Below are positions 1 through 46,359 of a stretch of DNA of 46,359 nt, piece by piece (positions within the stretch are counted from its first letter, which is position 1; each line of letters starts with the position of its first letter). Under the pieces are notes generated by a model. The model saw only the letters and a list, made by a program, of their open reading frames with translations. It did no database searches and was not told the origin of the DNA. The position numbers and the translations under genes were made by a program. Source of the DNA: a virus; the IMG/VR virus record IMGVR_UViG_3300025769_000212, positions 1 to 46,359 of that record. The stretch is one strand, 5' to 3'.

Positions 1-1089
1 GGTTGTACTAAATTGTTAGGTATAAAGTCTTTGACTCTTTCGCCTAATGTCTCAAATATGTCTACTTTCTATAGTGGTTGTGTAAATCTAAGATATGCAC
101 CTTTAATAGGTAGTTTGACGAACGCGACTAATATGAGTTCATTTCATTTAGGAAATAACACTTTGCAGTACATTCCTCCATACGATTTACCAAATGTGAA
201 TACGCTTCAAAGTTTTGCTCAGGGATCGGCAATTAGAAAGACGGTAAAGTTTCCAAATAACCTATCTAATGTGACCACGATATACAGGATGTATCAAAAC
301 TGTACCCAATTGGAAGAAGGTATGGACTCATCTGATGGCTACAATTTTAACAACGTAATATCTGCGAGAGAATGTTATTCGCAGAATTATCGTATGGCGA
401 AGCCTCACACGATAGATCTGCCAAACTGTACGAGTTTCATTCAGTTCTATTACAGCTGTCGATCTCTTGAAGAAATTACAGTATTTGATACAGGGAGTGG
501 AACGAATTTCACAAATTTTGTGGCAGGAACTCATATTAAATCATTCCCCGCATTTGATCTGAGTAGTGGAACGATCTTTGACAATTTTTTCCTCTCTTGT
601 AACTCCTTGGAAACAATTGCGACCTGTAACACGAGCAACGGTTACAAGTGGCGTTCTGCATTTCAATCTACTTTCGCATTAGAACAATTGCCAAATTGGG
701 ATTTTAGTGCCGCGACAGATGTTTATAGGTTTGCGAATGCAAGTAGAATTACCCGTTTCAATCCTAGCTCTTTAGGTACAGGAACAAATTGGCACGAATT
801 ATTGAGAAACAATTACTTTGTCCAAATCATAGAAAATTTTGATTGGTCAAACTATGCGTCAGGCTCAAACGCATTTGGTAGCCTATACGCATTAAGAAGG
901 GTGATTGGATGTAATTCACCGCATACGGTGAGTTTCGCAAATTCAGCTTTACAGGACACAGAGATTGATGAAATATTTACTGATTTGCCTACAGTAAGCG
1001 GAAAAACAATAACAGTATCAGGAACACCTGGGGCAGCAACTTGTACTACTACAATTGCAACAGGTAAAGGATGGACTGTAGTAAATTAA
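1..1089 (+). CDS. BspA-like leucine-rich repeat protein, 3' part only
   Basis: The reading frame is open from base 1 (Gly-Cys-Thr-Lys-Leu before the first possible start), so this is the C-terminal part of a longer gene cut by the window edge. The visible 362 residues are built of irregular repeats of roughly 23-26 residues with the pattern N-x-[ST]-x-F-x-x-C-x-x-L followed by a short aromatic or Pro-rich turn, for example STFYSGCVNL, YRMYQNCTQL and IQFYYSCRSL. This is the style of BspA-like (DUF285-type) leucine-rich repeats, common in surface proteins of Bacteroidota and protists and in some phage adhesins. The C-terminus (TDLPTVSGKTITVSGTPGA) looks like the usual capping motif of such proteins. 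Lying at the edge of a structural module, a tail fibre or receptor-binding role is likely, but this is inference. No catalytic motif is visible. Confidence 0.72.
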   Translation, partial: GCTKLLGIKSLTLSPNVSNMSTFYSGCVNLRYAPLIGSLTNATNMSSFHLGNNTLQYIPPYDLPNVNTLQSFAQGSAIRKTVKFPNNLSNVTTIYRMYQNCTQLEEGMDSSDGYNFNNVISARECYSQNYRMAKPHTIDLPNCTSFIQFYYSCRSLEEITVFDTGSGTNFTNFVAGTHIKSFPAFDLSSGTIFDNFFLSCNSLETIATCNTSNGYKWRSAFQSTFALEQLPNWDFSAATDVYRFANASRITRFNPSSLGTGTNWHELLRNNYFVQIIENFDWSNYASGSNAFGSLYALRRVIGCNSPHTVSFANSALQDTEIDEIFTDLPTVSGKTITVSGTPGAATCTTTIATGKGWTVVN

Positions 1090-1095
1090 TAAAAG

Positions 1096-1332
1096 ATGGA
1101 AAAATTTTCAATACCAGAACAGCCAGCATTCTATAAGCAAGTATTTGATCCAGAAGAGGATTGGTTTGTAGCTATTGATTGGGTTAAAACTCCTACATAT
1201 GAGTTATTTATAGAGGACCATGAGAGGTATGAATACCCTTATGATGGGTGGAACTATGAAGTAACACCTCCTCAAGCGTACCTCGATTGGGTTGAAAGAA
1301 ACAAAGACCCTGAAGAAATAGAAGAAGAATGA
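1096..1332 (+). CDS. Small acidic protein, function unknown
   Basis: This 78-residue protein is rich in Glu, Asp, Trp and Tyr and ends in an acidic tail (DPEEIEEE). It has no signal peptide, membrane segment or motif that I recognise. It starts 6 bases after the repeat protein ends and overlaps the next gene by 4 bases (ATGA), so it is probably co-translated with the membrane protein that follows. Small acidic proteins next to tail-fibre genes are sometimes fibre assembly chaperones. That is a guess from position only. Confidence 0.6.
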   Translation: MEKFSIPEQPAFYKQVFDPEEDWFVAIDWVKTPTYELFIEDHERYEYPYDGWNYEVTPPQAYLDWVERNKDPEEIEEE

Positions 1333-1523
1333 ATTTATTAAAAGATGCAAATAATAATTGGAGCAGTAAAAGAATAGCAGGATATGTTATTTTTTCAGTT
1401 GTTTTATTTGCATTCGTAGGTGACCTGTTTGAAAAGATGGAAATAAATGAAAGTGTAGCGAACACATTAATTATGTCTGCTGCAGCACTATTAGGAATAG
1501 GAACATTTGAAAAGAAGCACTAA
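1329..1523 (+). CDS. Two-helix membrane protein, possible holin
   Basis: The 64-residue product has a short polar N-terminus (NNNWSSKRI) and two predicted membrane helices: residues about 15-31 (AGYVIFSVVLFAFVGDL) and about 43-58 (VANTLIMSAAALLGIG). It ends in a charged FEKKH tail. Size, two helices and a charged C-terminus fit small phage holins, and many Bacteroidota phages carry a short protein with a W-x-S-K-R-x-x-G start like this one in the late region. The gene overlaps the preceding one by 4 bases. The holin role is inferred. An immunity or generic membrane protein cannot be excluded. Confidence 0.6.
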   Translation: MNLLKDANNNWSSKRIAGYVIFSVVLFAFVGDLFEKMEINESVANTLIMSAAALLGIGTFEKKH

Positions 1524-1533
1524 TAAATATAAA

Positions 1534-1546
1534 GCTATACTATAGC
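1534..1546. promoter_or_regulatory. Perfect 13-base dyad (possible operator)
   Basis: GCTATA-C-TATAGC is a perfect inverted repeat with a one-base centre, too tight for an RNA hairpin. It lies in the only sizeable gap of this part of the arm (1,524-1,626), about 45 bases upstream of a promoter-like element. A binding site for a dimeric regulator is possible. In AT-rich DNA such a dyad can also arise by chance. Confidence 0.2.
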
Positions 1547-1589
1547 CTATTCCATACTATAAATATTATTAATATCCAAATATATTAAG

Positions 1590-1597
1590 TAAATTTG
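1590..1597 (+). promoter_or_regulatory. Candidate Bacteroidota -7 promoter element
   Basis: TAAATTTG exactly matches the Bacteroidota sigma consensus TAnnTTTG and would place a transcription start roughly 20-25 bases before the ATG at 1,627. No clear TTTG at the -33 position is visible 19-21 bases upstream, so the call rests on the -7 box and its position in an intergenic gap. Confidence 0.35.
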
Positions 1598-1626
1598 TAA
1601 ACTACGTAAGATTTAAATTTAGAACA

Positions 1627-2031
1627 ATGGCTACTACTACTGCAAGAATAATAATAGAAAGTTCAGATCTATTATCTGATCCTTTAGATTTAGACGTTTC
1701 AGGACAACTTAAACAAGCAGGACTTTCTACAGGATTAGTAGGATCTACAGGTATAGGAAGAAAGAACACACTTTCAGTATCTGAATATACTCTTTTCTCT
1801 GCTGCAAATTTTACTGATAATAAAGCAGCAAAAGTATATCTGAAAAATACTTCTACTACGGCTACAGAATATTTTATAGTTAAACATGGCAGTCAAGTAC
1901 TTGGTAGACTATACGCAGGAGACTGGGCTTTTTATCCTTGGGATGGAGCTGCTGATATTAAAATAACTCCTAGTGTAGGTACACTAATTACACTAGAACA
2001 TTGTGTATTTATGGACGAGCCTACATCATAA
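1627..2031 (+). CDS. Small beta-rich virion protein, paralogue A
   Basis: This 134-residue protein is rich in Thr, Ser and short hydrophobic strands and has no membrane segment. It shares its first seven residues (MATTTAR) and a common plan with the product of 7,373-7,774: SSDLLSDPLDLDVS near the start, a YLKNTS segment, then GRLYAGDWAFYPW and a C-terminal strand pair. Looser copies are encoded at 4,290 and 4,782. The family looks like a compact beta-sandwich, and its place among head and connector genes suggests a capsid decoration or minor head protein. No named family is recognised. The start is supported by the paralogue and by the promoter-like element upstream. Confidence 0.75.
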   Translation: MATTTARIIIESSDLLSDPLDLDVSGQLKQAGLSTGLVGSTGIGRKNTLSVSEYTLFSAANFTDNKAAKVYLKNTSTTATEYFIVKHGSQVLGRLYAGDWAFYPWDGAADIKITPSVGTLITLEHCVFMDEPTS

Positions 2032-2047
2032 AATAAAAATAGAAATT

Positions 2048-2377
2048 ATGGGTGATACTAAAACCAGCCCCGCATCAAAAGGGGACCTTAAAAGAGTAGA
2101 AAAAGCTATTGAGCAAATGAGTAGCAACATGATGGGATGTTGCGGGGCAGATTACATTGATGATGCAAATGTAATTACGGGTCCATATACAGCCATTCAG
2201 GTAGTAGGAACTGCAGATGCAGTATTAGATTATTCTAAGATGGCAGCTTGCGGAGGAGATAAAGCCTATGGGGGATTTGATGTAGATTTTACAATTCCAA
2301 AAGGAAGTATTATTTATGGAAAATTTAATTGTTTAGCCTTAGTCAGTGGGGCAATCATTGCTTATAAATGTTGTTAA
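2048..2377 (+). CDS. Small cysteine-containing virion protein, unknown
   Basis: Translation most likely starts at the ATG at 2,048, after the previous gene ends. An earlier in-frame ATG at 2,003 would overlap that gene by 29 bases. The 109-residue product begins with a polar helix (KGDLKRVEKAIEQMSSNM) and a Met-rich CC pair (MMGCCGADY). It continues as beta-rich sequence ending FTIPKGSIIYGKFNCLALVS. The strand pattern resembles small phage surface proteins in which an N-terminal helix anchors a beta domain. The neighbour at 2,405 has the same plan (polar helix, CC, beta domain), so the two may be related. No function can be assigned. Confidence 0.65.
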   Translation: MGDTKTSPASKGDLKRVEKAIEQMSSNMMGCCGADYIDDANVITGPYTAIQVVGTADAVLDYSKMAACGGDKAYGGFDVDFTIPKGSIIYGKFNCLALVSGAIIAYKCC

Positions 2378-2404
2378 TTATTAATATAATAAATTTTAGA
2401 AAAA

Positions 2405-2962
2405 ATGTCAAAGAAATTACCATATAGCGGCAGTGCCGCAAAGAAAGGCCGAGATTTTTATAGCTCAGGCATTAACCGATTGTTGAATAGAATTGATAAA
2501 CTAGAACATCAAGTATTTTGTTGTGGAGACGATACTGATGAAGTAATTGTTATAACAGAGCCAGAAGGACCAATTGGTGAAAATCAAGATGGCGCATTTA
2601 TTATTCTTGATAGAGCTGGAGGTGTAAAAGTTACTCTTCCTGAAGCCAATGCATCTAATATAGGATGGAATGCAACTGTAAATGTGAAGACAAGCGTTAC
2701 GGGCGTTGGCAATAGCGTTACTATTAAGACTTCTAGAACTACAGACCTTTTTGTAGGAGGAATCAATCTAGCTTCAACTACTGTGGCCAAATCGCTTGCT
2801 GCTCAACCAAACGGAACAAGTCATGACCAGATTGTAGCAGACACCGATGTAAAAGGCCGTCTTGCTGGAGGATCTCTTACATTTAAGATTGTAGAGGCAA
2901 ATAAAATATTTGTTTCTGGAACTCTTGTAGGAAGCGGTACTGTTGCTACTCCATTTGTATAA
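2405..2962 (+). CDS. Helix plus beta-domain virion protein, head fibre-like
   Basis: The 185-residue product has a basic start (MSKKLPYSGSAAKKGRDF), an amphipathic helix (INRLLNRIDKLEHQVF), a CCGDD motif and then a Val/Thr/Gly-rich beta domain with phrases such as GGVKVTLPEA and NSVTIKTSRTTDLF. Short coiled-coil starts followed by beta domains are typical of trimeric phage head fibres and decoration proteins, and the gene lies in the small structural block. It ends with TVATPFV. Assignment as a head fibre is an inference from architecture. A tail-associated role is equally open. Confidence 0.62.
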   Translation: MSKKLPYSGSAAKKGRDFYSSGINRLLNRIDKLEHQVFCCGDDTDEVIVITEPEGPIGENQDGAFIILDRAGGVKVTLPEANASNIGWNATVNVKTSVTGVGNSVTIKTSRTTDLFVGGINLASTTVAKSLAAQPNGTSHDQIVADTDVKGRLAGGSLTFKIVEANKIFVSGTLVGSGTVATPFV

Positions 2963-2986
2963 TTTAAGTATCTATATTATTTATAG

Positions 2987-2994
2987 TAATTTTG
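2987..2994 (+). promoter_or_regulatory. Candidate Bacteroidota -7 promoter element
   Basis: TAATTTTG matches TAnnTTTG and lies 22 bases before the ATG of the metallophosphoesterase gene. A TTTG at 2,954-2,957 is too far upstream for standard spacing. The element overlaps the left arm of the hairpin at 2,990-3,008, so only one of the two may be functional. Confidence 0.3.
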
Positions 2995-3008
2995 GAATAA
3001 CTCCAAAA
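2990..3008 (+). other. Seven-base-pair hairpin before the metallophosphoesterase gene
   Basis: TTTTGGA and TCCAAAA can pair across an ATAAC loop. The hairpin ends 8 bases before the ATG at 3,017. It lacks a T-tract on the + strand, so it is a poor terminator in that direction. It could affect translation of the next gene or partly end upstream transcripts. Confidence 0.35.
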
Positions 3009-3016
3009 AATACTAA

Positions 3017-4285
3017 ATGAAAAATAATATAGAAAAGCTCAAACTTCATCTACTCAGTGTAGGGCGAGACAAAAGTTATAACGAGTTAGCTCAAGAATAT
3101 CAAATAAAAGATAAGAAAGGGCATTTTTCAGGAGAAAAAGTGAGGGGGATTTGGAGAAGATTAAAAATCTCTAAAGACCCCTCTTCTGAAAAACCAGTTG
3201 CAAAATTAATCAATGAGGACGGCAAAGAATACCTCGATTATAGTGGAACTGAAATTACAAATCTTGAAGACCTAGTTAATGCCGCAGGTGTTAATCTTGA
3301 TTTTTGGGATGTAAAGAGTTTTAGAGTATCAAGTTGGCAAGACTTTAAAGATGAGACAAAGTATGCGGTAAGAGCAACTTTCGACCAAAACGGAGAAGCA
3401 AGACAACGAATACGTGAAGAGTTTATAGATGCTGCTGTAAAGCATGCTCCTAAATACAAAGCCGTAAAGTACTCTAAAAGTAAGGGAGAGAAAGTGGCGT
3501 ATGAAATAAATTTACCAGACTTGCATTTAGGTAAGTTGGGATGGGGAGAAGAAGTTGGGGAGAATTATGACGTTAGTATAGCTAAGTCATTATTCACAAC
3601 TGCGGTAGAAAAGTTGCTTGCATATGTAAGCGATTTTGATGTAGAAAAAATAATATTTCCAATTGGAAATGATATGCTCAATTCTGATGGATTGGCTATG
3701 ACAACTACCAAAGGCACCCCTCAACATGATGATGTGAGATGGCAGCGTTCTTTTACATTGTGTAGAGAAATGCTTGTAGAGGTGATAGACAAGTTAAGGC
3801 TAATAGCTCCTGTGGAAGTAATAGTTATACCTGGAAATCACGACTACGAGAGAATGTTCTATATAGGAGATTCACTTTATGCGTGGTATCATAACTGTAA
3901 AGAAGTAAGTGTAGACAACGCTCCTTCTCCAAGGAAATATACGATGTATGGAGTAAATCTTATAGGGCTTACACACGGGTGTAGCGAAAAGCAAAACGAT
4001 TTGCCACTTATTATGGCAAATGAAAAACCTGAATTGTGGGCTAAAGCCAAACATACTGAATGGCATATAGGGCACTTACATAAATCTAAATCTATGAATT
4101 GGATTAATATAGATGAAAGATTTGGAACTATTGTAAGAATATTGCCTTCACTATCAGGAACTGATTCATGGCATCATGAAAAAGGATATATAGGTAATGT
4201 AAGATCTGCACAAGCTTACATGTGGAATAAGGAAAACGGCTATAGAGGTCATTTTCAAGTAAATATAAACGAATTAAAAAATTAA
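3017..4285 (+). CDS. Calcineurin-like metallophosphoesterase with N-terminal helical domain
   Basis: The 422-residue protein has the calcineurin-like motif set in order: D168-L-H170 (LPDLHLGK), G217-N-D219, G273-N-H-D276, T319-H320-G and G352-H-L-H355. Such enzymes bind two metal ions and hydrolyse phosphodiester or phosphomonoester bonds. The first ~60 residues (SYNELAQEYQI, VRGIWRRLK) look like a helix-turn-helix domain, which suggests a nucleic acid substrate. All metal ligands appear present, so it is probably active. Enzymes of this type in phages are usually annotated as DNA repair or phosphatase-like proteins. Here the gene is inserted between capsid-type genes, with its own promoter-like element and hairpin upstream. 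The substrate is unknown. Confidence 0.88.
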   Translation: MKNNIEKLKLHLLSVGRDKSYNELAQEYQIKDKKGHFSGEKVRGIWRRLKISKDPSSEKPVAKLINEDGKEYLDYSGTEITNLEDLVNAAGVNLDFWDVKSFRVSSWQDFKDETKYAVRATFDQNGEARQRIREEFIDAAVKHAPKYKAVKYSKSKGEKVAYEINLPDLHLGKLGWGEEVGENYDVSIAKSLFTTAVEKLLAYVSDFDVEKIIFPIGNDMLNSDGLAMTTTKGTPQHDDVRWQRSFTLCREMLVEVIDKLRLIAPVEVIVIPGNHDYERMFYIGDSLYAWYHNCKEVSVDNAPSPRKYTMYGVNLIGLTHGCSEKQNDLPLIMANEKPELWAKAKHTEWHIGHLHKSKSMNWINIDERFGTIVRILPSLSGTDSWHHEKGYIGNVRSAQAYMWNKENGYRGHFQVNINELKN

Positions 4286-4289
4286 TAAA

Positions 4290-4760
4290 ATGTCAAAAGG
4301 TAATAACACATTAAAATGCACTATTTCATTTTCTAGTGCTGACATGTTGCCTGCTAACTTGAATATGAGTAAGACAATGACTCTTACAGTTCCTGGCTCA
4401 ACCGCAGGTAATGCAGCGCAACTTTTAGAGCTTTCAGTGCCTCAGGCTTCTGCAGGAAGTGGAGTATTTGTTCCACCTAATACTGAGCCAAATGATATCA
4501 CAGGTAGAGCATACTATTTTGTTCAAAATACAGGCACTACTTATAATCTCCTAGTACGATTGCTAGACGATCATTCTGCAGGCGGAACTGTTCCTGACCA
4601 ATTAGGAGATCTTGCTCCAGGTGAATTTGCATTGTACAATCTTGATGATGGTGTGATGGATAGCGATGGAACAAGAGATCATTTAAGACTAGAATTAAGC
4701 TGTGCAACGGCAGCTCAGACTACTACTGCTACAGTGATGTTCTGGGAAATGGATGCATAA
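4290..4760 (+). CDS. Small beta-rich virion protein, paralogue B
   Basis: The 156-residue product follows the same plan as the proteins at 1,627, 4,782 and 7,373: a strand ending in SSADMLPANLNMS, an AYYFVQNTG segment, and DLAPGEFALYNLDDG before the last strands. The closest match is the next gene, which has SSDVLP, ALVYIKNTG and EIAPGEFCFLPYNGG at the same positions. It carries extra loops (PPNTEPNDITGR) and has no signal peptide or membrane helix. It is likely a virion surface or decoration protein. The gene starts 4 bases after the metallophosphoesterase gene. Confidence 0.72.
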   Translation: MSKGNNTLKCTISFSSADMLPANLNMSKTMTLTVPGSTAGNAAQLLELSVPQASAGSGVFVPPNTEPNDITGRAYYFVQNTGTTYNLLVRLLDDHSAGGTVPDQLGDLAPGEFALYNLDDGVMDSDGTRDHLRLELSCATAAQTTTATVMFWEMDA

Positions 4761-4781
4761 TAATATTTAAAATAAAAAATA

Positions 4782-5192
4782 ATGGCAACTATAAAAGTAA
4801 ATTTAAGCATTAATAGTTCTGACGTACTTCCATTTGTTGTAGCTATAGATGAAACTAAAGAAATTAGTACTGCATCCGATACAAATGCTAATGCTTCTAG
4901 TATGGGGCAACTCGTGTGTAGTAGTACTGACGCTAAAACAATTAACACTGAAATTGATGGAGGTGTTGATAATAGAGCATTAGTATATATTAAGAATACA
5001 GGTTCAGTCGCTACAGGAGGAGTAGCCGCAGATCCTAATATTATTGTAGATGATGAGGCTACTCCTATTATGGAAATTGCTCCAGGTGAGTTTTGCTTTC
5101 TTCCTTACAATGGAGGAGCAAATTCTACGCTTACTGTAGAAACTGCATCAGGTACAGGATACTGTGAATTCTTAGTAATCGAGCTTACATAA
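4782..5192 (+). CDS. Small beta-rich virion protein, paralogue C
   Basis: The 136-residue product is the clearest relative of its upstream neighbour and a looser relative of those at 1,627 and 7,373. Shared landmarks are SSDVLPF near the start, LVYIKNTGS in the middle and APGEFCFLPYNGG followed by two closing strands. The tandem arrangement with 4,290 suggests local duplication followed by divergence. It is rich in Thr, Ala and Val with few charged residues, as in beta-sandwich decoration proteins. Function is inferred from neighbourhood only. Confidence 0.72.
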   Translation: MATIKVNLSINSSDVLPFVVAIDETKEISTASDTNANASSMGQLVCSSTDAKTINTEIDGGVDNRALVYIKNTGSVATGGVAADPNIIVDDEATPIMEIAPGEFCFLPYNGGANSTLTVETASGTGYCEFLVIELT

Positions 5193-5193
5193 T

Positions 5194-5451
5194 ATGGCAT
5201 CATGTGTACATGGGCGTGAGCCTTCTCACCTATGTGGGATCTGTATCAAAGAACGCAACTATCTTCAATTTGGAGGTATTTATGCGGGAGAAGTAGGGAC
5301 CCCACTAAAAGGAAGAAAAGTATCTAGCATTAACTATGATGCAGAAGATGCTTTTGAAAAAGAAAATGCTGAAGCTAAAGAACAAGCTATGAAAGATTTT
5401 ATCTTAGATAGTTTTGGCGGATTTAATAAGGAAGAGGAAGATGTTGACTAG
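5194..5451 (+). CDS. Small protein with possible zinc knuckle
   Basis: The 85-residue product opens with MASCVHGREPSHLCGIC, where C4, H6, C14 and C17 could bind one zinc ion (C-x-H-x7-C-x2-C). The second half is acidic and helical (AEDAFEKENAEAKEQ), ending in KEEEDVD. It starts one base after the previous stop and overlaps the next gene by 11 bases. Small zinc-binding proteins in this position may be connector assembly factors or minor virion parts. I do not recognise a family. Confidence 0.62.
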   Translation: MASCVHGREPSHLCGICIKERNYLQFGGIYAGEVGTPLKGRKVSSINYDAEDAFEKENAEAKEQAMKDFILDSFGGFNKEEEDVD

Positions 5452-6220
5452 CAAATTCATACGACTAGAGAATACAAAAACTAAACTCGCAGGAGATAGT
5501 TTTTCTGTAACTGCAGTCGATGATGCTTATTATAGCGACTCTGCAGGTAGTCTAAACTCCGATTATGGTAAAATTACTATAACAGGGGTAGGAACTGCTT
5601 TCAATAGTGCGCTAAATGTAGGCGATGTTATTCAATTATGTACAGATCTTGAATCCTACAATAAATACATACTTAATACAGCAGGGGCTAATTTTAAAAA
5701 GAAATATAGTGTAAATTATGAAGTAATTGTAGAAGAATATATTGTAACTGCAAAATCGGGAACTTCTGATACTGAAGTTTTTGTAAAACCATATTCAGAT
5801 TATCAAGAAGAGTTTGACGCAATGGTTAAAAGAGCGGCAGGATATTTATGTGTTTCTTCTACAAGAAGTGCTTATGATAAAGCAACAGGAACAGGAAATG
5901 TAAAAACATGTTCTCCTATTTTGTTTTACACTGCATATATAAAACCGTTAACTAATTCTAAAACAAGTGATAAGATAGTTCATATAGATCAGATATCACA
6001 TTTTCATATTAACACTAGTAATGCTCAAAATATGGATGTTCATTTTGCAGATACTGGTAATGGAGCTACTCGTACTTTAACAGTGCATAATTGTTTTGAT
6101 TATTTGAATCATATATTAAAACCATATACTCAAATAGAATCTCAAAGAGTTTTCTATAGATATCCTGATTTAGACCAAGCTAAAGATAGTCCTACTTTAT
6201 ATTCAAATTATAAACCTTAA
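5441..6220 (+). CDS. Putative head-tail connector or head completion protein
   Basis: I chose the ATG at 5,441 (259 residues). A TTG at 5,414 would add nine residues and deepen the overlap with the previous gene. The protein is mixed alpha/beta. A phrase near residue 45 (KITITGVGTAFNSALNVGDV) resembles the V-x-G-x-G-T-x-F...L-x-x-G-D-x-I pattern seen in small beta-barrel domains of phage head and tail proteins. The end contains FYRYPDLDQAKDSPTLYSNY. Its place just before two putative ring proteins supports a connector role. No family name can be given. Confidence 0.6.
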   Translation: MLTSKFIRLENTKTKLAGDSFSVTAVDDAYYSDSAGSLNSDYGKITITGVGTAFNSALNVGDVIQLCTDLESYNKYILNTAGANFKKKYSVNYEVIVEEYIVTAKSGTSDTEVFVKPYSDYQEEFDAMVKRAAGYLCVSSTRSAYDKATGTGNVKTCSPILFYTAYIKPLTNSKTSDKIVHIDQISHFHINTSNAQNMDVHFADTGNGATRTLTVHNCFDYLNHILKPYTQIESQRVFYRYPDLDQAKDSPTLYSNYKP

Positions 6221-6930
6221 TGTTAGTATCTGAAATCATATCAAGAGTAAGAGCACTTTATAATAAAGGGCAAGCATCAGATGATTCTAAATTATCTGAT
6301 AGGCTTATTTATGCAAAAGTAGAATCAGCTCGGACGTTACTTATTAAAAGGGAAATTGATAAAAAACGACAGATTTCAGATTGGATAGTACAAACTATTG
6401 AATGCTTTGAACTTACTCCTGCAAAAATAAATGAATGTCCTTGCGCAGTTCCTCCAGGATGTAACGTATTGAAATCTACAAAAAAGGTACCTAAGCCTAT
6501 TCAATCTGCAATAGGTCCTGAATTAGAGTTTGTCACCAACATGAATGGAGATGTTGTATACTCTAAAACAAATTGGGTTAAAAGGAGATATAAATCAGGA
6601 GATAAGTATACTAAAGATAAACCTGAATATCTTATAAAAGATGACTATTTGTTTCTAATACAAAAAAAGAAACTACTGAAGTTTATAACTATAGGTGGGG
6701 TATTTGAAAAACCCATAGAAGCTGCATATGCAGATGCATGTAGTAACACAGAATGTACCCATCCTTATGAACAAGAGTTTCCTATAGATGGGCATTTAAT
6801 AGATGCGTTAGTGCAAATGGCTTCCCAAGAGTTAATTCAAATATTTAAAACAGTCCCTTCTGATGTTCTAAATAATGCAACAGAAGACCAAGGTGCGGTT
6901 CCTCAACAACCACGACAGCAACGACAATGA
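6220..6930 (+). CDS. Putative ring (head-tail connector) protein
   Basis: The 236-residue product starts with helical sequence (VSEIISRVRALYNKGQASDDSKLSDRLIYAKVESARTLL), as connector adaptor proteins often do. It continues with a beta-rich middle with a Cys cluster (ECFELTP, ECPCAVPPGC, later ACSNTECTHP) and closes with a helix (HLIDALVQMASQELIQIF). The C-terminus is Gln/Pro-rich. Size, helical start and position before a second similar gene at 8,220 fit the ring proteins that stack below the portal in crAss-like phages. The gene begins on the last base of the previous stop codon (TAATG) and overlaps the next by 4 bases. Confidence 0.62.
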   Translation: MLVSEIISRVRALYNKGQASDDSKLSDRLIYAKVESARTLLIKREIDKKRQISDWIVQTIECFELTPAKINECPCAVPPGCNVLKSTKKVPKPIQSAIGPELEFVTNMNGDVVYSKTNWVKRRYKSGDKYTKDKPEYLIKDDYLFLIQKKKLLKFITIGGVFEKPIEAAYADACSNTECTHPYEQEFPIDGHLIDALVQMASQELIQIFKTVPSDVLNNATEDQGAVPQQPRQQRQ

Positions 6931-7367
6931 GAAAAAGCAAAACCATAAAAGACGCTTATAAGGATTATGCTGCAGAGAACAATGCCGTAAAAGGCATTGA
7001 TAAGTATTTCAATGTAGATTATAAAACCTACAAACAAGTATGTATTGCTTTTAACAAAAAAGTATCAGATGAAATTTTAACATCTGCATTTGAATTTAAA
7101 ATGCCTTCTGCAATAGGCAGAATAAGAATTAAGAAACTAAAAGCCAGTAAAACTCAAAGACGAGTAGACTGGGATACAACAAAGAAAAATAATGTTAAAG
7201 TATATCATTTGAATTTTCATACAGATGAAAACTATTATAAGTGGTTTTGGCATAAACAAAAAAATGTTTTTAAAAACAAGTCTGCTTATTCTTTTATTCC
7301 TACAAGGAATAATAAAAGAACTTTAGCTAGATTATTAAAAGAGAATAAAGTAGAATTTTTTAATTAA
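6927..7367 (+). CDS. Conserved basic phage protein, function unknown
   Basis: This basic 146-residue protein carries phrases that recur, to my recollection, in many Bacteroidota phages: YKQVCIAFNKKVSDEIL, then F-K-M-P-S-A-I-G-R-I-R-I, then VYHLNFHTDENYYKWFWHK and YSFIPTRNNKRTLARLL. It has no membrane helix and no recognisable catalytic motif. Many Lys and Arg residues suggest contact with nucleic acid. Its place between a ring protein and a decoration-type protein suggests a virion or assembly role. The 4-base ATGA overlap with the upstream gene suggests coupled translation. Confidence 0.65.
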   Translation: MRKSKTIKDAYKDYAAENNAVKGIDKYFNVDYKTYKQVCIAFNKKVSDEILTSAFEFKMPSAIGRIRIKKLKASKTQRRVDWDTTKKNNVKVYHLNFHTDENYYKWFWHKQKNVFKNKSAYSFIPTRNNKRTLARLLKENKVEFFN

Positions 7368-7372
7368 AAATT

Positions 7373-7774
7373 ATGGCAACTACAACAGCAAGACTAACAT
7401 TGACCAGTGGGGATTTATTATCTGACCAACTTAATCTAAGTGTAAGCATGGAGTTAAATGCTGCAGGCACTAAAACTGGCATGACAAAAACAACAGGTCT
7501 AAGAAGACAGACATTTGCTAATACAAACGAGACCAAGATTTTAGAAGCAGATGACTATACAGATAATGAATCTTCTCGCCTATATATTAAAAATATATCA
7601 AGCACTACGGGAAGATATGTAGATATTTTCTTAGGGCCTTCTGGATCTTCAACTAAAATTGGAAGACTCTATGACGGTGAGTGGGCACTTATTCCTTGGG
7701 CTAATACCGCAGATATTAATCTGCAGGTCAGCAATACAGATATAATTTTTGAATGGACCCTAATCTATCAATAA
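7373..7774 (+). CDS. Small beta-rich virion protein, paralogue D
   Basis: The 133-residue product matches the one at 1,627 nearly end to end. It has MATTTAR, SGDLLSDQLNLSVS, DYTDNESSRLYIKNIS and GRLYDGEWALIPW, followed by two strands. The two genes are separated by about 5.3 kb, so this is a dispersed duplication, unlike the tandem pair at 4,290/4,782. As for its paralogues, a decoration or minor head role is suggested by size and neighbours only. The paralogue alignment fixes the start codon. Confidence 0.75.
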   Translation: MATTTARLTLTSGDLLSDQLNLSVSMELNAAGTKTGMTKTTGLRRQTFANTNETKILEADDYTDNESSRLYIKNISSTTGRYVDIFLGPSGSSTKIGRLYDGEWALIPWANTADINLQVSNTDIIFEWTLIYQ

Positions 7775-7797
7775 GAAATATGTAAAAGTGATTAATC

Positions 7798-8085
7798 ATG
7801 TCAACAACAGCTCAAGAAATAGCACTGATGAAGAGGGATATAGAGGATTTATCTGAAAAGGTAGATAAGATGGATGAAAAGATAGACAATCTTACCAAAA
7901 TACTACTTAACCCTGAAGAGGGCTTTGTTGTAAAGGTTAATAAAAACACAGAGTTTAGAAATGATATGATTCCGTTATTGGAAGAAATAAAAGCTATGCA
8001 ACGATGGCGCAAAGGAGTCAACTGGACTATCCGAGCAGTTGTATTAGCTTTAATAGCAGCATTAACTAAACTCTTTTTAAAATAA
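7798..8085 (+). CDS. Coiled-coil protein with C-terminal membrane helix (XhlA-like)
   Basis: The 95-residue protein has a heptad-patterned helix over about residues 5-40 (IEDLSEKVDKMDEKIDNLTKI). A basic stretch (RWRKGV) follows, then one membrane helix near the C-terminus (TIRAVVLALIAALTKLFL). This architecture resembles the XhlA-type holin-associated proteins of phages and prophages, so a part in host lysis is possible. A structural coiled-coil anchor is an alternative. With the two-helix protein at 1,329 it could form the lysis pair. Confidence 0.62.
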   Translation: MSTTAQEIALMKRDIEDLSEKVDKMDEKIDNLTKILLNPEEGFVVKVNKNTEFRNDMIPLLEEIKAMQRWRKGVNWTIRAVVLALIAALTKLFLK

Positions 8086-8090
8086 ATAAA

Positions 8091-8213
8091 ATGGAAAAAA
8101 TTACTAAAGCAATAGAAGACGTTATAGAGTTTATCTCTTTTGGCAAAGTAAAACTTTGTATTTGTGTGAATAAAGAATGCAAAGGAAAAAAAGACTGTAA
8201 AAAAGCAAAGTAA
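8091..8213 (+). CDS. Cysteine-containing 40-residue micro protein
   Basis: This short open frame runs from an ATG 5 bases after the previous stop to a TAA 6 bases before the next gene, exactly filling the gap. The product begins MEKITKAIEDVIEFISFGK and ends Lys-rich with the pattern C-x-C-x5-C-x5-C (LCICVNKECKGKKDCKKAK), a possible small metal site. Codon choice resembles its neighbours. Small size limits certainty, and no function can be suggested. Confidence 0.5.
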   Translation: MEKITKAIEDVIEFISFGKVKLCICVNKECKGKKDCKKAK

Positions 8214-8219
8214 GATATT

Positions 8220-9155
8220 ATGAGTCAAGTAAAGCTTACAAGTATAGATAGAGTTATTTCAGGTCTTTATAGAGACCTTAAACCTGCTATTGAAATCAAC
8301 GAAAGTGATATGATAGAGTGGGCAGGAGAGGCTCTTGAACATATTGGAGCTTACTCTCAGTGGGACGAACGGGTAGAGTACATAAAAATAAGTGACTATC
8401 GAGCACTTATTCCTTGTGGAATGCATAAGATTATTCAAGTTGCATATAAGTTTACTGATAACACTCCAGCCGAAACAGCCACTCTTACTACATGTGATAG
8501 CAGTGAAGAAACATGCACTAATCCTGCTTGCACTTCTTGTGATACAGCTACTTGTGGAGACGATCTTTGCTCTAAAACTTCACAATTAATTTCTAATGCG
8601 GAGCTGTTTTTAGAATACTATAAGCCTACAAGCATTAGATATTCACAATACTATAATTCAAATTTTAAGCCTCTTAGATTAGCAACAAGTCCTTACTCTA
8701 AAGCAGCTTCAATGCATTGTAGTAATTGTGTAAATCTCACCGCTAATTGCGAACAAGAGTATACTATTGACCATCCATATATAAGAACTGACTTCAAAGA
8801 AGGTTATATCTGCTTATCTTATTTAGGACAAGCATTAGACGAACAAGGGTATCCTATGATACCTGACGAAGTTAGCTACGTGGAAGCTATAAAAAGATAC
8901 ATTGTATATAAGGTTAAATATTCTGAATTTATTCAAGGTGTTATAAATCCACAAGTATTTGCTAAGCTAGAAGATGATTGGCATTGGTACTGTAGACAAG
9001 CAAGAGGTAAGGCAAATATGCCTGACACAGTAGATAAGCTTGAAAATCTATTACAACAACGACAACGACTTATTCCTAAAATTAATAGGTACTACGGTTT
9101 CTTTGGAAACCTTGCTTCAAAAGAAGCATTGAACCTTGGTAATAATGCACGTTAA
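8220..9155 (+). CDS. Putative ring/adaptor protein with cysteine clusters
   Basis: The 311-residue product starts with a helical region (VISGLYRDLKPAIEINESDMIEWAGEALEHIG) followed by a beta segment (ALIPCGMHKIIQVAY), an arrangement seen in head-tail adaptor proteins. About residues 88-122 form a Cys-rich insertion with six Cys (TCDSSEETCTNPACTSC and on), and a second cluster follows (MHCSNCVNLTANC). The C-terminal half is helical (YVEAIKRYIVYKVKYSEF) and ends with a basic tail. It lies directly upstream of the large tail protein and ends on that gene's start (TAATG). A ring protein role is likely. The Cys clusters may bind zinc or form disulphides. Confidence 0.65.
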   Translation: MSQVKLTSIDRVISGLYRDLKPAIEINESDMIEWAGEALEHIGAYSQWDERVEYIKISDYRALIPCGMHKIIQVAYKFTDNTPAETATLTTCDSSEETCTNPACTSCDTATCGDDLCSKTSQLISNAELFLEYYKPTSIRYSQYYNSNFKPLRLATSPYSKAASMHCSNCVNLTANCEQEYTIDHPYIRTDFKEGYICLSYLGQALDEQGYPMIPDEVSYVEAIKRYIVYKVKYSEFIQGVINPQVFAKLEDDWHWYCRQARGKANMPDTVDKLENLLQQRQRLIPKINRYYGFFGNLASKEALNLGNNAR

Positions 9156-12100
9156 TGGCAGACGATAAGAAAAATAAAACTCCCCAAAAACCATCAGGTG
9201 TAATATCAAGCTCTTTTTCAAAGGGCTTATTTTTGGATTCTCCTATATCTACACAACCTGAAGGTACTTATAGATGGGCTTTAAATGCTATCCAAGAAAA
9301 TGAATCTGGTGATTTAGGATTCCTATCAAATGAAGTAGGTAATTTTGAATGTGCAGATTTTGGAAAAGATTGGGTTGTAATTGGAGGAATATATCTTAAA
9401 GATTCGGAGTTTGTAGTTTTCCTTGCACCTAACGGTGATTTATACGAAGGCCACGGAAAGATTGTAAAAGTAAATAAAGATTGCAGTGTAACTACTCTTA
9501 TATGGTCAAACTGTTTAAATTTTAAAGTTAACAAACAGATACAGGCTGTACAACGTATTCTAGGTGGATGTGAGTTACATATATATTTTACAGATAACAA
9601 TAATGATATTCGACATATAAATATCGACTCATTAGAAGATTATCTAAAAGAAGCACTTACTGTTAGAGATATAAGTCAAAATGATCCTAATATATGGGAT
9701 TGTGAAAAAATGAAGCTTTGGCCTGATTTTGATATGGCCTGTATAAATTTTCACGAATTAAACGAAAGCGGTGCGTTAGATTCGGGCGTATATCAATTTG
9801 CAGTTCAGTATTTAGATAGGAATCTAAATTCAACTAATTGGTCGCCTATTACACAGCCTATCCCTGTATATCTGGACGAGGTTACTAATTCTGCTCTATC
9901 TATAAAAGGTACTGATGGGCCTACTAATAAAGCTATTGTTTTAAGGCTAAGCAATCTTGATGCTTCATTTTCTTATATAAGACTTGCTGTAATACCTAGT
10001 ACTTCTCAAACGGGGTTACCTGATGGTGATGGGTATATATTCAGAGACATTGCAATACCGCAAGGAGAAAACAGAGACGAACCTGGGGAAGTATTTGTTT
10101 CTGTAGATAGACTAGATAAGGACGATGTAAGAAGAGTATCTCTTGAAAGTATAAATACTCCTAGAAAGATTTACCAAACTGCCAAAACAGTTACTCAGGT
10201 AAAGAATAGACTTATACTAGGAAATCTAAAAGAGAATGTAATAGATCATGCTGCATTTCAAAAAAATGCAAATGATATACAGGTAAAGTATGTAACTCAA
10301 ACTTTGTCTGCAGAAGACGCTACAAAAGATTCTGTACAATCTGGTAGCTATTATTTTGACTACCGCTCTTATATGCGAGATGAAATATATGCGTTAGGTA
10401 TTGTATGGGTATTTAAAGACGGTACAGAAACATTTGCATATCATATCCCAGGTAGAGAAAAAGACAAATATTCTGATAAAACAGACGCTCCTGATGTAGG
10501 AGATCCTAATAATCCTATAGATCAAAACTCGCCTTTAGAAAATTTAGGATACCCTGAGCATAATAGGCCAATTGCTAATGGAGGAGGATGGGATAGTTCA
10601 GTAATTGTAAATCCTAACGATTACGAATCAACTGACAATATAAATGTACATCACTATTTACCTAACACTACAACTAGTGACGGCAGAATAGAAAGATGGG
10701 AAGTATATAATACGGCAGTTAGAACTGGTAAAGAAATTTTAGATGATACTTTTATTAAAGGCGATGCTCAATATGTAACAAGAGGTGAAATGGGATATTA
10801 CCAATGTAGATATACTAGATATCCCAATACTTTAGATTGTAATGGCTACCCTGTTTATCCTTATAATAAAAAAGTAGCACCTGTTCCTGATATAGGAAAT
10901 GTACATCAGAATCTTATAGATGCCGCATATGCAGCATGGGACCCAGAAGGAACAGATCGTACAGGTAATGGATATTATATTGACCCAGACGGAGTAGAAA
11001 CTCTAGCATATGAGATGAGTTATATTAGGCATCATAGAATGCCTGATACTACATTAGAGCCACATCAATATGGAGATAAAAATATAAAGAATGGCGGCCT
11101 ACATGGATTTGCAGGTATACCACATGGATCAGATGATGGCACTGAGGTAGGGGCAGCTCCTAAAATATCTACTCTTGGTGTACAAGTGTTAAATATTAAA
11201 CCACCTGCAGAATACGCAAACCTTATTCAAGGTTATAAAATTGTAAGAGCAGAACAGGGAGATGACGATAAAACTGTAATAGATAAAGGGATTGTATATT
11301 ATAACCATTTTGCTTTTAAATTTTGGCAAGGTAGATATGCATTAAGCGGTGATATAAATCAATGTGCTTGGATGCAACAAGGCAATCATTACAATAAACA
11401 TATAACAAGTTTTGCATGTGTAAGAGGTGGTTATAGAAAAGTAGACATTTGTGATTTTGGGGTAACACCTAATATGAATGCTTTTGGAAATAAAGATGGT
11501 CAGGTATCTATAGCTACTGATAATTGTTATTGTGCAAAATTTGGTGGGAATAATCATGGCATGTCATCTGGATTCACTGCTAATTTTGGAATAGGAGCAG
11601 GTGCAGATGTAGGATCGTGTTTAATATGTAATAGCTCACCATTAGATTTTTCAACTCCGTGGTCTCTCGCAACTAGTGCTGAACAAGGAGGGCAAGATCA
11701 AACTGCATTTATGAATATGCTTACTCAGCAAGATGGATGGTATGAATGGCTCGGTCAAGGTCTTGGAGATGCTCGTAATTGGCATGACTCTTTAGCTTTT
11801 GGGCAAGGATATCCTAATGCTGCATGGGGATGGTATAAGCCTGATAATATGGCCTGTCTTGCATTGCAAGAATTAAATGAAATAACTGGTGAACTAACTG
11901 GAGTTCCTAATCTAATTGCAGATCCTGAAGGATTTGACCTTGATGATAGATCTTACCAAGAAGGTATAAATGTAGGATACAGTCAAGATATAATTGTATA
12001 CCCAAATGCAAGTGTTTCTTATCATGGGCCAAAAGCTAAATTTGGAAAAATAACTAATGCTGAGTATGTTAAAGTAGAAAGAGTTCTTATTGGGTATACT

Positions 12101-15100
12101 CAAAATATTATCTGTAATACCGCATGCTGTCCTACTGATGATGGCGGAGGCACTCATCAAAGTAATTATGATAGATATGCCCACACTCTTACAGGAGGAT
12201 TAGATCCTAACAACACATCTTCACCTACTACTGCGGATGGATATAATTGGGATAACGGAGGAGACGGATCTGGTTTGAGTGGTATAGGTATAGATGGAGC
12301 AACAGGAGCAGGGCAAAGATATGATGCGAATGCTACTTATATATACACAAGAGCATCGTTCCATCATTCGGGAGTTCCTTATTCTAATATATCAGAAGGG
12401 GTTAAAAGCATGTATAATCCTACATGGCCTGCTGATGATTGCTTTGGAGAAGGATCTGTGTTAGCGGGAGGAAATGACTCTAAACCTGAAAATGCTTGGA
12501 ATAGAGATAATTATGGTATATATAATCAACCTTTATGTAATATACGTATAGATGATTACATGCAGCTAGATGCATTTCAGCAAGTCTTTAGTTTAAATTT
12601 TGGAGACGTTCCATTTGATAATAATACTGCAATGGAATGTATGCCTATAAGTTTTAAAACAAAAAGAAACGAAAAAGGAAAAAAGAATTGGTTCAGACTT
12701 CCATATCCTGGAAACAACGCAGGATATAACAGATGGATAAATACAAATGTTATGCAAGCTTGTAACCGAAATCCTGACGGTTCAGGTTCAACATATTATG
12801 GAGCAGGAACTAATGACCCTATAATAGATGGGCCATCACAATTTCAATTTCCACTAGACTCTTCTTTTTCTTTAAGTACTTGTGATAGATTAGAAAATTA
12901 TACTTTCTCTAATTTATGTGAAGGAGAATATAATACTCCAGATGATACTTTAAATAATTTAACTACAAGAGGTAGAATAACTGCTTACTATGTATCTATT
13001 AAGAAAAACTCTTATGATGCATATAGTAATATAAATTCATTAGTATATCATAGTACTCATAATTGCATTCAATTTATAGATAAAGGGAACCCTAGAAAGA
13101 CTGTTAGTTCTGACTTTTTATTCGGAGGAGATTCTTTTGTATCAAGATTTGCTTTTAAGCATACTCAATATAATGCTAGATGTGGAAATCAAATAACAAC
13201 TCCTGGAACTCCAGATATTTGGGACGCTTTAGATTTAGCAAATCTTTTACCTAGTGAGAGCTGTCAAGATGCAGAAACTTTTAATTATGGTATAAACAAT
13301 AAAATAGTTTCTGGAAAGCCTGATATATATGAAAGTATGGGAGGGACTACTGTAGCTCCTCATTCTCAATTATATAGAATAGGTATATTTAATCATATAT
13401 CTTGGTATTGGACAGAATCTTATATAAATACAGAACTTCGTACAGGTACCGATAAACCTGGAGAATGGTTCTATCCATATCACTTTGAAGGAGACAATGC
13501 AACTTTTGGTGCTCTTAAATTTGTAGACGAATTAGACTACCACGACACAGGTTGGGGAGGCGGTCCTTTTCAAGATCAGGAAGTTCCTCAGAGTTTTACA
13601 ATGAACCCTGACTACAATAGACAAAACACTGAAAACTTTTATCTGGCTCCACCTAAAGAATTTGATTTTTGTAATGATTGTTTTGAGCGTCATCCTTATA
13701 GGATAGCATATTCAGAACAGTCGTTCCAAGAACAACAGCAAGATAATTATGGATCGTTCTTAACCGAAAACTATAGAGACATACCTTCTCATAAAGGAGA
13801 AGTATGGAACATGTTTGAATTGAACAACAGTTTGTTCATTCATACAGAAGAGTCAATGTGGCGGGTAGAACCTTCTAGAAATATGGTACCTACAGATGAG
13901 TCCAGTATTTATGTAGGAACAGGAGATTTCTTCAGTGAAGAAGTGCGAGAGATAGTAGAGTCTGATACAGGGTATTTAGGGTGTCAGTCTCAGTGGGCTA
14001 CTTTGGTAAATGAGGCAGGAGTATTCTGGCCAGACTTTAGGCAAGGTGCTGTATACCTGCAACAGAAAGGTCCTGAAAATATTTCTAATAAAGGATTGAA
14101 AAATTGGTTCCAGGAGAATATGCAAATCTCTATATATAATCAATATAAAGATATATATGGAGAACCGTTCCCTGCAATTGACAATCCTGCAAATCCTGCG
14201 GGTGCTGGGTATTTGGCTGTTTATGATGGAAGACATAACAGACTTATACTTACTAAAAAAGATTATGAATTAAAAGCACCTTTTAATACTACTGATCCCA
14301 ATAGTGAGTATTACCAAGTTATTCAGATGAATAAAGAATATGGTAACTGGGAAATAAATAGTGATTCTTGTGATTGCAGAGATTGGAAAATACCTCAATA
14401 TGAACAATACGAAGATTACGAAGTATTTAGTCAAAGTGACCCAATTACCCAAGAGCCATTATGTCTCCATACTTATACAGATGAGTTTGGTGTAAACCAT
14501 AGCTTTACTGTTGGATGTAGAGGAAGAAGGCTTAGCCAAACTGGAGAGGTTTGTATAGATTGCGATTCTATAGATGATATTATTGAAATACCATTAGCTA
14601 GTACAGGACAGGGGGAAAGCAGACCTTGGCGAGGAAAGCTTTCAGATATATTTGAATGTCGCAATTGGACTGTAAGCTATTCTATATTAACAAGAGCGTG
14701 GGGATCATGGCATTCTTATTTGCCTAATTATTATCTATCAGGAAAAGACTTTTTCTTGAGTGGTAATAATCGTATGATATTCCCAGATGCTAATACTGAT
14801 CCTACTACTTTATACAGGCCTGATCCTAATATAGGATGGAAGCATGATTTAAATACTGACCATAGTAATTATCAAAGTTACTATGGATGTATTAAGCCGC
14901 ACATCGTAGAAATGGCAACAACTAGCAACCCAACTACAGCAAGTGTTGCAGAAAGTTTACATTTCATAACAGATGCTTCTATGTATAAAGAAGACACTAA
15001 AGAATATGTAGACCAAAGATATGTGACATTCGATAGTGGGTATTTATATAATAGTTATCAAATTACAGATATATTAAACTTTACAGTTAAAGACACAAGT

Positions 15101-15451
15101 ATAGTTAATATGTCTGTAACCTCTGTAACAGAAAGTTACAACTCTTGCCTATTAGATAGGAAAGAAAGAGTATGGGGAATAAATGGATTTAGAGATATGG
15201 CTATAGATAGAAACATATCTAACCCACCATCTTTATTCAGTTCTTCATGGGAAGATACACAGTCTGAATACTACATAGATAAAGTTATTAATCCTTTAGC
15301 TGTAGATAAAGATAAAAATTGGTTTGAAAGAGGTAGACTTTTAGATAAGTACTTGGCTATTAGACTGTTTTTTAGTAATTTAGCAAATCCTGGTAAACAC
15401 AAGTTAGTCACTAACTTCTTGTTCGGTGTTTCTAAACAAAGTCCTAGATAA
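9155..15451 (+). CDS. Very large tail protein, crAss-like muzzle/stabilisation type
   Basis: This 2,098-residue protein begins with a region typical, to my knowledge, of crAss-like tail stabilisation or muzzle proteins (FSKGLFLDSPISTQPEGTYR, then ALNAIQENESGDLGFLSNE). A second conserved-looking block lies at about residues 1,502-1,655, including RIAYSEQSFQEQQQDNYGSF, KGEVWNMFELNNSLFIHTEE and GYLGCQSQWATLVNEAGVFW. Between them is a long Gly/Asn/Tyr/Asp-rich region that looks beta-structured and cysteine-dotted. No enzymatic motif is visible. In crAss-like virions such a protein forms the outer tail below the ring proteins, which agrees with the gene order. The length is at the large end, so extra host-binding domains may be built in. 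Confidence 0.72.
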   Translation: MADDKKNKTPQKPSGVISSSFSKGLFLDSPISTQPEGTYRWALNAIQENESGDLGFLSNEVGNFECADFGKDWVVIGGIYLKDSEFVVFLAPNGDLYEGHGKIVKVNKDCSVTTLIWSNCLNFKVNKQIQAVQRILGGCELHIYFTDNNNDIRHINIDSLEDYLKEALTVRDISQNDPNIWDCEKMKLWPDFDMACINFHELNESGALDSGVYQFAVQYLDRNLNSTNWSPITQPIPVYLDEVTNSALSIKGTDGPTNKAIVLRLSNLDASFSYIRLAVIPSTSQTGLPDGDGYIFRDIAIPQGENRDEPGEVFVSVDRLDKDDVRRVSLESINTPRKIYQTAKTVTQVKNRLILGNLKENVIDHAAFQKNANDIQVKYVTQTLSAEDATKDSVQSGSYYFDYRSYMRDEIYALGIVWVFKDGTETFAYHIPGREKDKYSDKTDAPDVGDPNNPIDQNSPLENLGYPEHNRPIANGGGWDSSVIVNPNDYESTDNINVHHYLPNTTTSDGRIERWEVYNTAVRTGKEILDDTFIKGDAQYVTRGEMGYYQCRYTRYPNTLDCNGYPVYPYNKKVAPVPDIGNVHQNLIDAAYAAWDPEGTDRTGNGYYIDPDGVETLAYEMSYIRHHRMPDTTLEPHQYGDKNIKNGGLHGFAGIPHGSDDGTEVGAAPKISTLGVQVLNIKPPAEYANLIQGYKIVRAEQGDDDKTVIDKGIVYYNHFAFKFWQGRYALSGDINQCAWMQQGNHYNKHITSFACVRGGYRKVDICDFGVTPNMNAFGNKDGQVSIATDNCYCAKFGGNNHGMSSGFTANFGIGAGADVGSCLICNSSPLDFSTPWSLATSAEQGGQDQTAFMNMLTQQDGWYEWLGQGLGDARNWHDSLAFGQGYPNAAWGWYKPDNMACLALQELNEITGELTGVPNLIADPEGFDLDDRSYQEGINVGYSQDIIVYPNASVSYHGPKAKFGKITNAEYVKVERVLIGYTQNIICNTACCPTDDGGGTHQSNYDRYAHTLTGGLDPNNTSSPTTADGYNWDNGGDGSGLSGIGIDGATGAGQRYDANATYIYTRASFHHSGVPYSNISEGVKSMYNPTWPADDCFGEGSVLAGGNDSKPENAWNRDNYGIYNQPLCNIRIDDYMQLDAFQQVFSLNFGDVPFDNNTAMECMPISFKTKRNEKGKKNWFRLPYPGNNAGYNRWINTNVMQACNRNPDGSGSTYYGAGTNDPIIDGPSQFQFPLDSSFSLSTCDRLENYTFSNLCEGEYNTPDDTLNNLTTRGRITAYYVSIKKNSYDAYSNINSLVYHSTHNCIQFIDKGNPRKTVSSDFLFGGDSFVSRFAFKHTQYNARCGNQITTPGTPDIWDALDLANLLPSESCQDAETFNYGINNKIVSGKPDIYESMGGTTVAPHSQLYRIGIFNHISWYWTESYINTELRTGTDKPGEWFYPYHFEGDNATFGALKFVDELDYHDTGWGGGPFQDQEVPQSFTMNPDYNRQNTENFYLAPPKEFDFCNDCFERHPYRIAYSEQSFQEQQQDNYGSFLTENYRDIPSHKGEVWNMFELNNSLFIHTEESMWRVEPSRNMVPTDESSIYVGTGDFFSEEVREIVESDTGYLGCQSQWATLVNEAGVFWPDFRQGAVYLQQKGPENISNKGLKNWFQENMQISIYNQYKDIYGEPFPAIDNPANPAGAGYLAVYDGRHNRLILTKKDYELKAPFNTTDPNSEYYQVIQMNKEYGNWEINSDSCDCRDWKIPQYEQYEDYEVFSQSDPITQEPLCLHTYTDEFGVNHSFTVGCRGRRLSQTGEVCIDCDSIDDIIEIPLASTGQGESRPWRGKLSDIFECRNWTVSYSILTRAWGSWHSYLPNYYLSGKDFFLSGNNRMIFPDANTDPTTLYRPDPNIGWKHDLNTDHSNYQSYYGCIKPHIVEMATTSNPTTASVAESLHFITDASMYKEDTKEYVDQRYVTFDSGYLYNSYQITDILNFTVKDTSIVNMSVTSVTESYNSCLLDRKERVWGINGFRDMAIDRNISNPPSLFSSSWEDTQSEYYIDKVINPLAVDKDKNWFERGRLLDKYLAIRLFFSNLANPGKHKLVTNFLFGVSKQSPR

Positions 15452-18400
15452 TGAAAAGAAAAAATAAACGTAAATACGAAGAAGGAGGAACTGCTGGAGG
15501 TACTATGCAAGTACGTACCAGATTAAATACTATGCCAAGGATTGACCAAGTTCAAGAACCTTTTCCTTTTCTACCGCCATTGGCAGAAATGGCTCTTCAA
15601 CATCCACTAGCTCCCCATAATATTCTAGGAGGAGGAATGCTAGGAGGAATGATGATGAAAAACGGAGGAGATGCTGAGTATTCTTTTGGAGGCAATGCTC
15701 AGAATCGTAGAACAATGGACGAGATTGCCAGACTTAATTATAACGATGCTTTGCAAAAAGCAGATACTCAGAGAATGGCAGGAATACCATTTTTTGGATA
15801 TGGGCCAAGAGAGCAGCATATAACAGAAGGACCTCGCACTCAAACTGGAAATCCTTTTCAGGATGTAGAAAATCTTAGAGCACATGCTTATAGACATGTA
15901 ATACCACGTAACAACAGAGGAAATATGGGAATGCTTGCAAACATGATGGGGATGGCTCCTATGCCATTTGCAAATGGAGGAGAGGTTCCAGATGAATATC
16001 TTACAGGTGCGGCATCTGATTCTGACATTACAGTACCTGGAGGAACCCCTGTAGATATTAATGCAGAGAGTCAAGAGTTTATTGAAACTCCTGAGGGAGA
16101 AGGGTTTAAGATACCAGGTAATGTATCTCATGAAAATACATCTTTACGTCCTGAAGGGGGAGTTAATATGACTGTACCTGAAAATAGTTTTATCTATCCT
16201 AAAGGTAAGTGGACAAAGAGAAAAGAATCTAGAGAAAAGCAAGCTCAAAATTTATACAAAGAATTAGAAAAGCTAGGTAAAGCTGAAGGAATACTTGAAG
16301 ACAATTATAAGAAGAACTCTATATTACAGAAGTTAAAGAATCTTCAACTAGAAGATGAATCAGATCGTTATGAAATAACTAAGATCAAAGAAGCTAAAGA
16401 AGCTCAAGGTGCTGATTCTAGAGGATTTCAAGACGGAGGACATGCAGAAAAAAAGAAAAAAGTAGCAAAATTAGTTGAAGAAGCGTGGGGAGAAGTATCT
16501 GATAAAACAGGATATAGTAAAAAAGAAGTAGCTAGTGGAAAAGCTGCTGAAGAATTTGCAATTGCTCTTAATGCCATATTTAAACGTGAAAATATATTAT
16601 TAAGTGCTTTTGACTTAAATGATCCAACTAAAATATCTATTGAAGAGATAGATAGTGAAAGTGGGATTATGTCGGGTAGGACAAGAAAAGAAGTTTCTCT
16701 TCCAGTAGAAGCAGATGGTAGTATATCAGGATCATTAGGAGATGCTGCAACTAAAGCTAAAGGATGGTGGGAAGGCAAAGGAAAAGGATTTTTACCTTTT
16801 ATAGGCGCAGAAGAGAATATAGCCAATAAAATAAAAGTGCGTCAAAAAGCAAGAAAAGATTTTACTGATAATCTTTCAGATGTTATTACAGATGCTATTG
16901 TTAATCCCCAACCTTTTAGTTTCCGAGGCGAGTCTGCTGAAGAGGCAAAAAGAGAAACTATTTGGGACGAAGCAGCTCAAAAGTGGAGACCACCTACGGA
17001 AAGAGAAATACTTGATCGTATGGACATACCTGGAGCTATAACAGACCCTGGAGTATCAGGAGGATATGAACCAAGTGATATACCAGAAAGTGATTTTATA
17101 TCTCCTGGACCACCTGATCTTAGGTCTGGACCAGAACCAGGCGATATTCCTGAGGATGACTTTATTTTACCAGATGACCCTAGACTAGGACCTGGAGGTG
17201 GCACTACTTCTACCACTACACCGTCTACTACTTCACCTACCACTACTTCGCCTACCACTACTGTTACACCAGAAGAGGAAGAAGAAGACTTCTATAAAGT
17301 AAAAGGATTTGGAAAAGATGTAGATGATCTTGCATCTAAAATAGGTAAAGAAGGAAAAGAAGAAGGAGAAGAGTTTGATTCAGGAAACTATCTAGAAAGA
17401 GCTAAAAGAATTGGAGCTGACTATATAAATAATCAAAGTCAATTGCTTCAGTTGATGTTCCCTGGAGGACCTGAAAGAAAATTTCCTAATTACTGGAAAG
17501 GAATACAAAATAAGTCTTTAAGAGACTTAGATAAAATGGCTGGTATTGTAGATCAGCAAAATAAAATTGCAAAGAAAGATTCTAATATAGACTTTGCAAC
17601 TATGAAAGATATGATTGCAGATTATAACCCACAAAGACAGGGGGCTAAATTTGCAGGATTATTTAATGCAAAAAGAAACCAAGATAGAAAACAATACTTA
17701 GCAGATTTAAATGCAAAAGCAAAGATACTAGGTATGAAAGCTAATTATAATTTTAAAGGAGAAACTCTTAGTAGAAAAGGAGCAGATAAAGCTTTAGAAT
17801 TAGAAGATCAATGGAGAACTGCATATGGACAATCATATGGAGCTTTAAATAATTTTATGTATCAAGATGCTGCATCAAACTTAAGAACAGCAAAAGACCT
17901 AGAGTTAGAAGCGATGAAGTTTAACTCTTTAAATGATGCCTTTGGGTTCCAAACTGACAATCAAGGCAACTTAACAATGAAAAAAAATAAACCAATGGAA
18001 ACAGTTAAAAACGGAGGCCCGATTAGAAGGAAATATAAAAGAGGGTCTGTAGTAAAAAAGATGTATGATAATAGAGCGTCAAATCCTTCACCAAATATGA
18101 CTAGCGATAGAGATCCTTATTTTTGGGGAGCACTAGCCAAAGTTGCTGCTCCTTTAGTTGGTAACCTTTTAGGAGGTGTGCTAGGCGGAGGAGATAAAGA
18201 AGAAGACAAAGGTGGAGGTGGAGGCCTTCTCGGTGGTCTTCTTGGTGGAGGAGGCGGAGGCCTTGGAAGCCTTCTAGGAGGACTATTTGAACACGGAGGA
18301 CATACTAATCGTTACGGAAATGGAGGGCCTAGCCTACCTGGACTAGGAGGCGGAGGCGGAGGCTTCCCTAAACCACCTGGATTTGGTGGTGGAGGAGGAT

Positions 18401-19176
18401 TTCCAATGCCCCCAGGAATGGGAGGCGGTGGAAGAGGGTTCCCAAAGCCTCCAGGTTTTGGTGGAGGTTTCCCAGGTCTAGGAGGAGGAAATAATCTTCA
18501 AGGATTACTAGGGTCTCATCCTGGAATTGCAGGTCCAATGGCACTTGGAAGAGGTATTCAAAATGCTCAAAGCCCTCAAGATTTTCTAGGACTTCATCCA
18601 GGAATTATGGTACCACAAATGATGGGAAATGCTTTTGGTACTCTTGGAGGAGGAATGTCTTTCCGTAATGGAGGAAGAGCTAATGGAAGGCCTTCTTATG
18701 GTCCTGGTGCATTTGTAGACCCACCAGAAGCACCTACTACTGGAGGTAGCGGTGGTATGGACTGGGGAAATATATTACAAGGATTAATAGGATTTAACCC
18801 AATGGCTCAACAAATGCCAGATCCAGATGCAATTCCAAAACCTACACAGCCTGGAGCAGGTGCAACACAGGAAGAGTGGGAAAACTATTATAAGCTACTT
18901 GCTATGTGGCAAAAGATGAGCAAGAAACCTGAGCAGCAATCACAGCCAGGAGGACTACTTGGAAGTATACTCGGAGGAGGAGATAAAAAAGGAGGTGGAA
19001 TTGATAGCCTTTTAAATATGATGCCTCATAGACAAATGATGAACATGATGGGTCAACGAGGAATGGGCATGGGCATGATGCCAGGAATGGGAGGTATGCC
19101 AGGAATGGGAAGTGGCGCAGCACTTAGACAACAACAAGCAAACTATCTAAATAGTAGAAATCCATATTTCGCATAA
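15451..19176 (+). CDS. Glycine-rich modular virion protein with recurring NGG motifs
   Basis: The 1,241-residue protein is strongly modular. Residues 190-250 form a domain (VDINAESQEFIETPEGEGFK, VSHENTSLRPEGGVNMTVPE) of a type I associate with structural proteins of crAss-like and related phages. A Thr/Pro stretch and an acidic run follow at about 585-615, then a helical middle (650-820). About residues 905-1,060 are mostly Gly with Leu, Pro and Phe, and the end is Met/Gly-rich. Seven sites share the form x-[NDH]-G-G, often after Phe or Lys: near residues 71, 175, 328, 854, 948, 959 and 1,073. It is likely a virion or cargo protein. Its start overlaps the tail gene's stop by one base. Confidence 0.65.
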   Translation: MKRKNKRKYEEGGTAGGTMQVRTRLNTMPRIDQVQEPFPFLPPLAEMALQHPLAPHNILGGGMLGGMMMKNGGDAEYSFGGNAQNRRTMDEIARLNYNDALQKADTQRMAGIPFFGYGPREQHITEGPRTQTGNPFQDVENLRAHAYRHVIPRNNRGNMGMLANMMGMAPMPFANGGEVPDEYLTGAASDSDITVPGGTPVDINAESQEFIETPEGEGFKIPGNVSHENTSLRPEGGVNMTVPENSFIYPKGKWTKRKESREKQAQNLYKELEKLGKAEGILEDNYKKNSILQKLKNLQLEDESDRYEITKIKEAKEAQGADSRGFQDGGHAEKKKKVAKLVEEAWGEVSDKTGYSKKEVASGKAAEEFAIALNAIFKRENILLSAFDLNDPTKISIEEIDSESGIMSGRTRKEVSLPVEADGSISGSLGDAATKAKGWWEGKGKGFLPFIGAEENIANKIKVRQKARKDFTDNLSDVITDAIVNPQPFSFRGESAEEAKRETIWDEAAQKWRPPTEREILDRMDIPGAITDPGVSGGYEPSDIPESDFISPGPPDLRSGPEPGDIPEDDFILPDDPRLGPGGGTTSTTTPSTTSPTTTSPTTTVTPEEEEEDFYKVKGFGKDVDDLASKIGKEGKEEGEEFDSGNYLERAKRIGADYINNQSQLLQLMFPGGPERKFPNYWKGIQNKSLRDLDKMAGIVDQQNKIAKKDSNIDFATMKDMIADYNPQRQGAKFAGLFNAKRNQDRKQYLADLNAKAKILGMKANYNFKGETLSRKGADKALELEDQWRTAYGQSYGALNNFMYQDAASNLRTAKDLELEAMKFNSLNDAFGFQTDNQGNLTMKKNKPMETVKNGGPIRRKYKRGSVVKKMYDNRASNPSPNMTSDRDPYFWGALAKVAAPLVGNLLGGVLGGGDKEEDKGGGGGLLGGLLGGGGGGLGSLLGGLFEHGGHTNRYGNGGPSLPGLGGGGGGFPKPPGFGGGGGFPMPPGMGGGGRGFPKPPGFGGGFPGLGGGNNLQGLLGSHPGIAGPMALGRGIQNAQSPQDFLGLHPGIMVPQMMGNAFGTLGGGMSFRNGGRANGRPSYGPGAFVDPPEAPTTGGSGGMDWGNILQGLIGFNPMAQQMPDPDAIPKPTQPGAGATQEEWENYYKLLAMWQKMSKKPEQQSQPGGLLGSILGGGDKKGGGIDSLLNMMPHRQMMNMMGQRGMGMGMMPGMGGMPGMGSGAALRQQQANYLNSRNPYFA

Positions 19177-19202
19177 TTTTAATTAATATTTTAACTTGAA
19201 CA

Positions 19203-21932
19203 ATGGGAAGGTTTTATCAGCATACCACGAGTCCCGTAGTTGATTATAGCTACGATATACCTTTTACTGAGCTGTGGAAAGCTTTGGAATACAAGCAAGG
19301 CAGACAAGACGCTGCTTTGCAAAAACTAAGTATTGCAAAAGATAAGCTTACTAATATTGAATATATTCCAGGTTCAAGTGATGAAGAATATTTGAAACAA
19401 AAGCAAGCTGAGTATGATGCTCTTTCTGAGCAAGTATCAGGTATGGATCTAAGTGGTAATCAAGCTGCTTTAAATACTGCTATCTCTGAATTTGCAGATG
19501 ATCCTAAATTGGCTAACGTCCAACGTAATGCTACATTCTTTAAAGAGCAGCAAGACAGAATGCAACAACTTGCTGATTCAGGCATGCTTGACTACAACAA
19601 TCTTCCTGATTGGGCAGGTCAAACTGATTTTGGAAATAATATACTTAGCGAAAGAGTAATGGGTATTGTAGATCCTTATCCTCAAGGAGATGCATATTTT
19701 GCAGGTGTAGATAAAGATGCTGTTGCTCGTAATCCTAGTATACTAGATAATATTTTAAACGAGTCTTTAGATGTTTTTAGAGATAGTGGTGTAATACAAA
19801 ATTATGTACGAACTAAAGGAGGAGACCCAACTGATCCAGTACAAAGACATGCGGCAGCTAGAGAAGTATTAGAAGCTGCAAAGGCTAAGTATCTTAATAA
19901 CTTAGGTATAGACCCAATTACAGGAGAAACTGTTACTTCTGGTCCTACTGATGGTGCTTCGGCTGACCTTACATCTGTAAATTTAATTACTCAAGCGGCA
20001 GACGGAAACGCAGGAACTGTATCTGATAAAGTTCTTGCGGAGGAATTAGGATGGTCTTTCGTAGACGAGCTAGATAGTAAGGGAGACAAAACAGGAAGAA
20101 AACTTGTGACAGTAAATATGTCTAATAGAGAGGCTGTAGCAGGAGAGTCGCAAAATATAAATATTATTGAAAATTTAGATGTAGCAAATCTTAAAAAACT
20201 TGCTGAAAAATTTAATATAAATGCAGAAGAAAAAACTGACGAACAGTTAAGAAAAGATGTTGGAGGATATTTAATAGCACAAAAGTTTTATGATACATCT
20301 ATTTTTAGAGAGCTAGAAAATCCTGAAGATGACGAAGATTATGATGAAATTCTTGCAGGAGTAGATTCTGAAGAAGGAAGAGCAGAGGCAGAAAGAATAA
20401 AAAACAGACCTACAGATGAAGCAAAACTTCAAAAACTTAGAGAAAAAAATGAAGAAGTAACAATAAGAACTGGAGTGTCTCCATTAACTTTTAATCCTGA
20501 CGGAACTTATACAACTAATTATCCTGTAAATGAAAAAAAATATGACGCAGATGGAAATGTAATATCAGATTCTGATTATTTAAGTAGGTTATTTAATATG
20601 GATGTAAAAGGTCCAATTGACGTTCATGTTGCAGGCGGGAATAACTTTGTATATAAAAATGGTAAACCATACATACAAGGATATTATACTTTTGACGAAA
20701 ATAAAGGAGATGAACTATTTGATCCTGAAAGCCCTTTTCCTAGTGTTATAGGTACATTTGGATGGGTAGAAGAATTATCAGACGAATTAGGACTTGTAGA
20801 AAAGGTAAAAGATAAAGGTTACGTTTTCGATGCTGATGATGATAATATCTACCGATTGCCGATTTTAATTCCATTATCTGGACAAGAGTTTAATGATGTA
20901 ATGGAAGGTGTAGACCAAGAGGCGATGGGTCTAGGAGAAAAAGAAATACGAGAAGGAAGAGAATCAAGACAGAGAAAAAGAAAAGATGCTATTAGATCAG
21001 CAGGTAATAATGCTATATTAGAAAATGTATCGGCAGTTAGAGATAATACTAAACAATTAGTAATTAATCATCTTGAAACGCAGGGAATAAATGATTGGCC
21101 TGCAACGAATGCACCAGGTTACGCTAGAAAAGCTAAGTTATTTATGCAAAATAGTGATATGTCTGCTGCTACTAAAAATGAAATAAACTCATTTATAGAA
21201 GCAAATACAGACGCTAATGGAAAACTAACTAGCGATGCAAATGTGGATCAAATGTCAAACTTCTTTACAGAAGTTGCTATTTTTAATCAAAGACTAACTT
21301 CTCAATTAAGCAATCCTAATCTTTCTGAAAATGAAAAGAAAGAGCTTCAAAAAATGTATTCAAATGCTTTTGTAAATAAATTTAATGCACTGACAGGAAA
21401 AGATATTACCTCTGCAACTGCTGAAGATGTAAAATCTTTTGGACTATCTCACACAGGAGGAGGAACATATAGAATAGACGATATAAATACTTTTAAATCA
21501 GGAGTTGCTAGTTGGGCAGACTCTAAAGGGTTACTTAAAATAGATAATAATATAAAAGGCATTTCTTTTAACTCTGATATAACTTCTGCTAAAGATATTT
21601 ATGGGTCAAAAGTATCTTCTCCATATTTAAGTCCTAAAACTGCAAAAGCATTAAAAGATATTGGTACCTTAGCAAGCAGTCCTAAATATGGATTAAAAAT
21701 AGGAGTAAATTCTATGGGTAGACCACAAGCAGTTCAAAATATGCTTTTTGATTCTGCAGACCATGAAGCAGCAAAAACATCTGCACATAGTCAAGGAAGA
21801 GCAATAGATTTTGATGTAACTAGCGGAAGCCAAAAAGAAAAAATTATTCTAATGGCGTTAGATAACTCTGTAGGCACAAAAGGCTATCACAAATACTACC
21901 ATGACGGGCATTTGCACGTAGAGATAAAATAA
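19203..21932 (+). CDS. Virion protein with C-terminal M15-like peptidoglycan peptidase
   Basis: The first ~800 residues are mostly helical and lack a known fold. The start (YDIPFTELWKALEYKQGRQD, then a coiled region ending GMDLSGNQAAL) resembles helical cargo proteins of crAss-like phages. The last ~110 residues carry a zinc peptidase signature, S860-A-H862-S-Q-G-R-A-I-D869, with a closing H903-L-H905-V-E-I. This fits M15-type enzymes that cut peptide bonds in peptidoglycan. Zinc ligands would be H862, D869 and H905. A peptidase domain on a virion protein would open the cell wall during DNA entry. It precedes the giant ejected-protein genes, consistent with that role. No signal peptide is visible. 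Confidence 0.75.
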   Translation: MGRFYQHTTSPVVDYSYDIPFTELWKALEYKQGRQDAALQKLSIAKDKLTNIEYIPGSSDEEYLKQKQAEYDALSEQVSGMDLSGNQAALNTAISEFADDPKLANVQRNATFFKEQQDRMQQLADSGMLDYNNLPDWAGQTDFGNNILSERVMGIVDPYPQGDAYFAGVDKDAVARNPSILDNILNESLDVFRDSGVIQNYVRTKGGDPTDPVQRHAAAREVLEAAKAKYLNNLGIDPITGETVTSGPTDGASADLTSVNLITQAADGNAGTVSDKVLAEELGWSFVDELDSKGDKTGRKLVTVNMSNREAVAGESQNINIIENLDVANLKKLAEKFNINAEEKTDEQLRKDVGGYLIAQKFYDTSIFRELENPEDDEDYDEILAGVDSEEGRAEAERIKNRPTDEAKLQKLREKNEEVTIRTGVSPLTFNPDGTYTTNYPVNEKKYDADGNVISDSDYLSRLFNMDVKGPIDVHVAGGNNFVYKNGKPYIQGYYTFDENKGDELFDPESPFPSVIGTFGWVEELSDELGLVEKVKDKGYVFDADDDNIYRLPILIPLSGQEFNDVMEGVDQEAMGLGEKEIREGRESRQRKRKDAIRSAGNNAILENVSAVRDNTKQLVINHLETQGINDWPATNAPGYARKAKLFMQNSDMSAATKNEINSFIEANTDANGKLTSDANVDQMSNFFTEVAIFNQRLTSQLSNPNLSENEKKELQKMYSNAFVNKFNALTGKDITSATAEDVKSFGLSHTGGGTYRIDDINTFKSGVASWADSKGLLKIDNNIKGISFNSDITSAKDIYGSKVSSPYLSPKTAKALKDIGTLASSPKYGLKIGVNSMGRPQAVQNMLFDSADHEAAKTSAHSQGRAIDFDVTSGSQKEKIILMALDNSVGTKGYHKYYHDGHLHVEIK

Positions 21933-21951
21933 TACTTACATATATTAAAAC

Positions 21952-24900
21952 ATGGCTGAAAGATATCGTCCTATAACTCAATATGATGAACAATTTGAGG
22001 ATAAAGAAGTAGAACAATCTGAAAAGAATCGTGATAATATTGAGTTATTTGAGCAATCTACGTCTTTTGATCCTGCAGATTTATTATTGTTATCTAAAGA
22101 AGAAGCTAAAGCTACTTTAGATGCAGAACGTGCTGCAAAAGACCCACAAGCATTTGCTTCTGTAGAAAGCAGCAAAGAGGGCTTGGCATTAGCCGAAGGA
22201 AAGACACCAGGAGGAAATCTTTTAGGGCACGGAAGGCAACGAATTGTTTACAATGTTCAGGATATAATGAATCCTGAAATAGATAAAGACGGGTCTTTGG
22301 CTGCATCTATAGGTCTACCAAGAGATATTCGTAAAAATTGGAATGTTTTAACGCATGCTATTGATACTATTCGTACAGAAAAGCTAAAAGGTCAAAATCT
22401 AGAAAGCTCTATTACGATAAAAGAAATACGACAAAAAGCTGCTAATCAAGAAAGAGAATTAACTGAAGATGAAATAGAAGAGGTAGCAGAACTTGAGGCA
22501 GATATTCAAGAAAATTTAGAGGGAATAGAAAGTAATGAAGCTCAAAATAAAGATAGAGAAAGAATAATTGGTGAGTATTGGCTTAATCAATTAGAAGAAG
22601 ATAAGCAAAGAGGGGGAGGATTTTTTGGACTAAATAGTATATCAGAATTAGCAGATAGTTTAGGAGGCAGTTATTCTGAAATTACAACTATGGCTCAAAC
22701 ATATGCAGCAGGTTATGCATTTAGAACGGGGCTAAGGTATGCAGCAGGTGCGGCTGCTTCTTATACTTTGGGCACAGGCTCATCAGGATGGTGGGGACCC
22801 CAAGCTATTGCAGGAGCCGCATTAACTTTAGGAGGATTTGCCTGGGGTGCAATTTCTCAATATAATCAGCGATCTGCAGAATCATACGCAGAAATGTATG
22901 GAGCATATGATTCTAAAGTTGCAGAAGATATAAATCATTTTAGGCTAGTAAATGGCAGAGAGCCTAACGAAGAAGAGATAGCAAAAATAAAAAGTGCTGC
23001 AGAATATGGTATACAAGATGTATACGAACAAAATATGGCACTTCTTACAGGAGATGCTATAGAAATGGCTTTAGCATTTGTACCCTGGTGGAATAAACTT
23101 AGAGCAATAGGTACAGGAGTTTCAAATCCATATTTAAGAAAAGCTGCACAAGCAGGTGTTGGGGGAGCTTTTATGGTAGGCGGAGGTATTACTGAGCAGA
23201 TGGAAGAAGGCTATCAGCACTTAATACAAGAGAATTACCAAGATGGTGAATATGGAGAAGAAGGATTTTGGAGAGCAGTCGGTAATAGTATAGGTACTTA
23301 TGGCGAAACAGCCAAAGGAGTAGCATTACATGCATTGACGGGGCTATTTGATTATAGAGCTATTGGAACCAGGACAGCTTCTTCAGGATTTAGAGCTGCT
23401 GCAAATTCAGGTATGGCCCTTGGTTTAGCAATGGGTGGAGGACATGCTGCTGCAGGTAAGGTTATTCAAAAAGGTACAGACAAATATAACATGCAAAGAT
23501 ATGGCGCAGATGCCGATCTTATAATGGGACAGTTTGGCCCACAAGCAGTTGAAGATAAAGTAATTGCTGAAGAACAAAGAGTAGCGAGGCTAAAATGGTT
23601 ATTTGAAAAAACAAAAGAAGGAAAAGGTAATTTTCTAGATAAACAAGGAGTTAGAAGACTAGCAAAAGCTTATCAAACACTTAAACAAATTGATGAGTCA
23701 ATATTTGAAGGCGTAGATGAAAAAGAAATGCTGCAGTCTTTTGCTGCTGCAGAACATTTTTCAGATCTATTAAGTGAAGAGAAATTTTCTGACCTTACAG
23801 AACCAGGAGCTGAAAATGCTTTCATACAGCTTATGAGATTCTCGGAAGTTGCGAGAGAACAAAAAACAAAACTAGGCGAGGCTACCACAGCGTTACAAGA
23901 AGAAATAGACGGAATAACAGAGACAGATCTTATTGCTTATGATGATGAGCAAAAAGATAATGCAAGACGTGCTATGATTCTTAAGTCTAAACTAGGGACA
24001 TTAAATGCTCTTATAAAATCCCAAGAAAATATTGAATTTATAGACGATAAGAATAAGCGTCTAAATTTGATGGTTAAAGCTATAGATTTATCATTGCTTA
24101 AACAAGAGCAAAAAGCTTTGCAAAAAGAGTATGATAGTTTAATTTCAGAATCAGGATTATCTAAAAAAGATATAAGAAAAAAAGATAATATTCAAGGCGC
24201 ATATCACCAAGTTGTTACCCATTCTCAAAGTGGAAAAATAGCAAATTTTCTTTCTAATGATATGTTACAGTCCCCTAACGGAAAGGCACTAGAAAATCAT
24301 GCTGCAGTTCAAGACTTCAAGAATAATATAGAAGAAGTCGTAGAAAATGCGGAGGAGAAGAAGAAAGAAGAGAAAGAAGAGCAGGAAAAGATAGTGACCC
24401 CAGAGGGATCAAATGAATTAAAAAACGGGGATGAGGCCTATTATGGAGGTAAGAAGGGACGATATAAAGAAATAAATGGAAAACATTATTTTATACCTGA
24501 GGAGCTTGATAAATTAAATTATAGTGATAGTAATTTATTAAATCATCCTGAGTTAGTTGAAATCAATGGGCCTCAAGATCTGTCTACTAAAAAGACAAAA
24601 GAAAAAGTAGAGTCTGAAACTAAAACAGAAGTTAAAAAAACAAAAGAAAAGAACGAAGCTTCTGAAGACGAACAAGATAGTACTCTTGAAAATGTAGAAG
24701 AGAAACAAGAAGAAACAAATGAGGAAGCAAATGAAGGGCTAGAAGCTACAGAAGATGAAGTTACAGAAGATGAAGAATCTAATAGTGATATCGTAGAAGG
24801 AGATAGTGCTTCTAATGACCCAAGTTTAAAGCTTACTACCAATAAAGCAAGAGAGTTTTCTAGGTATATTTTATCTAAAATCAGAAATATATTTATAGAC

Positions 24901-27900
24901 AAATCTATTAATGTAGCTATAAGATTAAACCCTTCTGCATATAGAAGTTTAAATACAACTGCAAAAGAACTTAAAGATCTTGCAGAAGCATTAACTACTT
25001 CTAATGCTCTTACAGAAAGACAACAAACTCTTTTAGATTTAATAGCAAAGAAAGCAGATTCTCTTTTATATCTAGAAGCTAATCCAAATGCAAAGGCAGA
25101 TTTTATACCTCCTACTAACGTAGGCAATAAGAATCTAATACTTTCAAATTATATAAAAATATTATCTCAAGTAGTAGAAAATCGTGCTAACAAAAAAGAT
25201 TCTTATGTAGCGGTTACAAATCCTTCATACGGATACAATAATGTCCCAGGCCTAAAAAATAGTGTACAGTCATTATTTACTGGAAACCAAGAGATTCAGA
25301 TCGGTATAAGTAACGGTAATACTATTGTAAGAGGAAATGACTCTATCAAAGCTTTACGTTCAGGCGTTAAAGGAAGAATCTACGCTGTAGTTAACGGTAT
25401 AACGGTTAAACTAAATCATAGAAATCTTAACGAACAAGAAGCTGAAATTCTATTTGAGTTGTTGTCTCTGAGACTACAAGGCCAAGGAGGACAACAATAT
25501 CAAGACAGTGGATTAACTGTACTAGAGTATATAAACTTATTGGTTCCTACGTATTCTGCAGGAAAAGCTAAAAAACTTACTAATACTACACACTCTTTAT
25601 TTCTAGGAAACAATTCTATACAATTTGGAGATAAAAAAGACCAAGTTCTTACTAAAGATAATATAGAATCGCAAAAAGAGAATTTCTTAGCCTGGGCACA
25701 AGCAAATAAAAAGAGGCGTATCCAAGGAAAGGCTTTAGGAAAAAATATGTTTGAAAATCTTGGCATTAAAGACAGAGAAAAAATAGTATTCCTAGGGCAA
25801 GAGTATACTAAAGACTCTAAATATGATGATATTCTTTATGCAGGAGAAGACGCTTCAAATCATGTTATATCTACTGACGTAAGGATAGATGAGAATGGAA
25901 GTCCTATTAGCTTAAAATACGCAGGAGTAGATTCTAAAGTAACAACAGAGGAGAAAAAGGAAGACGAAGAGCAAGAAGAGGGACAAGACGAGACAGGAAC
26001 TCTTTTTATGGATACAACTGTAGACCCAAACGCTGAAAAAGGAGAAAGAGTAAACCAAGAAGAAGCTAAAAAGTGGCTACTTAGAACATTAGGGCCGTCA
26101 ATTCCTGTTGAATTTACACCTGTTCTTATAAGAATGGCAAATATGGATGGATTTTCATATGGAAAATTCCATGCTGCTATGATTACGCTTTCTATGAAAG
26201 CACCTGCAGGAGTTGAATATCACGAAGCATATCATGCTGTAGAAGAACTATTCTTAACAGATAAAGAAATACAGTCTCTTCTTGAAGAAGGAAGAAAGAA
26301 ATACCCTAAGCCATCTGAAACTGTAATTGCAAGTTTTCTAAAGAAGTACCCAGGAATAAGTAGAAATACTGCAGAACGTATTTATTATTCAGAAGTACGT
26401 GCTGAAGATTACAGAATGTACGAGCTAGGCGCAAAAGATGCCAGCTTGGGCACAAAGACTTTGAGGTGGTTTAAAATGCTTAAAGGTCTTGTTACTTACA
26501 TCTTTACTAATAAGATGACTGCAGATTTATTGTTTCATAGAATATCAAGTGGTTTCTACGCTAAAAAAGGTCCTAGACCAGATAAAATGGCTATGTGGAA
26601 AAGGAATGATATGACAATGGCTTTAGATAGTGAAACTAAAAATCCTATTCCTGAAAAAACTGTAAAAAACACAGCTAAATTTTTAATAACAAAAATTATA
26701 AATCTTCCCGTAAAAGACGGAGGTATGGGAGGATATATTAATATAAATAGTGTAACAGATTTTAACTTAGACGAAAAACAATTAAAAGAGTTTTTAAATA
26801 GTGTAAAAAACCAACTAAGAACTAGTAAAATAATTCCTGAAAAAGATAAAGCATACTATATTGAAAATATAGATTCAATTATAGATCTTTTACTTGAATC
26901 AACTCCAGAACAAAAAGCTTTACTAGAACAAGCTGGACGAGAATATGAACTTGCTTTACAAAAAGCTGAATTAGAAGAAGACGAAAAAGAAGCAATTGCT
27001 ATTACAAAAAAAGCAAGAAGAGACTTTAAACGTGCTCAATTACAAGCTAGACCGACACTTGTAAAAGAGATGATTAAAGAGCTAATGCTTATAGGGATAG
27101 AAGAGAGAACGAAATTAGAAACCAAGAAGGAGGAACAAACTGAGGCTCAAGAAAGAGAGGCGGAAGAGCGAGATGAGCAAAACAAAGATGTTGTAGCGGC
27201 TACAAAGCATTCTTACGAATCAAGCAATAAAGACAATGCTACTGTCAATACTAAAATGGTATTGAGCTTTTTATATAAAAAGAAGTTTACAAAAAAGAGA
27301 GGAATTACTTTTGAGCGAGATTTATATACAGGTATTCCAATGCCTGCAGATTTTAGTTCTGTGTGGAATACATTAGAAGAAGAGCTTGCAAATATTGTAC
27401 AATACGCTAAACAAGGAAAAGATGGAGTAGAGTATGTTTTTGTAGCAGATCAAATGCGTAAAAGGATTAAAGAGTTAACTAAAAAAGATCCTACGTTTGG
27501 GCAGGTTACAGCTATTTTAGATCAACTTAATCAAAATGAACAGATTCAATTTTTTGAAGCCTTCTCTAAATCTTCTAACAACTTCTTACAATCACAAAAA
27601 CAAAATAGTACTAAGGAAGACGAATTTACTAAGAAATATTTCTTCTTTAATCCTCTTAAGAATAGCAAAAAATTTAGAGTATTTGAAAATTGGTTAGAAA
27701 ACATTAAAAATGTTAAATTATATAATGAAAATACAAGTGAAAAAGAAAGACAAATACATGCTCAAAAAATAATAAAAGCTTGGAATAGTCTTTATACAGA
27801 TCTTTTTGACTCTTTGTATGAAGAAAAAACATATTTTAATGTAAAAGAAGATTCAGAAAAAATAGAAAGACTTTCTAAAGCATTAAATACAATTGGAATT

Positions 27901-30900
27901 AATATTGATTCTAATGCTTTATTTAGTTTATTTAATTCTGAAAATACTTTAAAACAAAATCGTAAACTTTTAGTAGATATAAATAGATTATTTACTTCAG
28001 ATAATGTAAAGTACTCTCCAGCAACAATTGCGCAAGGAGAAGGAGAGTTTAATTATGATGAGCTAAATCCAATAAAAGGAGAAAAAAGAATAGTTTTAAA
28101 ATTAGCACAAGAAGCTTCTAGGTTTAACAAAGATTATGGACAAAATACTATTGTTGGTGCTACAGGCTCTTCATATTGGGGATTCTCTCCAAACCATTTC
28201 TTAAAAAAGAGACTTAATCAGTTTAAAAGCAATGCTGCTTATTATGTAAGTAATTTACGAGAGTCTTTATTCCATAAAGATTCTTTATTACTTGATTATT
28301 TAGCATTAGAAGAAGCAGAAGTTGAAGCTAGAATATTCAGTGGCTTTAAAATACAAGGAGCAAAAGAAGGAAAAGATTATACAGATCTTACTGCAGCAGA
28401 AGAAAGGTCTTTAAGGATAAATATGGGTATAAATGATATTTTTATTCCTATGACTCCTGCAGATAAAGGGTCTTGGAATCTTATAACAGGATTCCAAGCT
28501 GTTACTATAGGAGACCTTAAAGAAGGATTTGAGTATAATAAAGAAACAGATACATATATTTTACCTGAAAAAGTAAAAAAGATATTTTCTAGATATGCTA
28601 TTACAGAATTAAAGCGAATTGCTCAAACACAAGTAGCATTGTTTGGGGAAAATCCTTTACCTGATGAAAAATTAGTACAACATTACCATTATAGAAAACT
28701 GAATAAAGATGGTACTCCAAATAGAGAAACTGGAAACGCTTTAAAATCTCAAATTTTTCCAAGCTTTAATGACAAAGAAGTATTAGAAAAAATGGGCATT
28801 TTAAATAAAGATGGAACCATTGTACCTACAGATCAATTAATGCAAAATGAGGAGTTTAATAAAGTAATTGATAATGCACTAAATTCTTTAATAAAGACAG
28901 AAGTAGAAGCAGCTATAAAAGAAGAAATAATTACAACTACTGAATCAGGTGATATTTCTAGTTTAGGAGAAATTGATACTGATATGGGAGTTAAAGTTGT
29001 AGGAATAGTAGGTAGTACAGATAAAGCAGTGCGAATGATGATGACAAAGTATGCGATTTCTGGGACTATTGCCAATATAGAAACGCTTAAAATGTTTTCA
29101 GGTGACCCTGCTTTTTATAAGTCTATGCCTGACCTAAGCAAAAGAATTCCAGGAATCATTGCTCCAGGTAAAGATCTTATTCTTTTAAGTCCTGATGAAG
29201 TATTTTATAGAGCGGCAGTTTTACAAGATGTTGAAACTGGCGTATCAGAAGAAATGCGAAAAGAATATGCTAATAACTTAAGAAAAGAAGGGTACACAGA
29301 AGAAGAGATAGACAATATTCTAGCACCATATGATGACTATAGTGTAACCGATGCACAAGGTTGGATAACATTAGATAGATGGAGATTTCTTAATGAAAGG
29401 CTAGGAAGATTTGATTCTGAGTCTAAAGAACATGTAGCAGCATTTAACAGACTTAAAGAGGGGAAAGGCACTAAAGAAGATATAAAGTTTGTACAAGCAA
29501 TGCCTATGAAAGGTATGCACTTTGAACTTAGAGATGAGGGTAATCTAAAGGTGCCTACCTATGTAAAATACTCACAAGCAGTATTAATTCCGCAATTTAC
29601 AGAGGGCCGAGAGCTTAATAATCTACTAAAGGCAATGATCGAACAAAAAGTAGATGAAGTTATTGTGGATAGTGGCGTAAAAGCAGGAGCACTTTCTCCT
29701 ATTGATATTACAGGGGTTAATACTAGCGAACTAGTTTCCTCTGATAAGATCAATTTTAATGTTATGACTCTTAGAAATGAGTATTGGAAATTGCAGCAAG
29801 ATCTTAGCCCGCATGAAAAAGGAGGAGAGCAGCTAGAAGGGTCTCAAATAAAGAAAAATATACTTGCAAATATTTTTCAAAATGAAATGTACGCTCCTGA
29901 TATGTCAGGCCATGAGCTTATACGTCAAATGCATGATGTAGATAGACGACTATCAGATCTTGGCAAAAAAGAACTATTTGATGATTTTGGAATTGAAGTA
30001 ATAAATGGACTTCCATCAATAGTAAATTTTGAAAAACTTCAAAGAAGATTAATTGAAGAATTTGAAACAGGTAGCAGTAAGGATAAAACAACTAAAAAGC
30101 TTATTGCTTCTTTAGAATTAAATAGTACTAAAACTGGATTTGCAGTTCCTTTAGATGAAAATGCATTTGCAAATCAGATAAATAGTGCAATCGGATCTTT
30201 TATTACAAAGAGAACTGTTAAGCAAAAAATATCAGGAGGCACTTATGTTCAAATGAGTCCTTTTGGAGAGCAAAGAACTAAAAGATACAGCTCTTTAAGT
30301 GAGGCAGAAAGAAATGAAATAGATAAAAGAATTAATAAAAAAGCTCTTAGTCCTGCTCGTAAAAAAGAAAAAGGAAAAACTAAAAGAGTTCAGATATTAT
30401 TGCCAAATTGGTTTAAAGACCTTGTACCAGGCAATGAAAGTATGAGTGCTGAGGAAATTGGAAAGTATGTAAAAGACAACCGATTACTTAATGGTATTGC
30501 GTATCGTATCCCTAATCAAGGCATGAGTTCTATTGATGCGTTTGAAGTCGTAGGATTTTTGCCAGAATCTATGGCCGATACAGTTATTGCATATGATGAG
30601 TTAACTGCTAAAACAGGATCTGACTTTGACATTGACAAAATGTTTATTATGCTTCCTGAATATGGGATAGATAGAAAAAATAATAGATATTATTATATAG
30701 ATCCTAAAAAATATCTAAATAAAGATGGTACTTGGAATGCAGAAAGCTCAAAATTGAGTGATTATAAAAAAAGACAAGTACTTAAAAATAGAAAGTTAGA
30801 ATTATACGGAATAACAATAGCTCATCCAAGTGCTTTTTCACAAGTAATTACTCCTTTAGATTCTATTACGCATAAATATAATGCTACTAAGAAAAGGTAT

Positions 30901-33624
30901 CTTCAAGCTAAAGCACGTATAAAGCTAGAAAATCCTTCTGCATTTACAGAAATTGAAAATCTTCTAACTAAAATTGAAGAAAAAGGGTCTGCAGAAAACA
31001 TAAATAACTTTATTGGTAAAGCTGATGAGGTTCTTTCTGCAACAAAAGACTTGGAATTCTTTTCTCCAAATTATCAATTTGAAACTAAGCAACGATTTAT
31101 TGGAGGTAAATTTGGTGTAGGACAAACTGCAAGACATCTTGTAGATCATAGTATTTCACAATGGGTATTAGATAAAGAAGGTCAGCCTTATAGGTTAACA
31201 ACCTATGTAGGTATGGGTAATGTTTATGAAATAACTAATAGTGAAGGTGAAGTTATAAGAACAGAATCTTCATTAGCAGGTGCAAAAGGAGAGGCAGGAA
31301 ATCTTATCTCTAATACATTATCAGGAAGATTGAATGCGTATGTAGATATTGCAAAAGACCCTTATATATTCTACCTTAATAATAATTTTATTACAGCTAA
31401 TACGGTATTTATGCTAGACAGGTTGGGAGTAGATCCTACCTGGACAGACTTCTTTATATCACAACCTTCAATTGAAAAATTTGTAGAAGAAAAAATCAGA
31501 TACGATTCTGAAGACAGAAAAAATGCTGTAGATGGAGAAGGTAGAGAATTAAATCCAATGCAGGCAGTTGCATATAGTTTAGGGTTTAGTATAGAAGAGC
31601 TTAAAGAAATGCAAAATGAAATCTTTATTGACTATGAAGTTAGTATAGAAGAGTTGCAAAATAATCTAGACAGTACTAAAGAGTCTTTACCAAGAGAGCA
31701 ACTTGCTCTTTTAATTAAATATGATAAGCTTTCAAAATTTGCAAGCGAGCTAAATAAAGCTGTCTCAGCTTCTAAAGCAGATACAGAAGGTGCTTCAGGT
31801 GGTATTTATGAAGTAATTGTCTCAAAAAGAAATAAAGAAAACCTTTCTCAAAGCGATAAAATAAATGGATTTGATGAAAGATTTGAAGGTACCATGTTGG
31901 GCAAATATTTTGAAAACTCCATTGAATTAATGGACCAGCTTTTCCAAAATAAATTTGCAGTAACTACAAATGCATTTGTAGAAGTATTTAATAAACTTAC
32001 ACTACAGACAGGAATAGATCCTTATAAAGATTCTGCTACACTTAGAAAAATTACAGAACATTTCTATGGATTGTATATGGCAGATCAGTTGCGTAAAGGC
32101 AAAAAAGAAGATGGCACTCCTTTTTATGATAGCAAAACTACTCCTAGATTATTTTACGGAGAAAATAGTTTAGCAGAGCGTCTTAAAAAGTATCAAAAAG
32201 AAGGATCAATTATAGAAAATAATAGTCTTATTAAATATCTTACTCCTAAAACAGGTAACACTGCAGCAGACCCTTCTTTTATAACAACTACACGATCTGC
32301 AGTTCAAGATTCTGCAGATCTTAATGAACTTATAGATTCTTGGCAAGAGCTGCTTGTTCATCCTGATGCAGAAGTACGTTCTTTTGCAGAAGATCTAAGT
32401 GTATATTCTTTTATTACTACTGGTAATACAAGTACAATATTTGGATTTTCTGAACTTATTCCACTTGATTTTGAAAATAAACTTTTCAATAGAATAAAAT
32501 ACCAAACTGCGGCAGTAATGCCTAAAGCTCCTCTTGAAAATTCAGAATATTTTGGTGAAGAGCATATTGAAACTTTTGTAAGAAATAATATAGATTTTCC
32601 AGGCCTTGTTCCTACGGCAGGTCAGGCTAAAACTAAATGGAAAAGCCGAAAATCAATGGGAGTGCCAAGCCCTAAAGTTTCTGAAAAATTTCCTAAATAT
32701 GGATTTTTTAGTTCAAATCCGAATTTAAAATTACCAGATGGTCAATACGGATTTAAAAAATATGCAAAGCTTAAAAACTCAGAAGGGAATACAGTTTTAT
32801 ATACTTTAGTAGGAGTTTTTCAAACTGAATATACAGGAACAGATGGTAAACAAAAAACATTTAAAGCTCCTGTGTATTCGTATCTGCCAAGCTTAGGATA
32901 TAATAGAGCGGGTAAAAAAGTAGTAGAGTTTAGAAATATAAGATCTGCAATTACTGAAAATCTAATTAGAAATGAAAAAGGCGAGTTAATAACTAGGCAA
33001 GATGCTTTACAACAAGTCAGTGAGTATATAGACGTTACTTTTTCAGAATTAATTATGATAAATAACGCTTTTAAGCAAATAGAAGAAAAAGTACCTGCTG
33101 ATTACTCTGCTTCATTAGAGCTTGTAGATGATTTAATGAATTTAACTGAGCTTGAAGTATATACTCAAAATGGGGTTAATACATTAAGAACTAATAAAGC
33201 AAAAGCAAACGAACATTTTGGAAACCCTTGGAGTCAAGCAGGTTATGCAGGAACACTTAAAACAGACACTGTACAACGTGCAGTAGATAATTATAAAGAC
33301 TGGCTGCTAGGTGTAAGATTTCAAGATGTAAAACCTGCACAACGAGATTGGATTTTAAATCAAATCAAAAAAGGTAGGCTTGATGGTCAAAAACTTCTTT
33401 ACCCTTCAAAACTGATAAACAGACGAATAGCAAAAGGATATTCTCATGCACAGGCCTTAGCAGAAGTTATTGAAGAGATTGCTGCGAATGGTATGCCTGA
33501 AGTAATAACAGAAAGACCTGGTATTCAAGAAAGAATGACAGCAGAGCTTCCTAATAGAGCGGATAATAACGAATTGAATAGCCTTCAAAGAAAGGCTCTT
33601 GAAGACCAAAATAATTGTAAATAA
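21952..33624 (+). CDS. Giant virion RNA polymerase fusion protein with zincin-like domain
   Basis: The 3,890-residue protein joins several parts. Residues ~245-510 hold three Gly/Ala-rich hydrophobic stretches (about 251-305, 394-423 and 482-507), as in phage ejection proteins. Acidic linkers lie near 793-812, 875-957, 1,332-1,366 and 1,703-1,746. A zincin motif H1424-E-A-Y-H1428 is followed by E1481/E1485 as possible third ligand. The RNA polymerase core includes GDPAFYK and KR near 2,380, DSGVKAG at 2,573-2,579, and D2891-F-D2893-I-D2895, the DxDxD catalytic motif of crAss-like virion RNA polymerases. These enzymes are packaged and injected to transcribe early phage genes. I recall the phi14:2 enzyme as about 2,200 residues, so this one appears to be a fusion. 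The stop overlaps the next start (TAATG). Confidence 0.88.
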   Translation: MAERYRPITQYDEQFEDKEVEQSEKNRDNIELFEQSTSFDPADLLLLSKEEAKATLDAERAAKDPQAFASVESSKEGLALAEGKTPGGNLLGHGRQRIVYNVQDIMNPEIDKDGSLAASIGLPRDIRKNWNVLTHAIDTIRTEKLKGQNLESSITIKEIRQKAANQERELTEDEIEEVAELEADIQENLEGIESNEAQNKDRERIIGEYWLNQLEEDKQRGGGFFGLNSISELADSLGGSYSEITTMAQTYAAGYAFRTGLRYAAGAAASYTLGTGSSGWWGPQAIAGAALTLGGFAWGAISQYNQRSAESYAEMYGAYDSKVAEDINHFRLVNGREPNEEEIAKIKSAAEYGIQDVYEQNMALLTGDAIEMALAFVPWWNKLRAIGTGVSNPYLRKAAQAGVGGAFMVGGGITEQMEEGYQHLIQENYQDGEYGEEGFWRAVGNSIGTYGETAKGVALHALTGLFDYRAIGTRTASSGFRAAANSGMALGLAMGGGHAAAGKVIQKGTDKYNMQRYGADADLIMGQFGPQAVEDKVIAEEQRVARLKWLFEKTKEGKGNFLDKQGVRRLAKAYQTLKQIDESIFEGVDEKEMLQSFAAAEHFSDLLSEEKFSDLTEPGAENAFIQLMRFSEVAREQKTKLGEATTALQEEIDGITETDLIAYDDEQKDNARRAMILKSKLGTLNALIKSQENIEFIDDKNKRLNLMVKAIDLSLLKQEQKALQKEYDSLISESGLSKKDIRKKDNIQGAYHQVVTHSQSGKIANFLSNDMLQSPNGKALENHAAVQDFKNNIEEVVENAEEKKKEEKEEQEKIVTPEGSNELKNGDEAYYGGKKGRYKEINGKHYFIPEELDKLNYSDSNLLNHPELVEINGPQDLSTKKTKEKVESETKTEVKKTKEKNEASEDEQDSTLENVEEKQEETNEEANEGLEATEDEVTEDEESNSDIVEGDSASNDPSLKLTTNKAREFSRYILSKIRNIFIDKSINVAIRLNPSAYRSLNTTAKELKDLAEALTTSNALTERQQTLLDLIAKKADSLLYLEANPNAKADFIPPTNVGNKNLILSNYIKILSQVVENRANKKDSYVAVTNPSYGYNNVPGLKNSVQSLFTGNQEIQIGISNGNTIVRGNDSIKALRSGVKGRIYAVVNGITVKLNHRNLNEQEAEILFELLSLRLQGQGGQQYQDSGLTVLEYINLLVPTYSAGKAKKLTNTTHSLFLGNNSIQFGDKKDQVLTKDNIESQKENFLAWAQANKKRRIQGKALGKNMFENLGIKDREKIVFLGQEYTKDSKYDDILYAGEDASNHVISTDVRIDENGSPISLKYAGVDSKVTTEEKKEDEEQEEGQDETGTLFMDTTVDPNAEKGERVNQEEAKKWLLRTLGPSIPVEFTPVLIRMANMDGFSYGKFHAAMITLSMKAPAGVEYHEAYHAVEELFLTDKEIQSLLEEGRKKYPKPSETVIASFLKKYPGISRNTAERIYYSEVRAEDYRMYELGAKDASLGTKTLRWFKMLKGLVTYIFTNKMTADLLFHRISSGFYAKKGPRPDKMAMWKRNDMTMALDSETKNPIPEKTVKNTAKFLITKIINLPVKDGGMGGYININSVTDFNLDEKQLKEFLNSVKNQLRTSKIIPEKDKAYYIENIDSIIDLLLESTPEQKALLEQAGREYELALQKAELEEDEKEAIAITKKARRDFKRAQLQARPTLVKEMIKELMLIGIEERTKLETKKEEQTEAQEREAEERDEQNKDVVAATKHSYESSNKDNATVNTKMVLSFLYKKKFTKKRGITFERDLYTGIPMPADFSSVWNTLEEELANIVQYAKQGKDGVEYVFVADQMRKRIKELTKKDPTFGQVTAILDQLNQNEQIQFFEAFSKSSNNFLQSQKQNSTKEDEFTKKYFFFNPLKNSKKFRVFENWLENIKNVKLYNENTSEKERQIHAQKIIKAWNSLYTDLFDSLYEEKTYFNVKEDSEKIERLSKALNTIGINIDSNALFSLFNSENTLKQNRKLLVDINRLFTSDNVKYSPATIAQGEGEFNYDELNPIKGEKRIVLKLAQEASRFNKDYGQNTIVGATGSSYWGFSPNHFLKKRLNQFKSNAAYYVSNLRESLFHKDSLLLDYLALEEAEVEARIFSGFKIQGAKEGKDYTDLTAAEERSLRINMGINDIFIPMTPADKGSWNLITGFQAVTIGDLKEGFEYNKETDTYILPEKVKKIFSRYAITELKRIAQTQVALFGENPLPDEKLVQHYHYRKLNKDGTPNRETGNALKSQIFPSFNDKEVLEKMGILNKDGTIVPTDQLMQNEEFNKVIDNALNSLIKTEVEAAIKEEIITTTESGDISSLGEIDTDMGVKVVGIVGSTDKAVRMMMTKYAISGTIANIETLKMFSGDPAFYKSMPDLSKRIPGIIAPGKDLILLSPDEVFYRAAVLQDVETGVSEEMRKEYANNLRKEGYTEEEIDNILAPYDDYSVTDAQGWITLDRWRFLNERLGRFDSESKEHVAAFNRLKEGKGTKEDIKFVQAMPMKGMHFELRDEGNLKVPTYVKYSQAVLIPQFTEGRELNNLLKAMIEQKVDEVIVDSGVKAGALSPIDITGVNTSELVSSDKINFNVMTLRNEYWKLQQDLSPHEKGGEQLEGSQIKKNILANIFQNEMYAPDMSGHELIRQMHDVDRRLSDLGKKELFDDFGIEVINGLPSIVNFEKLQRRLIEEFETGSSKDKTTKKLIASLELNSTKTGFAVPLDENAFANQINSAIGSFITKRTVKQKISGGTYVQMSPFGEQRTKRYSSLSEAERNEIDKRINKKALSPARKKEKGKTKRVQILLPNWFKDLVPGNESMSAEEIGKYVKDNRLLNGIAYRIPNQGMSSIDAFEVVGFLPESMADTVIAYDELTAKTGSDFDIDKMFIMLPEYGIDRKNNRYYYIDPKKYLNKDGTWNAESSKLSDYKKRQVLKNRKLELYGITIAHPSAFSQVITPLDSITHKYNATKKRYLQAKARIKLENPSAFTEIENLLTKIEEKGSAENINNFIGKADEVLSATKDLEFFSPNYQFETKQRFIGGKFGVGQTARHLVDHSISQWVLDKEGQPYRLTTYVGMGNVYEITNSEGEVIRTESSLAGAKGEAGNLISNTLSGRLNAYVDIAKDPYIFYLNNNFITANTVFMLDRLGVDPTWTDFFISQPSIEKFVEEKIRYDSEDRKNAVDGEGRELNPMQAVAYSLGFSIEELKEMQNEIFIDYEVSIEELQNNLDSTKESLPREQLALLIKYDKLSKFASELNKAVSASKADTEGASGGIYEVIVSKRNKENLSQSDKINGFDERFEGTMLGKYFENSIELMDQLFQNKFAVTTNAFVEVFNKLTLQTGIDPYKDSATLRKITEHFYGLYMADQLRKGKKEDGTPFYDSKTTPRLFYGENSLAERLKKYQKEGSIIENNSLIKYLTPKTGNTAADPSFITTTRSAVQDSADLNELIDSWQELLVHPDAEVRSFAEDLSVYSFITTGNTSTIFGFSELIPLDFENKLFNRIKYQTAAVMPKAPLENSEYFGEEHIETFVRNNIDFPGLVPTAGQAKTKWKSRKSMGVPSPKVSEKFPKYGFFSSNPNLKLPDGQYGFKKYAKLKNSEGNTVLYTLVGVFQTEYTGTDGKQKTFKAPVYSYLPSLGYNRAGKKVVEFRNIRSAITENLIRNEKGELITRQDALQQVSEYIDVTFSELIMINNAFKQIEEKVPADYSASLELVDDLMNLTELEVYTQNGVNTLRTNKAKANEHFGNPWSQAGYAGTLKTDTVQRAVDNYKDWLLGVRFQDVKPAQRDWILNQIKKGRLDGQKLLYPSKLINRRIAKGYSHAQALAEVIEEIAANGMPEVITERPGIQERMTAELPNRADNNELNSLQRKALEDQNNCK

Positions 33625-36600
33625 TGGCTAGTTGTATAAATACTAATTCTTCTGAGTTCAAATCTCTTGCGTCTAAAGTAGATATGAATAAAGACACTCT
33701 CTTAGCTAATGTAGCTTTATGGGAAGTGCGTAATAAAGAACTTGATAGATTTCCTACTAAGGAAGAAATAGAAAGCTTTGATCGTAAAATGAAAAAGCTT
33801 GCAAATCTAGAAAGACTTGCAATGGCTGAAAAAACTCACGATCAAAAAGTTAATGCTCGATTAGAAGTCATGCTAGAAGGATTGGGAATCAATATACAAA
33901 AAGACTTTGATGACCTTCAGGGGTCCCCAGGATTTGAAAATACTATCCGACCTAATGCAACTTCTGCTTTTGATGTTCTGCAAAAATATTTATCTATAAA
34001 AGAAAATATCACCAATAAGGATATGGCACTTCAAACTGCTAATGCCATATATACATTTTTAGGAAGAAAATCTAAATTTAGTGGTGATATATGGGCCAAT
34101 ATACATAAGTGGGAAAAGTATGATGAAATATATGCAAAGTACGCTAACCGTGAGGATATAGAAGAATATCTTATCACTCCTATAGAAAATGCTAAAATAA
34201 GAGACAACATGGCACACAGAATGGCCATAGTTCATTTTATAGCAGATCTTTTATTACACGCAATAGACAATAATGGCTTTAAGTTAGATGCTCTTCAAGA
34301 AAATGTTGACATAGATAAACAATACTTTGAAAGTAGAGGATTTAAAAATGATCTATACGAACCAAGTTATCTTAAAAAGCAAATAAAAGCACTTTGGAAT
34401 TGGATAATGGAGACTTTCTTTAAGAAAAGAAGGTTTGACGTGTATACGTCTACAGAATTAAAAGACCTCGCAATGGAGATCATTGATGATGTCTATAAAG
34501 GTGATTTTTATAATTTCTTTAGAGCGTATGCTCAAAACTCAGAAGGTGAGATAGTAGATAGGAAAGGAGTTAAATATGAGCAAAAATTCTATCAAGAAAC
34601 ACTTGACAAAGAACCTTTTGCAGCTAGTATTATTAAATTTCTTGTTAACAATCCTTTTATCAATTTTAAATTATCAGGATCTCAAACTGTACGAAAATTC
34701 GGCACACTCTTTAGGCCTTTGGAGGAAAATCTTCATGATATAGATGGAGTTATTCCTATGAGTCAGTTTAAAAAAGAAGAAAATGCTTTAAATTTTTTAG
34801 CCTGGATTCAAACCAGGGGGCTAATGCTTACACAAGAGCAAAAAAGGGATACGTTTATGAAAGAAGTTATTCCTTTTATAGAGAAGCAATCTTGGTATCA
34901 AAATGTAAAATCTAAATATCCTGATTTTGAAATAACTTCTGTATTTATAGGCAAAGACCATAAAAAAGGAGAGTCTATTACAATTACAGGAGATATGCCT
35001 GTACCTGGAAAGTTTGACGAAGAGGGTAATCCTGAAAAAATAGTATTAGATTTCTTTTTAAGAACTAAAGAAGGGCGGTACCCTGAAATATTTGACAACT
35101 ATTGGAAAGACTGGAAGCAGATATTTGAAGCAAAACTAAATATGGGTAGAGCTAAAGATATAGCAGACCTTTTATTTTTTGTGCCCTTTAAAACTGATAA
35201 ATATAAGTTTACAAATAAGGGCTTTAGATTCTACACATTTGCAGAAAACAAAGCAAACGAGGTAAGCCTAAAAGACAATCCTACTCCTATAAAAGATATT
35301 CCTAGTTATATTCCTGAAAGAGAGGTAGAGGTAGACCCGTATGCTCAATTGAAAGACACTACCTTAGAGGAGGCTGCGCATCAATCAATGTTGGCAGATG
35401 GTGCTCAAGACATTACAGAAATACATTCTGGATTCACACTGTCTTCTCAAGCAGAAAAACAGTTGAAAGAAAAAGGATGGTCTCAAGAAGAAATAGATGA
35501 GTTCAATCTTTATATAGCAGCAAATAGAGAAAGGTTTAGAAATGAGTCTGTCGCATTTATAGCTGCTGTAAGACTTCAGGAATATTTAGAGCAAAATGCT
35601 GAGAATATTAAGGAGGTGGAGGAAATGGCTACTGCGGCTGATAAAATGCTAGACAGATACTTAATGAACTGGCTGGAAGAATATGGCGTTACAGTAAAAC
35701 CTTCTACCCTTCAAGAAATAAAAGAGAGATACGGTATGGATGCTATTGCAATTACAGATGTTGTAAATAGAGTAATAGCATTTTCTAATGAAGACATAAA
35801 CCTGCGTACTCTGCCAGAAGAGTATAGCCATATGCTTGTTGAGCTTTTAGGAACTGATAGTGATATAATAAAGCCTTTGTTTAACAATATAGAAAGTTGG
35901 GGAAAGTATAATGCTATTTTTAATTTATATAGAACTCAAAAAGCATATCAAAATTCAGATGGGTCTCCTAATGTTTCTAAAATAAAAAAAGAAGCTATAG
36001 GAAAGCTTTTATCTGAAGCTATTGTTATACAAAATACTAATCGAAGCGTACCTAAAGGAAGATTTTTAAGAAATGCATATGAAGTACTTCAAAGTATTAT
36101 AGAGTTTTTTAATACAGGTAATCCTAGAAACGTAACTAGTATAGCAAACAAGATAGCAAGACAAGTATTGTTTGATAATAAAGAGTGGGCAAACAAGTAT
36201 ATTGAAAATAAAACTCAAAGAGAGTACACAAAGAATCCTAATATTGAATCACAAGAGTCTGTTAAAACTTTAGATGCCATACGTAGCATTGTAAATAAAT
36301 TAGGAGCTAAGCTTACAAATAGTCTTAATACAGCTAATAATGGCAGTATCTTTAAATCAGGAACTACTGCAGCATCTAGTTTAGATTTTAGTATCCCTGA
36401 AAGTAGTTTTAAACCTACAAATGAAAAAGAGCTTACAAATTGGGTGAATACTACTTTAAAAAAGGCAGTGCCTAATTTTACAGCAACTGAGATCATTAAA
36501 ATAGGAGAGACTTTTAGAGTAAGTGGAATTGTGACAGATATAGAATCTGTAGCAAATGCCTTTAATAATCACAAAGGCAGTGTTGCAGAGCGTATCAATA

Positions 36601-37127
36601 AATTGAATAAATTTGAAAAAGAAAACTCTGTAGGAGTTACTTTTAATTTTGAGTCTGAAACTAAGCCTAATAATATTGCATATGGTACCTGGGAACAAGC
36701 ATTTGATGCTCAAATTGAAAATGGTACTGCAAATCTCACTAAATTTGGAAATATTCCAATTGAAAGTGGGGTAGAGACTACTAGCTATGAAGCGTTTTAC
36801 GCAAGCTTAGACTATAAAAGAATAGAAGAAAAAGCCAAAAGCATTATTGCTAAACAAGGAATCGGAAAAGGAAAGCCTTTAAGAAGATTTGGTAAAGTGT
36901 TCTATGTAAAGAAAGATAAAGGCATGATGGCTTATAATGAAAATAATGCTAGAAAATTCGTAAGAATTACAAATCAAACATATTTTAACGGAGATCCCGT
37001 TTTAAGAATCATAACTGATAGTTATTCTAAAAGAAGAATTTCTATAAAACCTGAAAATTATACAGGGGGCCAATTAAATCTTTTTGATTCTGATAATGAT
37101 ACTAACCTACAACAAAACTGTAAATGA
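33624..37127 (+). CDS. Large RNA polymerase-associated cargo protein
   Basis: The 1,167-residue product begins with MASCINTNSSEFKSLASKVD and FPTKEEI, a start I associate with large cargo proteins encoded beside crAss-like virion RNA polymerase. It is mostly charged and helical. A segment at 727-740 (LRTLPEEYSHMLVELLG) looks like a zincin helix with the first His changed: E732-E-Y-S-H736 where HExxH is expected. It is probably inactive. The C-terminus carries Q1150-L-N-L-F1154, a match to the beta sliding clamp-binding motif, and ends in NCK, as does the upstream protein. Its gene overlaps both neighbours, so the three are probably made together. A role in the injected transcription complex is likely. 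Confidence 0.7.
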   Translation: MASCINTNSSEFKSLASKVDMNKDTLLANVALWEVRNKELDRFPTKEEIESFDRKMKKLANLERLAMAEKTHDQKVNARLEVMLEGLGINIQKDFDDLQGSPGFENTIRPNATSAFDVLQKYLSIKENITNKDMALQTANAIYTFLGRKSKFSGDIWANIHKWEKYDEIYAKYANREDIEEYLITPIENAKIRDNMAHRMAIVHFIADLLLHAIDNNGFKLDALQENVDIDKQYFESRGFKNDLYEPSYLKKQIKALWNWIMETFFKKRRFDVYTSTELKDLAMEIIDDVYKGDFYNFFRAYAQNSEGEIVDRKGVKYEQKFYQETLDKEPFAASIIKFLVNNPFINFKLSGSQTVRKFGTLFRPLEENLHDIDGVIPMSQFKKEENALNFLAWIQTRGLMLTQEQKRDTFMKEVIPFIEKQSWYQNVKSKYPDFEITSVFIGKDHKKGESITITGDMPVPGKFDEEGNPEKIVLDFFLRTKEGRYPEIFDNYWKDWKQIFEAKLNMGRAKDIADLLFFVPFKTDKYKFTNKGFRFYTFAENKANEVSLKDNPTPIKDIPSYIPEREVEVDPYAQLKDTTLEEAAHQSMLADGAQDITEIHSGFTLSSQAEKQLKEKGWSQEEIDEFNLYIAANRERFRNESVAFIAAVRLQEYLEQNAENIKEVEEMATAADKMLDRYLMNWLEEYGVTVKPSTLQEIKERYGMDAIAITDVVNRVIAFSNEDINLRTLPEEYSHMLVELLGTDSDIIKPLFNNIESWGKYNAIFNLYRTQKAYQNSDGSPNVSKIKKEAIGKLLSEAIVIQNTNRSVPKGRFLRNAYEVLQSIIEFFNTGNPRNVTSIANKIARQVLFDNKEWANKYIENKTQREYTKNPNIESQESVKTLDAIRSIVNKLGAKLTNSLNTANNGSIFKSGTTAASSLDFSIPESSFKPTNEKELTNWVNTTLKKAVPNFTATEIIKIGETFRVSGIVTDIESVANAFNNHKGSVAERINKLNKFEKENSVGVTFNFESETKPNNIAYGTWEQAFDAQIENGTANLTKFGNIPIESGVETTSYEAFYASLDYKRIEEKAKSIIAKQGIGKGKPLRRFGKVFYVKKDKGMMAYNENNARKFVRITNQTYFNGDPVLRIITDSYSKRRISIKPENYTGGQLNLFDSDNDTNLQQNCK

Positions 37128-40100
37128 GTTCTTGTACATTTGAATTTACTACTTCTGATGGAGTAACAAGAGAAAGTAAGCTTTTTGAAGACCTTAAAAA
37201 GAAACTTGTAAATTTTCCTGGTAAAGCAGAGGAAATTATAAAGTTAGTTCATGGAGGGTCCATAGATTTTGTAATGCTTTATGGAGATTGGCAAAAAGAT
37301 CCTGAAGGATTTTTAGGAAAACATAAGCCAAACTTTAAAAAAGACGCTCTTTATAGCTATTCAAAACCAGGTACGCTAGGCCTTACAGAAGACCAGTTAA
37401 TTTATGGAGAACCACATGTAGATGTGGTAATGGACTACTGGGATAGAATTTTAAAAGAACGATATGATTTCAATACAGGACAGTTCAGACCTGTTGGCTC
37501 TGCTACAGAGGCATTACTTTTAAATATTGCATCTAAACTAGAGTTAGTTATAGATAGGCTTAAAAGAGATAGAGACCAAACAAGAAGAAGAGGGAAAGTA
37601 AGAACAGAAAAAGAAGAAATAGAGAAATCATTAAATACTGAGTCTAGTTTTGAGGCAGCAAAAGGATTGCTTCAATATGCGCTAAATACTGCTAAAATTG
37701 TAGCAGATATCAGAAGAGAAATTCAGGACCTTTCTACAAGACTTGGAGAAGAATTAGATCCTAAAGATAGTAGCGTAGCTGACTCTGCTAGAAAAGTATT
37801 TGAGTATTTAAGTGCATATAATGAAACTTCAGAACTTCTTGCTATTGTTAGACGAGAAGAATTAGACTTTCCAGCAGATCCTAAAACTGGAAAAGATAGT
37901 CCAAGCAGATCTAAAAACATTAATCTGGTAACAGCAGGACTTTCTCCAGAAGAAAGAAAACAACTTCTTGAAGCTTTGGAGCTAATAGAAGCAGAAAGAG
38001 CTAGTATTGAAAAAATGTATGAAGGAATGGCAGAAGAATTTGTATCTGCTAAATTCAATACCAAAGAAGAAGAAATAATTCAATGGCATACTGAAAAATT
38101 TGTAAGAGATTTCAAAAAACAATATCCTAAAAGAAAAAAAGGAAAAGATAAAAATGGAAAAGTAATACCCGCAGAGACAGAAGAGGAGTATGAAAAAAGA
38201 ATGAATGAATACGTAGAAGAAAAGCTTGAAGGAGTCAGGGATTTTATAAAAAAAAGGTCTGAATCCATATTTAGAAATCTTTTACGTGCTTCCAATAACG
38301 ACCTTTCTGGATTTCATAGATGGTTTATGTCTGCCCTTAATGCGCCTTCTCCATTGCTAAGAGCTATTCAAAAAGAAATATCTGTTGTAGAAGACAATAT
38401 CCGAAGAGAATGGATGGAAGATGTAGCTGACTTTGATGATGCTTACAGAGAATTGTTAAAATATGAAGAAAAACAAGGGAATACAAAAGGAAAACTAGGA
38501 GACTTCTGGGATTGGCTTATGGATACAGATGAAAATGGTGTTCCTACAGGCTATTTTGTAACAGAATATTCTGGAGAATGGTTTTTAGCAATAGAAGCTG
38601 CTAAAAACTCAATCTTTTCAGATGATAATTTAACATATTCTGAAAAAAATACAAAATGGAAACAATGGAGAGAAGGGGTTGACCATAGAGGATTTAAAGT
38701 TGAAGGGCATATTAAATTTGTTTTTAAAGTTCCAGGAGATAATAAGGATTATCAAAAAGACTATATAATCAAAAAACAAAATGCAGATCGAACTAAAGAC
38801 TACGGAGATTTAAATGCTTTTATGGACGATATGCGTCAAAGGCATAGAGAAGCAGGTAGTTTGTTTGAAGTTCCTAATCCTGCTGCGTTTAAAAAAGAAG
38901 AACTTGAAAGGTTTAAAAGCAAGAAGTACGAAGAATTGATGGCATTGCCTGCAGATCATCCGCGTAGAAAGTACTATAAAAAATATATGCAGGCTTCTGC
39001 TTTCAATGATTCGAGACTACCATCTTCTTTTAGACTGTTGTACAAAATGCCAAGCATGCGTAAAAGTCTTGCAGAAAGATTCCATGATATTAATCCTGTT
39101 CCGTGGAAATTTTTCGGCACAGGTGTCGGCAGTTTCTATAATGAAATTATAAAACCTTGGGCCAAAGAAACTACAGATTATGTTCCAGGTGAAGTTTCAG
39201 AAAGAGGAGAAGAAGTTTTTGACGATGACAAAAAAGTAGTAAATGTAGATAGTAAGCATAAACAAAGGCAGCACGTACCTATTCATTATAGAGGAGAAAT
39301 AGATATAGAAGATCTTACAAGAGATTTGCACGGATCTTTATTAAAGAATACATATGTATCTAGTGCTTATGGTTACATGAGTGACCTGCTTCCTTATATA
39401 GAAATGATGCTTTATTTTATGGACCCTAAGAATCATAAAACATTTCAAAATGAAGGAGGATCAAAATTATTTGGAAAAGGTTCTGTAGGAAGACTGCTTA
39501 AAAAAGATGCAACTCATACATTTGAAGCGGCTAGAGATCTTATAGAGGCCAGAATGTACGGCATAACTTTAGTAGATCCAGGTTGGGAAGTGGGTCCTGC
39601 TGGTAGAAAAATAAGAGTTACAAAATTAGTGGGGCTATTTCAAAGTTATATTTCAACTACTCTATTAGCAGGTAACTATCATTCTTCTTGGGCAAACGCT
39701 AATCTTGGGCACACAATGACTGCAATCGAAGCGGTAGGAGCCGAATTTTTTGGAGTAAAAGCATTGGCGGGAGCCAATAAAGCCTATATGATGGACTCTG
39801 GCAATATAATGAGAGACCTTTCAGAAAGAAAAGATAGATATTCTACTGTAAATTTATTTAATGAAATATTTGATCCCTTAAATAATTTTTATCACGGTAA
39901 ATATAGCTATGCACATAATAGCAAACTTGCAAACTTTATGAAAAACACAAGTTTGCACTTTTTAAATAACTCTGTAGAGCATCATGTACAAAGCGTTTCA
40001 TTATTAGCATATTTAAAATCTATTTATGTAAAAGACAAAGATGGATCTTATATAAATAAAAAAGGTGAAAAAGTAGAAAGTCGATCTGAAGCAATGACGC

Positions 40101-41050
40101 TATTTGATGCATATAAGAAAAAAGATGGCAAATTAAATCTTAATGACAAAGTACATTTTGTAGAAAGAAGAGTAGGAGAATTATATATTACAGAAAATTA
40201 TAATGATAAAGCATCTAAAGATGTAGTCAATGGTAAAATAACACTTGTAATTCAAAAGATAAATGAAGAACTACACGGAGCTTATTCTATTAGAAATCAT
40301 GCTCCTGTTCAAAGAACAATCTTTGGATCTATGTTATTTCAACTTAAAAAGTTCTTCTTCCCTGGGTTATGGAGAAGATGGGGAGCTATAGATTCTGTAC
40401 TTATGAATTACTTCCCTGGTATAGGACTTTATGCACAAGGTAAATTGCAGCAGGATAGCTATATAGAAGATGAAGGAAAATCTTATGATAGATATTATGA
40501 TCCTATGACAGGCACTGTAAGAGTTTTAGGTACTTGGGCACACACTTTAAAATTCTTTTTTAAATCAATGACAGATCTTAAGAGATTAAAATGGCAAGTG
40601 GCTAGTGAAAATTGGGCAGAATTAACAAGAAATGAAAAAGCTGCTATTAAAAAAACAGTTACAGAATTTGCATTGATTTTTACCCTTCCTTTAATTGCAG
40701 GAGCATTTAAAGCTGCAGCAGAGGACGATGATGATGATAGTGATTACTATACATATAGTTTTCTTGCTTATCGTTTATATAGTGAATTAGTATTATATAC
40801 TAATCCTAAAGAAGCAATGAGAATCCTTCAAAATCCAACAGTTACTATATCTTTTATAGAAAGAGTAATAAAGTTTGGTAGCCAGCTTACAAGTGATGTG
40901 TGGGGATTAGAACTAGAACAATATGAGTCAGGAAGCAGGAAAGGAGATTATAAAGTAATGAAGAACTTTTATGATCTTGTACCTTTTTATAAGCATGCAA
41001 CTCGTCACAAGATTATGTCTGACATCATAAACTACTACTATCGTGATTAG
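37124..41050 (+). CDS. Large RNA polymerase-associated cargo protein with C-terminal membrane segment
   Basis: This 1,308-residue protein starts MSSC, echoing the MASC start of the gene before it. The first ~460 residues are rich in Lys and Glu with coiled helices (KKRSESIFRNLLRASNNDLS). The end resembles, as I recall it, the final large cargo protein of crAss-like phages: a basic aromatic patch (LFQLKKFFFPGLWRRWGAID), a hydrophobic helix (ALIFTLPLIAGAFKAAAE) directly followed by EDDDDDSDYY, and FLAYRLYSELVLYTNPKEAM. No catalytic motif is visible. It is the last + strand gene and is followed by the terminator region. It is likely an ejected protein that works with the polymerase or the entry channel. 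Confidence 0.7.
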   Translation: MSSCTFEFTTSDGVTRESKLFEDLKKKLVNFPGKAEEIIKLVHGGSIDFVMLYGDWQKDPEGFLGKHKPNFKKDALYSYSKPGTLGLTEDQLIYGEPHVDVVMDYWDRILKERYDFNTGQFRPVGSATEALLLNIASKLELVIDRLKRDRDQTRRRGKVRTEKEEIEKSLNTESSFEAAKGLLQYALNTAKIVADIRREIQDLSTRLGEELDPKDSSVADSARKVFEYLSAYNETSELLAIVRREELDFPADPKTGKDSPSRSKNINLVTAGLSPEERKQLLEALELIEAERASIEKMYEGMAEEFVSAKFNTKEEEIIQWHTEKFVRDFKKQYPKRKKGKDKNGKVIPAETEEEYEKRMNEYVEEKLEGVRDFIKKRSESIFRNLLRASNNDLSGFHRWFMSALNAPSPLLRAIQKEISVVEDNIRREWMEDVADFDDAYRELLKYEEKQGNTKGKLGDFWDWLMDTDENGVPTGYFVTEYSGEWFLAIEAAKNSIFSDDNLTYSEKNTKWKQWREGVDHRGFKVEGHIKFVFKVPGDNKDYQKDYIIKKQNADRTKDYGDLNAFMDDMRQRHREAGSLFEVPNPAAFKKEELERFKSKKYEELMALPADHPRRKYYKKYMQASAFNDSRLPSSFRLLYKMPSMRKSLAERFHDINPVPWKFFGTGVGSFYNEIIKPWAKETTDYVPGEVSERGEEVFDDDKKVVNVDSKHKQRQHVPIHYRGEIDIEDLTRDLHGSLLKNTYVSSAYGYMSDLLPYIEMMLYFMDPKNHKTFQNEGGSKLFGKGSVGRLLKKDATHTFEAARDLIEARMYGITLVDPGWEVGPAGRKIRVTKLVGLFQSYISTTLLAGNYHSSWANANLGHTMTAIEAVGAEFFGVKALAGANKAYMMDSGNIMRDLSERKDRYSTVNLFNEIFDPLNNFYHGKYSYAHNSKLANFMKNTSLHFLNNSVEHHVQSVSLLAYLKSIYVKDKDGSYINKKGEKVESRSEAMTLFDAYKKKDGKLNLNDKVHFVERRVGELYITENYNDKASKDVVNGKITLVIQKINEELHGAYSIRNHAPVQRTIFGSMLFQLKKFFFPGLWRRWGAIDSVLMNYFPGIGLYAQGKLQQDSYIEDEGKSYDRYYDPMTGTVRVLGTWAHTLKFFFKSMTDLKRLKWQVASENWAELTRNEKAAIKKTVTEFALIFTLPLIAGAFKAAAEDDDDDSDYYTYSFLAYRLYSELVLYTNPKEAMRILQNPTVTISFIERVIKFGSQLTSDVWGLELEQYESGSRKGDYKVMKNFYDLVPFYKHATRHKIMSDIINYYYRD

Positions 41051-41052
41051 GT

Positions 41053-41095
41053 AAAAAAAAAGGACGAGACCCGCCAATTAAGGGGATCTCGTCCT
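41053..41095 (-). terminator. Strong intrinsic terminator between converging arms
   Basis: AGGACGAGA (41,061-41,069) and TCTCGTCCT (41,087-41,095) pair perfectly, with an inner CCC/GGG extension. Read on the - strand, the stem is followed by eight or nine T (the A-run at 41,053-41,061), a classic rho-independent terminator for the - strand genes. It can also fold in + transcripts but lacks a downstream U-tract there. A further 8-base inverted repeat (41,041-41,048 and 41,114-41,121) flanks it. Confidence 0.88.
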
Positions 41096-41136
41096 AAATT
41101 ACATAGTAAAACCAATCACGAGAAAACTATGCAATT

Positions 41137-41460
41137 CTAAGACCTATCGGTCTCATTCTCTTCATTATCTGTATCTGTTACGTCTTCCGAGTCGATTTCT
41201 TCAGTATTAGACATAAGATCGTCTACGTCTTGCTTATTCATAGCTTTCCAATCATCATATTCGTCTAACTGGGACTGAATTAAAGACCTGATTTCATTAC
41301 TGGTTTCTTTTAAGCTACCGTGTTTACTCTTAACATACGTTCCTTTTTCTCCAGACCATACATTTATACCACGATTTTTCACTCGATTCTTTATGAATCT
41401 TTGACGTTCTCTGTACTCTTCGTAAGATTCGTCTTCTTTCCTTTTTCGACTGTAATCCAT
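41137..41460 (-). CDS. Small charged protein, function unknown
   Basis: The 107-residue product has a basic, Arg/Glu-rich N-terminal half (ESYEEYRERQRFIKNRVKNR), a short middle with GINVWSGEKGTYVKSKHG, and a strongly acidic tail (EEIDSEDVTDTDNEENETD). The split charge pattern suggests a nucleic acid or protein binding factor with a disordered end. It is the last gene before the terminator and begins 12 bases after the ribonucleotide reductase stop, so it is likely in the same transcript. No family is recognised. Confidence 0.62.
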   Translation of the reverse strand: MDYSRKRKEDESYEEYRERQRFIKNRVKNRGINVWSGEKGTYVKSKHGSLKETSNEIRSLIQSQLDEYDDWKAMNKQDVDDLMSNTEEIDSEDVTDTDNEENETDRS

Positions 41461-41472
41461 AACACAAATATA

Positions 41473-43329
41473 CTAAATATTTATTTCACAACTGCCGCCA
41501 GCACAAGCTAGTTCTCCTTTAAGATCTGTATTGTCATCTACTTCTTTAATCTTAGTAAGATCAATGTTAGTTAATTTATCATACATCTCATTAAACTTTT
41601 CTTCAGTAATCTCTTCAAATGGGGCTTGCTGATAAGTTCCACCATCATAAGGTAGTACAGATAGTCCGTTAAAAGTGGCTCTATTTTTCCACATCCATTC
41701 TCCTACAGAATCCCATTCGTCTTCTTTAATAGAAACAGTAGCAGATACATTATGAGTATTTCTGCCATTAATATGGCCTTCTCTTACCCATTCAGTATTC
41801 CACTTGTTTACTCTTTCAAGCATTGACATAGCAGTTTCATCGTTCCTTGTGATAGCACCTTCTGGAGCTTTCTGAGGAATTTCAATAACTGCAGAGTTAG
41901 GAATAAGAGTCATGTCTTCTACAAGATCAGGATGATTGTTAATCAAATATTTATATAATTCTTCATCTTTAGTGCACTGCATTCTACGAATATAATATGG
42001 AGCATGCCATGCATGAATACCTGAGCTGGTACCAAGAACACAACTTGTTGTACCTGAAGGCTTAACAGTTGTAATTCTTGCTGCTGGATTGATTCCTATA
42101 CTCATAGCTGTTTTATAATTAGCATGAATTGCTACTCCTGCAGCTTCCTTCAAATCCATGCCAAGTACATTTCCATTGCATATTCCTGTCATGCCGACAC
42201 CTACAAGAGCATCTTTCTCTGTGGTTTCCTGCCAAATAGGACGTAAATAATGAAAATTACTGAAACCTGCTTGTAGTGTACCAAAGAAAGAAGCAGCATA
42301 TGCAGCTTCGTTAAGATCTAATTGATCTTTTACAATACCTGCATTTACTTCTGTAAGGTTACAGAATTGAAATGGCCTTAGTGCAATTTCACAACAAGGA
42401 TTTGTGCCCCAGTCTTTATCATTGCTAAAATAAACTCCAGGCTCTCCCGCACCACTAGCTTGAATCTTTTTCCAAAGACCCATAAAGAAATCTTTAGTAA
42501 TTCTATGACGCAAAAGAACTGCAGAATTATTCGCTCGACCACGCTGAGGATTATCTTCCCACCATGCTCCTGATTTACAAGAAATCATTTCTTCGTCATC
42601 CGCAGAAAATAGTGAAATCAATGCGGCTCTACGAATACCACCAGCAAGTACAGCATCAGCAATATGACATACCATATCGTGTACTTCAATAGGTGTAAGC
42701 TTTTCACCATCTTCTTTACGCTCAAGCATAAGCTCAAGATTAAATAGACATTTTTTAAGTGGCTCAGGTCCAGGAGCTTTACCACCTGCAGTAACTAAAC
42801 GAGAACCTTTAGGTCTGATATCAGAAAAATCAAATACAGGTTTAGTTTTACGCATACCGAAATATGCTGACATAAGATGTCTAATTGAGTCAGCCCATCC
42901 TTCAATAGAATCACTGATAAGATACTTTTGTTTTTTACGAGGCTTTACAATATCAGGTAGATTATTTACATGGTCACGTTGAACTGAGTAACCAACACCT
43001 GTACCTCCAAGCAGCAAGAACATAGTCTCACTGAATGCGCGATAATCGTCAATAGGTAAATAAGCACAATTATAGACTCTAGATTCTGATTTTTCAATTG
43101 CAGCCCCAGAAAACTGTGCAGCTCTCATAGACATAAGAACTTTCTTTTCTTTTAAAAATTTACCGTATTTATTTATATGATCTGTAATATGAGGGTATTT
43201 CTTTACCATCATAGTAAGATAGCGATTAACTATCTCATCCCATGTTTCTCTTCTTTCTTGACTTGGGACATATTTTGCGTACTTATTAAAGACAACAATG
43301 TCGCTTAGGATCTTATTGCTTTTATCCAT
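41473..43329 (-). CDS. nrdJ: Adenosylcobalamin-dependent (class II) ribonucleotide reductase, monomeric type
   Basis: The enzyme turns ribonucleotides into deoxyribonucleotides using a radical started by adenosylcobalamin. The 618-residue protein shows GGTGVGYSVQ (108-117), FDFSDIRPKGSRL, GGKAPGPEPL, GGIRRAALIS and PSGTTSCVLGTSSGIHAWH, all typical of the monomeric triphosphate reductase. Cysteines match the Lactobacillus leichmannii enzyme. C312 in N-P-C-C-E would carry the thiyl radical (C408 there). C88 and C323 form the redox pair (C119 and C419), and C609/C614 in CAGGSC form the C-terminal shuttle (C731/C736). C312-C323 and C609-C614 spacings equal those of that enzyme. The protein is about 120 residues shorter, so some regulatory parts are reduced. 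It would supply DNA precursors with or without oxygen but needs host cobalamin. Confidence 0.93.
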   Translation of the reverse strand: MDKSNKILSDIVVFNKYAKYVPSQERRETWDEIVNRYLTMMVKKYPHITDHINKYGKFLKEKKVLMSMRAAQFSGAAIEKSESRVYNCAYLPIDDYRAFSETMFLLLGGTGVGYSVQRDHVNNLPDIVKPRKKQKYLISDSIEGWADSIRHLMSAYFGMRKTKPVFDFSDIRPKGSRLVTAGGKAPGPEPLKKCLFNLELMLERKEDGEKLTPIEVHDMVCHIADAVLAGGIRRAALISLFSADDEEMISCKSGAWWEDNPQRGRANNSAVLLRHRITKDFFMGLWKKIQASGAGEPGVYFSNDKDWGTNPCCEIALRPFQFCNLTEVNAGIVKDQLDLNEAAYAASFFGTLQAGFSNFHYLRPIWQETTEKDALVGVGMTGICNGNVLGMDLKEAAGVAIHANYKTAMSIGINPAARITTVKPSGTTSCVLGTSSGIHAWHAPYYIRRMQCTKDEELYKYLINNHPDLVEDMTLIPNSAVIEIPQKAPEGAITRNDETAMSMLERVNKWNTEWVREGHINGRNTHNVSATVSIKEDEWDSVGEWMWKNRATFNGLSVLPYDGGTYQQAPFEEITEEKFNEMYDKLTNIDLTKIKEVDDNTDLKGELACAGGSCEINI

Positions 43330-43371
43330 TTGAATCGGTTTTAAAAAATTTGTGTAAGAATGTAAAGATAC

Positions 43372-43695
43372 TTAAATCACATGCTGATTCCAATCTTTTA
43401 TTTCATTTTTTACTTCTTCTGCTTTCTTTTTTCTAGCAGAGTATGTAGTACCACGAAGCTCAGGGCACTCTTCCATAACTTTACGCCTAGCTCTAGTAAT
43501 GCTTTCATAAGAAGATACTTTTTTATCTGCAAGCATTACAAAAAAACTAGGAGCAGACATGTCGGTAGGATCATATCCGAGTGCTAATAAATCATTCCAC
43601 CATACTCTTGCCATTAAAGCAGAGTCAGCTTCCCTTAGTCTAGGGTCTCTTTGAAGAAGAGATTTAACTCTATTGTATAATTCTTTACTTAACAT
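43372..43695 (-). CDS. Conserved phage protein with RARRK...PELRG motif
   Basis: I start this gene at the ATG at 43,695 (107 residues). An ATG six codons earlier (43,713) would extend the overlap with the SET gene from 11 to 29 bases. The sequence is basic and helical, with DPRLREADSALMARVWWNDL and then SSYESITRARRKVMEECPEL followed by RGTTYSARKKK. To my recollection this S-I-x-R-x-R-R-K...P-x-L-R-G pattern recurs in small proteins of many unrelated phages, often next to replication or nucleotide genes, with no known function. DNA binding is plausible from the Arg/Lys content. It lies just upstream of the reductase gene and is probably cotranscribed. Confidence 0.68.
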   Translation of the reverse strand: MLSKELYNRVKSLLQRDPRLREADSALMARVWWNDLLALGYDPTDMSAPSFFVMLADKKVSSYESITRARRKVMEECPELRGTTYSARKKKAEEVKNEIKDWNQHVI

Positions 43696-44104
43696 TGTAT
43701 AAATTATATTCAAGAGTTAATTCTTCACCTGCTTTGATGTGACGTAAAGTTTTGATATATCTAAAATCTGCATCAATGTAAGCTTTAAGATTAGGAGTAT
43801 CAGAATGATTTATAAACCCTCCAAGAGGAGTTCTAATAAATTGATTTGTAAACCTTTCATCATACACATGGCTTACACCTAGATTTTCTCCTACAGGCAA
43901 CTCTTCTGTAGCAAATAGGCCTAGGCCATTTATTTCAGACGATTTTATTGTAAGCCTATCATCTAAAGGCTTATAGTATTTTGATTTTGATTCCATATGA
44001 TTAGTTTTTTCTAATTGTTCAATTTTGTACCCCATAAGTATACAAAGAACTAATAGCAATGCTATAGTTACTTCATATACTATCTTATGAGGTTTATTAT
44101 TCAT
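43685..44104 (-). CDS. Membrane-anchored SET-domain protein
   Basis: The 139-residue protein has one membrane helix at about residues 8-26 (IVYEVTIALLLVLCILMGY), a polar linker, and a compact SET domain. The hallmarks are INGLGLFATEELPVGE (58-73), G-G-F-I-N99-H-S101-D-T-P-N (cofactor-binding NHS) and A-G-E-E-L-T-L-E-Y133 with the expected catalytic Tyr. SET enzymes methylate lysine side chains with S-adenosylmethionine. Positive charges (NNKPHK) before the helix suggest the SET domain lies outside the cytoplasm or in the periplasm by one reading, though the topology is unsure. Starting at Met37 would give a soluble form. The gene overlaps those on both sides. The substrate is unknown. Confidence 0.78.
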   Translation of the reverse strand: MNNKPHKIVYEVTIALLLVLCILMGYKIEQLEKTNHMESKSKYYKPLDDRLTIKSSEINGLGLFATEELPVGENLGVSHVYDERFTNQFIRTPLGGFINHSDTPNLKAYIDADFRYIKTLRHIKAGEELTLEYNLYNVK

Positions 44105-44237
44105 TATCTACTATAAGGCATACATCTATAAAAGCAAAATAAAAAGCATAATAAGTAGCTTCTTGCATTTCATAAGATCTGTATCCAAATAATATCATGG
44201 GCTTTATACCCACCATAAGTCTCCAATTGCTTTTCAT
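44097..44237 (-). CDS. Micro protein B, 46 residues, hydrophobic C-terminal half
   Basis: This short frame starts with an ATG that overlaps the previous stop by 4 bases (ATGA) and ends 8 bases inside the SET gene. The product begins MKSNWRLMVGIKPMILFGYR and continues with an aromatic hydrophobic run (YYAFYFAFIDVCLIV) before DNE. It could be a one-helix membrane protein. The exact overlap with both neighbours supports it as a real gene, but at this size chance cannot be excluded. Confidence 0.45.
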   Translation of the reverse strand: MKSNWRLMVGIKPMILFGYRSYEMQEATYYAFYFAFIDVCLIVDNE

Positions 44238-44371
44238 GTTCCTATAAATTTTATCATTGTTACTATTAACATTGCACTTATAATATTCATCATAAAGAAT
44301 ACTGGAAACCCATACTTCTTTAATTTAAGAGTATTATGAAGTGTCACTCTGCGTTTTTGAAATTTTTTCAT
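44234..44371 (-). CDS. Micro protein A, 45 residues, single membrane helix
   Basis: The start overlaps the radical SAM gene stop by one base (TAATG). The product has a very basic start (MKKFQKRRVTLHNTLKLKKY) and one hydrophobic helix (PVFFMMNIISAMLIVTMIKF), so it would sit in the inner membrane with its N-terminus inside. It overlaps the next micro gene by 4 bases. The unbroken chain of overlaps from 45,225 to 43,372 argues for translation. Function is unknown. Confidence 0.5.
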   Translation of the reverse strand: MKKFQKRRVTLHNTLKLKKYGFPVFFMMNIISAMLIVTMIKFIGT

Positions 44372-45225
44372 TAGAATATATATCTGATTGTGTTCCAAGG
44401 AATTGTAGATTCATGCAACTCTTTAAATTCTGCTATGTATTTAGCCTTTAAGTTAGATATATATCTGATATTAACTCCTCCATACTGAGAAATTTTATTT
44501 TCTTGTATCCCAGGCACCCATAAATACTTTTCTGCATCAGGATTACTTTCTAAGTTTTTAAAATGCTTAGCTTCATTATGCGTAAGAAATATTACCTCCG
44601 CTAATACTTGATCCTTGTAATCCACATAGTCATCAAGCATTTGAAATAATTCTTTGTAGTCTTCTTTCCAGTTCTGATAAAGTATCACAGGACTGAAGTT
44701 TACATGAACATCGTAACCACTTTCTATAAAAGCATCAATGGCCTTTATTCTATCTATTATTTTACTGGTATTCGGTTCGTGTATGTCAGACATGCGTTGA
44801 GGCATCAGACTGAATCTGATACGTACTTTCTTGCCTGGATCAAAGTCTACAAGATTTGGATTCACATACTTAGTAGCAAATGAACCCATAGCTATAGGAT
44901 GGTCCTTGAAAAACTGAAATATCTTCTTCCACTCATGATGTTTAGCATGCAATGCAAAGTCCTCGTTACACGAGATATCATAAGTAACATAATCTGGATG
45001 GGTCTGGTTAGGCTTTTGAACATCTGCAAAGTATGCATGACTGTTCATAGCTGTAAGAATGTCTTCTGTGTTTGTAGCTATTGTAAGTCCCGTAGGTTTA
45101 CTACGTTTCATGTAGCAATAACTGCAATCATAAAGACAACCATGACCGAAGGAAGGAGAGATATAATCAGTAGAACGTCCTGATGGTCTAATGACCATAC
45201 TTTTACGTTTTACTTTTGTTATCAT
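44371..45225 (-). CDS. Radical SAM enzyme, spore photoproduct lyase-like
   Basis: The 284-residue protein carries the radical SAM cluster motif C30-L-Y-D-C34-S-Y-C37-Y, spaced C-x3-C-x2-C, the spacing found in spore photoproduct lyase (SplB). Before it come DYISPSFGHGC. After it, D-I-S-C86-N-E-D lies 49 residues past the last cluster Cys, close to the position of the hydrogen-donor Cys of SplB (C141, 44 residues past C97 in Bacillus subtilis). The rest (VRIRFSLMPQ, VHVNFSPVILY, VLAEVIFLTHNE) fits a partial barrel. SplB-like enzymes repair a UV thymine lesion by radical chemistry. Related phage proteins may act on other DNA bases. The start overlaps the upstream gene by 23 bases. Confidence 0.82.
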   Translation of the reverse strand: MITKVKRKSMVIRPSGRSTDYISPSFGHGCLYDCSYCYMKRSKPTGLTIATNTEDILTAMNSHAYFADVQKPNQTHPDYVTYDISCNEDFALHAKHHEWKKIFQFFKDHPIAMGSFATKYVNPNLVDFDPGKKVRIRFSLMPQRMSDIHEPNTSKIIDRIKAIDAFIESGYDVHVNFSPVILYQNWKEDYKELFQMLDDYVDYKDQVLAEVIFLTHNEAKHFKNLESNPDAEKYLWVPGIQENKISQYGGVNIRYISNLKAKYIAEFKELHESTIPWNTIRYIF

Positions 45226-45451
45226 CTACAGTTTTATTTACGAGTCCTTGGGGTAAACATTCTTTAGTTACGAATAGACATTTAGACCAATTGTCAGTTA
45301 ATTTTGTTACTGATTTAATATCCTTTTCACTACTCCATTTTTCAAGTAATGATGTAATAGCATGAGCCGCATCGTAAGCTACTACATAGTATGTACTATA
45401 TTCGGTTATTACTTCAAACAACTCAGGTTCTATTATTTCTTTTTTACTCAT
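45203..45451 (-). CDS. Small protein, function unknown
   Basis: The 82-residue product has a compact alpha/beta look: IIEPELFEVITEYSTYYVVA, a helix (AAHAITSLLEKWSSEK), then DIKSVTKLTDNW and a short strand with CLFVTKECL. Phage proteins of this size with an 'F-V-T-x-x' strand order are common and unassigned. It overlaps the upstream micro gene by 8 bases and the radical SAM gene by 23 bases, so it is part of the same coupled operon. No motif suggests a reaction. Confidence 0.6.
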   Translation of the reverse strand: MSKKEIIEPELFEVITEYSTYYVVAYDAAHAITSLLEKWSSEKDIKSVTKLTDNWSKCLFVTKECLPQGLVNKTVDDNKSKT

Positions 45452-45578
45452 CTTTGTTTTGGTTTAATTTTCTAATCTCATCCAATAAAGCTAACGCAAC
45501 TCTTACATCAGAATCAAACATCATAGTTAGTTTTTTCTCCAATGCCAATAAGTTGTCTAATGCTTCTTCTTTACTCAT
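45444..45578 (-). CDS. Micro protein, 44 residues, helical
   Basis: This frame starts 15 bases after the DnaA-like gene ends and stops inside the start of the next gene (8-base overlap). The product begins MSKEEALDNLLALEKKLTMM and continues FDSDVRVALALLDEIRKL before a polar end. It has two amphipathic helices with heptad-like Leu spacing, suggesting a small dimer. Both this gene and the next begin ATGAGTAAA. The tight fit between neighbours supports translation. Confidence 0.52.
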   Translation of the reverse strand: MSKEEALDNLLALEKKLTMMFDSDVRVALALLDEIRKLNQNKDE

Positions 45579-45592
45579 CTTATTTCTTTTTG

Positions 45593-46051
45593 TTAGGCAG
45601 GTATCATAAAGTTGTGTTCTCGGAACTTATTCTGAAGTTTTAGGATATCATACTTAAGTTTTGCATTTTCTATTTGAAGAGTTTTTATTCTATTTTCAGA
45701 ATCTTTATTCTGAGCTACAAGATCTTTTACATCTGAAAATGTAGAATAACTACCATTCTTATATTTCATAAGACACAGGTCATAAGTAGATCTATAAGCT
45801 TTTTCAGATGCATATAGTTTATTATGAACTGTTTTATGATGTATACCTGTAGCATGATTTTTATTTAAAAACTTTGTAACAGATACCAAAGAGAATGCTT
45901 CTTCTCTTATAAGAATATTTATAACTATTCTTCTTGCATCTACTATGTGTCTATGCCTTTTACCACTGAATATGTCTTCTTTAGTAGTATTTGTAGTTTG
46001 TGCAACTATATCTACTACTTGATCCATCATATAACTATTGTATACTTCCAT
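45593..46051 (-). CDS. DnaA domain IV-like DNA-binding protein with coiled coil
   Basis: Residues ~8-80 resemble domain IV of the replication initiator DnaA: SGKRHRHIVDARRIVINIL (29-47) matches the S-K-x-R-x-R-x-x-x-x-A-R-x-x-A motif, and N65-H66-A67-T68-G-I-H-H72 corresponds to the DnaA box-reading signature (x-D-H-[ST]-T-V-x-H). There is no ATPase (AAA+) domain. Residues ~100-145 form a coiled coil (ENRIKTLQIENAKLKYDILK). A stand-alone domain IV could bind DnaA boxes in phage or host DNA, to recruit replication, or to compete with host DnaA. It overlaps the upstream gene by 17 bases and is followed by an unknown micro gene. Confidence 0.8.
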   Translation of the reverse strand: MEVYNSYMMDQVVDIVAQTTNTTKEDIFSGKRHRHIVDARRIVINILIREEAFSLVSVTKFLNKNHATGIHHKTVHNKLYASEKAYRSTYDLCLMKYKNGSYSTFSDVKDLVAQNKDSENRIKTLQIENAKLKYDILKLQNKFREHNFMIPA

Positions 46052-46241
46052 CTTTTAAATCTTCTAAAAGTCTTATTTCATTAATTGTGTTTTTGTATGC
46101 TTTTTGCAAAGCTTCAAACTCTGTTTTAGCTCTTACATCCCATTTAGAATCTGAACTTACATCTATAAGTCTAGACATTTGAGCAGTAATTTGATGCCTA
46201 CGAGTATATAAATATTTTAAAGCTATAGGTGTCTGTACCAT
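46035..46241 (-). CDS. Small helical protein, function unknown
   Basis: The 68-residue product is helical and charged (LYTRRHQITAQMSRLIDVSS, then VRAKTEFEALQKAYKNTINE), with no Cys, signal peptide or membrane helix. It is the first complete gene of the - strand arm in this window, directly upstream of the DnaA-like gene with a 17-base overlap. A partner or antagonist of that protein is possible from position only. Confidence 0.55.
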   Translation of the reverse strand: MVQTPIALKYLYTRRHQITAQMSRLIDVSSDSKWDVRAKTEFEALQKAYKNTINEIRLLEDLKDGSIQ

Positions 46242-46282
46242 TGTAATTAAGTTTAGTAAAGCTGTTTCCGGTAGTAGGACAT

Positions 46283-46299
46283 AAAAAGACTCCTGTCTT
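46283..46299 (-). terminator. Weak terminator-like hairpin upstream of the right arm
   Basis: On the - strand AAGAC-AGGA-GTCTT is followed by TTT, a five-base-pair stem with a short U-run. It lies 42 bases before the start at 46,241 and could end a transcript coming from beyond the window. The stem is short, so this is tentative. The rest of 46,242-46,359 holds no supported gene. Confidence 0.25.
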
Positions 46300-46359
46300 A
46301 CACTTTACACCCTTAAGGTTTCTTAAATACTATAAACTTCTTTATTATACGTTTCCTGC

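Follow-up and report, generated by a model that had tools for sequence, protein, structure and literature searches.

A 3,890-residue virion RNA polymerase fusion of a crAss-like phage joins a putative ejection segment, a zincin-type domain and a two-barrel polymerase

Giant RNA polymerases (RNAPs) have been called a hallmark of crAss-like phages, in which RNAP genes encode products of up to ~6,000 aa (review, PMC10136315), and the work on phage P23-45 also describes crAss-like phages as having virion RNA polymerases (vRNAPs) fused to large proteins (PMC10770324). Mass spectrometry identified gp47, gp49 and gp50 as components of the crAss001 (Kehishuvirus) virion, and it was proposed that they unfold partially during extrusion (PMC10172136), while the annotation of g065-g067 in the Cellulophaga phage phi14:2 is based on MS/MS. 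For the vRNAP of phage N4, a beads-on-a-string passage through a channel of ~35 A has been proposed (PMC12633501). Moreover, N4 vRNAPs are reported to be always fused to a zincin-like metallopeptidase, and in polyvalent proteins, which are giant injected proteins, a chain-processing role was suggested for such metallopeptidases in 2017 (PMC5512222).

The window analyzed here, i.e., the whole stretch of 46,359 bases, an uncultivated virus record, carries a single ATG-started open reading frame (ORF) of 3,890 aa without any internal stop codon. At the base composition of the window, the probability of an open run this long arising by chance is approximately 1e-141. The ORF is located within the following block of genes (L numbers denote loci of relatives):

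9155-15451, plus strand: crassvirus muzzle protein, 2,098 aa (PF25731, E=5e-57; phrog_15100, E=5e-152)
19203-21932, plus strand: upstream cargo-type gene, 909 aa, with a weakly M15 peptidase-like C-terminus
21952-33624, plus strand: giant fused virion RNA polymerase ORF, 3,890 aa
33624-37127, plus strand: gene of 1,167 aa, whose residues 563-1167 are joined to the polymerase C-terminus in L006/L007/L008 (comparison with relatives)
37124-41050, plus strand: gene of 1,308 aa, homologue of phi14:2 g065 ('RNA polymerase associated protein'), joined to the giant chain in L027 and L061

As the muzzle protein and the cargo/RNAP block occur in a known order, namely that of phi14:2 and cr118_1, the window can be assigned to a Crassvirales-type phage. 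The structural/cargo block is flanked by homologues of a DNA repair exonuclease (3017-4285, plus strand) and of a ribonucleotide reductase (41473-43329, minus strand). None of PHROGs, Pfam, NCBIfam and PADLOC provided a usable family assignment for the giant protein as such; its parts were assigned as follows:

22630-23511, plus strand: Gly/Ala-rich conserved helical domain (residues 227-520), putative ejection or membrane-active part, with profile matches in 72 ORFs
24202-25131, plus strand: highly charged, poorly conserved linker (residues 751-1060), from composition and identity profile
25180-26031, plus strand: domain conserved in near relatives only (residues 1077-1360; L006/L007/L008/L023)
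26032-26586, plus strand: zincin-type metallopeptidase domain (residues 1361-1545), from an alignment of 57 relatives, an AlphaFold model (pLDDT 86) and fold matches
26221-26235, plus strand: HEAYH, with H1424 and H1428 as predicted Zn ligands and E1425 as predicted general base, invariant in 57 sequences
26392-26394, plus strand: E1481, predicted third Zn ligand, invariant in 57 sequences
26602-27171, plus strand: charged linker between zincin and polymerase (residues 1551-1740), gap-rich in relatives
27184-32697, plus strand: two-barrel crAss-type RNA polymerase, homologue of phi14:2 gp66 (residues 1745-3582; PDB 6vr4_A, E=1e-101)
30622-30636, plus strand: DFDID, with the catalytic Mg-binding aspartates D2891, D2893 and D2895, aligned with the phi14:2 gp66 triad

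Judged by sequence homology, the chain corresponds to phi14:2 g067 plus g066, or to crAss001 gp47 plus gp50, in a single gene. The N-terminal domain and the polymerase both have homologues in phi14:2, including an identical DFDID, and g065 lies downstream in the same order as in the window; however, phi14:2 uses two genes, and its g067 has no detectable zincin, an HExxH being located in g065 instead. In crAss001, gp47 contains the homologous N-terminal domain and zincin and gp50 the homologous polymerase, but here the two are separate genes on opposite strands. The fused arrangement itself is found in cr118_1 (QOR58373.1, 4,946 aa), cr4_1 (YP_010112556.1, 4,491 aa) and cr6_1 (YP_010112711.1, 4,400 aa), which have zincin and polymerase in one ORF and the same operon order, although their chains are longer and distant in sequence. 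In cr4_1 and cr6_1 (L003 and L018), an uninterrupted giant ORF is obtained only if TAG is translated as an amino acid, which fits the amber recoding known from some crAss-like phages.

The initial annotation, which was made from the DNA letters alone, had proposed an uninterrupted giant frame composed of ejection, zincin and RNAP parts, with a zincin motif at residues 1424-1428 and a DFDID motif at residues 2891-2895. The frame and both motifs are indeed present, and of the three parts the RNAP is now firmly assigned, as its sequence matches that of a polymerase of solved structure, the zincin is well supported by its ligands and fold, and the ejection part is assigned by inference. Each motif occurs only once in the chain, HExxH as HEAYH and DxDxD as DFDID; nevertheless, the motifs by themselves are weak evidence, since both arise in shuffled chains (HExxH in 4% and DFDID in 0.1% of them), and it is homology that secures them.

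For the polymerase, the PDB match listed above, 6vr4, is the virion RNA polymerase of phi14:2. A global alignment with phi14:2 gp66 (29% identity over 1,763 positions) pairs the DFDID at residues 2891-2895 with that of phi14:2, so that the motif represents the DFDxD catalytic loop of the second double-psi barrel, with its three aspartates matching the phi14:2 triad. The region on which the assignment as a double-psi barrel polymerase had been staked thus belongs to a two-barrel enzyme, and the size initially given for the phi14:2 polymerase (about 2,200 residues) is close to the actual 2,180 aa of g066. A simple pattern search found a DFDID, DFDVD, DYDID or DLDID loop in 78 of 81 polymerase cores, and one of the three exceptions is a core cut by a split gene. 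Moreover, no match to the T7-type single-subunit polymerase family was obtained for the giant chain in Pfam, PHROGs or NCBIfam, which, together with the match to 6vr4, argues that it is not a vRNAP of the N4 type. The N4 vRNAP (Schitoviridae, ~3,500 aa) is comparable in being a giant packaged polymerase with a zincin-like metallopeptidase that exits via a narrow tail, but it is a T7-type single-subunit enzyme, unrelated to the two-barrel crAss type, and its zincin lies in the C-terminal region. In P23-45 gp96 (5,002 aa), a two-barrel vRNAP with a DxDxD motif is joined, as here, to a giant protein that is ejected, but in that case the latter is the tape measure of a long-tailed phage and the polymerase is N-terminal.

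A break within the polymerase itself was observed in L065, where two ORFs (L065:4475-14218 and L065:14220-19244) separate the upstream conserved core from the DFDxD part. Each of the two ORFs has ends that look natural, and L065 possibly encodes a crAss vRNAP made of two chains, reminiscent of a division into beta and beta-prime subunits; a similar break in L031 is frameshift-like.

The zincin domain is homologous to the C-terminal portion of crAss proteins labelled 'RNA-polymerase subunit', e.g., crAss001 gp47. In the alignment of 57 relatives, a G, a Y, H1424, E1425, H1428 and E1481 are invariant, and on the basis of these conserved ligands the domain is predicted to be an active metallopeptidase. 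In the AlphaFold model, HExxH lies in one helix (82-94) and E1481 in another (132-156, model numbering). When this model was compared with solved structures, the top matches were nearly all zincins (PPEP, lethal-factor-type, IrrE/PprI), with middling scores (Z up to 5.9). Foldseek against viral models gave strong matches to giant virion proteins of crAss-like phages (E down to 1e-8) and weaker ones to phage proteins named 'large polyvalent protein', while sequence profile searches of Pfam and PDB with the domain returned matches at chance level only. The model therefore supports, but does not prove, a zincin fold for residues 1361-1545.

The N-terminal part had been described as carrying Gly/Ala-rich hydrophobic segments at residues ~245-510. 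The enrichment stands, with 23-28% Gly/Ala over residues 151-600, but hydrophobicity is only weak: Kyte-Doolittle means over 19 residues peak at 1.19, no window of that length reaches 1.6, and no classical transmembrane helix is indicated. Within residues 227-520, positions E310, E314, N361, E415, E419, Q422, E479, G487 and G491 are near-invariant. A search of IMG/VR with the N-terminal half as a single protein found nothing, and relatives were obtained only by an iterative profile of residues 227-520. The profile retrieved 72 ORFs, each of which is either the zincin/RNAP ORF or the one immediately upstream, with no matches elsewhere in the loci, and homologous regions lie in phi14:2 g067 (residues 164-413) and crAss001 gp47 (residues 180-523). 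The AlphaFold model of the domain is all-helical and of low confidence (pLDDT 57), Foldseek gave no reliable match with it, and Pfam and PDB sequence profile searches returned chance-level matches only.

We then considered how common such fusions are. Sampling with the zincin profile, for which 80 IMG/VR loci were fetched and pooled with those from earlier searches to 100 loci (redundancy kept), gave zincin and polymerase in one ORF in 77 of them, including cases with a break before the zincin. After polymerase profiles independent of the zincin were added and duplicates removed, the combined set comprised 152 distinct crAss-type RNAP loci: 81 fused (78 having a zincin, 3 lacking it) and 71 split (21 and 50, respectively). 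The initial statement that other crAss-like phages split these parts among several genes is thus true of some, but many have them fused (81/152), including every one of the closest relatives of the window (L006/L007/L008, L023, L123, L184). Nor is the chain as exceptional as had been implied: fusions of 3,000-5,600 aa are usual in several crAss-like lineages and have already been published, so that the 3,890-aa protein illustrates well a known class of giant crAss vRNAP fusions.

The gene break precedes the zincin in some phages and follows it in others. In split genomes it also falls at or near the zincin-polymerase linker, the split RNAP ORFs beginning ~200-220 aa ahead of homology, and the stretch at residues ~1551-1750 has the lowest conservation and the greatest length variation of the whole chain. 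As the position of the break varies and neighbouring genes are fused in L006/L007/L008, L027 and L061, these phages share one conserved module order (helical N-terminal part, zincin, polymerase, C-terminal part, g065-like protein) whose division into genes differs in position from phage to phage. A dependence of fusion on the zincin was tested as well. In the raw counts the two are strongly associated, with a zincin in 78/81 fused loci and none in 50/71 split loci, but phylogenetically independent pairs on the tree gave this no significant support, and the idea was dropped.

Given its homology to the virion proteins of crAss001 and phi14:2, the giant protein is expected to be virion cargo delivered likewise, and we consider it very probable that the ORF encodes a giant vRNAP cargo protein of a crAss-like phage, for which we propose the following course. 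By analogy with its relatives, the protein would be synthesized late in infection and packaged close to the portal. It would then probably be expelled before the DNA through tail and muzzle, partly unfolded and with loosely linked domains, the N-terminal helical Gly/Ala-rich domain probably aiding entry into, or crossing of, the envelope. Once inside, the two-barrel polymerase would likely refold and transcribe early genes, as suggested by the homology of its catalytic core to phi14:2 gp66, for which activity is known. The zincin might finally cut the linker at residues ~1551-1740 and free the polymerase in the host, a tentative step, or else cut other proteins. That passage of so large a chain through a tail would require unfolding or cleavage, as the initial annotation argued, is plausible by comparison with described systems, and published work leans to partial unfolding or beads-on-a-string passage.

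In an uncultivated virus record, separate genes could conceivably have been united by an assembly error, a concern raised at the outset. However, independent contigs from other samples span all the joints in the same chain and carry it at full length (4,392 aa in L007/L008, 4,177 aa in L023 and 4,208 aa in L184), the named phages described above share the fused arrangement, and GC3 is even (0.14-0.22) from end to end of the frame, which is what a single gene predicts. An assembly error is therefore out, its probability being negligible, and the ORF is an intact, natural in-frame joining of a helical putative ejection segment, a zincin-type domain and a virion RNA polymerase. The role of the first of these segments is putative, and it was assigned because conserved Gly/Ala-rich helices occur in a gene whose counterparts in relatives encode virion cargo. 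It is conceivable, to a lesser degree, that the N-terminal half serves mainly in packaging or scaffolding, as a structural segment required to bring the polymerase into the capsid, rather than as part of an ejection channel: it is helical, charged and Gly/Ala-rich, the candidates for channel formation in crAss001 are gp45 and gp46, with gp47 classed as RNAP-associated (PMC10172136), and in N4 the metallopeptidase-bearing region is required for encapsidation. On the other hand, the conserved Gly/Ala-rich helices and an EGxEEGxQ-like motif give the impression of membrane-active ejection proteins, in line with the ejection role.

The target of the zincin can be read in different ways. The full version of self-cleavage, in which the chain is packed whole and its own zincin cuts at ~1551-1740 after entry, activating a polymerase that is inactive in transit, a solution reached independently in crAss-like and N4-like phages, seems to us unlikely. 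The position of the zincin where the two halves meet, beside the variable linker, and its presence in nearly all fused chains favor it, and they speak against a zincin acting elsewhere; the raw association of fusion with zincin points the same way, but shared ancestry may explain it. However, the ligands are also kept in split forms, with 21 split loci having the zincin, and the N4 vRNAP, zincin-bearing too, is reported to be packaged unprocessed. The active site is in fact equally conserved where the zincin lies at the end of a distinct gene that is read from the other strand (crAss001 gp47, cr112_1), and on the tree the fusion state (at least 18 changes) and zincin presence (7 changes) are largely uncoupled. 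These observations suit an effector or maturation protease acting on other host or virion proteins, with fusion providing equal dosage and joint delivery, to which we give slightly less than an even chance.

An ORF of 3,890 residues that appears bizarre is thus real, with its parts now assigned, and it touches on the question of zincin-timed release of virion polymerases. Should the zincin process the chain, this would bear on how protein cargo of megadalton scale is delivered via a narrow tail and then reactivated, and would parallel the unrelated N4 vRNAP.

Other HExxH domains were also observed. The g065-type gene downstream of the polymerase often carries a second one, weakly related to the main zincin (hhalign 69%), e.g., in L002:21043-25308 (g065), L009-L012, L102, L122 and others; it was detected in 35 of 55 loci without the main zincin versus 26 of 69 with it, and this downstream-gene type is absent from the window. 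Two of the three fused chains lacking the standard zincin have a different HExxH upstream of the polymerase (L128:956-12763, HEFGH at 1663; L169:1388-12703, HEITH at 864). Finally, versions of the giant protein in named genomes are annotated as 'DNA helicase', 'hypothetical protein' or 'nuclear pore complex protein-like protein'; the first and last of these labels, found on the giant vRNAP fusions at MT774379.1 16381-31221 and NC_055894.1 68246-81448, are likely misannotations.
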